Source: Pagrus major (taxonomy: Eukaryota; Chordata; Actinopteri; Spariformes; Sparidae). Taken from it: a stretch of 64,000 bases of DNA. Shown in pieces: positions 1 to 64,000 of this stretch (position 1 is the stretch's first letter; each line of letters starts with the position of its first letter). Location of the stretch: contig NC_133218.1 of NCBI RefSeq assembly GCF_040436345.1, positions 9,925,039 to 9,989,038 of the forward strand, in the 5' to 3' direction. Under the pieces are notes generated by a model. That model had not been told where the DNA came from and did no database searches. It saw nothing but the letters and a program-made list of their open reading frames with translations. The translations under genes and the position numbers were made by a program.

Positions 1-396
1 TAAAAAGAAATAAAGGCGTTTTCTAAGTGCTATACAAACTAAGCAGTTATTGATGACTTGAGTTTTTATTCTTTTTTTTTTTTCACATTCTGTATATACC
101 ATACCACATAGTATGCAATGCTGCTGAGCAAGTAGGTTGAATTGCTGACTCCAAGCAGTTTACAGTATTGTAATGTAAATGTGATAAGGACATTAGCAAG
201 GCCTAATCTGGACATGACGTGATTTATTTATTATATAATCACACCTGGAAGGTATTTTGTTTAGTTCAGTGTAGGTTCAGGTTTCGTACATATAAATGTT
301 AAAATGTTAAAACCAGCTTGTTAAAGTAGCATTGTTGAGCTAACGTTATGGTTTCTGCACTGCAAATACTGTAAGTTTACTAGTTGGTAAGTTAAC

Positions 397-443
<47 letters not shown>

Positions 444-2200
444 CGCACGCGCGCGTGTGTGTGTGTGGGTGGTGTCTTGAGAGACATGGATTATGAGTTC
501 ATAGATGTACAGATGAGCAGAGAGTAAATGACAGCCTGCAGAGAAGGAAATGAAGGGAAAGAGAAGACTGCTGCCGGTACCTTAATTTACTTGATGCCAT
601 GTGATGGGAGACAGTCGATGAACTGTGCTAAATTCTCACCACAATATACTTTGATCATTTGGTGTTTCCTTGCAGAACTGGCCTAGATCTCCCTGGTCGC
701 TGCCCAGCCAAAAAAAATCTGGTGGTACTTTCAGTTCCCACACATCCACAAACACATCCACTGGAAGCAAATTGTATTTCCCCATTGACAAGCAATGCAT
801 CACACTGATTTCTAAATGATGTCGGTGAGTGAAAGGTGGGGGTCAGTATGGGCAAGAAAAAAACACCCTTAACACAGACTGAATGTATTTCTGTAATCAC
901 CAATGACAATGCATTGCCTCTTGTTCCTCAAATAAGACTGTGTGGTCTAACTATGATTTGTCTTCTGTCAGGGCAGTCACAGCACAGAGAGAAAGGGTCA
1001 TAACATGTGTTGATGATGTTTGTGAAGACCTGGTCTTCAAAATTGTATCAAATGTTGACTCAAGCACAGGGCCTTCGCTTGCAAATTATCCTCGCTTCAT
1101 CTCATTATTTCTTTCATTTTCCTCTTAACATCATTTTGAAAGTCCTGCTCCTACTCTAACGGTACAATAGGACATTTTGAGGAGATTATGAACAGGTGCA
1201 TTATTGCTGCCATGTTGCAGTATAGACAGCCCTCATGTGCAACATCAGATATTTAAAGCAACATCTCACTTTTGTAGGACATTGTAACCTTTTGCACACA
1301 TGCCTCACTCACTGCCGCTGGCTTCCTCAGGTGTCTATAATACCTAATTAGCTTTCAATTTGAAAACTCTAATCTTATAATCTTCTTTTCTTCAACACCG
1401 ATGTGATGATTTTTTTTTTTTTTCCTGTCAACAGCATACTTAAAAAGAGATAATTTTGCCTTGTGCAGACAGGAGGCTACTGGAGCTCAAGCATAAACAC
1501 TATGATATAACACTTAAAGGTCAGTCTTAATAAAATACTGAGAAGTCAAGTCTGTGAAAACCAGACATCTCAGTAAGCACACAATGAAACGTTAAGTTCA
1601 GCATTAAGTATTTGCCTTAGGGACCAAATACTGGTTTCATCATCATTTCCATTTCAAGTAATCAACTAATCAATGGTGTCTGCTCTTGCCAACTTCTGAA
1701 AACTCTGAATCTGTGTGATGAGCAGAGTGGACTGAACAGCATCCAGCTTTAAAAGCTGTAATTCCTCTTAAGGCATAAAGAAGGCAACGTTATTATAATA
1801 TTTAGTGGAACACTAACAGATTCATGGTGAGGCCCTCAGGAGGATGAACTGCTGTAAACAGACATTTCAGGAGAATGGAACCATAACTTATATGTAACAT
1901 CTGGTGAAGATTTCAGGAATAATATAAAGCATGATAAAGATAAGACAGACTGTTGAGTAAAATGCAGGATGTGCTAGATATTTTAAATCAATCTAAAAAA
2001 TATTGTATCAATGTCACACACATTCTAATTTATTTATTCTATTTTATTTGTTTGTTTTGGCTTTTCAAGATCTTATTTCATTCTCAATAAATGTTCATCT
2101 TTTTTTAATTTTCTGTACCTGCAATTTTTGCTTTCACATTTTTTAAATATATTGATTTCCCCATGTAAACCACAATGCAACTCTGCTTTCAAAGGCGCTG
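1..2200. other. Gene-free stretch, no supported gene
   Basis: AT-rich sequence without any open frame resembling a known protein on either strand. It contains one GT/GC-type microsatellite (about 400-467). Short frames at 655-909 and 940-1128 have no domain, no splice context and no codon pattern that would support them. I see nothing else that can be named here. Confidence 0.6.
400..467. repeat. (GT)n microsatellite, interrupted
   Basis: About 21 GT units (400-442), a short GC-rich interruption around cacgcgcgcg, then a second GT run to about 467. The alternating purine-pyrimidine tract is of the type that can adopt Z-DNA. Confidence 0.95.
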
Positions 2201-2215
2201 TTTAAATAACTATTA

Positions 2216-2489
2216 TTAAAGGTGCACTATGTAATTTGGAGGAAGAGAAGATAATTTTTTTATGCCTAAACAAACTAAATAATCAAACTCAAGACTGAAA
2301 GAAATGAAAAAAATAAACTCACCTTAAAGGACAACACAATTTCATACTGTTTTATTTTGTTTATATTTGGTGGATCCTGCCACCTTTCTAGCTTCAAACA
2401 GTGTTCTTTGTATTGTTACCTCATTCATATTGTAAATATTAAATTCTTTATTTGACATTTTTCTCCAAAGCTACATAGGGACCCTTTAA
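2216..2489. mobile_element. MITE-like element with TTAA ends
   Basis: The block starts TTAAAGGTGCACTATGTA and ends, read in reverse complement, TTAAAGGGTCCCTATGTA, giving imperfect terminal inverted repeats of about 25 bp that continue into TTTGGAG. Both ends carry TTAA, the target-site signature of piggyBac-like and Kolobok-like transposons. At 274 bp with no open frame it is non-autonomous. Similar short elements are common in teleost genomes (established knowledge); assignment to a superfamily is inference. Confidence 0.65.
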
Positions 2490-2689
2490 TATGCCAGATA
2501 TTATTGTAAAACTATAATTGGAATAACCGAAGATACCTTATGGGACAGAAAATATCATAAGGACTATGAACAAACTGTAACAATTTACCAACAATTAAAA
2601 ATTTCATTTTCATGTAAAACATTACAGGAAGACAACTGTGATGTTCCCTTAAGGATAAAACCTCTATATTGTGCTACTAAATTGTCATC

Positions 2690-3060
2690 CCGGATTTATC
2701 AGGACAGCAAACGTGACAGCAGCCCACCAGCAGCCTTTTCGCTGGCCAACACGAGACATGATCGCCTCTGAAGTGTGAGGACATTTCGGCACCGGCTAAT
2801 TAATTGTAATAAGGCAGGCTGGCACGTACGTTGGCAGTGACAGTCACGGGGCGAGAGGCGAGGGCTCGGCTTCCCTCCTAAAGCCAGTGTGGAGTTTTGA
2901 GCCGTCAGGTCGCTGCGCTCTAGAGACTTGCTCTGGCACTCACCTAGATACACATCTGCTCTGATTAATCGCCTGCTTCGCCCAGTGCATACATTTCATT
3001 ATCAGCTTTAAGTGGGCGAAAACAATAAGGATCGGGGCATTGAGCAGAGTTGTGATGAGA
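2690..3060. promoter_or_regulatory. Possible conserved non-coding element
   Basis: This 370 bp block differs from its AT-rich surroundings: it is more GC-rich and less repetitive, and carries homeodomain-type cores (TAATTAATTG near 2798, GATTAATCG near 2962). It lacks inverted repeats and coding potential. Such islands beside developmental genes are often conserved enhancers, but nothing in this window proves conservation. It could equally be an unrecognised old repeat. Confidence 0.25.
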
Positions 3061-4470
3061 GGAGAGATGAAAGGAGGAAATATGGAAAACTTTGGGTTTA
3101 TACAAGTGGACTTGACTTGACTTAATGACCCTCTTTATTTTCTTCTTAGAGACATTAATTCAATAAATAATGCTTGACCTTCATTAACCTCTATTGACAA
3201 CCAGTTACCACCAGTCTTATCTGCTCAAGTCCCTCAACACTTTTATCCTCTTGAGCCACCATGGCTTGCTGTTATTGCCACAATCAATATATACAACAAA
3301 AACATCTAGTAAAGAGGCATTATACTAAAAACCAAACACTAATTTGTCATAAGAACTTTTTGCCTTTATGGGTCAAATAATTTAAGATGTATTTTACCTC
3401 CTTTTTCATGCTGTAGTAGAAGGGGGTTGCTTAGCAATGGTAGAGTCAACTGTAATAAAGCAGCAGCAGAATATTCCCTGCATCTGCTCCGGTTTAAGAG
3501 CCTTGCTCAAGGGCAACTTGTCAAGGGTGGTGAATGTTACATACTTCCAGCCATCAGAAGGTAGGAGAACTGCATTCTTTGAGTGAAAGCAGTTTAGACG
3601 AAGAGGCTTTACCCTCCACCACATAACTGATGAAGGATGGACACTCACTCAGGCTACATCCAAAGGTAATTCACCTAGATTTCTCTTGTCCATCAGCTCT
3701 TTTATTGATTTTACAATTGTTCGTGTCCTTGCTTGTCAAGAGCACAGCTCCTCTGAGTTTGGTTACAAAATGGAAGAAAAAACTCAAAAGAGCATGGCAC
3801 CATTCTTACTCACATAGACTTTGTTTTTCTTGTCAAGTCTATCCTCAGATTCCACATGGAGCAACACTGCCATCCCCTGGCAGCCTCTGTTCATTACCCT
3901 GATTTACACACTGCCACAGAGGGCACCAAACTTGTAAGAAAGAGCGGAGAAAGAGCCTTCAGCCTTAAGAACACAGCAGTGGAGGTTGACAAGAAATGGG
4001 TCAAGGAGATCTAGATCTGGGCCATTATTGTCAAAGAGAACAATGAGCATAGACTTTCGAGTAATTGGTGGAAAAGGGTAAGCATTTGTCATGTTAGTAA
4101 AACTGGGATCTGTGCATATCTAATAGGGTTTTACACAGTTTACAATGCCATATGTGCGACCTGCACGTGCTATTAATATGTGTCACTTTTATTATATTGC
4201 AGATTTCAAATGTAACAGTTCTGTTTCCATATCAATCGATCATTAATATTCATTTTTGAAATAAGATTAGTGTTAGGCTTGCTGTCATTTAAACAACAAA
4301 CTACTTTTACCATTATGATGTCACACAGCTGCTCCCTCATAAAGTCAAGGTAGATGGATTAGCCCGGAGCTCACAAATAATCATTTCAACTTCCAGGGGC
4401 ATCCCACTGTTTTTTTCTCGTAGGAGGTCGGAAATGTTCGAGTTCCAAGTTGTCTGGAAGGCAGCATAAG
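3060..4470. other. Gene-free stretch
   Basis: No supported coding region. Several frames of 60-90 codons occur on both strands (for example 3406-3648 minus and 3630-3902 plus) but none shows a domain or splice signals that link to others. No repeat could be named with confidence. Confidence 0.5.
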
Positions 4471-4479
4471 TCGGCTAAC

Positions 4480-4960
4480 GGCTAACATACTCCCAATGAC
4501 AGTTCACCATATTAATCATCCTGCTGGTTAGAATGCTACCACTTGTTAATAAGTACTTAACACAAAGTACTATACAGCTGAGACTGATGGGAGTATCATT
4601 AGTTTTGTACGGTTTGGTCATAAACAAAAGTACTGCATATATTGAAATGATGACCTTATTGTGGCACCGTATGCAAACTAAGAGATCACCAAAGTCATCA
4701 GAATTCATCCTAAGGGGGAAACAAACGTCTGCTTCCAATATCATGCAAACCAATCCAATAGCTGATGAGCGTGTCACTGAAAAACTAAAATGTCAACCTG
4801 CTGGTGGTACTAGAGGTAGTTAGGGGATTACCAAAATCACTGGGCTTCATCCTCTCGGGACCATGAGCATCTGTAGAAAATTACCAGAAATCCATCCAAT
4901 AGATCTGACCAACAGATCACATTGCCATCCCAGGAGCCACAGCACCAGCATGGCTAAAAA
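4480..4960. repeat. Dispersed teleost repeat, copy 1
   Basis: Contains the phrases gatcaccaaagtcatcagaa and aatccatccaatag, partly duplicated in tandem within the block, and ends near a segment describing 'cattgccatcccaggagcca'. Closely related wording recurs at 62.1-62.9 kb and, in the other orientation, at 17.9-18.3 kb, so it is a dispersed family in this window. I recognise it as a common teleost interspersed repeat but cannot name the family. The open frames in it (4475-4777 minus, 4533-4823 plus) are therefore not genes. Confidence 0.55.
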
Positions 4961-5330
4961 TAAAGATTAAAATAATCACATCAAGTAAACATAATTTTGA
5001 ACTGTAGTTTTGTTGATTTGTCCATACAGAGTGAAGTAATAATGCACAATCAAGTTACAAAACTAAAACACAAACCACATAGAATTTATCTCCAGAGACA
5101 TGAGGAGTTTCAGATGAGGTGGTATTATTTCTCAGTGCTGGTCAGTGTGGGACCATACAGACAGGAGCTCCCTGCGATTCAGATCAGATAAGGATGAGGT
5201 TGAAAGACACAGATGACCAAAGAGTGCCCCTCTGTGTCTGTCTGTATCTGCCTCGATATCTGCTGGACTGCCTGCCTGTCAATCTGTCTTCATCTATCTC
5301 TTTCTTTTACTTTGTTAACTCTCAGCACAG

Positions 5331-5331
<1 letters not shown>

Positions 5332-5382
<51 letters not shown>
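5332..5382. repeat. (CA)n microsatellite
   Basis: About 25 uninterrupted CA units. The histidine/threonine-rich open frames across it are translations of the repeat. Confidence 0.95.
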
Positions 5383-5384
<2 letters not shown>

Positions 5385-6509
5385 ACTCCTTTTCAGAATA
5401 GATCAAACTATAAATTGATTGGGAGTTACTTGCTTAAGGACACCTAGTAGCCAGACCCTGAAAAGCACATTGGCCTTGTTGGAGGAGCTATTCTAGGGAT
5501 AGAAACAATCTTACGTTCAAAGAGGAGGCAGTTCAGGAGACAAACCCTGGGAGAACCACATACAACACAATAAAACTTAAACCAGCTGGTACATCACGGC
5601 TTGGCAGGGAGCTGTTAAACCAGTTTACCCAATTGGCACTACAATTGTTCCAAGAGGAGCTGATGATGGCTCACCTCTGTCTTTTCACACTACGTGCCAT
5701 CATAAACACAGATACAGCCATGCAAGCGAGCTGCTTCGGGCAAATCTCTGACTAAGTCCCATGTATCTGTGTGAGGGTCATATTTCTCCATGCTCTGCAG
5801 ATAGGTCCCTTTGAAGCAGGAATAGCCCCCAGTGACGTACACACAGCCCAGCATGGCCACCGCCCCGCACTCTATCCACCTCTCCTCCATGCTGGCAAGC
5901 AGGATCCATTCCTCTGTGTCTGGGTCGAAGCGTTCAGCGAGGGTGGTCTGGCCCCCTACCAGGTACAGGCTGCTGTTGAAAGACACCAGGCACATCCCAT
6001 ACTCTGCAGGGAGCAGCGACATGACAAGAACCGGGTTTCAATCCGAGCATTTGTATGTAAATATAGATTAACTGAATTATACAGGATAACTTGGAAACTA
6101 ATTTCGGTGTTCCGTCATTCTGAATGTACAATCAGGATCAGGTGTCGTTTTACCCTTGAGAACTTGTTAACTTATTTTAATTAGATTTTGTATTCAGAAC
6201 TACCTGGATGGGGTCAAGTGGTTAGGATACTCCACTGGTCTATGTCCACTTTGTATCTCTGGATCTTGTTGTAGCTACAGCTGCCCTTGAAGCCATAATT
6301 ACCACTGGCTTCATAGATGTTGCTTGCCAACACAGTAGCTGAGGCGTTCCCTACCCCTGTAAAAAGAGACAGGATCATGTTGATTAATAGGAATAATCTG
6401 ACAAGGATTATTCACTTTATAAGATACACGAGAAGATTGATAGCACTCTAATGTCATATACTGTACATCCAAACATAATATGATATACATGATAATATGG
6501 CTAGAGTCA

Positions 6510-6625
6510 GCATCCAGTTAGCTTAGCTTTGTAGGCTATGACAATTACATTCTGACTCCGTCCAAAGGTAATAAAACCTTTCTTCCAGCACCTCTATAGC
6601 TGAGTAATTAGTAATTATTAGTAAT
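6510..6625. repeat. Dispersed repeat fragment (family also at 20.8 kb)
   Basis: Lies in the intron between klhl23 pseudogene exons 4 and 5. Shares gttagcttagct, gtccaaaggtaa and ccagcacct in the same order with 20820-21010, so both are copies of one interspersed family common in percomorph fish. Degraded and partial here. Confidence 0.55.
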
Positions 6626-6959
6626 TATTAAGTATTAGACCAATTCTTAGCTAGCTCTTTTCTTCTGTCTTACGTCTTTATGCTAACCTAAGATAAACAG
6701 TCAATCAAGAGCTTCACCATGGTCTTGGTTGTGATGTGTGACAATCTGTAAATGCTCATCAACTGAACATTTGCAATTTGGTACTGGTGCTCATGTGCTG
6801 CACTAAACATAATGCCTCATTTTTTGTTTTTTCTTCAGAACAGCAACAAATTCCCTGCTATACATTGAAACATACTTTTGTTTAGCTCAGGCACTAGACC
6901 CCTCTCTCTTTTAGCAACACTAATCCCACAGTTGCTTAGTTAGACACTATTCAGTTCTG

Positions 6960-7920
6960 CTAGCTACCTAGCAGTTAGCAATGGCTCTCTTTCCTTCTCT
7001 CTCTCCTACTCTCTTTCTCTGTGTGTCAATTCTTTGTGTGTCTATTTCTGATCCACCTTTAGTGATAGTGGTACATGTAATAATTTTGTTTATTTGCTGT
7101 GTAGAAGATGATGCCGATTTGGAAACACAGTGCTGCACAATGGAAAATCAATCATTAGCTGCTGTAGTTAGCCAGCCCTCAAATAATTATAAATAATTAT
7201 AATAATTATTAAAGCTCCTGAGTCTGTGTGAAGCATAATTCAACTAACGTCAAATAAGCTGTGTAGCAAAGCAAACTACCAATAACCTGACTACACAGCA
7301 ATCACAATAACACTCAAACAGTGAATAGACACATATATTGAACACATGTGCATTACATCAACCGAAATTTTTAAAAAAAGTCATGTTCTTAGCTGTGCTA
7401 TGCTATGCTGTGTGCTATCTTGGCCCAGTTTAACGTTACCAGTCTTTGAAAAAAAGGTGCTGGTGGTTCCTAAGATGATGAGCCAAGCAGAAGAATGGGT
7501 TGTAATCCCAATGTTGTAATCCCAATGTTGAACAGTGCTCTTCTTGGTGTGCAATGTCTGATGAAGAAGGTGGATGGAGGAAACTGGTTGCTCCTTTCCT
7601 TTGCAGGGATAGCAGCTTGGTGTTAACTTGCTTCGTGTTCCTTGGCTTGTGGAGTTAGCTGACAAGCTTAGCGTCGCAGCTGCTGGTGCTAACTGAGCTG
7701 GAATACTAGCTGGACCTTGTGTCGCTACCGTAGGGAGAAGTTCTGGGCCTTCTTGAACTGCAGCTGGCAGCTCTAAGAAGCTGTTGGGCCCAGAAGAATC
7801 CAGGAGAAGAGAACTAGGGGCAGCCCAGTGGGAGAAGAGAGTGGAGAAGAAACAACAACAAAGGAAGGAGCTGGAGTTTTGACTCCTTGTCAGTGAGAGG
7901 TCTGTCACCCTGACCAATAG
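6960..7920. other. Intronic sequence with unsupported open frames
   Basis: Intron of the klhl23 pseudogene. A 178-codon frame on the minus strand (7917-7381) is the longest here, but it is serine/alanine/leucine-rich, without a recognisable domain, and reads across short duplicated wording (ttgtaatcccaatg twice near 7500). I regard it as chance or old transposon sequence. Confidence 0.45.
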
Positions 7921-10239
7921 TATCTCAAAGCTGGGTCTCTTGGCAGTCTTTGCACCTAGTTGTTAAGACTGGGGAATTCTGTGGAACTGAGTCTGTTTTG
8001 AAATCCACAATGAAAAACTTCATCTGGATCCCAACAAGACTTGCAGACTAGACACACTGGATGCATGTGCAGCGCCGCTACGTGGCGCTACCTCTCGCTT
8101 TTCATTTCGGCGTCAATGTTAACAGGTTAGATCATTCACACTGGATGCCTGAGCCGAAAGCAATTTGAAAGGCGTCATATAAATGCAAGTACATTTACCA
8201 TTACAACAAATTATGAAATCTACATAAAGCAACACAATACACAGATGTAAAACATGCTGTTTTATGTGTGACATACTTGAAACACACCTTGCACCATATC
8301 AGCTACAGCCGTCCACCTCCCTCCTCAGTGGATCAAACACTTCAGTCTGTGGTAGTGCTGAACCTCTTTTGTAGCCTCCCATAACATGCACACAGACACA
8401 ACAGGCCATGGAACAGTGGTAGTACCTGCAGGAGGTTTTCTCAACATTATTTTATATTTTATAAACCAAGTTCATACCAAGTTCAAACAGTATTGCTAAA
8501 ATAGAAATAAGCCCAAACTTTTGCATTGTGTGTTGTGAGCCTTATAAATTCAGATATATGATCAGTAATGCAGTGGTGGAGGTACATATACTTAAAGAAA
8601 ACAACAAAACAGTTTTGAAGTACTACCAAAAGATTATTTCCATTTCCCCTGAGAATTCCCATTTTATACCACTTTATACATTACATTTCAGACTGAAAAG
8701 CTACTTTTGACTCGATGGATTTTATCTGAGAGCCTTTGTCCATATTTACTTTGAATATTCCAAATTTTAAAACCTAGCATTATAAAAAGTATTTCATATC
8801 AGCTCCACCTCAACTGGCTATAATAATATAGTATGTAACATTCTGACAGGGGTCTATCTCCATCATTGGTACTTTTTTTGTTTGTTTAGTATTGTTGAGA
8901 CACTAAAAAAAACTATCCAAGAAGAGTATGAGTAACAGATCCTAGATACAGAGTTGGGTGATAATCCTCTGTGGGGTCATCACTTTCAGCAACCCCTTTC
9001 ACATTACAAAAAGTTATTTGATCCATTTTATATGAAATATTGATTAAAGCAGCTTCAATTTAAGACTCATGCCCAGAAACCCGGTGCCTAATCCCATCCC
9101 TTAAAGAATGGTGTCAATCAAAAGCACATCTGACATTATATTTGATCAACGTACCTGGCAGTCAACATGGGCTGCCCTTCAGTCCAGTAGTCAGAATCAA
9201 TGTTGTACTCCCACACTGTATCCAACACCTCAGTGCTGTTGGTTCTGTATCCCCTGCTCACATAAATGGTACAGCCCAGTAAGGTCACTGCATAGCTCTC
9301 CTTGGAGTGATCGGGCATGTCTTCACCCTGCATCCACTCCCCACTGGACAGGTCCAAGCGCTGAACCTCAGACAAAGGACGCCAATGGTAGCCCCCAATA
9401 ACTATTACGGTGGAGCTGGATTTCATCCTAGTGACCGTCATGGAGGGCTGTTTGAACACAGGTGTTAGGGTGAATGTAGAAAGGAGGCTGTCAAAGTCAT
9501 TTTGCTGAAAGGAAAGATGTTTTGTTCGGAGTAGAGGGTCATGGTCCAGCCACCTGCCCACTGCCTCTGCCACTACTTCCTGTTTTTTCCTCTGCCAGGA
9601 GGACTGTCCTCAGGCTGTCAAGATCCAGTTCTAGAAATTCCTCTTCCTTGATCACCTCCTGAAACCTGCATCAAAGTGTTCAGAGTCAGCCCACCTGAAA
9701 TTAAATTACTTTGGAATCTTTTATAGAGAATAGAGTGACTTTGGCAATCATAGCTTATAGTGAAAAAAATCAATCATAGAGGAGAGTAGTTTATCATATC
9801 CTTTTGTCTGGTTTCTTCTGTTCATGTGAGAAATTTCCTAAGAGCCTCACCTTAATGACTGAATCACAGCACAGTGGAGAACTATTAGTGAGAAAAGTAC
9901 TACTCCGCTTTCATTTTGTCTTTGTTCCCATTTACAATTTAGACGCTGAAAAAGAAATCGCTAAATACAAAGAACTGATCTCTGACCTGCCTGCAAGCAG
10001 CCTGCGGGCTTCCTTCTCCAGGATGTGGAGCTGAGAGAACGGCAGCATGCCCAAGCAGTTGTCCACACATCCAGCAGACGCACCAGGAAGACCTTGCAGG
10101 CCCTCTTCACCGCCCCAAACTGCAGCAGGTCAGCAGCCTTCAGCAAACTCCCCATGTTCAGCTGGGTTATGGTGAGTCTGGAGGAGTAAATATAGTCTAC
10201 CAACACTGATAAGACCTCCATCTCCAGGGCCGGCAGCCT

Positions 10240-10336
10240 GAGAGGAGAGGAGAGGAGAGGAGAGGAGAGGAGAGGAGAGGAGAGGAGAGGAGAGGAGAGG
10301 AGAGGAGAGGAGAGGAGAGGAGAGGAGAGGAGAGGA
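10240..10336. repeat. (GGAGA)n pentanucleotide repeat at a splice acceptor
   Basis: About 19 units of AGAGG on the plus strand; on the minus (gene) strand this is a pure pyrimidine CCTCT array that ends directly at the AG acceptor of klhl23 pseudogene exon 2 (10237). The polypyrimidine tract of this intron therefore is the microsatellite. Confidence 0.95.
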
Positions 10337-11238
10337 GTTATGAAATGTAGAGGGGCCATTCTAAGGATTACCAAGATAAGGGGAAGTTTACCCTTTCCTC
10401 ACTGTCATTTGACTGTATCATTTTTAATGGGATAAATAGGGACTTCAGAAGAGATACCAGCAGGCAATGTAGCAGCAAGTGCATGGAAGGAAGATCTACC
10501 ATTGGCCAATTACAACAGCATATGATAAATATGATGTCTAATTCAGTGTGAACTATACTTTGTCTAAAAGCCCTGTAATACACACATTATCACCATATAT
10601 ACATCGCCTAAATGTCTTACTTTATTTGGAAAAACTTTTTCATTCAATTTATTGTCCCTAAGGTATTAAAATGACTTCAATAGCTATACAAGTGGTGGTC
10701 TTGATATAAAGAATACTAAATCAAGGGGAGTCTCGCGCTTTATTTTTTCATGCCATAACTTATTTTGGATAGCCTCATGCATTCAGCATAACTTTGACTC
10801 CTTAACATTCCAGACAGTCATTTCTGCCACAGGTAGCCTGGTACCTGCTGCAGGGATCAGATTTTTACCTCAGGATGTTTTTTTTCCCGAAGTGATGTTT
10901 ATGTTAAAGTCTCCCTCGACTCAAAAATGTGTTTTTCTTATTGCGACTTGAGATGTTTGGGCTTCCCTGTGCAGAATGCTGTAGTGTGTGCATGGTTGCA
11001 GACTGGAAAGCTGAGGAAAGTTTCTCTGACCTCACCTTAAATCTGATTTGAAGACGTGAACAAACAAGCATGATTTTGTGACATTATGATCCAACATGCA
11101 ACTCGAAGGGTAACTTGACGTCAGGCTGAAAAACAGTGTTATGCTGCCCTCCCTGGTTGAAAGTTTCAAGCGTCTGTCACCTCTGTTGTCTGCTCTGTTG
11201 AACTTGTGGCCACACCCACCCAACAGTGATGTCACAGG

Positions 11239-12387
11239 TAGGGTTGCCACACGTCTCGTAAAATACGGAATCGTCCTGTATTTTACACTTAAATGTTGCG
11301 CCCTGTTTTGATTCAATACGGGCTGCGATTTGTCCCGTATTTCCAAGTTGCCTTGAACGCAGCATCATCTGACCCAGATTTAGCTTCTTAAAGTTACCAC
11401 CCGCCTACTCATAGGTTGGTTTGGTTGGTTAGTTTTAGGCATGAGGAATGAGAGATCATCAGTGATAGGGTGAGAGAGTCCCCACTGGCTGTCTCCAGTG
11501 GGGACATGTCTGCAGCTGCCCCAAGGACATTTTATTGCATCGGGCTGCCCCCGATACTCCGCCCCGTGCACCACTCAAACGAAAATGGATGCAGAAATAC
11601 AAATGTTAGTGGGAAGATTCAAATTCTTGGCTTTCCCGCAGTATAGGGACAGACAAAAACCAAACAGCAGTCTCACAGTTCTTCGTATCCCAAGCATCTC
11701 CTGAGGCTCAAACTGTAAGCTTCTTAATCACTTCTATGGTGGGACATCACGTTCTGTTCAGATTATATTTAATTTCTGGCTGTCTTTACTTGCAAATAAA
11801 TGAATCACATCACATACAAGGGACTGATGTCCTGGTTAAATCTCAGTCCCTAAGGTGGGCTGCCCTAACGTGGACTGGCCTCAATAATAGGTTATGTGAT
11901 GCATAAACACTGATTGATTTAAATATGAATCAATATAAATGTGCTGCCCTTAATGTGAAGAAAATACACAATTATTATACATTATTAAGTAATGCTTTAT
12001 CAATCTGGAAAATTGCATCCTTCAGTATTAATGAATCAGCAGTATAAAATGTTAAAAATAAATCTACCTACAATAGTGTTTCTCAGATGTATGTAAATAG
12101 CCTATCTAAGATCTAAGGCTATTTCTGTGTGGTTTCACTTTTGGATTGTGTGACTACTTTTCAGTACATAAGACAGGCAGCTGACAATTATTTTAGCCAA
12201 ATCTGTGTTCACACTATGGCCTGGGAAATATATCATCAATACAACATCAATATATTGTCAATAGACATGTAATATTGATAGTATCATTCATGATTTCATC
12301 AAAAAACAACAAAGACAGAAAGAAGGAAAGAATAAATTAAAAAATACTATAAAATTCATACTGTTTACTGTAATATGGCAATTAAAT

Positions 12388-12419
<32 letters not shown>

Positions 12420-12601
12420 TCATTAAAAATCTGTCATCCTAGTGTTAACACAGTTGTACATTATGATTTACCACAACTGGCGCTCCACCCCACCCTTGGG
12501 CCAGTAGTGGTTGGGCCCCTGTTGAGTGGCACCCCTGCCAGAGCGACGCCCCCACTGCTGGGGGTGTCCTCTATTTTGCAGCTTGGAAGGTGGCAACCCT
12601 A
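11239..12601. mobile_element. Non-autonomous hAT-like DNA transposon
   Basis: Flanked by a perfect 8-bp target-site duplication, gtcacagg, at 11231-11238 and 12602-12609. The element begins TAGGGTTGCCAC and ends GTGGCAACCCTA, a perfect 12-bp terminal inverted repeat that continues imperfectly inward (AAAATA and TCC motifs). An 8-bp duplication with short inverted repeats is the signature of the hAT superfamily (established knowledge). No transposase frame is recognisable in the 1363 bp, so it must have moved using enzyme from elsewhere. It sits in the first intron of the klhl23 pseudogene and carries an ATT microsatellite (about 12388-12415). Confidence 0.85.
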
Positions 12602-12899
12602 GTCACAGGGTCCCTGAGTATACTTCAGCATGTAGCAAAACTTTTATTTAAACGTAAACGCTAGTGCCCCAAGCACATCGTCCAGTCTGCCTTTGTGATT
12701 TGGTAGGGTTTATATAAACCCTCGCAATGTACCTCAAGGCCTGTTGCACACTGTCACAAAACGTTTTGAGGAAACTTCTTAATCATCCCAGAAACTCTAG
12801 CAAAATGGCGCATACCATTTTCAGATTGCATGTGCCCCTTCACAGCAGCAGGGTGAAAAACAAACCACTGGAGGTCAGCAAAGACAAGATTTTCAGGGA

Positions 12900-13010
12900 A
12901 TGTGAATTAGAATACTTTATTAATCCCTGGGGGGGAAATTGTTTTTGTTCCAGATGCTCAGTGCAAAGTAGAAATAGAAAAGAAGAAATAGATAGGTAGA
13001 TAGTTAGGAT
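12900..13010. repeat. Likely retroposon 3' tail
   Basis: The wording tactttattaatccctggg followed by ggaaattgtttttgttccag and a GATAG-type short repeat resembles the 3' tails of common fish LINE/SINE families. Only this tail is recognisable. Confidence 0.4.
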
Positions 13011-13689
13011 ACTCTTTAAACCAGTATTCTACAGTCCTGCAATTCGTTGCACCAGCTATGCGCAAGTTCAAATGTAGCCTAGTATGAATGTCATTTCCAA
13101 TTTTTACGTACTACTAACATTTTAAGGGATGTACTAACTAAAATGGTTCCAATGTAGGTAGTAAGTTACAACTTCAATCTTACATCTGGCCCTCAGTAGG
13201 TGTAAAAATCTACCATCAAGTTACCAACAGTTTCAATCATTTTGAAAGATGGGATGGGAGGAGCAGATTTTAGTAGCTGTTTTGCGTCTAAATTTGACAT
13301 TAGACACCAACGTTATAGTGTTGGCAAGCAAATGTATGGGGTTAGATAACTTTCTAATTATCAACTAGCTAATAATTTATGACAGTTTGCAAATGTAGCT
13401 TAGGTTACAACTTCATCTGCCCAATAATAGAGCATCATTATTTTACATTCACATTCCTCACTGTTGTTGTTTGTTGATTAAGGGTATTAAATTGAATTTA
13501 CAATCAGCCGTAGGCCTTTTCAAAGACTACTGGGCATGAGAGACAACACAGTAATAAACAATGCATTAAGAATAGAGCTTTGACTGATTAGCAGCAGTGA
13601 AAACGTCATTTTCTGTCACAATGTTTGGTTGGTTTGGCCGTCACACCAGAGTAGTTAAGATGAACCTAGCAGGTGCAATGGGCCACTGG

Positions 13690-13843
13690 TCCTCAGGGCC
13701 CCCTGCACTACATGTTTTAGATGTTTCTTTGCTCCAACACACCTGATTCAAATTCAAATGAACTCGTCATCAAGCTCTGCTGAAGCCTGATAACGACCCA
13801 TTCATTTGAATGAGGTGTGTTGCAGGGCAGGGGGCCCCGAGGA
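13690..13843. repeat. Foldback (inverted-repeat) element
   Basis: The left arm (tcctcagggccccctgc, then caacacacctgattcaaat) is matched in reverse complement by the right arm (tcctcggggccccctgc, then caacacacctcattcaaat). The arms cover most of the 154 bp with a short centre around 13770. This structure suggests a foldback MITE or a stem-loop retroposon in intron 1 of the klhl23 pseudogene. Confidence 0.7.
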
Positions 13844-14900
13844 TTAAAAAACACAGCTTTAAAGAAATGCGATGTGGAAGTCTCCAGCACACTTCCATAT
13901 CAGTATGGCCTGTGTGAGAGCGAGAGCAAAACTTGCCAAAGGTATCACCTTGTTTTAACACAGACAATAACTGAAACCATATATAAATATTCAGTTGGAA
14001 AGGTTGAGATATTGACTATTCCCCCAAGTGCAGCTGAAGTCCATTAAGGACTAATCAGGTCATCCACATTCTTCCCAATAATTTCATCATGGGGGGCAAT
14101 ATGGGAGAAAAATGACCACAGTGGTTACTTGCAGCCATTTCCCTTCAATAACCAGCTCCCCTGTCAACTATTACCATCTGGTCGGGCAGAAAACAAGACC
14201 CTGGCTATATCACGTTGGCTTCAATGGTTTTTGTGATAATTTATTGATCCCTTGAAGAGTCTTTCCTCTCTTTTCTCCTTCCCCCCTCTTGTACAGGGAG
14301 GTCAGAGGTCAGGGAGAGCTGGTGAGCAGCACTGCTGGAGGTGGCAGGGCTTCATTGTCTCTCTAAAAGACCGTACAGCTCAGCAGATGTTTGCCAATAT
14401 GAGCAACACGGGACATGAACCAAGGTTGTCCACTTGAATGACAGCCTTTAAATCACTAAATCATTAAAGTTGCAGGATGTCCTCGCACTGTAACTAAATG
14501 CCAGCTATGTGTTCATGATGCTGTGAGCCACAATATGAACCAGTATACTGCTGTCTGTGCTGTTATTATTTTGCCATGAATTCATATTTCTTATTGATGC
14601 ATTTAACATTGCCCTAAGTGCTCATCCATACACATTTGCACAAAAGATACTCATACACACCTGACGAGGCTATTGGTCCTCTCCATCATGTCCGCAGTGA
14701 ACATATGAGCTGCAAGCACACAGTGCCACCTTGTGACCAGTGACCGGAAGAGCACTGCAGGGCGGTGTCCGTGAAGAGACCTTCAGAGTAGAAGTCTCTC
14801 AGGGCATCCAGCACCTCCTCAGGGTGGCTCGTCGTGGAAGTCATACACGTAGAGATCTTGGGATCCCCTGGGTGACACGGTTGTTGTCTGTCTGTGGCAT

Positions 14901-15357
14901 CACAAAGGCTGACTCAGTGCCAAAGCATCAAAAACAGAAGCCTATTGTCTGTTTGACTATGACAAATACATTTTAAAACTACTATTGAGCTGCATGTAGA
15001 TTGCAAAGACAACATATTTGGTGTTTTCTATGATGAAATGCAGTGTTTGGGGAAAAAAAAGAGGGATGTAAATGACCGTGGCACCCTGTGGAGTCTCACC
15101 CCATTCTTCAGTTTGGTGTGCAAATGAGACAGTTGGTGCTGAAATCAAGGATTGCTCCTTTAAATATTCATCAACACTTCATGGATAATAAATGGTGTTA
15201 TGGTGATATAATATACACACATGCATCATTTGTGTTGTTAAATGATGGTGTTGAGTTTTTTCCTATAGATCTGGTTTCTCTTAACAGCTCTCGCTAATAT
15301 TATAATATCATAACACATGGAAAACACAATAGAAAATCATTAATAACACTATAGGTA

Positions 15358-15402
<45 letters not shown>

Positions 15403-17900
15403 TTGGAGCATAATACATCAGTGTGAATGGACAATGGCCATAACACACGTGATCAACATGATCCACAGGGTATGATGTTGGTTCCATTGAATTTCAAAAG
15501 ACTTTGCAAAAACAGAAATGAGATTAAATAATCGCGTCGGATTATATGAAGTGACATGGCCTTTATTTTGACGACGTCGCTCTGCCTTCAGTAATTAGCA
15601 CTGCACATGTGACAGTCAATGTGGCCAGAACAACTTCTGGTAGAGACTTTAAAATTAAAACGCTAGTTTACGTTTGACCACACACTCGACAGGCTTTGGT
15701 CACCTCCAGATGATAACCTGATGATCTGTCTTAACCAGTGATGGAAAGCAAATCAATTGGCCTACATTTTTACTTCAGTAGCCAATGTTTGCTTTCTATT
15801 TGGGAGGGAAATATTGTACTGTTTGCTACAGGCTAGTTATTAGTTATTTGCAGATTAAGATTGTGGAAAAAGTGTACTAAACATTTTGTCTACTGATCAG
15901 ATGTGATGCATTGTTATTAGTTAAACTAGCTAACAGTATATTAAGATGTTGAAATTACCCTGAACAAACTGCTATATCAAGTACTGCTTAGGATACATGT
16001 TCGACATACACTGGTTAAATAGCAAGTAATACATCTATAGTATTGATTATAAAATACTATATATGTACCAGTGTTGATACATGTTGTTGTTACTTTACTT
16101 GTATGTACTTGTAGCATTTATGTTAGAGACCAAGTTGCTCTTGTTCCGGTTATCTGCGACCAGCTTGACTAAATACCAGATGAGACAAGGCATTCCCATC
16201 GGCCTTACCTTTACTTTGAGTTTAGAACTGGAAATGAGATTATGAAGGCTGTATAGAGAGGGGGGCAGTGGTGGGAGGGTTCACTCAGGAGACCTTTGGG
16301 CTTGAACAGATTTCAATCAATAGGCCTATTAAGGCAACAGGAAAGGTTAATAGAGAGGCCTGCACATCTGGTTCTAACACTCACTAGACCCCTTTTGATG
16401 AGATGGAAATTGTCATCATTGTAAATCCGCCAAATATTTTCTTGATTAAGCATTTCATTGTTTTGCCACAGTAAATTATTGAAAATGTCCATTATAATGT
16501 CCAAGGTGACACCTTCAAATGCCTGGCTTTGGCTGACCAACTGTCAAAATGCCAGATATTTAGTTTACAGTCATGTATAAACCAGCAAAATATTCACAGT
16601 CACATTGAGATGCTTGAACCAGTCAATGTTGAGTTTGTTCTTTCAAAATAATGACTCAAGACAATTGTAAACCACAATAGGTTTAGGCACAAAACCCACT
16701 TGGTTTGGGTTAGGAAAAGATCATGGCTTACCTGGTGTTGTCCCCACAAACACTGCTGGAAAATGCCCCAACCTCATGCAAAGTTTTAAGTACTACACAA
16801 TAATTACGGATATACACCCAGGAGGGTTATCGCAATTATATTCCGATTTTGTAAGCCAGACAGTTCTTGACACTGAAAGCTACAGTGCAATTTGGCACAC
16901 AATTTATCATAATTAATCTCAGCAGAAATAATAATACAGCAGGCTGTTGCACAAATGGGCAAATTTGGCAACATTAATTCCAACAATAAAACTGTGCTAA
17001 GAACCATCTTTTAAAAGTTATGAATGAATGTCAATGACTCGATATGTTCTTTATAAGGAAAATTGCATCCAAGCCTGTTTATGCTGTTAGATTCTCAATG
17101 TTGTCGGCCTTTCAATAACTTTGAGAAAATGTGAAGAGAGGTCAAAATGTTTAATTCATTTGTAGAAAAAATCCCCACATCTCCCTCACAAAAACATAAC
17201 AAGAATTGCATGGCATTGGCATCACATGCTGGTCTTTTGAGGCCACTATGACTGGACTAACTGATTCTTACAATCAACCCCATTTTGTTATTTACTAATT
17301 ATTCACTTATGTGTTGTAAGCACAAACAGCAGGTCTATCCAAGGGCCATACTGCACGTGACAGCCCAAAAACAGTGATTAAGACATTAATGGAATATTTG
17401 GTAATATGATGGATTATATCTCTGGTCATACACCAGCTGTTTCTGGACCCTCTTCCTGAACAACACACCTTCCAAGTAAACTAGTCCAAACTTCCAAGAC
17501 TCGTTGCCCAAGTTCAACAGCCTCACTGCTGAGCCTGGCTGTTACTTATGCAACTAAGCATCTCCCTTTAATACAACAAGCCTCACTGAAAGCTTCTTCC
17601 CACTGAAGAGAGAATTCAGGAAGTAAACAAAGCCTGCTGAGTCTTGGACCGTAATACCAGGTTAGATCTTAGGCAAGAGCTATCTCTGTGAGTTGTTGGC
17701 CTGCATTCCTCTCCAAATCCATCATCAAATCCCTCTACATTTGTGCCAATCTAGTGATGTTTTTTTTTCTGTCAGTCTTGGGAAAGAATCTTTTGCATCT
17801 TCACAGGATGTATCTCCCTATCTGAAAGGAGAGGATACATCAGCTCTTCAGTCATTCAGCTGTTGGTGGCAACAGCACATAATAGTCTGAATATCTAAGT
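14901..17900. other. Gene-free stretch
   Basis: Upstream of the klhl23 pseudogene. No supported coding exon on either strand; frames at 16313-16540, 16804-17007 and 17693-17890 show no domain. Contains one CA microsatellite. The pseudogene's promoter or 5'UTR would be expected close to 14.9-15.5 kb, but no TATA box or CpG-rich block stands out. Confidence 0.5.
15359..15401. repeat. (CA)n microsatellite
   Basis: About 21 uninterrupted CA units in intergenic sequence. Confidence 0.95.
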
Positions 17901-18290
17901 CATGCGTCGGCATGAAATTTTGTTCATACATTAATGTTCATTAAAGACGATGTATCCTCATATTTCGGGACTGTTCCGCTAGTGCCACCATTTGTAGGTT
18001 TGAGTGAAATGTCTCAACAACTGTTTTGCTTTGAAATTAGGTTCAGACATTCAGTTCAGGATGAATTTTAATCACTCTGGTAATCCTTCATATTTTCATT
18101 TAGTGCCATCATCAGGTCAACATTTTAATAGTTAGTAGCGTGCTAACATACTAAACTAAGCTGGTGAAAAGGGTTAGGATAGGGTAGGATATCTGCAAAA
18201 TATTAGCATAGCAAATTAGCAATGGTATTTGCATTGTCATCGTGAGCAGGTTAGCATGCTGCTTTTAGCATTTTGCTTAAAGAACGCTGT
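17900..18290. repeat. Dispersed teleost repeat, copy 2 (reverse)
   Basis: Reads as the reverse complement of the family seen at 4.5 kb and 62.1-62.9 kb: aatgtctcaacaact, ggatgaattttaatcactctgg and gccatcatcaggtcaacat are the reverse-orientation counterparts of the phrases there. Ends with gttagcatgct-type wording also present in the 62 kb copy. Confidence 0.5.
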
Positions 18291-20800
18291 GTAATTACAA
18301 CGTCACGTGATGCACTGGGGCCCGAAAATACTTTTTTCCAGAAGTTTACATTGTGAAAGTAGTGGCTGTAAAGCGGTGAATAAAAGAGCGTCACAACCCT
18401 GCAAATTGACTTGATTGATTAAGCCATTTGGTCCAATAAAGTCTAGAGGAGCCACTAGATTAAATCATTATATTTCTATTCAAGTTAGCCAGGCGCTAAA
18501 CCGGGTGTTAGTTGGCTCGGTCGGAGGAAGTCTCTAGTGTGCATGCTCTATGGGACCCACAGTGCGGAAGATCCGGGTAATTTTAGAGCCGGGAAGTCAA
18601 GCTTTATTGGCTTCATGCACCACTGAGCAACTCTCATAGGAATGAATAGGGCTCTGCTTCAAACACTTTATCCAGGTTTTAATGTAACATCCTTGGCAGA
18701 ACCGCCAAGGACATTATCACATTCCAAAGTTCAAGATTTAGTTAATCATTTTCCCACACAGGATTCTACAATGAAATCATAGTTGTAGATCCGCAATGCT
18801 ACTCACAAAAACAAACTTATTTAAATGATGGTGGAGTGAGAAGGATGAGTTCAGGAGTCTCACAGCCTGAGGAATGAAGCTGCTCTGTAGTCTGGTGGTA
18901 CAGCAGCAGATACTTCTGTATCTCTTGCCAGACATCAGCGAGGTGAACCGACTGTGGCTGTGGTGGGTGTTATCTATTTGAATCTTTTTAGCTCCGTGCA
19001 TACACCTCACCTCACCAATATCACTGATTCTCCGTAGATGGTTGCCGATGATGATTTTTCATCAAACACACAATATCATCTATTTCTCTACCGTTCCCAG
19101 AGCTGAGAGACTAGAACATTTTGACAGACTGACTGGATACTCAGACTTTTCTTAGTAGGTTTAACCTCCAGTAAGGAAGGGTCAATATACTGTATATTGT
19201 CTCAAAACAACTGTCTGAAAGTGGTAACAAATGTGTTACAGCCAAACATTTATGGAGGTGTGGGGACGGCTCAAATACCCCTTTTCCACATCTAATGGAC
19301 TGGATTAGGCGTTTTGTTTTGCTTTTTATAAACAAAGCAAAAATTATAGAAAAAAATCGTACAATGTAATGCAATCTAACACCATCACAGTTTCTTAATG
19401 CCATATAATTTAATTATTAAAAAGTGTTGGCTGCTGTGTGATTGCTTTGCAGTGTCTCTGGGGTTTCTCTTTCTTTCTTGGCACCCAGTCTATGAACAGA
19501 ACATAAAGACAAAAATGCATAGAAGAGGTTTCTGGTTTGAATTTTATTAGAGTTACAAGATGAATAATCAATAAATACTATTTCACATGTTGCCTGATGA
19601 CAGTGTCAACTAAAAATCGTTTGGACTGAAGTTGTAAACCAAATACTCTGTCCAGGTAGTATAAACAAAGGCCAAGGATTACTCCCATATAATCTAAGAC
19701 ATTTTGACTCATCTGGATAACATTACCGAATAAACCTTGGGACCTTCACAATCATTAGAGCGTAGATGGATGTAAAACAGCACCTCTGAATTTATACTCA
19801 GAAAGATCATCCTCATAACAAAACAAACACCTGGACTTTTTTGTTCATTGAGCTTCAACAAATCGCTGGAGTTTATGCCATTCAGCTGAAGCAACTCAGA
19901 GCCAAACCTGGTTTAAACAATCAAGATAGGTTCACATGTATGACTTCAAACCAAAGACTTGAGCTGTAAAACAGTTCAAATCACTGAAGGACTGCAACAA
20001 CATATCTAGACATTGTATAAACCAACAAGATGAAATACTTTCAGTTGTAGGATGAAGTTACGTTGACAAAATATGAATCATTTATTTGGCAGGATAGGTT
20101 ACATTTTCTAGAAGTCGGAAAGTTGCACCAGTGGAAATACTGTTTAATTTCTTTATTGTTATTGAGTCTACAGGGCAAACAAGGTAAGTCAATGTGGAGG
20201 TGTTGGATTAAAAATGGTGGCTACAGCTCTGATCTAAATTTATGTTTTTAGCTATAATCTTTCTTTTCCACTGAAGACATTTTGTCATGTCACAGTAGGA
20301 AAAGCACAGATGTTAATAAAATGACAGCTGGCTAAACTCCATTGTACATGCTGGCTCACTGCCACACTGTCAAGGCTTACTGTGACAACTGGATAGAACA
20401 GAGCCATTGCTGATGTTTGAAATGAGACCTTTTCTACTGACAAGTTAAAATGTGTGCCGTAAAGAGAAAAAGGCCTAATGCAATTCAGTATGTACTTAAA
20501 GAGTATTTGTATGTTGTAACTTGTTAGGGTTAGGTTATCTGAAGTGCTCAGCAAAGGCTTCACACCTGTCTGATGTGACAACTGGTATTCATAAACGTAT
20601 GAACTTAATGTGTTCTGAGGACGTTAAGTACGGATGGGGTGAAGAAAAATTGTGTTTCAATGTGGTGGAATGTGGATGGTTACACAAGTTGAGCTTCCTG
20701 GAAGTTGGCCTGGGGTTAATACCTTCAGAGGAACAGTTTTGTGGGAAATATGCTTGTTTGCTCTCTTAAACATAGCTAAAGGAGAAGATCAATAACACAA
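18290..20800. other. Gene-free stretch with degraded repeats
   Basis: No supported gene. The segment about 18830-19010 (gaatgaagctgctctgtagtctgg) resembles a repeat-derived 3' region known from fish LINE-type elements, but only weakly. Remaining frames (19141-19404 minus, 20285-20581 minus, 20521-20769 plus) have no recognisable domain. Confidence 0.4.
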
Positions 20801-20819
20801 TCATATCTGTCAGGTAAAT

Positions 20820-21010
20820 ATGGGGAGACAGAGGCAGAAGTAGTTTAGCTTAGCTTAGCACAAAGACTGGAACCAGGGGGAAACAGCTAGCCTAGCTCTG
20901 TCCAAAGGTAACAAAATGCTCCTGCCAGCACCAGTGAAGCTAAATATTATGTCTCATTTTTCTTGCTTGCTTACACATGGCTAATTAACACATCTGAAGT
21001 CATTTATATG
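20820..21010. repeat. Dispersed teleost repeat with gcttagctta motif
   Basis: Contains tagtttagcttagcttagca, agctagcctagctctgtcc and aaaggtaacaaaatgctcct in a fixed order. Partial relatives lie at 6510-6625, 38868-39070 and 53040-53130. It is a SINE-like or MITE-like interspersed family widespread in percomorph fish (recognised, not searched). Confidence 0.6.
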
Positions 21011-21144
21011 GATGATACAACAACAACAAAATGAGACATGTTATCAAGCTCACAGGTGTCTGTAGGCAGATTTATTTTACCTTCGAACAGAACAAGACTA
21101 ACTGGTTCCCCCTATATATATTATATTATATTTTATAAACTTAT

Positions 21145-21197
21145 ATACACATATACACACACACACACACACATTGTGTATGTATATACATATATAT

Positions 21198-21238
<41 letters not shown>
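21145..21238. repeat. Compound (CA)n/(TA)n microsatellite
   Basis: Two CA arrays separated by a TA-rich spacer (tgtatgtatatacatatata). Confidence 0.9.
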
Positions 21239-21239
<1 letters not shown>

Positions 21240-22259
21240 TTCATAGGATAATACCAACAATGGGTCACTCAAGTGGTTTTCACTCTGCTCTAGGCTAAGA
21301 AAGCATTCACACTGGCACATTCCAAAGTGGGCTCACCCCGACTTTAGCCAAGGGCATGCTGAACTCCAGAGCAGGGTTAGCCCGGAGTTAGTGGGGTTAT
21401 CCCCTGAATAACAACTAAACTTGGGCCTCCCTTTCATCCTGTTATAAACATATATATATCGATTTGCTGCATAAACTCGCCAATACTATCCAACCAATGA
21501 GTTACCTGTCAGTCTGCATGACTTCATGTTTACTCTTCTTGGTTTATCTGTAAATTGTCAATGTGAACAGGAACCCGACCAGCACCAAAATTCAACAAGG
21601 TATCATTTTTTTCAGTTGGTCCAGACAAATGAACCGAACTACAGGTATGAAAACACCCTAAAGTGTATGGTCTCAGACAGGGGCAGCTGTGTATTTCGCA
21701 TTCTCCCCCCCCAAAGTTGAAGTTTGACTTGACTGTTGGAGCAGCTGAGAACTGCACAGGTTCTTCTCGATTTCCTATTATAATACATTCTGTCTCTCAG
21801 ACCTGCTGTCTTGGACAGGGGCTTTTCTATACACCCTGTTCTTGCTGAATAAATTTCCCTGAATTTCATTTTAACAGTAAACTTGCCGGTCATCATTTTT
21901 GTCTGATACAGTGTCAAACATAACTGCATGTGCAAACAGTAATGTATTTGTACTATATTTGGGCTCAGATGCCTAGATTCTCCACCTCTGGACAAAAGAC
22001 AAACTTTTCAACATAACTGAGAGTCCAACCATAAAGTCTCTTGCAGACAAATCATTAATTTTCAAGGATCTGAAACTCAAAGAAAGACATTTTACAAACA
22101 AAATTGTAATTTAAAAATTAAAAATACTGTCTTAATATTGTAAAAAATGTTTTACACAATCACAAAGAGCAGCATGCGCCTGCCACGGTGCAGACCCAAT
22201 ATTAAGTGCAGTGTTTCAGGTACAACTGAGAAGTGGATCAATTACAACCCAGGCTACGA

Positions 22260-23264
22260 CTAGATACTTGCTTTCAGTTCCTCGAGGATGTCAGTGCCGC
22301 TGCTCCAGGCAATGACTTTAGCCTTTAGAAAGGTGTTATCTTCCTGACCTTCCAGTTTGGCCAGCAGTTTCTCCAGGGTGTATCCCTTTCTGGGCATCGC
22401 AACATCGTGCCCTCTCAGACAGGAAGTAGGGCAGAGATCATTCCCACCATCCCCCACGTAAAATATCTGTTCGTACTCCACACCTGCATCAGACTGCCCT
22501 GACAAATACAGCTCCAGGACCTTTTTCTTGCAGAGGTTGACGGGGCATCGATCGCAGTCGTGAGAGTGGTAGCACTGTACCTCCATGTACCCGAGCTCGT
22601 TGAACTTAGCCGGGTTGGTGAAAACCTGATCGACAGCTGCCTGGAGTCCAGACGCATGGAGGATCCAGTCTATGAACATGGTGTTGGAGTCAGAGATGAC
22701 GATGCAATCAATGGTGCTTTTACGTTCCGATATGAATGTCAGCAGGTCCGTCATCCCAGCTGTGAAGGGGATGGTCTCCATCACACTGCGGACCCTGTCA
22801 GGGCTGACCTCCTGGTCTCCTGGACGCACAGACAGGAAAAAGGTCAGAGGACTGAAGAAAAAGCCGGTTGGAGGCAACAATAAAATGTTCATTTGCAAAT
22901 ATTTTTGCCACTATAGGTGGCCTACAAACAGGATAATGAATTCTCACCTATGTAGTTCATCACTCTGCCCATGAACTCAGTCCAGTGGCCTTTTCTGTAG
23001 GATTTCTTCACAGAGTCAGGGAGAGTCTGACCTGGAAGGCATCTGGGAAGAGAGAAAACAAATAAAGATCCGCTGCAGATTAAGTGGCGACTTTTATACA
23101 TTTTGCAGCAGTAAAACATCCATACCTTACTTAACTTTAAGAAAATGCATTTTATAGTGATTAATTAATTGATTCAAGCAATATATTATTTACCTAATCA
23201 CCCAAGTGTCACTGTTGTCATCGACCACAGTGTGGTCAAAATCAAACACCATCAGAGTCTTCAT
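22260..23264 (-). CDS. phospho2: PHOSPHO2, HAD-family pyridoxal phosphate phosphatase
   Basis: Three coding exons: 23264-23194, 23042-22948 and 22819-22260, all with GT donors and AG acceptors in matching phase, giving 241 codons plus stop, the same length as human PHOSPHO2. HAD phosphatase motifs are in place: DFDHT at residues 8-12 (nucleophile D8, acid/base D10), SDSN at 98-101 and GDGGND at 178-183. A Cys-rich stretch (C138, C144, C147, C152) and the NPAKF region are typical of the PHOSPHO1/2 subfamily. The family hydrolyses small phosphate monoesters; PHOSPHO2 is reported to prefer pyridoxal 5'-phosphate and is Mg-dependent and soluble. The start ATG lies five bases after an AG acceptor at 23270-23269, so a 5'UTR exon further upstream is expected but was not located. 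It lies upstream of the klhl23 pseudogene on the same strand, as in human. No lesion seen. Confidence 0.93.
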
Positions 23265-23300
23265 TTTTCACCTGGAGAAAGACAGCAGTTTAAATGTCCA

Positions 23301-23880
23301 TTAAAGGGGCACTGTTAAGTTTCTGAGAAGAAATTCAAACTCAGAATTCCAATATTTACAATATCAATGAAGTAATAATACAAACTCAGAAATAGTTATT
23401 TTTTCCGTAGCCGTATAGATTTATTTTTGTGTCTTTATTATGCAATCAAACAGAAACGCGATAATAACGCTGTAACGCAAATTCCTCTTAATGGCTTTTT
23501 TTTTTTGTTGTTGCGCAATTAACGCACGTACGTTATGACCCTCGCCCGCCCAGTAGTTTGGGAAATCAGTAAGTGATGCAGCAGTAATGTTGTGGATGGC
23601 AAGCAGAAAACAAGCCTCCAACAAATACAAGCAGAAGTGGAAAAAGAAAAGGGTCTTTAATGACAAGTTCATTTTCAAAGCCCTGCCAGATGGTTGTCTC
23701 GACAAGCGCAAAGTTATTTACATTTACTGTTGATGTGAACTGAGTTACCACTGGAGTACGTCCAGTCTCAAATACCACCTGCTGGCTGAGCACACAGCTG
23801 ATGCAGAGAGCCATCATCCCCCATCACTAGTGGGTGGCTACAACTCGCAGGCCATTTAACATTATATAGTGAACCTTTAC
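23301..23880. mobile_element. Possible MITE upstream of phospho2
   Basis: Left end TTAAAGGGGCACTGTTAAG and right end (reverse complement) GTAAAGGTTCACTATATAA form an imperfect inverted repeat resembling the TTAA-ended element at 2216-2489. The body has no convincing gene; a 96-codon minus-strand frame inside it has no domain. If real, it inserted within the first (5'UTR) intron of phospho2, about 35 bp from the coding exon. Confidence 0.4.
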
Positions 23881-25500
23881 AAGTGTAAAATTGGACACTA
23901 CATTGTGTTAGTATTACTAAGGAACGTTACAATCAGGTCAGTATGCCTATCTGTTGTTGCTTGTTGGCCTTGAGTTTACCATGTTATGCTTTCTGCATAT
24001 TTTTTGAGCATGCAGTACCTTTGAGGTTATTCTGTTCCGCGGCGTAGAGTTTTATATGAAGTAATGTGTTTTGTGTTCTCCTAATAAAGTAAACCTGTCA
24101 GTAAGTATTGGTTGGCTCAAAGTTTAACATTAGCCATGTTAGCTAAGGCTTAACTTAACTTTAAGTACTTTATAGGCAGAAATGTAATCATATTACTTGA
24201 TTATCATATCACAAGCATCCCACATGGCCTTACTGTCTATATGCATACATCCCAACAACATAACATACAACAGAAATTCACGCGTTCCTTTATTTACGTC
24301 GATGTGTTAAGTTGGTATTGTCAATAAAGACTTATTAAATCTTTACATTTACGGCAGTACTTGTGTTAAACCAGCACAGTGGCATTACATTTGCATATTC
24401 ATCAGTGGGCTGTGCTCATCCGATAGTCTTTCAGTGGCCTACCAGTCTCAAGCGGCACATACCGTCATGTGACGGTGAAATACCAGAGGCATACCAATCC
24501 AAGGATCGGTATACCAATCCAAGGATCGGCATACCACTCCAAGGATCGGCATACCACTCCAAGGATCGGTATACCACTCCAAGGATCGGTATACCACTCC
24601 AGGGATCGGTATATGCCGCTGAGCCACACTGAGTGACATACCAATGGCCTCTTCTCGATCTCGGCGTCATAACTCTATAAACTGTCATCCAACTATGTCA
24701 ACTCTCAATAAACCGCCTTACTCTATATGCCGATTTTACCACAACACCTCAATTAATACTAAAATGTTATGTTATTTTTGATTCATTATAATTGTTTAGT
24801 TCAAACTCATTATATTTCAAATTACTTATTTTTTTAAAAGAAGTCTGGTGAAGTCTCCTTACAACTTCACGGCCTTGCAGCCCCGCTACTCCATTCAAAT
24901 CGAGCTTCAACAGTTCAGATAAGAATGGTGGGGAATGACAAGGATTTCAATGATTTATACACTGGGCTATAGCCCAGGTTAACAGACATACAATTCATGA
25001 AATAAATAAAATGGTCCTAAAACGCAAACAGACCTCCGCCTGCCTGTCTTCAGTCCACCGGTCCGTCTTCCTCCTCGTCTTGTTGTGTCAGAAGTGAAAC
25101 ATTTCCGGGTTCATTATCGCCACCTGGTGGTTAAGTGCCTCATTTTAGAGTCTTTTATAACACCTGTAACTATTATGATTATTATTATTATTATGGAAAC
25201 AGTCGTCCATATAATGGCCCATACAAACACATACTTTGAGACTTTAACTTGTTTTATTTTTTTAAATACTGTGTGAGCTTCACTGTAATGAAAGGTAATG
25301 TTTAGTCAAGAATCCAGAGCGCACCTGAAGGCATCATCCCCCTTACGACCACTGGGTGGCAGTAACACCCAAGTTGAACTCACACAAACGCAAACAGAGA
25401 AGAAGAAATCCTGTCTGGTTTAGTTCCTGGTAGCATAAAGTCCGAAACCACACTGTTGTTTTTCTCTTATCTTCAAGCTAACCGTCGTCTTATTTCGCAC
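23881..25500. other. Intergenic region between phospho2 and syap1
   Basis: Divergent spacer: phospho2 runs left, syap1 runs right. The 5'UTR exon and promoter of phospho2 must lie here or just beyond, most plausibly in the C/T-rich part near 25020-25090, but no site is definite. A minisatellite lies at 24491-24613. The 100 bp before the syap1 ATG has no TATA box. Confidence 0.45.
24491..24613. repeat. 20-bp minisatellite, about six copies
   Basis: Tandem units of ATACCACTCCAAGGATCGGT with an exact 20-bp period and single-base variants (ccaatcc/ccactcc, cggt/cggc, aagg/aggg). The period is not a multiple of three, so the repetitive open frames on both strands are by-products. Confidence 0.95.
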
Positions 25501-25503
25501 AAT

Positions 25504-26378
25504 ATGTTTAAAGGTTTGGGGACGTGGTTGGGTTTGGAGAGCCCGACGTTCACGAAGACGTCGGATGACAAAGAGCTGATTGTGGAGCAGGAAGAAAAGG
25601 TGGTGGAAGCACAAAACGAGGTAAACAAACGGCAACCAGCTGACGAGGATGGAGAACCAGAGACGAACCAGGAGAACTCTGAGCAGGAAAAAGGACTGGG
25701 TGGTGAGGAAAAAAACACCTGTTTTCTCTATATTGTTTTTGATTTTGCCAAATAAATTCATTTAACGTCGTGCTGGGAACGAGCAAACTTCCCCCTCAGT
25801 GGCTCGATGATTTGGTGTCTTATCCACCGTGATGTGATTCTGTCTGTCTATAAAAGTGTTCATTTTGTTAAAATGTAACTAAGGTTTCGTTTTTTAGCCG
25901 TGTTGTTTGTTGTCCAGCGCCAACAGGAGGCTGTCTGACTGCAGGAGAAGCTGTCTTCTGATATAGCTGTGTTATAATGTGGTAGCAGTGTTTTTGGTGA
26001 CAGTCCCACAGTCTGATGCTGTTGTTGTCTTCTCCTCTTCCTCCTCCGTCTGAAGATTACATCTTCAGTTTTGCCTCAACTGCCACGAAGAAGATCTCTG
26101 AGTCGGTGGTGGAGACAGCTCAGAGCATCAAGAAGACTGTGGAGGAAGGAAAAATCGACGGCATCATTGACAAGGCATGTCGCTTAATTGACTTGTCTGA
26201 CAAGTTTGGCTGCAGTTAGAAGACAGCTGTGGTTAGAAATGTGGAAGAACAGAATTTTTACTTGTTGTCAGTGCAGAAATTTGCTCAACTTGACATCACA
26301 CCATCGTGACAGTATTCCTGTAGAAATGTTGCTTAATACTAGACTTTTTCCCAAATAATAAGCAAATTCCTCCATTGA

Positions 26379-26422
<44 letters not shown>

Positions 26423-29400
26423 TTGCAGACTTTCCTTGGAGACTTCCAAAAGGAGCAAGAGAAGTTTGTTCAAGAGAAGAAGGCAAAAAAATCTGGTAAA
26501 GTCAGAAGACTAGCTTTCAGTGAAGTTGCATATTTTTCACATCGTGGGTGACTGGGGAACTTTCTTTGAATCAGTGGTCCTCATAATTTCCTCTGTGCAT
26601 AATATGGTATTTTAAAAAAACATAATACGATGCAATGAGTCAATCAAACTCCATTTATATAGCACCTTATACAAGTTAGTGCAGTTCAGTTCAAGACACA
26701 ACCAATATAAAGCATAAAACAATTGGAGACAAATGCACATGAAAAATACAAAAGTTATGAAATCATAACAACAAAATGTAATCATTTCAGTCAAAAGTTA
26801 AAGTTAGAGCTGAAAATTAGACATGTAAGGCACAATATCAGTCATTCCTTATTTTTTTCTGTATATAACGAAATGTAATTGTTACAACATTGTAATACAT
26901 AGCAGTGAGGTTGTGGATTGCAACTGAACACTGCTCGTCTCAACCTCCTCTACTATAGTCACTAAAAACACAAAAGGCCGTCTCTAGAGCCCAGGTTGGT
27001 CTTTGTTTTGTTTTTATGGGCGACTGTAGACACATGTTAGTGCAACGTGGTGGACTCCATGGAAGAGGCCTGTTCTAAGGCAACAAAATCACAACCATTC
27101 TTAGTTTCAGGCGATTTTACAAAAAAGAAAACATATTAATGAACGTAACATTCAATGTCTGCACCTAAAGCCCCATAAAGTGAAGTGTCGGTGAAACTCC
27201 AGGTATATGCTTGTGTGTATCTTAGACATCAGACAGGCAATATATTGTTGTAACATCTCTCTGAACACAAGTTTTTATCTGATGTTTGTGTGTCAAAGTG
27301 AATGTTTGTGTGCTGATGTTTGTGTCTAGAAGCAGCAGTGCCTCCCTGGGTTGGCTACAACGAGGAGGAGACAATCCAACAACAGATCCTCGCTCTGTCA
27401 GCTGTGAGCAAACACTTGATACACTATATTATTGTGTCAACATAATCACTGTCCTGCCCTTTTTGTTAAATATTTGCTCTCTGAATGTAGGACAAGCGAA
27501 ATTTCCTGCGGGACCCTCCGGCTGGCGTCCAGTTCCACTTCGACATGGAGCAGATGTATCCTCTGGCTGCAGTGATGCTGGAGGAAGACCAGCTCCTCAA
27601 CCGCATGCGCTTTGACCTGGTTCCGAAACAGTCAGTAGTCTTCCAAGTGTGTGTGGTTGTAAGCAGTGTGTACAGTGTGTATTTTACATTACAGTCTGTT
27701 TCTGCAGTAGTGTTAACCAGACAGAATTTAATTTACCTGTGGTAATGATGGTGATGTGTTTGTGTTTGACAGTGTGAAGGAGGAGGTTTTCTGGAGGAAT
27801 TATTTCTACCGGGTGTCTCTGGTCAAGCAGTCAGCTCAGCTCACAGCGCTGGCAGCCCAGCAGCAGCAGAAGGACGGTGAGGACAGGGCAGCCACTGAGG
27901 ATGTCTTCTTAACAGGTCAGACTTTGATCCACGCTTAACAACAGCTGAGATGCTGCACAGGGTTATTTTCTGTGTTATTGTGGCAGTTTTTATTCGCCCC
28001 AAACATCCAGATTACTTTTCTGGATGTACAGATGGGAAAACTCCCTAAAACTCCAGAAATATTGTATGTGTATGCATGATTTCCATCAGGTATTAAGCTG
28101 TTTGTAAGCATGGTTCTGTTTTACAGATCTCAATCATTATTGTACTGGACACACAGTGTATTAGGCAACAGTTCGCCATGAACTGATATAGACCTGCCTT
28201 TAATCACATAGGTTTGCATACAATACACCATGGGTTAGGTCTGTCAGTGAAATCTTGTGGCTACTTATAGAATGTATTACATTAATTCATCTCATGTATC
28301 TCTAAACTATCGTTGGCAGTCAGATCTCAATTTTGAATTCTGAGAAAGTCAGTCAACTTTGAAACAGTCTTTACAAGGTGCTTAATAACTGAGGAGAAAA
28401 TGAATATTATGACAGGGTAACAGGATGATTCTTACAGTAAAAGAAAAAGAGTGATTATTCAATCACACAATATCAAAATTAAGTTTAGACATGCGCCTTG
28501 ATGTGGTTGATATTTTACAAATGACTGTTTTGAAAATATACTGTAAATATAAAAGTACTGTACAAAAAAAGAACAAATGCATCAGTAAAATTAGTTAACA
28601 ACCTGAATGAAGAGAGATTTATAATGATTTCTTCTTTCACCTCATTCCATATACCACCAGTGACTTGCTTTGTGAAGGTGGCACATTCACATTCACGTTC
28701 TTCTTTTATACCTTTACCTCTGTGATAAATGGCGTTTGCATAGTTGTGGTGGGTGCACATAGCATATACATCTGCCCCCCAGCTGTACTCTCTTTCCACT
28801 CTTTATTTATGCAAAATGATTGCAGAACAATTATTATTATTGTTCTTCAACAGAAGGTGTGGTAAGAGGACAATCTGCTTTGTCACCACGTTTTCCTGCT
28901 TGTTCCACCACAAATGTTCTCATTGCTTTTGTTTTTTGATTCACTATCAGGAAGTGCTCATGGATTATTTGCTCTGTGTGGGGAGGGCCTTTGCTACCCT
29001 AAATTGGTGCATAAATCTGAGATTTGATTGGATGTCTGGGAGCAAAAGAACTTAAACCTGAGGGTGTGGCATTATTGAGCTCTTGTAGGATCGAAGGCCA
29101 TCACAGTGATGTTAGGAAGGTGAAAATTAATGAGAATCAAAGTCGGCAGTTCTTGCCATCCACTTCATTATTTTTCAGCTTGTCATGGCTCTTAGTGCCA
29201 CTCCTGCTGTACACAACCTGTATTACAAACCACAGCCCTGTCTGTGATTTAGAGCTAATCCATGGGTCACTGATTTAAGCAAACACACTGTGATTTGCAA
29301 GAGGAAAATTAACAGCACTGTATTATTTTTTGTAGACAATGTCAGACCAAAAACTCCACCAGTTTCCATCGGCGACATACAGAAGGTAAGGCTATTGAAA

Positions 29401-29956
29401 TGAAGATGTGTATGGTGTGTATGCATATCTTGATCTAATTTTCTAACAATCATTTCAATAGAGATAAAGTTGAATTTCTTTCCTGTCCGTGTGTCTCTCA
29501 GCCACCTCAGGAAGAAGAGGAGGAGATGTCGACAAGTCCTGGAGTTTCCGAGTTTGTAAGCGACGCTTTCGACGAGACGGCCATCAACCAGGAAGACCTG
29601 AGGAAAGAGATGGAGCAGCTGGTGCTGGATAAGAAGGACAGCCTCAACTCTGCTGATGGTTAGCTCTTTACAGTTTTTATTGATTCTTCAGCTGAATGTT
29701 GCCTCTCACGTGCTCTTATCACACGGCTGCTTGTATTTTACTGAGTGACGAATTCAGCCTATTTAGATTTTAGATATTGAGAATTATATACATAGTATTG
29801 ACTTGTCTCTTTCCCGTACATTCAGATGAGTCAGCAGACTGGGAGAAGGAGCTGCAGCAGGAGCTTCAGGAGTACGAGGTGGTGACGGAGTCAGACAACA
29901 AAGACGACCAGTGGGATCAAGAGATCGAGAAGATGCTGCAAGCTGACGAGAGTTAA
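25504..29956 (+). CDS. syap1: SYAP1, synapse-associated protein 1 (BSD domain)
   Basis: Nine exons: 25504-25702, 26056-26174, 26429-26495, 27330-27403, 27491-27630, 27773-27915, 29336-29385, 29502-29658 and 29826-29956 (TAA). The spliced frame is continuous, 359 codons plus stop, close to human SYAP1 (about 352). Residues about 70-130 form the lysine/glutamate-rich segment with [10 protein letters not shown]; the BSD domain covers roughly 154-215 and includes FWRNYFYRV; a conserved acidic C-terminus contains [14 protein letters not shown] and [21 protein letters not shown]1 is a cytosolic/perinuclear protein linked to mTORC2-dependent AKT1 phosphorylation and abundant in neurons (established knowledge). 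Intron 2 uses a GC donor (AAG|GCATGT). Exon 3's acceptor follows a (GT)n tract. No lesion is visible. The 3'UTR runs to about 30.45 kb. Confidence 0.96.
26382..26420. repeat. (GT)n microsatellite next to syap1 exon 3
   Basis: About 19 GT units ending eight bases before the exon 3 boundary, leaving only atttgcag as the acceptor core. Confidence 0.95.
26620..26800. repeat. Dispersed repeat fragment in syap1 intron 3
   Basis: The phrase ccatttatatagcacctt followed by an AT-rich body is a familiar motif of a fish interspersed repeat. Only a fragment is recognisable. Confidence 0.4.
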
Positions 29957-30450
29957 ACAACTTTTCTGTGTTTATCCTGTACAGTGATGTGGCCCAGAAT
30001 GGATGAAAAGTGACCGGTGATGCAAAGGGGGATGAACTTCCACATCATCTGCCCCACCCAACTGCGATTGCTATCTTGTAAACATTCTCCTGTACGTGAT
30101 GAAGGTGTAGATCTAATAGCAAGAGTGTGTCACCTCTGCTGAAAACGGCAGTTATGTTCAGGTGTATTAGTAAAGTGCTACTTCATTGCTCCTTCCTTAA
30201 TTGGTTTAACTGACTTGCTTTCCTTCACCCTCTCTGTTTTTGCTGGGGAAAGCTGCTCGACGGCACTCCAGTACAAGTACCTTGAATTTTATAATGGGAG
30301 GAGACTGTTTGTAATGATGGTTTAAATGTATGTTTCCACTGCTGCTTTCTGGTGGGTTGTACAGTAAAGTCTTAGTATAGTAACAGAAAAGTTCAATCAA
30401 ATGTAAAGTTACACTTATGTAAATAAAGAGGATTCTAACACTATACTGTA
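29957..30450 (+). other. syap1: syap1 3'UTR with polyadenylation signal
   Basis: Follows the TAA at 29954-29956. AATAAA at 30422-30427 is the likely poly(A) signal, giving a 3'UTR of about 490 bases. The whole UTR and its downstream flank have a diverged second copy at 51.55-52.15 kb that has no coding exon in front of it. Confidence 0.75.
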
Positions 30451-30564
30451 CATCTGCTTGGCTTTTTGCATTTTGTATCACAGTTTTAAAAAAAAGTCCC
30501 TTGTGCATGTCTGTTTTACTTTTTTTCTCTGCAACTGAAATACAGTACAAGGGGGGATTGTGTT

Positions 30565-30830
30565 CTTGAAAAATGTGTTTTTGTGATTTTGAAGAATGCT
30601 ACAAAGCCTGATGTGAGGCTATAACACTTGACATGAATTCATTTGCATACTGGTACATTCCATATTTGACCTCCTTGTACATTTAATATGATTGAAGTTA
30701 AGATTATATACAGGACAAGAGGTGAGATTAAACTTATCAAATAGTTGAGCCAATATTAGCATTTATAATGAAAAAAAAGTATTTCATTCAAAACAAATGC
30801 AAAATAGATGGATTTTTTTTTGTCACACGA
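30565..30830 (+). repeat. Duplicated flank block X (first copy)
   Basis: Segment 30568-30690 recurs at about 38590-38725, and 30735-30828 recurs at about 39545-39640, same strand and same order. Shared wording includes tttttgtgattttgaagaat and gcatttataat followed by an A-run. It also matches about 52100-52150 in part. This is segmental duplication, not a mobile element with recognisable ends. Confidence 0.75.
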
Positions 30831-31742
30831 TAGGCCACAAAAGCATTTGTCTTCAAGTTCAGACCATCTTTTTGGCAGAAGATGACATTACACCCTCAGA
30901 GTATAGGACACTGTCCACTGCTGACAAGCATGCACAAACATTTTCTGCTGTGCTTCACCTTACCCTGCGAAAAGCACGCCCAATGATTAATCTATTAGGG
31001 AAAGGGCCTCAGTCGCCCACGATTTCTGCTATGGTTTTTACATGGAGATGGATGATAACCAACTTGTGGCTTGAGATTGTCTGCTGACTCTCTGTTTCTC
31101 AAGCTGTTAATTTTTTTCTGTTGCTTTCTGTCTGTCTTCCACTCTCACTCTCTCTGTCCCTCACAGCAGATCTTGCGGGTCACAAATGTAGTCACTTTTG
31201 TCTGTGTGTGTGTGTCTGTGTGTGTCTGTGCCTGTCTGTTATTCCAAGCAAACCTGCCATCACCGAGACAGAGGGCCCTTTATTACCAAAGTCCAACCAA
31301 TTCAACTGACAAATCCTGCTCCAAACAAACACACACACACACATGCAAACACACACTCATGCAAACACAAACACACACACTCAACCAGTCACATAGACAG
31401 TTGAACAGAAGAGAGGAGCCAGGTGCTGAATCTAGCCATTTCCTTCTTTCTCCCCCTCCCACAAGAAAACTTGCCAAGGTAAGTGAAGCCAAAGAAAAAT
31501 ACTAACCGTCAGTTATATTGCTAACGTTATAGAAACAAGCTAGGCTACAACGTTATAATGCTGTAATTTAGCATTTAGTATAGCTTGTTAAAATTGTATC
31601 ACTGTTACATTATAAGTTAATACTAATTTCTGTTCTATATAAAGCTATATAAATAATAATTTTATTTATTACGTATTCTATGCTAACATGCTCACAGTGA
31701 TGTTTCAAAGTTCAAGGTGATTTATTTGCGATTATGCAACAC
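30826..31742 (+). repeat. Deleted copy of the 56.4-62.2 kb segment
   Basis: Three consecutive parts match distant blocks in the same order: 30826-31460 matches about 56416-57072, 31457-31675 matches about 59618-59890, and 31677-31742 matches about 62178-62242. The copy thus lacks about 2.5 kb, a smaller piece of about 60 bp and about 2.3 kb relative to the long version. The junctions fall in short shared wording (ctccc; tacgtat). CA/GT microsatellites lie at about 31198-31230 and 31327-31382. The end of a putative first exon with splice donor (caagaaaacttgccaag, then gtaagtg, 31461-31485) is retained. Confidence 0.8.
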
Positions 31743-31766
31743 AGAGTTGCATAATGAAATTAAAGT

Positions 31767-34709
31767 TTAGATCTCCATGCCACAAAAAGCCTGCCAGACC
31801 TGGGAAGTGAACTGGGGGCCGCGATCCGAGACAATGTAAGAGGGGAGTCCATGGAGCCGGAAAACATGGAGGGTGTGCAGGTCGGTGGTCTCAGAGGCAG
31901 ATGGGAGCTTAACCAGGGGAATGTAGTGAGTCATCTTGGAGAAGCGATCCACTATGGTGAGAATAATGGCGTGTCCATCAGAGAACGGAAGACCAGTAAC
32001 AACATCCACAGCTATATGGGACCAACCTGGACGAATGGCCCCACTGTAACACCTCGGACCAGACCTCCTCTGGCAAGAATAGGCGGTTAGGTGGACCTGT
32101 ATCAGGGTCAGGGTAACTGTGTTGGGCCTCCCGCAGAATTGTCTCAATCTCCCAGGTAGTAGCTCCAATGATCCGGGGAATGAGTACAATGGGCTTGGGG
32201 TAAGCAGGAGTTGCATCAGAGGAGAAGAGGCAAGAGAGGGAATCTGGCTTTCCATTTTCGGGAGCCGGGACAGTAAGAGAGGGTGTAGTTAGAGCGACTA
32301 AGGAATCAATCAGGCTCAACTCCCACCAGTGAGCCTGGTGGGAGTTGAGCCTTCTGGCAGAGTGCGGGTAAAAACGGTTCTTGTGGTCCGTCCAAATGAG
32401 GAAGGGCTCCAGGGTACCCTCCAGCCAGTGTCGCCACTCCTGGAGAGCCAAGACCACTGCCAAAAGCTCTCTATTTCCTATGTCATAATTTCTCTCCGCA
32501 GGGGAGAGATGTCAGGTGAAAAAGGCACAGGGATAAAGCTTATGTGTAGTAGCATTACGCTGGGAGAGAATGGCCCCCACGTCGGAATCTGAGTCCTCCA
32601 CCTCTACCACGAACTGACAATCCGGGTCGGGATGCTGAAGGACAGGGGCGTGAGTGAATTGCATTGAACTGTCATAAGGGCGGTGAGGTGGCAGAGACAG
32701 GGCTAGTTCTTAAAGAACACAGTAGACAGATCATGGTATGCTGGCGGCACTAGAGACAAATCTGGGGGTTTAGGAGGGATGGAAGCAGATACCTTGACTG
32801 ATGTAGCGGCGGAGTGGAGACAGTGGGATTGGCAAAAGGTGCTCCAGCTGGAAATGGAGGCTGCAGTCCAGTCTATGTGGGGGTTTTGAAGACATAGCCA
32901 GGGGAGACCCAGTGTGACTGGGGCAGAGCGTGAGGGGATGACGAACAGCTGGAGACACACACGATGATTTCCAGAGATGAGTAAGGTGATGGGTACTGTG
33001 CGATGAGTAATGGTGGCCAAACGCCACCCATCTAGGGCAATTACCATTTTGGGGGTGTTGAGGGGTTCAATGGGGATGAGTGTCTGTTCAACCAGGGCAG
33101 AGTCAATGAAGCTGTCGTCAGCGCCAGAATCCATAAAAACATTAATGGGAATGGACTTACGTGACCACTGGAGGGATGCCGGAAGATTGATACGGACTGG
33201 AGGGCTGGAACTGGAGGAAGTCTGGCTCACCAATGTGCCCTCTTTCACTGGCAAACCGGTCCTTTTGGCAGAGCCAGGCAGAAGGCGAGGTAGTGTCCGG
33301 GCTGACCACAGTAGATGCACAGCTGGTTTGTAATACGGCGTAGACATTCCTCAGGAGTCAAACGAGTTCTTCTCCCCTGCATTGGTTCCTCCAGGGCAGC
33401 AGGGGGAGCTCTGAGGATCCAGGAGGGACATGGGGAACTCCGAGGTGCTGGCAGAGACTGGGGGATCTGACTAGGGTTGGAGCTAGCTGGCCTACGACTG
33501 GTGGACGCTTTCTCTCTCTGTCTCTCCCTAAGACGATTATCCTATCGGATAACGAAATGAGTTGCTCAAGGGATGCTGGCTCTTCTCGAGAAGCTAACTC
33601 ATCATGTAAATTATCTGCAGATGCGGAAATCAATGGAGTAGGCTGCCACTGACTGGGAACCCTGGCGTAAGGGGAATAACCTACTTGCTGCCTCCAAGCC
33701 CTGTACCGAGTAATCAAAAACCCGCATCTCATTCACAAAAGTGACATGAGAGTCGAGAGCCCCACTCCCATAATGCTGTTCCCCACTGTGTTGCCTTCCC
33801 TCTCAACAGATTCATGGTATAAGCTATCTGTGACTTATCTGAAGCATAACTGGAAGGTTGTAAATTAAACACATGTGAACATTGTAATAAAAAACTACCA
33901 CAGGAACCAAGGTCTGAGTAATGTTCAGGAGGGGGAACAAAAGGTTCCTTGGCCAGGGGAGAAGGAGGTCGGGCTGAGTTTGTAGTAGGTGGATTACTCA
34001 CAGTAGCAGGTGTAGCTGAGGGGGGTGCAGGTGGCTGGGAGGCAAGCAGGTTGATTTGGTGGCCGAGGTGGGAGACATTGGAGCACAAAGGCTAGAGTGA
34101 TTCCATAACCTCCCGGAGCATATGCTCATGTTTTCCCAGGAGGATGCCTTGAGCGTTTAGAGCCTGGTGGAGGGATTCCGGATCCGCTGGGTCCATAGTT
34201 GGCCAGATGATTCTTTTACAACGTGTTGTGAATGGTAGGACCCAAAAGCGGACGAGGCAGGGAGTAGAGTATAAGGAGGTTTATTTAACTTCACAAGGTA
34301 AATGCAGGTGAAGGTGGAGAGATACTCATGCTGGAGACTTCCTCCGAGAGGTGGAAGGAGGAGGAGAGGTTGATCACGGTGGCGCTGGTGGATAGCGTGG
34401 CATGTGGGAGCTCAGGTGAGCGCAGGGCAAGGTTGTTGTCTGCAGAGGTGCGGAGAGCTGGGTACTGGAAGCGGAGCCACTGGTAGCTGGGAATGCAGGT
34501 GATCACATGTCTGGCTGACAAAATCATCTGGCAGCAGGTAGCATGAAGACCAGGGCTTATCAGCAGGCACTGATTGCCAACCTGCTGCAGGTGTATGTGT
34601 GACAGCAGCTGAGGGGAAACCCCGCCCAGCTTCTCAGTGCACCTCAGCAAGAACAACAGAAAGCAAAAAACCACCAAAACACACAAAAAAAACTTGACAG
34701 GCTGTGACA
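31767..34709 (-). mobile_element. Truncated, internally deleted Ty3/gypsy retrotransposon
   Basis: Read on the minus strand: an LTR-like end (34709-about 34227, starting TGTCACAG and containing an AATAAA), a gag start at 34196 with a stop at 34094-34092, gag-type sequence to about 33360, an aspartic protease with the DSGAD motif near 33120, a sharp junction near 32695 where the reverse-transcriptase core should be, then RNase H sequence (about 32690-32300) and part of the integrase core (to 31767). The second LTR and the integrase end are absent. Frames are broken in gag and RNase H. It is a dead remnant inserted between duplicated sequence at 31.74 kb and the PLL gene at 35.0 kb. Confidence 0.9.
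34227..34709 (-). repeat. Probable 5' LTR of the gypsy remnant
   Basis: On the minus strand it begins TGTCACAGCCTGTC and ends in CA just before the leader of gag, and carries an AATAAA near its 3' side. TG...CA ends and the position before gag fit an LTR. No second copy exists in the window to confirm the borders. Confidence 0.5.
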
Positions 34710-35003
34710 GACTGTGCCAATTGATAAGAGCACAGAATGGTCCCTGTGTGTGTTTTGAGCCTGGACTCATTTGTATTCATTGATAAGAGAATATAGATAA
34801 CAAAACAGGCTTTTGGATGAGAATAGTATAGTTTAAAAATATGTCAATATGTCAAGCTTGTGCTACCTCTAGGTATGGACTTGGTGTTTTTTTTAATTTG
34901 CTGACTAACTGTTCTCCCTGCCTATCCAAAAGTAAACTTTAGATTTGTTCCTCTTTTACAACTACAGTTTGCTGTCTTTGTTTCTTTTCAGCAGTAGTTA
35001 CCA

Positions 35004-37160
35004 ATGGAGCTCCGACTGACTGATAATCTGAGGGCTGTGTTCATCTTGATCATCCTCCTCTCCTCAGGTAAGATAACCACAGTAGGGAAAAAAGCATCTT
35101 TTAGCCTCATATTATTCCAATGATGGCATTAATGCTAGTGACTGATTTACATGCAAATTAAACTTGTCGGTTACAATTATTCGACGCAGTTTTGACTGAT
35201 AGATTGAAACAAGGATCAATTAAACCTCTCTTTTTTTTCTTTTCTTTTTCACATTTTCATGTAAAACCTTTTCACAAGTTTCTGCAGCAACTTCACAAGT
35301 CCAACATCTTACTTTGAGCTCATTAGAATGTGTTTGCGAAAATCGGATTTTCCTTATTTAAAAACAAAAAAACAACACTCAGTCAAAACTGGATGAAATC
35401 AATCTTTTATGGTGAATGTGTTTTGTTGTGTGAGCTCATCTGTTTCTCAGTGGGTTTATGTGTGAAACTGCAGTGTTGTGACAGTTTTACATTCACAATC
35501 TCACAAAAAAGACTGCATTTTAAATGTTCCTACTTGTGTCTCTTTCAGGTTCAAGTGAAGACCCGGACTTTAACTTTTGTGGCACCTGGCTCCATGGCAA
35601 AGGCTCCCTGAGCGTCAATGTCAACCTGACCCCAGGCTGTAATGGGATTTCAATCTCAGCCAATGAGAGCTCTCTGTCCATCGATGGGCAGATCACAGCC
35701 AAATGCAAATGGTCTGATGTAATTCCCCTTGACAAGTTTGGTCTTGATTCATCAAAAGATAGTTACTTCTGTCTGTACTGGGAGCCGTTGCTGGACCAGT
35801 TGAAGCTGCAGGTAAATCAGGAACAGGAGGAAGGAGGCAATATGAGGGTTTATTGACCAGTATGTGTCCATGCAGCGGGTCATCACCTCTCACATCTAAA
35901 CACTATTATAACGTCATCTGTCATTCTTCAGTCTGGCTCAGTAATGAAAGTACTGAAAAGACAAGTACACTGTTTTCCTCTGATTACAAGTAATCATCAG
36001 TCTACAAAGTAGAAGGTTTGAAAACAAAACTAGGATCCTTTTTTGGGGGGGTATCTACAATATCAGTTCTGAAAGTGAAATAGTAAGCTGTTCTACAAAA
36101 ATGTGTGTACGTAAAATGTGTAAGACTCAGACGCAGAGTATATGACACAGCAGCTTCATGGCAGTCCTCATTAAAGAGCTTAATGGCCGATGTTTGTTTT
36201 TGTTTTGTTTTTGTCATATTTTGTTGTACAGGTCGGAGGACAGAACCTCACTCTGTGCTGGCCTGCCAGCCTACAGGGCTCCTGCTGCACGGATCTGGCT
36301 AATGGTGCAAACAAACCCAAGGCACTCTATGGCATCATCAATGCAATGGTCAAAACCGATATGCTCAGCCATGATATACGGACAGGCTACATTTTCAATG
36401 GAAGCCCCATCAACTGCAGTAAGAGAGAATGGATGTTGTCTGCACATCTGTAAATGGAATATGTTCAGAAAGAGAAACGTTTTTTGATTTAACCCATTAT
36501 ATTCTGTTTCAGTAAATCCAGTAAGATTTTCCACATTGATTGTTAACATTTCCTCTTGTGCAGTCAAACACACAATATGTTTGTAAGGATTACCTTCAAA
36601 ATAAAAGCATCAAAACTAGCCAGAAACCAAAATATGATACAAACAGACTTAAGAATCAGATTCTTATTTAAGTGTCAGAGTTTAGAGTTTGTATGTATAA
36701 TGGTTGTTTTAAAATGTATTTATTTTTTCAGGTGAGTTATGTGATCGAGCGGACCAGGAATCTACCCAAGTCAACATGTAATTTCCTCTCTTTTTTCTCA
36801 AATGCGACATCACATTTGTTGTCAAAGTACCATGACAGGGTGTTTTTATCAACATCCTCCTCCTCATATGGCTTTTTCTTAATTGCCAAGCCCACTGTTG
36901 CGAAGCTTTGTGTAATCAAGTGCATGAACTTTGACAACAACAGGAAGCTAAGCTTTACACTATATCAGGGTGGGGGTAACAAACATAACCTTGCTTCTAA
37001 GTGGCTTGAAGCCACAGTTTCTAACTTAATATCATGGCAGTGTGTGTTAGTGTGTGTGTGTCTCTGTGTTGAGGTTCCAAGGTGTCGGGATTGTTGAGCA
37101 TACCTGTGCTCGCAGCTTCATCGTGGAGATGGAGGAGGAGGCGTCAACCTGACATCAAAT
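35004..37160 (+). CDS. PLL-domain module A of an ADGRG1/GPR56-like receptor, secreted-form candidate
   Basis: Exons 35004-35067 (signal peptide, hydrophobic VFIILI-type core), 35549-35811 and 36232-36418 join in one open frame. Exon 4 starts after CAG at 36732 and, read on, meets TAA at 36779-36781: about 187 residues. The domain matches the PLL (pentraxin/laminin/neurexin-like) N-terminus of ADGRG1/GPR56-group adhesion GPCRs: DFNFCGTW near the start, ISISANESSLSI, the diagnostic FCLYW, and the LTLCW and SCCTDL cysteine strands. If exon 4 is spliced earlier (AT|GTAATT), a further exon ending at 37160 is frame-disrupted compared with copy C (about ten bases missing). No GPS or transmembrane exon follows on this strand; AATAAA at 37601-37606 could end the transcript. 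So it may encode a soluble PLL protein or be a decaying receptor fragment. A possible 5' exon end with splice donor lies at 31461-31485. Confidence 0.62.
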
Positions 37161-37379
37161 GTAAGACACATACAGAGGAAGAGCCAAAACTTGACTTATT
37201 TAAATTAAAGGGATAAAGCAATATTCATGTAAGATATGTAAGAAAATTTCATCACAAGGTCCATTAAGTAGCGGTTGTGGAGATTTTTAAACATCAGGAT
37301 GAAGTGATTGTTGTCGTGTTTTGTGTTTGTCTTGCTATGGACCCTGAGTCTGAAATAAAGATATATATATAAATATATA

Positions 37380-38470
37380 TATATTACCCTAAGCAGATGA
37401 AGTTCATCATGGAATTGTAGATGCTCAAATTTTCATTTTTCCTCAGCAAATAACAGACTTCTCTTAAAAGCTGAGGTTCAAAGTACATCCTTGACCATGG
37501 AATCTAGAGCCGAGAAAACAATCTCCGTACAAGATCCATCTAGTAGCTCTTCTGGAGCTTTCAATCACCATATCAACATATAAACTGCTGTGGAGTCAAG
37601 AATAAACTTTAAACTTCTGAACTGAATTGACTTGTCTCAGGTCATGTGTCAACCTACACTGTAGTCCACACAGGCCACATCAGCTACATTATAACCGCAC
37701 TGGTTCTGTCTGAGTTGCATTTTTACTTTATTTTTAGTATGCAGTGCATACTAAAAAAATTAAGCGGGGAAGCTTTTTTCTGCATGCATGAAACAGCAGG
37801 TTTTTTTCACAGGTAATCATTCATAAGACTGATTATATTTACTTAATGACTTGATAACTTTATGCTATTCTTGTAACTAGTTTCATATAAGAAGTTAACA
37901 GTTTTTGTTCAGTGGCAGCGATGGGTAGAAAGTCGCTCAGTTCACATACAAAGTAATCTGTTGATTCAGAAATTAACTCACAGATTCATTTTTTTCACTC
38001 AAAGTCTATTTTCCTCATAGCAGTGGACAGAAGACACTGCACTGACTTATCCCTACTCTGCAGCTCAACTGAACTGGCTGCTTCACTCTGTGACTGTGAG
38101 CGTCCATTTTTAATCACAGCACTTTATAGCAGGTTTTTAATTCAGTGAATGAGTAACTGTCTTAACATTTTCATTCATGTCAAGGGTGGTAGTGATTTAG
38201 TTAAGAAAATAGGTGTGAGGTTAGCCACATGAAAGTGAGTGACAGCAGCACTTTACTGACAAGTAGAGGACAGACTTTGAAAGCTGACTTTATTCCTCCA
38301 AACAATCTTAAAATAGGACCATTTGTGTGAGTACCCAGCAATCTACATGCACGTCTTCTAATTACAGCTGTGGACAGCATGGGGACGTGATGCATGCTCA
38401 CTATACTATATGGTGAGCTGGTTTATGGCTGGTGGCTCCCCTGTTCATTTGTCACATATTTATCTTAAAA
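37380..38470 (+). repeat. 3' part of the inverted duplication (partner of 45.7-44.6 kb)
   Basis: About 37380-37900 matches 45700-45200 in reverse complement (shared gagaaaacaatctc, ctggagctttcaatc, catatcaac, AATAAA, gtcatgtgtcaacct). About 37990-38050 and 38400-38470 match 44770-44600 (agtggacagaagacac; gtgagctggtttatggctgg). It extends the A-to-C homology beyond the coding exons. Confidence 0.75.
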
Positions 38471-38589
38471 GTGAATAAACCAGGCCCTGTTGTGCCATCT
38501 CTAACCGTACAATGCTGTGCTGCTTGTCTCTGTTTTTCAGGTCACTCACGGTGTATCTGCAGAGTCCACTATCACTGCTCTAAAATGAT

Positions 38590-39640
38590 AGAAAAACGTG
38601 TTTTTGTGATTTTGAAGAATGCTACAAAGCCTGTTGTGAGGCTATAACACTTGACATAAATTCATTTGTATACTGGTACATTCCAGGCTTGGCATCTTTG
38701 ACCTCCTTGTACATTTAATTTGATTCTCTCTGAAGTCTGCCCATTGTATACGAAATAGTTTAAACAAACTCAATCAGAAATGATAATTTTTCTCAGAATA
38801 ATTAGACATTTAATGAAATAGTCTCGAGAGTTAAATTTGATACTGTATGTCTCATGTCCGCCATAAAAATAAGGCTACATACAGCAGTTTGGTTAGTTTA
38901 ATTTAGCCTGAAGACTTTAAAGAGGAGGAAACCCAGAAGGAAGAGGAAGGTAGCACAGCTCTGTCCAAAGATGGTTAAAAAATGTAATATTATTAATTCA
39001 ATATTTTTTTTAAATCTCCCTTCCACAACAGATTGTATCTGGTTTGTTTGATCCAAACAGCATATAATATGTGAAGAAGTATGTAAGAACACTGAGAGTT
39101 AACACTAAATTATGATTATGTGTATGATTGTATTGTTGTAATTAGCTGATTTGCCATTTCCCTCATCAATTTCTCTCTATTATATTAACATAACTAGTCC
39201 CATGAAATTAGCATTTAGCCTGATGCTGATGGTGTGTGAAGAACAGGCCATGTAAGGTCTCAAACACACCTCAAAACTTTGCAAGAACTATGTGAAGACC
39301 AAAGAAGACTGAGGTCCTGACTGTCATGGACATTTATGGGGGCACTTGAAGACTGAGAAGGCCGAGTATTCTGTAATATCACAAGAAGCTTCGTGGAACA
39401 ATGACAAATCATGCCTCAGGTTTTTACACAAACTTGTGGAGTCCATGCCAGCTCAAGCACATGCTGTGATTTTAAGCAAAAGAGGGACAAAACAAATACT
39501 AAGATATTCTGAAATGAATGCCCATTTTTCAAAGATTAAACTTTTTACTCAAATAGTTGAGCTGATATTAGCATTTATAATAAAAAAAACAGTATTACAT
39601 TCAAAACAAACGAAAATAGATGGATTTTTTTTGTCACAGC
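38590..39640 (+). repeat. Duplicated flank block X (second copy), interrupted
   Basis: 38590-38725 and 39545-39640 match 30568-30690 and 30735-30828. Between them lies about 800 bp of unrelated sequence including a degraded interspersed repeat (38868-39070, gctctgtccaaag motif). Block X therefore sits both before and after PLL copy A. Confidence 0.7.
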
Positions 39641-39728
39641 ACGTGATCATTTGATTTGTGTTGGAGATTAAAGAAATGATCAAACTACATTGAGTTCAGT
39701 TTAGAATAACTAACACATTTTGGTCCAT

Positions 39729-39753
39729 TTTAATAATAATAATAATAATAATA

Positions 39754-39792
<39 letters not shown>

Positions 39793-39885
39793 AATAATAC
39801 TTATCATTAATAATAATATTAATAATACTTATTATTAACAATAATAAAAATTATTAATAATTATTATTATTATTAATATTATTAA

Positions 39886-39922
<37 letters not shown>

Positions 39923-39925
39923 ATA
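39729..39925. repeat. (AAT)n/(ATT)n inverted microsatellite tract
   Basis: Runs of AAT change into runs of ATT and back several times, so the arms are mutually complementary. The tract can fold into long AT hairpins or a cruciform. Confidence 0.9.
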
Positions 39926-40228
39926 TTCTATGTAAATAAAAACCTTTTTTTTACTTAAAGTCTGAATAGGGTCTGAAAAACATACTGAGTCATCTGAAGT
40001 ATATTATAAAACATTCAGCTCTTAATTTTGCAATGTATACATACTGTAAAAACCTCTTCTATTATACATGTCACAGTAATACAAACGACAACTACATTAG
40101 CTACATTAAAAGAGTTTGAATCACCTATAAAAAAACATTTTGGACAGTACAAAAATACAAATGAAGCTTAAATTTCATCTAAGGTTCAAGGAGAGCTCCA
40201 ATAATAATATATTGCTTTTCTTCACATA

Positions 40229-41787
40229 CACTGAACAAAAATATAAAAGCAACACTTTTGTTTTTGCTCCCATTTTTCATGAGCTGAACTCAAAGATCTA
40301 AAACATTTTCTAGATACACAAAAGACCATTTCCCTCAAATATTGTTCACAAATCTGTCTAAATCTGTGTTAGTGAGCACTTCTCCTTTGCCGAGATAATC
40401 CATCCCACCTCACAGGTGTGGCGTATCAAGATGCTGATTAGACAGCATGAATATTGCACAGGTGTGCCTTAGGCTGGCCACAATAAAAGGCCACTCTGCA
40501 ATGTGCAGTTTTGCTTTATTGGGGGGGGTCAGAAAACCAGTCAGTATCTGGTGTGACCACCATTTGCCCCATAGAGTTGATCAGGTTGTTGATTGTGGCC
40601 TGTGGAATGTTGGTCCACTCCTCTTCAATGGCTGTGCGAAGTTGCTGGATAATGGCAGGAACTGGAACACGCTGTTGTATACGCCGATCCAGAGCATCCC
40701 AAACATGCTCAATGGGTGACATGTCCGGTGAGTATGCTGGCCATGCAAGAACTGGGATGTTTTCAGCTTCCAGGAATGAATTGTGTACAGATCCTTGCAA
40801 CATGGGGCCGTGCATTACCACGCTGCAACATGAGGTGATGGTCGTGGATGAATGGCACAACAATGGGCCTCAGGATCTCGTCACGGTATCTGTGCATTCA
40901 CAATGCCATCGATAAAATGCACCTGTGTTTGTTGTCCATAACATATGCCTGACCATACCATAACCCCACCGCCACCATGGGCCACTCGATCCACAACGTT
41001 GACATCAGTTGACATCACGCTGTCTGCCATCTGCCCTGAACAGTGAAAACCGGGATTCATCCGTGAAGAGAACACCTCTCCTCGCCATCGAATGTGAGCA
41101 TTTGCCCACTCAAGTTGGTTACAAAGACGAACTGCAGTCAAGTCGAGCCCCCAATGAGGACGATGAGCATGCAGATGAGACGGTTTCTGACAGTCTGTGC
41201 AGAAATTCTTTGGTTATGCAAACGGATCGTTGCAGCAGCTGTCCGGGTGGCTGGTCTCAGACGATCTTGGATGTGAACATGCTGGATGTGGAGATCCTGG
41301 GCTGGGTGGTTACACGTGGTCTGCGGTTGTGAGGCTGGTTGGATGTACTGCCAAATTGTCTGAAACGCCTTTGGAGACGGCTTATGATAGAGAAATTAAC
41401 ATTCAATTCATGGGCAACAGCTCTGGTGGACATTCCTGCAGTCAGCATGCCAATTGCACGCTCCCACAAAACTTGCGACATCTGTGGCTTTGTGCTGTGT
41501 GATAAAACTGCACATTTCAGAGTGGCCTTTTATTGTGGCCAGCCTAAGGCACACCTGTGCAATATTCATGCTGTCTAATCAGCATCTTGATATGCCACAT
41601 CTATGAGGTGGGATGGATTATCTCGGCAAAGGAGAAGTGCTCACTAACACAGATTTAGACAGATTTGTGAACAATATTTGACAGAAATGGTCTTTTGTGT
41701 ATCTAGAAAATGTTTTAGATCTTTGAGTTCAACTCATGAAAAATGGGAGCAAAAACAAAAGTGTTGCTTTTATATTTTTGTTCAGTG
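40229..41787 (-). mobile_element. Tc1/mariner-type transposon with long inverted repeats, defective
   Basis: Flanking TA dinucleotides at 40227-40228 and 41788-41789. Ends are CACTGAACAAAAATATAAAA and its reverse complement; the inverted repeats extend about 285 bp on each side (40229-about 40512; about 41505-41787) with few differences. The minus-strand transposase reads from about 41481 (helix-turn-helix region with MSTRAVAHELNV) through the catalytic part (VMVWSGI; SPDMSPIEHVWDAL) to about 40516, but the frame is broken at least twice (near 41257 and near 40870). No neighbouring gene is disrupted. Confidence 0.93.
40516..41481 (-). pseudogene. Broken Tc1-like transposase gene
   Basis: Three open pieces in two or more frames: 41481-41257 (DNA-binding N-terminus), 41141-40881 (first catalytic part) and 40863-40516 (C-terminal part with the PIE motif of the DDE/DDD triad). 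The region that should hold the second catalytic aspartate (about 40800-40860) is frame-shifted. It cannot make active enzyme as it stands. Confidence 0.85.
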
Positions 41788-41799
41788 TACAATACAATG

Positions 41800-43230
41800 T
41801 AAACCACAGTGCAGTAACCTACAATCATTTAACACCCCCATGTTTCCCTGTCAGGAAATGAAGTTTAACTTCATCTAAACCTTTAAACAATTTAAAACCT
41901 CAAATAAATTCTTTCCCAGTCTAGATATTCTGAAAAAATCGGCTCCAGGCCTGTATTATGAGTGAAGGTGTCATTTAATCCCCAAAATCCAATCCAGTAT
42001 CGTGATATCTGTGAATTGCAAGTGTGCTTGTGTTCACCAACCCAGCTGCTCTGTGGTGATTAATATCACAGGATGCCAGAAGACTGAGAGGCGTAGGATG
42101 TAGTTGATATCTGGAGTCACTCTTCGGTTGTGGTTTGTCACTCAGACATGCCAGCGGTTACCACAGCTGATGGCATAATTTCAACTGAGGAAACAGTGAT
42201 TCTATTGGTGCAACACTCTTCTGCATTTTGTCATTTACAGTACTTGATAAGAATACTGTATTTTTACTGCTATGGCTTTGATTTTTCCACTGTATTAAGT
42301 TTCACATATTTTTTCCTTCAAAAAAAAAAAAATCAATCCAGGCACTCCAAGTCAAGGTCAAATATAAAGAGCCAACATGTTTTAGCCCGTAGACCTTTAT
42401 CAGAGCTCCAGTTTGGAGCTTGGAAATGATAGCTTGGATTCGTAGTGGTTGAAACAAGCTGGCTTTTTTAATGATTGACGTTTTAATAATTTATCCACTA
42501 TAATAAAGGCTTTTCTATATTTCCTTCCTCGCTAAATACGTTTTCTTGTACTTGCACTCAACACAATTTGTATCAAGGCTACATTGTATTAGATAGAGCA
42601 ACCAGGTATGTCTTCCTATTTTTAGGGCACACTACATGTACTCAAACCAGGTGCAGCAGTCTGACATCATAAGCATGACAACAGCATGCTCTACTTCTTC
42701 TTCTTCTATGTCAATCATTCTGACTGGCTATAAATACAATTATAGCCTATATATCCTATATATAACAAATAATATCAATTATTATCATTATCAGGCTGAT
42801 AAATGATCAGCTTATATACACCAGGATGACCAGGGTTGTCATACTGGTGAAGTAGTGGGCCAGCAAGGCCTTGTGGGTGTTACCAATAAATACACTCATA
42901 CACATGACACCACTCCTTTGCTAAAGACTACAGTTAAGAACATGGGCTGTGTGACTTTGAGATTGACTGAGCTTGCTTTTATTTTTACATTATCCAGGCA
43001 TCAGCTCATATGTTTCTTCACAGCAAATATCTTCATATCTGAAAAAAGTTACTTACATCAGATCAGGACTGTATGGTTCATCACATGGCTGTACCTCCCT
43101 CACTCCATAACATCACATAATAACAGGAACAGCAGGGAGAGCTGGAAAACAGTTCCATAGGTCACACATTAATATCACCTTTACCTAAATGTAGCGAAAA
43201 GGATGTTCCTTTTTGGAAATGTTACTTGAC
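41800..43230. other. Gene-free stretch downstream of the GPCR exons
   Basis: I looked here on the minus strand for TM3-TM7 of the receptor exons at 43.2-44.1 kb and found none. No other gene or named repeat is evident. Confidence 0.5.
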
Positions 43231-43238
43231 TCACTCAC

Positions 43239-44076
43239 CGAAGCCGACCAGGTTCCACACATAGGCCTTTGGGGCTGAAAACCACGTAGACCAACCAGAA
43301 GGTGTGAACCCCAGTAAAGAATAAGAGCCCATTGAGGAGGATCAGAGAGACAGCTAGGCCCAAGTGGATAGGTATGGACTGCTCCTTAGATCGTCTGCTG
43401 GAGGGAGAGTGGAATAGAAATCAGAGGGCTACTTAATAATTAAAAATGTATCTTGTTTGATAAACTACATAAGCCCTCGAAGAATAGAATTACCTCTTCC
43501 TACAGAGACAAATGATGAGAACGACACAGCTGATCACAGACACAGCACAGCCGAGAGATGTAATGGCGGTCAGTGCCACAAGGTGGCAGACTGGCCGAGG
43601 CTCCAGTTGCTGTTGGGACACGATGAGCAGAGCAACAAACACCAAAATGTGTTTCTGTGTATTTTCATTTTAATGTTTCCTCACTATAAACAGAAAGTTA
43701 GTGTCTATATGTGTTAAATCATGTATAAATGGATTTTTGCTGATTGATTTTTTGGTCTTTAACATTAACAATGTTGAGTAGAAAAAGAGAAAATAGCAGA
43801 GTATCTGCTGCTTGTCTCACCACTAGTATAGAGAAGTAAGTCAGGTGGTTACAGTGGCACTCTGTGTGGTCTGCTCCTTGCTGATGTGTCTCACATCCAT
43901 CCACCAACCAATTGACCTGTGACGGATCTGCACAAAGAAAATACTTAATCAACATCATAGGGAGTTAAACCAAATACACAGGGAGATACAGATATATTGT
44001 ACGTTACAACAACATTGTTTTAAGCGTTCCAACCTTTCCTGGTGTCCCATGAAACACATTTCCTTAAATGCGTTTT
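43239..44076 (-). pseudogene. Adhesion GPCR fragment: GPS motif, TM1 and TM2 exons
   Basis: Four exons with good splice sites: 44076-44034 and 43927-43821 together encode a complete GPS motif (KCVSWD, then NWLVDGCETH, then TECHCNHLTYF) with the four cysteines, two tryptophans and the HL|T autoproteolysis site. Exon 43609-43494 encodes TM1 (VALTAITSLGCAVSVISCVV) and 43397-43239 encodes TM2 (HLGLAVSLILLNGLLFF) and part of the following loop. All are open and in compatible phase. In adhesion GPCRs the GAIN domain cuts itself at this site and the tethered peptide activates the 7TM core. No TM3-TM7 exon was seen to the left, so the receptor is truncated unless the exons are very divergent. Position and strand suggest it is the 3' part of PLL copy C. 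Confidence 0.75.
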
Positions 44077-45845
44077 CTGAAATAAACAGGAGGGAGAGAT
44101 GTGAGTAGTAATCATTTCAGGTGCATCATTCGAATCAGTAGCAACTGTAAAAATTTACATTCATCATTTCCATCCTGCATGCTAAATCTGTAGTGTGTCA
44201 CCACAGATAGTTCAAGTCACAGTGTAATAATATGAGAGATCAGGTATCGCTGAACTGAACGGACGGTTTGTGGGCTCTCATTATAGAGAGGAAGCAACAG
44301 ACTGTCCTGAGTGTATAAACAGCACCATCTGGTTTCACGAGATTTGAGGTAAGAAGAGAAACCTTCAAGTGGTTTCTATGTGTTCTCTGTACAGAGGTAG
44401 ACAGTCTGGATCAGACGTCATGGAACTGGAGAGGAGCTTCTTGTTTGTGTAACAGCAGCCGCAGCAAACCACATTTGAGAAGTTTGTGTGTTTATTGACA
44501 CGTACATCACACGTTACACTCAAAGCAGTTTAGGGGGGGAAAACAGAGCCTTTCCTGGAACAGTGAGTCGTTTTTGAAGAAAGTGCAGAAGATAAATATG
44601 TGAGAAATTAACAGGGGAACCACCAGCCATAAACCAGCTCACCATATACTATAGTGAGCAACGCACACAGACACAGGAGGGAGCAGTTGAGGTATATTAT
44701 ACTGTCGAGAACAGTCATGTGTCTTCTGTCCACTGCAATGGGGGAAATAGACTTTGAGTGAATAAAATAAAATATTTTTTATTTTATTTTCCTGAATAAA
44801 CTGATTAGTTTGTATGTGAATTGAGACTCAGATCTCTTTAATACATGCAGCATGGAGAGAAGACCTGCCGTGTTCTCTGCAGGTCTTCCAAATATTTCTG
44901 ACTCAAATACAGCAGAACAGTGGTTACATACTTAATGACAGCTTTTAATCACTCCTTCCCCAAACAATGACCCCCTGATGTTTGTTTTGACATTTTATTG
45001 GACAGTAACTGTCATCCTATCTACCGGCCTATTAACCCCTCAGGTGAAGGGGAATCTCCCTTCCTCTCACATCCTGATATGTTCTCTACCATACACGGAT
45101 TTCTGAATCCAAAACTGTTTAATTCCCACAGACTCTACCCATCATAGCCACTGAAAAAAGAAATGTTAGCTTATCTGTTTTCCTATACAAAACTAGTTAT
45201 ATGAATAGTATTAAGTTGTTAAGTCACTAATGTTCAGTCAAAAAAAGCCTGCTGTTTCCCTTTTATTCCACGCTTCCAAACATGCATGACCTCATGTATT
45301 TCTGTTTCTGTTTGTGTGAAAGAGGAAACGTGCTTCATTTTTGAGTATGCAGTGAAAATGCAACTGACACACAAACATTGTGGTTGTAATCTTGCTGATG
45401 TGGCCTCTAGAGACTGCTGTGAAGGTTGACACATGAACTGAGACAATCCAGTTCTGAAGTTTAAGGTTTATTCTAGACTAAGGAAACAGCCATTTATATA
45501 ATACGTTGATATGACGATTGAAAGCTCCAGAACAGCCACTAAATGGAGCTTGTGCTGAGATTGTTTTCTCAGCTGTAGTTTTCCAAGGTCAAAGCTAGTT
45601 GCTGAGGGAAAGTCCTTAATGTGCTCAGGAAAGAGATTAAAATTTGAGCATCTGCAACTCCATGACAAACTCCATCTGCTGAGGACGATCATGTCATATG
45701 TTTGTTGCCAACTGCACGTTGTGGTGAGATTTTCTTACAGATAGTACAGTAAATATTGCTTTAAGTTCTGGTATTATTCTGAATGTGATATCAACTCTAC
45801 TTTATGGACTTAATATAATTTTTTTCCATTCAATCTTTATTCAAC

Positions 45846-47192
45846 CTGTGTTTGATGTCACGTTGAAGCCTTTGAAATCCTCCTTCATCTCCACCTTGAA
45901 GTTGTGAGCGCAGAGATGCTCAACAATCCCGGCAACCTTGGACCTTAAAAATGTGGCTAAAGGGCACTTTTTAAAAGAAGCAAGGTCATTTTTGGACCCC
46001 CCACCCTAACATAATACGTTCGTAGTCAAAGTTCATGCATTTGATAAAGTACAACTTCAGCAACAGTGGGCTTAGCAGTCAAGAAAAAGCCACATTAGAA
46101 GGAGGATGTTGACAAAAACACCCTGTAATACTACCTTGACAACAAATGTGATGTCACATTTGAGGAAAAAGAGAGAGGAAGTACTGTTGACTTGGTTGGA
46201 CCCCTGGCTCGCTTGATCACATAATTCTTCTTATGTGATCAAGAAGAATTGACAGTATAGACAAAAATAAAACATAAAAAACTAAATTCTGATTCTAAAA
46301 TCCATTTGGATTTCTGGACTAGGTAGGTAATGCCTCGATACTTACATTTGACTGCACAAAAGACAATGTTAACAATCAGTAGGAAACCGTCTTACTGGAA
46401 CAGATGTCTTACATTTTGGTTTAACACTGACTTTCATCTTGTTAAAGTATATTCCATTTATAGATGTGCAAACAACATCCATTCTGTCTTACTGCATTAG
46501 TCAATGTCCCTTCCATTGACAGTGTTGCCTGTCAGTATATCATGGCTGATGATATCACTGTTGACCATTCCATTGATGATGCAATAGGGTGCTTTGGGTG
46601 TGAAGGGGCCATTAGTCAGATCTGTGCAGCAGGAGCCCTGTAGCAGCACAGAGTGAGGTTCTTTCCTCCGACCTGTACAATGAAATAAGACAACAAAACA
46701 AAAACAAATAACCCCCATTAAGCTCTTTAATGAGGACTGCAATTAAGTTACTGTATCATATACTCTGCGTCTCTCTGAGTCTTGCATATTTCACGTACAC
46801 ACTTTTTGTAGACCACCTTCTTGCTGATACTGTGGTTACCAAGAAACAAAACAGGATGTCACTTTGGTTTTCACACTTGGTACAGACTGATGAGTCCTTG
46901 TCTGTCACTCACATTGAGCTAGCTTTGAAAAGGAAAAAAACGTTCTTTTTCAGTACCTATATGAGCCTGATGATGGGTGAAGAATGACAGGTGAAGTTAT
47001 AATAGTGTTTAGATGTGAGAGGTGATGACCTGCTGCATGGAAACATACTCTTCATTAAACCCTCATCTTGCCTCCTTCCTCCTCTTTCTGATTTACCTGC
47101 AGCTTCAACTGGTCCAGCAACGGCTCCCAGTACAGACAGAAGTAACTATCTATTGATAATTCAAGTCCAAACTGTTCGAGGAGAATCACATC
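45846..47192 (-). pseudogene. PLL-domain module C (ADGRG1-like), decayed
   Basis: Remnant of exon 2 (about 47192-47097, with FCLYWEPLLDQLKLQ and GTAAAT donor), exon 3 (46672-46493) and exon 4 sequence (about 46230-46190), then a candidate exon 45943-45846 containing IVEHLC. The first half of exon 2 and the signal-peptide exon are absent. Exon 3 lacks about ten bases in the CWPAS region, which shifts frame, and its end has an extra stop. The exon 4 acceptor is replaced by a palindrome. The copy lies just upstream of the GPS/TM exons on the same strand and is the inverted partner of copy A. Confidence 0.72.
46212..46243. repeat. Perfect 13-bp palindrome in PLL copy C exon 4
   Basis: CTTGATCACATAA, six-base loop ttcttc, TTATGTGATCAAG. 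Copy A has only one arm (ttatgtgatcgag) after its splice acceptor; in copy C the second arm replaces the acceptor. Confidence 0.9.
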
Positions 47193-47519
47193 AGAATTTG
47201 ATGATGCAAAAATAAGTAATGACAATCTGGAAACCAAACAGTCCTCTGTCTAATTCTCACGTTAATACATGAACAGGTCAAGTGGTAAATTGTAATACAA
47301 TACAACTGTAACCTAAACAGTCTCCATTAGATCATGTTGATAATCACAACCACATGTACTTGTATTTTATGAAACAATGCAGAGTTTATCAGCAGAGAGA
47401 CTAGTTTTAATCTGCCTGTATCAATGTGTCAGTGTCCAACATGTCTGTTGATTTACACTGCAGCAGAAACAGTGTGAAAAAGTTAATTACCAACAAACCA
47501 ACACGTTTAATTCACTGTA

Positions 47520-47595
47520 CAGATTGTAAAGCCCACTGAGGCCATGTGAATGTGATTTTGGGCTATATAAATACAATCAATTTGATTTGATGTGG
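47520..47595. repeat. Dispersed repeat tail
   Basis: gtaaagcccactgaggccatgtgaatgtgattttgggctatataaatac-type wording is the 3' tail of a common fish retroposon. It lies between PLL copies B and C. Confidence 0.45.
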
Positions 47596-47942
47596 ATAAA
47601 ATCCTGTCTCGCTGACATTAATGCCATCCTCTTGATGTTCCACCATTGAGACATCTTCAGAATGAAATTTGTGGTGTTTCCAAACGGGGCTTTGAGATTA
47701 CTGAGAGAAAATCTCTCTTTGTGGCTGACTTGGATTGTGAATTCTCTGCCATCATCGCCACATGGTTACTGATGAATTATTAGCTTGTTTCAGTTTGACC
47801 TACATTTACCTTTCAATCAGTGAAGGTGAACTTAGTGTGTGTGACTCTTGCCCGTCCTGCAGTGCATTCAGTGGGATTATATATACAAATTTACAAAATT
47901 TGGTTATAGCCCGACCTGCAGACACCATCAATTCTCACTTAC

Positions 47943-48956
47943 TGCAGTCCATGGATGTTCCATATAACTTATAAGCTGTCAATGTTTTGTGGCTGATGAT
48001 GTCTGATTTGACTGTTCCATTGATGACGCCACAGGGTGCTTTGGGTGTGTTTGCACCGTCAGACAGATCTGTGCAGCCGGAGGCCTGCAGGCTCGCAGGC
48101 CAGCACAGAGTGAGGTTCTTTCCTCTGACCTGTACAAGAACAACCTGAAAACAAACAGCCCCCATTAAGCTCTTTAATGAGGACTTACTGTATCATATAC
48201 ACTGTGTCTGAGTCTTACACATTTCATGAACACATTTTAGTAGAACACCCTACTATTTCTGTTTCAGAGCTGATACTGTAGTTACCCAGAAAAGAACAGG
48301 ATGTCACCTTGGTTTTCACACCTTCTGCAGATTGATGAGTCCTTGTCTGTTGCTCACAGTGAGACAGCTTTGATTACTTTCATATGTTACTGAGCCAGAT
48401 GATGCTCTTATTGGCTGAGACTGAAATCCCATTACAGCCTGTGGACAGGTTGACAATGAGGCTCAGGGAGCCTTTGCCATGGCGCCAGGTGCCACAAAAG
48501 TCCGGGTCATTTTCACTTGAACCTGAAAGAGACACAAGTAGGAACATACAAAAGATGGATGTTGTATTATTTTGTATTTATTTATTAATTAATTTTTTGA
48601 TTTATGAAATTATTTTTAAAGTGGCTCCGTGGGACTTCTCTGTTGTGCTGGAAGCAGGCCGTTAGTTAGCGGGCTCCATTTCTAAAGTAACATTAGCTAT
48701 TATTGCTCTCAAAAGACTTATACAAGTCGTCCACAGGCTGGTTTAGGCATTCTGTGAAACCCCCAGTATCTATGAGCATGTGTGATGTTATCTTTTACAG
48801 TTTCCTTTTGTGGTGTAGCATGTTAGCAACACAGTTGTGACCATGAATATGACGCTAAAAGAGATGTTTTTTCCCCAGTGTGGTTATCTTACCTGCAGAG
48901 AGGAGGATGATCAAGATGAACACAGCCCTCAGATTATCTGTCAGTCCAAGATCCAT
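47943..48956 (-). pseudogene. PLL-domain module B (ADGRG1-like), partial
   Basis: Exon 1 48956-48893 encodes the signal peptide, the same 64-bp length as copy A. Exon 2 starts at 48522 (DFCGTW-type beginning) but stops matching copy A near 48404, where sequence from the following intron is joined on (gagcatc/atctggctc), so reading on meets TGA at 48382-48380. Exon 3 48129-47943 is open and exactly 187 bp as in copy A, with LTLCW and a GCTDL segment. Thus the module lost the second half of exon 2, including the FCLYW strand. It is orientated towards copy C, which retains mainly that missing half, so B and C together look like the product of a tandem duplication with deletion. Confidence 0.75.
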
Positions 48957-49441
48957 TGGTAACTTCTGCAGAAGGGAAACAATGGCTACAAAGATGCAGT
49001 TGTAAAAAAATTTACAAAGCTACAGCTTATTTCTGCCTAGGCAGGGAGAACAGTTTATAACCTCAAAAGGCTCATTTCAATGAAACAAATAACACAAACA
49101 TGTCTCTCACATTCTTTGTATATTATGCAAACACATATCCGATATCAAATGAAAGGTCCATATGTGGAGGTAGCACAGGTTTAACTTGATATGTATTCTA
49201 ACTGCAAAGTTGAAATGTTTTCATTATCACACTGCTGTGATAAAACAGAGCGGTCTCTGACTGACTGTCCTCATTCCCCTCATTGAATGGAGTGTGTAAT
49301 GCAGATTATATTCACTGTTGTAAAAAGATATTGTTGCTTGAAAGTTGAGGATAAACCAAATGTAAATTTGCATGAAGGTGCTCTTTAGTGGCACTGCAGC
49401 CATTTTTTAGGTAACATCACAAAACATGATATTTAATGCCA

Positions 49442-49568
<127 letters not shown>

Positions 49569-50310
49569 ATACAATATACATTGTTTTTCATTATGCTTAA
49601 CTTGCCCAGAGTCGTTTTATTGTCAGCAATTGAGGTTTCTGGTCTCCTCCTGTAGACTGTAGGACTTTCTGCTGCTCAAAGCCTCCAAATTAAACTTAAA
49701 CTCACAGGACTGGACCCAGTAAGATAACAAATGAAAAAGAAGGCTAGCCTTAAGTGGAAAGGAAACTCAAATTTAGTTAATAACATAAACCGACTCAGGT
49801 TGTCCGAAAGCAGAAAATAACATTTTAATTTGTGTTCACTTGTTGTTTATCAGGTCATTTTTTCTGACATCTTCCACACACATAGAAGCCCAAAGAACGA
49901 GTACTGACTGCAGCCCTCTAGATAGGTGTGAGCCACAGCTGCCTCAGCTACAGAAGCACTCAATCTTACAATCTCTTATAAGCAGTCCACCCCTGGAGAG
50001 AAGGTCTGCATCCATAATTCAGTTGGCCCGTGTCATGGGTGGCTCTAACAGAGACAGACAATGAACACTGCATGACAGCAACAGAGGGTTTGATAGTTTT
50101 GGCGGGGGAAGCAAGCAGGTCCCTCCCTGCTTGTTTACGCAGGAGACTACTGTTGTATTGCCTCTCCTGGTCAAAATGTGCTGGCCTGTCGGAAATGGAC
50201 GAAAATGTTAAGGACGTCTCAAGCAGCTCCTCGTTAGTCTGGCATGCCAGATGGTTTGTTACACAGAGCATCTGGAAAGGTGCTGAAACTGTTTGGAAAA
50301 GGGGCAGCAG

Positions 50311-50502
50311 TTACAAAAAAAAATGCCGCAGGTGCCTGGACAAACCACGTCTATCACCATCAAGAGTAGGAGCACTGGTAAAGACAGTCCAGAAGCAATC
50401 ATTTCCATTGAGAAAAGCATTCAGTGCCATTCTTTGCTCTTCTTTCAGAGAAATATACTCTGCCATAGCAGCATCTATGCTAACCTCTTGAGGAGCCGTC
50501 AT
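50311..50502 (-). pseudogene. Possible helicase-like transposon fragment
   Basis: A short minus-strand frame begins with ATG and contains SLKEEQRMALNAFLNGNDCF, resembling the start of RecQ-like helicase proteins carried by repetitive elements in fish, where the P-loop should follow. Here the similarity stops at that point and the frame continues with unrelated residues. It is probably a truncated repeat-derived fragment. Recognition is from memory of the motif and is uncertain. Confidence 0.35.
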
Positions 50503-50649
50503 TGTTGTTTCTCACTGGTCTAAACACACCAGTAACTGCCGTCTCTGGCTGCCGGTAGTTGCTGCTTCCCCTAAAAGGGAGGAGAGCTAACATGCAAGAA
50601 GGGGTTATCATCAGCCACACACACAGCTGGTGAGATCCAGCATCGAAAG

Positions 50650-51240
50650 GCTCACAACTTTAAAGAGGCAATGTATGAGACATGGCCAACATTTTTGTAG
50701 TATAGTTTTTTGTATTAGTTAAAAAATGTTTTTTAATATATTCCAACAGAATGTCAAAGACATATAGAGTGTACTGAAGCTAGCCCAGCCTGTCCTTTCT
50801 CCTAGCTCAAGGGGTGATAGTCCGATAGCCCCCAATAGTTTCACCTGAGATGTATGTGAGCAGCGAGTTAGGTACTTAGTCTAACAAGTAAACTAAATTA
50901 ATAGAAGGGAAATTTTTACACATATTCCTAATCTAACAGAAAAATACAACAGCACGACACTATGTGATACCTTCTGAATTTAAGTTTCTCTCTTTTACTG
51001 AACTAAGACGAGCTGCCATTGTTAACTCAAAGCACACTTCATTCAAACTCCAAAACAGGTTTGTCTTTCCACAATCACCCCAGGTTTTTTATTCAAAATA
51101 ATTCCTTATTGAACAAAGTAATATGTGAAAATGATCCAGCTCTACACACCGTTTTTTCTCGCTCATTGCCCGTTCTGTCAAAGAAGCCTTGAAAAAAAAA
51201 GGATGTGGGTTCCTGGGCTAAGTTATTAAGTCAGTGCTTC
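50650..51240. other. Unassigned repeat-like region
   Basis: Begins ctttaaagaggcaatgtatga, wording similar to fish MITE ends, and may belong with the fragment at 50.3 kb. No matching right end was established and no gene is present. Confidence 0.3.
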
Positions 51241-51552
51241 TTCTCAAGTGATTTCCCTCTCTGCAGGATTTCCTGAATTCTTAAGTTGTGAAAATAGAGG
51301 AAGGGTGTTTCCTTTGCAACTCACTGTCTACAGTACAGTGTTTCCCATTTCCATAGAAATCAGGATGTCTCAGTTTTACTGTAAGTGGTGAGTTGCACAC
51401 TTAAAGGCAGTTTGTGTTGCATGTCTTTTTTGAAAAAAAAAAAAGACAAAACTTTTTCTCTATTTTTCAACCAGCTTGGTCTTAATCTATCTGGGTTTGC
51501 CGCCTGAGTAGAGCCTTTGTATGGAAAACGCTGCAGCTTTTGTGTGTGTGTC

Positions 51553-52150
51553 TCCTGTACAGTCATCTGGCACAGAACGGATTAATAGTGACCACAAGAG
51601 GATGAACTTCCACTTCCTCTGCTCCACCCATCTGCAGTTACTATCCTGTTAACATTCTCCTGTATGTAATGAAGGTGTAGATCCAATGTTCAGATGTGTT
51701 AGTGTAGTGCTGCTTCATTGCTCCTTCCTAATGTGGTGTTATTGACTTGCTTTCCTCCACCCTCTCTGTTGTAAATGATACAAGCTACTAGAGGGCGCTC
51801 CAGTGCCATGAATTTTAAAATAGAAGGGGCCTGTTTGAAATGACAATTGAAATGTTCTTTCCACTGCAGCTTTCTGAACGGCTGTGCAGTCTTATACTTA
51901 TTATAGTTACAATAACAGAAAAGTTACCCTGATGTAAATACATTTTGTATCACATTTAGAAAAGAAAACTCCTGTGTGCATGTCAGCTTTACTTTGTTTC
52001 TCAGCAACTGAAATACAGTTTATTTTATTTTCTGTTATCTGTCATCCCTTAATAAATATTTACCTGTTAATTTGGACAAAATACAAATAATAGAAAACAC
52101 TGTTTTTATGATTCTGAACAATGCTACAAAGCCCTAACATATGGCATACA
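51553..52150 (+). repeat. Diverged second copy of the syap1 3'UTR and flank
   Basis: Matches 29975-30620 in the same order: gatgaacttccac, ttaacattctcctgta, atgaaggtgtagatc, gctccttcc, agggcgctccag (partly), gcaactgaaatacagt, caatgctacaaagcc. Several small gaps, including loss of the AATAAA region. No syap1 coding exon lies before it. Confidence 0.85.
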
Positions 52151-54180
52151 ATCATTATAGCTGCTTACAGGCACACATGACAGTGATGTCCGCCCATTGA
52201 TGTAGCATGAAGACAAGAGTTTGAACAAAAACATAAATATAAAAGAGAGAATTTGATTTCATACAGTACCCAAATGGAAATGGTTCAGTTCCATATAAAG
52301 TGATGACAGGAAAGATTTGCTTACAATTATATGGGAGACCTGTGTCCTCAGGAGGACCTTTGCATAGTCCTTGCATAAAGGCAGACAATTATCCGAAATC
52401 AATAACAAGGAACAGATTTGTGGTTCTCACAAGACAGCAATGCCGCAAACATGATCATCTTATAGAATATGATGCATTGCTAGATTAAACTACCCAGCAA
52501 TACATAAAGTGAGCTCAAGCTTAAACATCTGGTAACCCTTATTTCATATGTTTACTTAAGTAAGGTATTGAATGCAGGACTTTTGGTGTACTTGTATTGG
52601 AGTATTCTCAGTGTGGTAATTCTGAATACTTCTCCCACCACTGATAAACTCACACATAAATTTAAAGTTCAAACCCTTCACTTCGCACTGACCCGCTGTA
52701 TGGCCACGTTTTGTTATATAATAAATGCTTTCACAGCTGTATTCATTTAGCTTATCGTATTGTAACTCACTGACACTAGATCAGACAAATACCACCAGCA
52801 AATGATCAGTATGACAAAGCATGTGAAATATTTTTATATATCTGATCCCATTCTCTCTCATAATACCCCCGGTATCATGAGTCACTGTAGTGTCCTGTCA
52901 TTGTGAGAGGAGGAAGAAGTAGTGCCCTGAAGGCAAGAGACCATGTTTGGCAGCAGAGAACTAGAAGCAAAAACAAAATGTATCACTGGCATTGCTTTTC
53001 ACCGCTGGAGACAGCTTTCTGGTGAATAAACATACATATAGCACCTTTAAGCTAAGCTAATTGGAGCTTGGCTTTAGCCTTATATTTCACAGACAAACAA
53101 GAGAGAGTCATCAATCTTCTCATCTAACTCCTCGCATGAAGTGCCAAACTGGAGTCTCTATGAAAAAACATGTCAAGTGTTCTTCCCCTAAATCATTTAA
53201 GTCCAGACTGATGTATTTTTACTTCAGTGTGCTCTTTCTGGTCAGTTGAATTCAATAATTCAGGTCATTTAGAGGTCCAAGACATTGACTATGTAGTCTC
53301 AACATCCAAGGTTTAAGGGAAGTGTGTTGCATGCTACCAGAAACCCCACCCACCCCCATCTCAATCGCTCCTCACTTCCTGTCAGCTCTCCACTACGCAC
53401 TGCATAATAAAGGACTACATTTTTGTAAACGGCTGTATTTTTGTATTTATTTGGCAGTGAAATGGCAGTCATTTTAGCTTCCTGCCTTAACTTCAGACTG
53501 CTCAGCCATTTCAAGTACATGATCATTCCAGACAAAGTCCCTCTCTGAATGAACTCTGAGAGTTTGTCATTTAATATGTGGTTTACAGTAACAAGCAATG
53601 CCGCTCTGGCTGAATGTGAGGTGGAACTGAGGTCAGAGTGCAGTGGTGCACGAGAAGAAAGTCAGTGGAGAAGAGGGAGTATGTAGGAATAGAATGATGG
53701 AGACGAGGCCTGGATGTTTTTGGTAGTAGAAAGTCTGTAATCATGTTCAATGAGACAAACACATAGCTCTGCTTGTGCCAACCAGACATCAGACTTGTCT
53801 CTGCATGCTCCCTACGTATCTGAGAGTTATGGAAACAGATGGCACGCAGTCTGGAGTGTCAACACTACTCCCACCACAATAAAGAATGAATCTGAGAATA
53901 AATACTCATTTGCAACTGGCAATCAATACAAGGATCAATATGCTAATTATGCTTCTCTCTCCCTCCTGCTGTCCTTCAGGTTTGTGTCCGGGCATATAAT
54001 GTGAAAACAGAAAGCTTAATGAGTGGACCGTTTCTCATTGTTTGCCTCTCTTCCTCATACACACACATACACATCACTCCTATCACACCGTCACAGTCAG
54101 GGTCCACCAGCTGGTCTCTAGCAGGACACACAGTTGTCACCATGGTGACAAAGCCCGGCAGATGAGGACCCATGTGTGTG
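52150..54180. other. Gene-free stretch
   Basis: No supported gene. 53040-53130 is a fragment of the gcttagctta-type dispersed repeat (ctttaagctaagctaattgg, then tcttctcatctaactcctc). Confidence 0.5.
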
Positions 54181-54248
54181 TGTTTATTGCCTGGTTTATC
54201 ACTCTTTTAATAATGCACAAAGGCGGGCCAGTGTGTGTGCTTCTGTGC

Positions 54249-54250
<2 letters not shown>

Positions 54251-54341
<91 letters not shown>
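54251..54341. repeat. (GT)n microsatellite, about 45 units
   Basis: Longest GT array in the window; it produces the cysteine/valine and threonine/histidine open frames on the two strands. Confidence 0.95.
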
Positions 54342-54344
54342 TAG

Positions 54345-56415
54345 CCCACATAGCCTGAAGATTCTTGTCTGTATTCCAGACAAAGAGACAGAATAAACAG
54401 AGATGAGAGATAATGATGGTGAAAGAAACACGTCACACAGTTTGTGTTTTATGTTTGGCATGTAGTATGCTTTAGGGCATAAATCCTCAACAACACCTAC
54501 CCGACCAGTTGTTATATCATGTTTAATATTTAACACCAACAGTCAGTGCAGCACGATTGATAGCCTGCCAGGGTACAAAGGGGAAGAAATGTTCCTATGA
54601 TGAAGGAGTTTTAAAGAAAAGCAAGGATGAAGGGTGGAACAGAGAAAGAGGGGAAGGATTAGAAGGTGGTGGACCGAGAGGGATGAGGGATGCAGGTGAA
54701 AATATAGGGGGGAAGTGGTGTGAAAAGAGAGGATAAGAGATGAGAGGCGGGGAAGCTGCATGTTTGTTCAGACAACCTGCTCCTGAAAACTGTGTAAAAT
54801 TTAGTTTCAGCAGCTTTCGGTATATTTTTTCACCTTATGTGGGATATTGAAGGGTTGAAACAGAACACAGTGCAATTCTTTGTAAAAAGAGATATTTTAT
54901 TATTATTAAAGAAATATTATAATGTAAAGTGCTCTACTTGAAACTAACGTAAGGTCTACTGTTTATGATAATGTTTACGTTTCAGCTAGACAGTGTACCA
55001 AACCTTGGCCAAACACAATAACTTTGGAAGCCAAGAAAGGCCATAATAATTGTATATGCATCTGAATAACATTTAAATTGTGTAACACACTACTTTACTT
55101 ATTTTTACTCAGTCTGTGTGTGTGAGGTTTGACTTCCCCTGGGTGAAATTTCCACAAGCTTTTGTAATTTAAATTGTATTTGAGGTTCAAAAGTTGAGAG
55201 CTCAAATGAAAGTGTCCAGCCTTTCCTGTCACTCATCTGAACTTCTCTTTCTTGGGTCTTATGACTGACATGAAAAGACAGAGATCAGATTTAGTTATTC
55301 TTGATTGCTTATCCTTAGATGTTGTTTTATTTTTTTTTGCTTATCCAATTTTAGCAACATAATGATTCATTTGGGGTTTCTGTTCTGTCTACTCGATGAT
55401 AGTGAGTCAAATATTCAACCACGTTTTTGCTCTTTTGCTCTCATTTTAGCTCAGACATCTGTATCCGCATTCAGATGTCTGTTTGACCTCCTGCCTAGAA
55501 TCAGGTCAGCGTAATGCATGTGCATACCATAGCAATCTTTGCATTGACACTTGAAATGAAAGAACCATAATAGGACCCACAGACACCCAGAGGAAAGACA
55601 GAAGACGAAAATAACTTTAGATAAAATGTACTTGAACACAGAACTCCAACTCAAGGACGGATGGCTGAACATGTGATGGTGTAGAGCTGATTTAAAGCCC
55701 AGTAAAGCTGTTGTTTTCATAGTGAATGCTGGCCTTTGGCTTTATGACTGTTCTGTAAAGTCATTTAAACTATAGAGGGTGTAGCCCTGAGACCCCAAAG
55801 GCTCTGAGACTATTGTTGGTGGATTTAACAAGAAAGGGCTTCTGTGAGTTCCCTCCACCACGAAAACACCGACATATGTGTTTCATAATGTCGTCAGACT
55901 GAAATTGAAATATGTGGAGGATTTTGAGTTTGGGTTTAAGGGTTTTAGAATATATTACTTTTTAGGTCAAGGTGAGAGTATGGGTAAAGGTCAAAGTTCA
56001 GATTTGTATTTTGGTAAAAATACTCATCATGACCTTTGAATGTAGCCCAGTATGTTGTGTTTGTAAGCGTTGGTCCCTACAAGTACAGTAATACCAGCGT
56101 GTTTTACACCATACAATGCATCATTGTTAACACCTTGCTCAACAGCACACTCATAGAAGGTGTGTGCTTCCTCCTCACACTGCAGCTTATTTGCACAGTT
56201 ACACAGAAAACACATCTTCTCTGACAGAACCTTGCATTAAAGGCTTGTGATATTTATCCCAAAACACACGACTTAAGATTATTTGCTTTTGGATATTATC
56301 CTTAAGTGGTTGCTGGTGGGAAAACATAATTTCCCGATGTCAGATCAACTGCCGAGCATCTGAGTCACAAACTGTTTTTATTTCCTGGGAGGCCTACACT
56401 CCTGCAACTTGACCA
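54345..56415. other. Gene-free stretch
   Basis: Frames of 60-110 codons on both strands show no domain and no linked splice signals. No repeat recognised. Confidence 0.5.
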
Positions 56416-56806
56416 TCGTGTCACATGATAGGCCACAAAAGCATTTGTCTACAAGTGCAGACCGTCTTCTTTTGACCATATTTGGCGTTTTTGACAGAAG
56501 ATGACATTACACCCTCAGAGTATAGGACACTGTTCGCCGCTGACAAGCATGCACAAACATTTTCCGCTGTGCTGCACCTTACCCTGCGAAAAGCATGCCT
56601 AATGGTTAATCTATTAGGGAAAGGGCATCAGTCGCCCACGATGTCTGCTGTGGTTTTTACATGGAGATGGATGATAAGATAACCAACTTGTGGCTTGAGA
56701 TTGTCTGCTGACTCTCTGTTTCTCAAGCTGTTGCTTTTTTTCTGTTGCTTTCTGTCTGTCTTCCACTCTCACTCTCTCTGTCCCTCACAGCAAATGTAGT
56801 CACTTT

Positions 56807-56848
<42 letters not shown>

Positions 56849-56958
56849 TCTGTCTGTTATTCCAAGCACACCTGCCGTCACCAAGACAGAGGGCCCTTTA
56901 TTACCAAAGCCCACACAATTCAACTGACAAATCCTGCTCCAAACAAACACACATACAT

Positions 56959-56996
<38 letters not shown>

Positions 56997-58332
56997 AACC
57001 AGTCACGTAGACAGTTGAAAAGAAAAGAGGAGCCAGGTGCTGAATCTAGCCATTTCCTTCTTTCTCCCCCCTCCCTCTCCACCCGCCACCCCCCTACTCT
57101 TTCTTTTGCTCTCTTTTTTTTAAAGTTGTGTTTTTAGTGTAAATGTGCTTTAAATTGTTGGCTGAGCACGGACAATGACAACTGATAATGCTGTGGGTTT
57201 AAACATTAACCTCATTTAACACATGCTGCTGCAGGTGCGTCATGGATTTTTTTTTTCAGAGTACAAATACAGCTCAAAGTCAAGTTGATTCAAATTTTAT
57301 TCATAGGACAAGTTGCATTGGCAAGGTGACACCACATGTTTGACATTAAGTACAGAAATCCCTAAAAGGGATATTTATCATCTGGATAACATACAAAGAC
57401 ATGGGTGGACACAAAGTGCACATGAACAAACACACGTCTAGGTCTGTACAAAAGGTTCGCACCTTCTGTCCTCCTCTGTGTTCAGTTCACTTTAACAGGC
57501 CAGTACCAGAATACCTGGGAGACCTTGTTGGGTCACATCTTGAAACACTGCCATAAAGTCAACTGTAATGTTTACCTTAAGACTTTGTAGCAAAACAAGT
57601 TCAGCTCAATATTTCTCATCTAATTTATAATAAGTTCTCACTCTATAGTAACAGGAAGTGTTATGCACAGGGTGCGTGGTTTGAGTGGCGCCAGCGATGC
57701 TCTTAAAGTGTCCTGTTTTTGTGACTTTATTTTTCATAAAGGAAGCAATAATCTGAGATGGATCCCATGGTGAGTTTCAATTCTCTGTTGTAACTGCTTA
57801 GTGCAAATATCTCATCGACACTTCAGTTAAACTTTTGCCATTTATGCTTCGCTTTACAGCTGCTTGCTTCATGGATTTCATACTTCACTCAATTGACTTT
57901 GCCAGACAAGGCTTGTTTTTCTGGTGCCGCCATCGATACAGTTTTTTTTCCGTCCAAGTCTCACAGTTCAAAGCCTCCTAAAGATGAAGCTGTGGTCTGT
58001 GGTAACATCTGAGAGAGCCAGCTGCTTGTGCCATTGAAGGAGTGCAGTTCTAACACTAGCTTGCAAGCTGATATCAGTGTCACAGAAAAATGAATATAAA
58101 ATAAATTAAAAAATATCATGCACAAAGTCACTGTTAAGGGTTTTGCAGATAACCTAGTTGACATGTTCTTCGTGGGTTGACCCAGAGGTTGACAGGTCTC
58201 CCAAAGCGTCCTAATGCACATATATGCATGTATGGAATTGACTTGACTGAAGGCCTGAATGGAACAAGTCTCATCAGAGTAATGTTATTCAATTGTTATT
58301 TTTTAGGGGGGATGAGATTACAATAGCAAAAC

Positions 58333-58391
<59 letters not shown>
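58333..58391. repeat. (TTA)n microsatellite
   Basis: About 19 uninterrupted ATT/TTA units. Confidence 0.95.
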
Positions 58392-59003
58392 TAAACCTTT
58401 ATTTAATCTCGAGAATCATTGAGAGCAAGCCTTCATTTTCAATGATGTCGAGAGGGGTTATAGCTCAAAAGCAATGATATTGATAAATGGTTATGTCTTT
58501 ATTAAAACAGAAACTCAAGGCAATGAAATGCTGAGGTTTGTCTAACATTTGGACTGAACTGACTGAACTGTCCTCTCCATGATCGCATGCTTCCTCTGTT
58601 CTCCCAGACTGTCCGGCTGCCACTGCTGCACCTTGCGCCTCGACAGCGTCAAGCTAGACACAGATCATAGAGTCAAAACAGGAAATGACTTACCCTTCAA
58701 AACGTGAGGTTGGAAAAACATGTCAGAAAAAAATCATAGGTTACATTAGTGTGACTGCAACCTAGCCCAATTGAATTGGATTAATAGTTGGATTGGTAAT
58801 GGAATGGGTTCCTTATTGAACTGACCTCTGCATTTTTCCGTGCAGTCAACACATGCATAAGAAATGAACAGCTTTATTCAATGCACAATCAACAGATTTA
58901 TTTGTTTCTTGTATCCCCGGATATTCAAAGAAAATGCAGTTAAAAGACGTAATAACACTGATGATTGGCATTAACATTTCCAGGAAGATATGGACAAATT
59001 AGC

Positions 59004-59303
59004 CTACAGACTCAGATAAATAGCTGTGTCTGGAGACTCTGGACTGAGGAATCTAAGAAATGAGAGGTAAACAAGCTCTCTTTGAACAAGTTGAGCATAC
59101 TGAGCATATTCCCACATAGATCTGAAATAGTCAATTACTGTCAAGTGAAGGGTTTGCAGGTTCTTTTTTATTGCTCTTCTTAGTTCGAGTATTGTATTGT
59201 GAAAGTCACGACCGGAAACAGCACCTCCTTCACTTAAGCTGTCGCCCGCACCGCACGGACAGCTTCTCCGCGAGCAGAGGCTCTGTGTGACGGCTGCAGT
59301 CAA
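59004..59303 (-). other. Unassigned open frame, 99 codons
   Basis: Minus-strand frame from a relatively GC-rich start (59303) to a stop at 59004. It includes IDYFRSMWEYAQYAQLVQRE and has more normal amino-acid composition than most frames nearby, and it is divergent to the promoter at 59.46 kb. I do not recognise a family and see no splice partners. It could be a chance frame. Confidence 0.2.
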
Positions 59304-59462
59304 CGCCTCAGCCCGGCCACTTGTTCGTAGGACTTTCTATTTTTTAAAACGTATTCAACTGTCTCAAGTGTGTAGAAGACAAAGGAGAGAAATGACCTGA
59401 GAAAAAGCAAGTGAATACGAATTAAGTTTTTCTTCTGCCTCCCGTCAACCTGAGTCGGTTCA

Positions 59463-59470
59463 TATAAAAG
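59463..59470 (+). promoter_or_regulatory. TATA box of a putative promoter
   Basis: TATAAAAG, about 175 bp before a strong splice donor (gccaag|gtaagtg at 59637/59638). A start of transcription near 59490-59500 would give a 5' non-coding exon of about 140 bases. The upstream 300 bp is locally GC-rich with CCGGAA (ETS-type) wording near 59213. No coding exon follows inside the window on this strand. Confidence 0.5.
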
Positions 59471-59491
59471 GAATTGTGCGTCCCTCCCACT

Positions 59492-59637
59492 TTGGGCTAC
59501 TTTTCCATTTGTTACTGGGTCCAGTTTGTGTGGTACAGTGGGTCAAAGTTTTCACTGAAGGCTTCGAGCATCAGACAGTTTAACGTTACAAAAGAAGATA
59601 GCAGAAACCTCGACTTCCCACAAGAAAACTTGCCAAG
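59492..59637 (+). other. Putative 5' non-coding exon with splice donor
   Basis: From the expected start about 25-30 bases after the TATA box to the donor. The last part (cacaagaaaacttgccaag, then gtaagtgaagcc) is preserved, donor included, at 31461-31491 upstream of PLL copy A. This suggests a first exon shared by duplicated genes, with the rest of this second gene beyond the right edge of the window. Inference only. Confidence 0.4.
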
Positions 59638-60624
59638 GTAAGTGAAGCCAGAGAAAAATACTAACCGTCAGTTATATTGCTAACGTTATAGAAACAAGCT
59701 AGGCTACAACGTTACAATGCTGTAATTTAGCATTTAGTTTAGCGTATCTGATTCATTAGCACGTCAATTAAAGCCCTTTGGACCATTTACAAATGTTAAA
59801 ATGGTATCACTGTAAAATTATAAGTTAATTCTAATTTCTGTTCTATATACAACTATATAAATATTAATAATTGTATTTATTACGTATCCTGTTGACTAAC
59901 GCGATAACAAGGTGAACATGATGCATAAGTGAGCATGTACACACCGTTTTACCAGATTTAAATTGATTAACCTTAGCTATATAACGCTAGTAATTAACAA
60001 TAATATTGCCTGATTTGCAGTCTCTCTGTTTATTTAATTTGTATTTTAAATTTCTTTTTTAATTACATCACCCTCCCGTGGCCCAGTTAACATCTTATTT
60101 ATTCATTAATTGCTGTTTTATTTCGACAATTACATTTTTCCCCTGTGTGTTTTGGGTTTGGGATCATTATTATTTACAGGAACTGAGTTGTGCCAAGCCC
60201 TGTGAATTTTCTTTCTTTGCCTCTCACAGCTTTCGTATGTGGTTTCCTGGCTGTGCCAAAGTGCACAATCAAAAGACTTCACTCAGTCAAAAAAAAACCC
60301 TCTAGTGAAAATAAGAAACCTGGGTATTGCCCCATGATTAAACATCTGTAAAACAGTATAAGCAGATCAGATAAGCGCCTGATGTTTGAAACTGAAAGTG
60401 AAAAAAAAGACAAAAACGAGACGGCTTTTTTTCTAAACACTTAATCCCTTGAAATGCAAATATTGCAGTAGATGTGTGACTCACTTCACTTTTGTGATGA
60501 CTTAATTTTTCATAATGAGGAAAAGAAAGCCCCTGATGGCAGTCTGCACCTCGTGACCCACACCTAAGGCCACACTGGGGGTGATTTAAGCTCAATAATA
60601 TGCTGGCTTTTGTCTGTGCATTTC

Positions 60625-60627
<3 letters not shown>

Positions 60628-60674
<47 letters not shown>
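60628..60674. repeat. (GT)n microsatellite
   Basis: About 23 uninterrupted GT units. Confidence 0.95.
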
Positions 60675-60676
<2 letters not shown>

Positions 60677-62089
60677 GTTTTATTGATTTATGCATAGTCC
60701 CGAAGGAAATATCTGCAGCATTCCACCTGCTCCTCCAATTTCCTCACAGAGGACATGAAGATACAGATAAAGGAACGCATACACATCCGTGCAGACATGC
60801 ACACCGTATCGCCACGGTGCTATCACAAAGAATGCAAGGTCCTAACACAAGTGTAGCCTAAGGAGCATTCCACATCAACCATATTGCATCTAGTCTTCCA
60901 CTTCAACTTGAAATGTTTCGGTGCAGAGAACTTTGATGCTCATTCCTGCTTTGACACAGCTGTGTTGGGTTTTTCTTTCAATAAGATGTTATGAATTTCA
61001 CTTTCAGAAGCTTTCTCAGTAGCTGCTCAGTATGACTTTAACCTGTTGTTTTCACACAAGTCCTTAACTGCTTATACAAGATGCTGTAAATCAACATGTC
61101 AAACAGCAGCCATAGTGTGCCAGTTGCTTCTTGAAATGCGACTAACGAAAACAAAGTCAAATCTTATCAGCAGCCATGTTGGCAGCAGTGCACAACATTG
61201 TAACACAGCACAATCTCCCCACAGCAGCATCTAATACAAAAGATTAATGTGGTCAGTGTGTTACTTCAGAAGAAAAGGCACATTTTCCTGACCTTTTCCT
61301 CAACAAAGCTATGTTGTTTTTACTCTACCTAACACCATTATATTTATTCGTATTTTTGATACTCTTGGAAGAAAACTCTTAAGAGATGGAAAATAAGCCA
61401 AACATCTTACAATTATAAAGTATAATTTTTCAAAGTGGTCTTTAGCCATTGTACCTCGCCTGTTATTTTGGCCTTGGCTGAGCAGAAAGTAAGAGCTGTT
61501 CGTGTGTGTATGCATGCGCATGTCTTTTAACCACTGGCTTAAACAGACAGCCTCCAAACTGGCCAGTGATCTCTGACCCTTATTCAAGCTCGCTGTCACT
61601 TCAGCTCTAAGGCCTGACAACAAAGAGCAGCTTTTGTCCCTTGAAGTCACTCTTGCACATTCTTTGCTCCCTCACGCTGCTTGTAGAGGGAGTGGGGTAA
61701 ATGCAAACTGAAACTCTTGCAGCGCAAAATCCAAACCGTGAATTCAGTCTGCACTGTAAATGTGGGTGCAACATAATTATGTAAACTTTTCTTGGAGTCA
61801 GGCTTTGTCGTCAGCTTACCCTAAAATGGCAATGACTTATTCCAAGAGAAAACTTAATTAGAAGTCACAAAAAATGTGGCTATCAGATGCTCTCAAATCT
61901 TTAAGAAGGGCAGGAAGTGGTATTTTCAGCATACTTTACTGTACTGAAACCAGGTCCCGTACATCACAGGATTTGCAATTGAGATCTGAGATGCAACTGA
62001 TGCTGATAGAATTCACAGTCAATTCTGACAATCACCTTTTGTTGTAAAATACTGGGCAGTAAAGTCAACTGTAGCCTATCAGTATTAGA

Positions 62090-62900
62090 AGTCCTAATAG
62101 AAGTCGTGTGATATGCTAGCAGCTCTGTGAGGCTGTATTTATGCACAGCAGTGCTTTGAGCTAAAAGCTAAATAATGGTATGCTAACATGCTCACAATGA
62201 TGTTTCAAAGTTCAAGGTGATTTATTTGCGACTATGCAACTGCAACTGCTTGATCTAGCATGTTGTGGTGGAGGTCTCTGTAAAGATGTAGGCACAGCAG
62301 TCTCTGATTCCCCTATGTTTGGCCCATTTATCCCTTTTATTTTCCTGCGATTGGACATTAGCCAGGAGCAGACTTAAATCCAAGCTTGATTAGCATGGCT
62401 CTTTTCCCCGCTCTCTTCCTCTCCTCTCTGGGGCGGTCCGGCTGGTCAGGTTGGATGGCCAAAAGATGCCGTGGGCAGGGGTTGTCTCAAAGTCTGCTGC
62501 TCTTAATTAAAACCCATGCTTTCTTCTCCAATGCTGATGAATGTATTTTGCAATTGTGTATGTATAAGAATATGTGTTTCAGCAACAAAGCTAAAGAAAT
62601 AACAGTTAAAAAACTAAAATGTAGGGTTAGGAGTAGGTAGGAGTATTATATTTGACGTTATATTTGTTATTATGCTAGGGTTTACTAGCATGCTAACACT
62701 AGCACTAAGCACAATGTGTAGTTTTTCAGGTTTGTGCTCCCAAACAAATTATTGCACAGATTCAAATTGCAGGTGATTTAAGGTCAGTTGATCACCAAAG
62801 TCATTAGCATTTATTGTCTGGGCACCATGGAAACCAAATGTCAACCCAATGTCAATCCATTCAGTGGTTGTTGAGACATTTCCCCCAAAAAACAAAAATG
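62090..62900. repeat. Dispersed teleost repeat, copy 3, interrupted
   Basis: 62090-62242 (gctagcagctctgtgaggct, atgctaacatgctcacaatg) and 62640-62900 (gatcaccaaagtcattagca, caatccattcagtggttgttg) are two parts of the same interspersed family as at 4.5 and 17.9 kb, separated by about 400 bp of other sequence. Confidence 0.55.
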
Positions 62901-63598
62901 GTAAGCTTGTAGTGGCATTGATGAAGAAGTCAGGGTATCAACTATAAGACAGTTGGCCTCATCCACTGAGGACCGTGAATGTTTGTACAAACTTTTATGT
63001 CAAATTATCAAGTAGTTGTAGCTAAAAATGCTACACTTCCATACATTTTGAATGACTCAGACATTTAAAATGTCTGAAGAGGAGTTGATTCACTACCTAC
63101 TCTCTCTGTCTGTCACCCTTATCATCTGTCTGTGTCACACAGTGTTTTGGCTGCCATTCCACTGTGCGGGAGGCCAAACAAGACTTGTGAAGATGATTAA
63201 TATCTCTGAGCTCTCCCGAGTCTGACAGTGTGAGTCACACCCCTATATGATGGGAGAGGGGAAGGCACATTGGACATTTTACTGGAAGAAACAAAGCAAC
63301 ACACTGTGAAGTCAGGGGATTACGGGGGTTTTTCTCGTTCACACTTGTGCGGGTTGTGGGAGGATAGGCGTGCATGCGTTCACACATAAATGCTTATCAT
63401 CCTACATGTGTGTAGGAGTGGCGAGTGCATTGAAGCAACAAGTTTCAGGATGACTGTGGGCTTGGTACTGAAAGATGACAAATGTTTGGTGTATGGTATG
63501 TGAACAGCGTTCCAGTGTGCATTTCATATACTCACACACATATCTATTTATGCCAGTCTTTGGTCAATGCCTCTCACTTTGACACACACACATACTCA

Positions 63599-63631
<33 letters not shown>

Positions 63632-64000
63632 GAGCTGGGAAGTGAAAGAAAAGAGGAAATTCTTGTGCTGAATTGCTGCCTGGGTGCCGTGCGGGGACAA
63701 TGGGTGGGTGGGGGGTGGGGTTGTGGGGGGGTGCGAGAGAGATTGTAGAGAGTTTACATTTCATGCCAATTCTGCAAGTCGAAACGTGTAAGAGAGGAAG
63801 AACTTAAAAGTATGACATTGCAGACGTTCATACAGGGCACACGTATGCACACATGCACATTCACAGAAAGGCTTTGTGTTGTTGGTGGGGACACTTTCGC
63901 CTTCCCTCAAACATTTCTAGCGAACTGAGCCTTCCATTGCGTGTTAAGACTTGTAGCGCTGTGTGTGGGTGAGATGACACTAGTTTACTGTTTTCCTCAG
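62900..64000. other. Gene-free stretch at the right edge
   Basis: No supported gene. A CA microsatellite lies at about 63598-63631 and a G-rich tract at 63700-63735. Confidence 0.5.
63598..63631. repeat. (CA)n microsatellite
   Basis: About 16 CA units, preceded by a shorter imperfect run. Confidence 0.9.

Follow-up and report, generated by a model that had tools for sequence, protein, structure and literature searches.

Two oppositely oriented sets of exons resembling those of an adhesion G protein-coupled receptor (GPCR) lie in the window, the 64,000-nucleotide stretch of Pagrus major contig C4 analysed here. The plus-strand segment 34,907-38,466 recurs in inverted orientation as the minus-strand segment 44,589-49,055, with exons, introns and 3' flank all matching. 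Comparing the window with itself recovered this repeat as nine inverted blocks at 73-94% identity (E-values from 6 × 10−10 to 0), among them:

34,907-35,113 (plus) with 49,055-48,846 (minus), 83%
35,518-35,670 (plus) with 48,553-48,404 (minus), 88%
35,706-37,020 (plus) with 47,200-45,948 (minus), 73%
35,986-36,444 (plus) with 48,346-47,917 (minus), 75%
38,395-38,466 (plus) with 44,660-44,589 (minus), 94%, the last of the nine

A first-pass annotation had described an array in which plus-strand module A faces minus-strand modules B and C, with homology continuing past the exons into introns and 3' flank, and the blocks agree with it on both counts. We call B (47,943-48,956) M1 and C (45,846-47,200) M2. 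The shared exon lengths that it gave for A and M1 (64 bp for exon 1, 187 bp for exon 3) also hold, as does the loss from M1 of the half of exon 2 that M2 keeps. The features of module A are as follows:

34,728-38,575, plus: module A, matching the 5' half of a further copy, D (C4:9,994,039-9,998,748); 34,728 is the edge of the D sequence compared, and the match may reach further left
35,004-35,067, plus: exon 1, 64 bp, with ATG, a signal-peptide-like hydrophobic stretch (by inspection) and donor gtaagata
35,549-35,811, plus: exon 2 (263 bp), with an open frame, encoding the initial portion of the PLL-like domain
36,232-36,418, plus: exon 3 (187 bp), also with an open frame, encoding the second portion of that domain
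36,732-36,781, plus: exon 4, with a weak donor (gtaatt) overlapped by an in-frame TAA
37,074-37,160, plus: exon 5, where GAIN probably begins, lacking 7 nt that D and M2 retain
38,541-38,575, plus: opening 35 bp of GAIN exon 7, matching D exactly, with the duplication breakpoint directly after

Among the copies, only A has its PLL exons open together (187 aa), and its frame and splice sites are intact over exons 1-4, the exon-4 donor being weak. If exon 4 is left unspliced the protein stops at 187 aa; if the frameshifted exon 5 is spliced in, it stops at 212 aa. The overlap of donor and TAA in exon 4 also occurs in D. No GPS or seven-helix part is present in A. A possible exon 6 (around 37,447) was rejected as coding, as it has a stop in the expected phase, whereas the junction of exon 5 with exon 7 keeps the frame. 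An AATAAA near 37,598, which M2 and D share, was for a time a candidate for the 3' end of a PLL-only ancestor; finding the downstream exons of D led us to reject that reading.

The genome (785.9 Mb, 25 contigs) was searched with the A protein, yielding 13 places at E ≤ 1. Twelve fall within C4 9.96-10.00 Mb, and the other is a weak match on C3 (E 0.9). The fourth copy, D, is on the plus strand, roughly 5 kb beyond the end of the window, so that the order along C4 is A (plus), M1/M2 (minus) and D (plus). Exons of D were located one by one, and those of their junctions that were checked by eye fit in phase. The GAIN, GPS and 7TM exons are open, with an open frame from exon 3 through TM7, while exon 2 in this assembly carries three insertions (+2, +1 and +1 nt) within about 60 bp. 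Joined exon peptides of D scored 41.9 bits for GPS and 78.8 bits for 7tm_2, making D the only copy that combines a GPS with a seven-helix secretin-type domain; no gene within the window does so. ADGRG receptors were the nine best of the 15 PDB sequences listed for D, with bit scores (ADGRG2 115.1, G3 114.7, G6 110.9) that do not separate the subgroups. Neither D nor the downstream continuation of the minus-strand gene featured in the first-pass annotation. The minus-strand features are:

48,893-48,956, minus: M1 exon 1, 64 bp
48,404-48,522, minus: M1 exon 2, 5' half only, running into a TGA just beyond the deletion joint
47,943-48,129, minus: M1 exon 3, 187 bp, open
47,097-47,200, minus: M2 exon 2, 3' half only
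46,493-46,672, minus: M2 exon 3, 180 bp, frameshifted (10-nt deletion, 3-nt insertion, in-frame TAA)
46,185-46,229, minus: M2 exon 4 remnant
45,846-45,943, minus: remnant of M2 exon 5, where GAIN probably begins
44,525-44,589, minus: GAIN exon 7 remnant, 3' end, with GAAAGG where D has the donor GTAAGG
43,306-44,511, minus: block 98.2% identical to D
44,034-44,076, minus: small exon 9 (KTHLRKCVSWDTRK), upstream of the GPS exon
43,812-43,928, minus: GPS exon (GCET...CHCNHLTYFSILV), Pfam PF01825
43,494-43,609, minus: TM1 exon
43,239-43,397, minus: TM2-TM3 exon, about 98 bp deleted relative to D, TM3 motif region gone
42,818-43,306, minus: remnants of the TM4 and TM5 exon regions of D (42,958-43,306 at 85%, 42,818-42,879 at 90%)

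The minus strand thus holds single copies of exons 1, 4 and 5, two copies of exon 3 and an exon 2 in two pieces, split around a second copy of intron 2-exon 3. Since the exon-2 halves of M1 and M2 are complementary, they point to a single disrupted gene, not a pair of modules. Downstream, this copy retains a GPS (45.7 bits, PF01825), TM1, TM2 and a damaged TM3-TM5; it gave no match to the TM6-TM7 region of D at the thresholds used. Judged by sequence, M1 and M2 both belong to a single inverted receptor pseudogene with a partly deleted 7TM, and we infer that this copy is dead. Over its PLL part it shares 65-87% identity with D, and the 98.2% block would be a patch of recent conversion or re-duplication.

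Haplotype duplication had been named in the first-pass annotation as a possible source of the array. An assembly artefact of retained haplotypes would fit the 96-98% identity of A and D in introns 1 (3' part), 2, 3 and 5, but a single contig carries all the copies, A stops partway through an exon beside block X2, and M1/M2 is inverted and far closer to D in the GPS/TM block than in the PLL part. With orientations, flanks and divergences differing in this way, we regard such an artefact as extremely improbable.

We next consider the family to which these exons belong. Against PLL (Pfam PF18587), residues 28-123 of A scored 22.2 bits (E-value 1.7 × 10−4), below the curated cut-off of 25 bits; this was the sole family listed for A at E ≤ 10. 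A local alignment to human GPR56 PLL, using letters that match the mouse chain closely, scored 66, a value reached by none of 2000 shuffles, and aligned both the DFxFC and FCLYW blocks. With the mouse 5kvm letters the FCLYW block alone aligned (score 50; one of 2000 shuffles). A PDB search with A gave no PLL match, the best hit being unrelated (E 0.05). Searching this genome with PF18587 gave no matches at E ≤ 1; the search reads exon by exon, missed A itself and is silent on other PLL genes, and none of the 14 genomes it names supplied a positive control. The PLL identity of A is suggestive rather than proven on these sequence comparisons. The GPR56-type label of the first-pass annotation stands in so far as these are PLL-like exons of an ADGRG-type adhesion GPCR (GPS in M1/M2, 7tm_2 in D), with the PLL score itself falling short. 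That shortfall also runs counter to reading the locus as copies of an ADGRG-type receptor gene.

When the frames were scanned against Pfam with stops read as X, the GPS was the only match in the three minus frames, and the three plus frames of A gave no match, a poor yield explained by the shortness of the exons. Minus-strand positions 34,100-43,400 gave only transposase-like Pfam matches, and Rfam and tRNA scans gave no hits. The sole locus from a viral-contig scan was a 17-residue match in stop-rich sequence, which we attribute to chance.

To describe how the copies diverged, we compared A and D over exons 1-4 (183 codons), where dN is 0.070, dS 0.064 and dN/dS 1.10. Introns differ at 53 of 1548 sites, and the exons are conserved no better than the introns. 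Nonsynonymous differences exceed the intron level (p = 0.005; p = 0.055 for exons 1-3 alone), and synonymous ones are raised too (p = 0.13). Identity is also patchy, at 72-100% in 200-bp windows, introns included. Positive selection was accordingly kept as a lead only, given the raised synonymous sites, the exon 1-3 value and the patchy introns. In older comparisons, dN/dS of A against M1/M2 was 0.32, 0.50 and 0.73 (21, 33 and 62 codons), all below 1.

Changes in exons 1-3 were assigned to branches using an outgroup that is itself a pseudogene. The counts, which are small, are five nonsynonymous to four synonymous for A and 14 to one for D (Fisher p = 0.047); adding exon 4 gave 8 to 5 and 17 to 2 (p = 0.09). 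These A-branch counts hint at mild constraint on A, more than on D. The nonsynonymous rate in exons 1-3 of the D branch exceeds its intron rate (14/390 versus 10/828, p = 0.008), which would suit an ordinary full-length PLL receptor with a fast-evolving ligand-binding domain, in which the exon-2 indels are assembly errors and A and M1/M2 are by-products. The remaining D exons examined are all open, as such a receptor would have them. Conversely, the three insertions crowd into a single exon within about 60 bp, the weak exon-4 donor and overlapping TAA of A recur in D, and patchy identity can imitate faster exons, on top of the small counts and pseudogene outgroup. We consider this reading of D possible, though somewhat less likely than not; it is compatible with duplication and decay, differing solely in the state of D.

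The complementary states of A, open over exons 1-4, and D, frameshifted in exon 2 and open across exon 3 through TM7, bring to mind a genomic fission. A would then be a secreted PLL protein (a decoy or ligand sequesterer) and D a PLL-less, more active receptor started downstream. The 5 to 4 count for A is in keeping with this, and there are published precedents: PLL deletion raises GPR56 signalling and the S4 isoform lacks PLL (PMC8699533), and in the mouse many adhesion GPCR genes produce soluble N-terminal and 7TM transcripts separately (PMC6667449). Against it, A-D dN/dS is 1.10 with exons no better conserved than introns, the A-branch nonsynonymous rate equals that of introns (5/390 versus 12/828, p = 1.0), exon 5 of A is frameshifted, and base-calling errors may explain the indels of D. 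Fission is possible but unlikely, with only a slim chance of being right. A shade slimmer still is the fuller version, in which the two loci regulate each other and the PLL of D changed fast before breaking.

We consider it quite probable that a single ADGRG-type adhesion GPCR gene gave rise, by duplication and decay, to this local cluster of copies. Copies, orientations, breakpoint, lesions and mosaic identities can be read directly from the contig; the processes behind them would be segmental duplication, inversion and gene conversion, with A a truncated duplicate of the 5' half of D, broken off within the GAIN exon at 38,575. If transcribed and spliced, A would yield a secreted PLL-like protein of 187 to 212 residues. 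For the most part this looks like ordinary gene duplication plus decay; one of the fragments could still code for a small, secreted binding domain. A is probably drifting. Its intact exon 1-4 frame, branch counts and low dN/dS against M1/M2 run counter to decay. The rearranging family proposed in the first-pass annotation is supported by inversion, truncation and patchy identity; three ligand-binding modules in use are unsupported, because M1/M2 is split and frameshifted, A is cut within a GAIN exon and A-D exons are conserved no better than introns.

Like GPR56/ADGRG1 (PLL-GAIN-GPS-7TM), the copies have a PLL-like first domain with DFxFC ... FCLYW blocks, a GPS with GCET...CxCNHLTYF and, in D, a 7TM. 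Unlike it, A scores below the PLL cut-off, and a usable receptor part is missing from both A and M1/M2. His89 of GPR56, required for full TG2 binding (PMC7547085), aligns with a Tyr in A. Extra ADGRG-like receptors are also seen in zebrafish, with five zebrafish-specific Group VIII-like genes, g8l1-5 (PMC4335454), whereas the copies here are truncated or inverted and mostly broken. According to PMC8584163, fish share ADGRG1/3/5-group orthologs, and its table lists fish clades beside ADGRG1 and ADGRG3. The same genome has a second ADGRG-like cluster 1.3 Mb away (C4:11.297-11.323 Mb, three receptors, minus strand), similar in its GPS with GCET or GCDT and 28-37% identical to D over TM2-TM3; the 1196 ORFs of 22 aa or longer in 40 kb of that region included no confident PLL exon (best E 0.097).

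The evidence at present favours ordinary decay. The cluster would represent an adhesion-receptor locus caught during duplication, inversion, truncation and conversion, and a test case for whether a GPR56-type PLL domain can persist as a separate gene. An expressed A would provide a natural soluble counterpart to PLL, the domain whose deletion reportedly raises GPR56 signalling (PMC8699533). If the split is true, the ligand-binding and signalling halves of one receptor would be separate genes able to regulate each other.

Inverted homology between module A, a partial receptor copy on the plus strand, and the minus strand was confirmed as far beyond chance. Positions 34,907-38,466 (+) align with 49,055-44,589 (-) in nine blocks of 73-94% identity that span exons, introns and 3' flank. 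These blocks bear out the first-pass annotation's inverted array, in which A faces two minus-strand modules (here M1, the upstream one, and M2), as well as its homology past the exons into introns and 3' flank. Its exon lengths in A and M1 were also correct (64 bp for exon 1, 187 bp for exon 3), as was the absence from M1 of the exon 2 half kept by M2: M1 has the 5' half only, M2 the 3' half only. The copies it counted are there, but M1 and M2 are not two separate modules; they are complementary parts of one receptor pseudogene. Between them they hold exon 3 twice and exons 1, 4 and 5 once each, with exon 2 present as two halves. Downstream, reaching 42,818, follow a remnant of GAIN exon 7, exon 9, the GPS (Pfam, 45.7 bits), TM1, a TM2-TM3 exon without about 98 bp, and TM4-TM5 remnants. 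A TGA is met on reading M1 exon 2, and M2 exon 3 has an in-frame stop besides a deletion of 10 nt and an insertion of 3 nt. A loose tblastn search listed no further PLL or 7TM pieces in the window among its matches. The relationships of A, M1 and M2 are mosaic: intron 2 groups M1 with M2 (unique sites 22 in A, 14 in M1 and 11 in M2, of 202), and exon 3 groups A with M2 (24 in M1, 10 in A and 11 in M2, of 177).

The genome search proposed in the first-pass annotation located the window at C4:9,925,039-9,989,038 and found one further strong copy on the same contig, at C4:9,995,702. This copy, D, was traced on the plus strand from C4:9,994,039 to beyond 10,002,000. Exons 3-5, 7, 8 and 9, GPS, TM1, TM2-3, TM4 and TM5-7 are open, and junctions from exon 3 through TM2-3, the range inspected by eye, are in phase. 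The joined exon peptides match 7tm_2 (78.8 bits) and GPS (41.9 bits), and their first structure matches are ADGRG. Exon 2 has +2, +1 and +1 nt against both A and M1, so the PLL frame is broken in the present assembly. Among matches above 75 bits, the TM6-TM7 region of D has no counterpart in the minus-strand copy. D also contains an inverted microduplication of the snap-back type, about 60 bp long (C4:9,997,650-9,997,723), which A and M2 are without.

A and D are 96-98% identical in introns 1 (3' part), 2, 3 and 5, 94% in intron 4 and 92% in intron 6, and their match breaks off at 38,575, within GAIN exon 7. A is thus a truncated duplicate of the 5' half of D. Exons 1-4 of A are open with good splice sites, excepting the exon-4 donor, which in both A and D is weak and overlaps an in-frame TAA. 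The predicted product is 187 residues long; splicing in exon 5, which carries a 7-nt deletion, would make it 212.

The earlier assignment of A to the PLL domain of a GPR56-type receptor found support in alignment to GPR56, but its sole Pfam match, PLL, scored 22.2 bits, below the cut-off of 25. Alignment to human GPR56 ran from DFxFC to FCLYW, with an equal or better score in 0 of 2000 shuffles; with mouse GPR56 only FCLYW aligned, and one of 2000 shuffles scored as high. Taken together, a PLL-like N-terminus of ADGRG type is likely, though not proven. His89 of GPR56 matters for TG2 binding, according to PMC7547085, whereas A has Tyr at the aligned position. Searching the whole genome with the PLL profile PF18587 gave no matches and missed A itself, so this search is uninformative on other PLL genes.

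The surroundings contain the following features.

29,967-31,740; 38,591-39,638; 51,545-62,240, same orientation: block X, three times, in pieces (X1, X2, X3)
40,227-41,789: element identified by eye as Tc1/mariner-like, with 286-nt inverted ends (98%)
31,770-34,091, minus strand: degenerate Ty3/gypsy-like retroelement ORFs between X1 and A, named from reading ORFs
5,693-10,398, minus strand: BTB/Kelch gene exons, ordinary neighbour of the receptor cluster
22,263-22,910, minus strand: Put_Phosphatase exon (PF06888, 206.8 bits), ordinary neighbour of the receptor cluster
C4:11,297-11,323 kb, minus strand: three more ADGRG-like receptors in tandem, GPS motifs GCET/GCDT, 1.3 Mb from the window

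The copy upstream of A is X1 and that upstream of D is X3, and X2 starts 16 bp past the A breakpoint. These positions suggest that X plus the 5' half of the receptor formed a direct duplication unit. The Tc1/mariner-like element, whose DDE_3 match (23.1 bits) is below the cut-off of 28.6, is bordered by two stretches matching the 3' flank of D. The PLL part of the minus-strand copy is 65-87% identical to D (76% in the two longest blocks), and 43,306-44,511 is 98.2% identical, with 3 differences among 373 exon sites and 13 among 833 non-coding ones. This block is most simply explained by recent conversion or re-duplication.

Across exons 1-4 (183 codons, gapped and junction codons excluded), A and D show 7.7 synonymous (S) and 28.3 nonsynonymous (N) differences (dN/dS 1.10), and their introns differ at 53 of 1548 sites. 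The p values here come from small counts and several tests. Polarised on M1/M2, exons 1-3 carry 5 N and 4 S changes on the A branch against 14 and 1 on the D branch (p = 0.047), with 4 N changes undecided between the two; adding exon 4 gives 8 : 5 against 17 : 2 (p = 0.09). The N rate exceeds the intron rate on the D branch (14/390 vs 10/828, p = 0.008) and not on the A branch (5/390 vs 12/828, p = 1.0). When exon 3 was compared with intron 2 in four copies, unique changes were in excess in exon 3 of M1 alone (24/177 vs 13/202, p = 0.024; A 0.38, M2 0.83, D 0.10). Older comparisons, of A with M1/M2, gave dN/dS of 0.32, 0.50 and 0.73 on 21, 33 and 62 codons. Because A-D identity is patchy in introns too (72% to 100% across 200-bp windows), the counts are small and the tests several, conversion can explain the fast patches.

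Extra ADGRG-like receptors are known in zebrafish (PMC4335454), and three further papers describe aGPCR genes that give soluble N-terminal transcripts and separate 7TM ones (PMC6667449), GPR56 isoforms without PLL (PMC8699533) and, in a review, a disulfide joining PLL to GAIN in G1 (PMC13197933). A literature search of titles and passages turned up no report of PLL existing as a gene of its own. The cluster is well resolved as the outcome of local duplication and decay. Within it, the fragment A retains a small intact reading frame, for which fission of the receptor would be a testable hypothesis of low probability.
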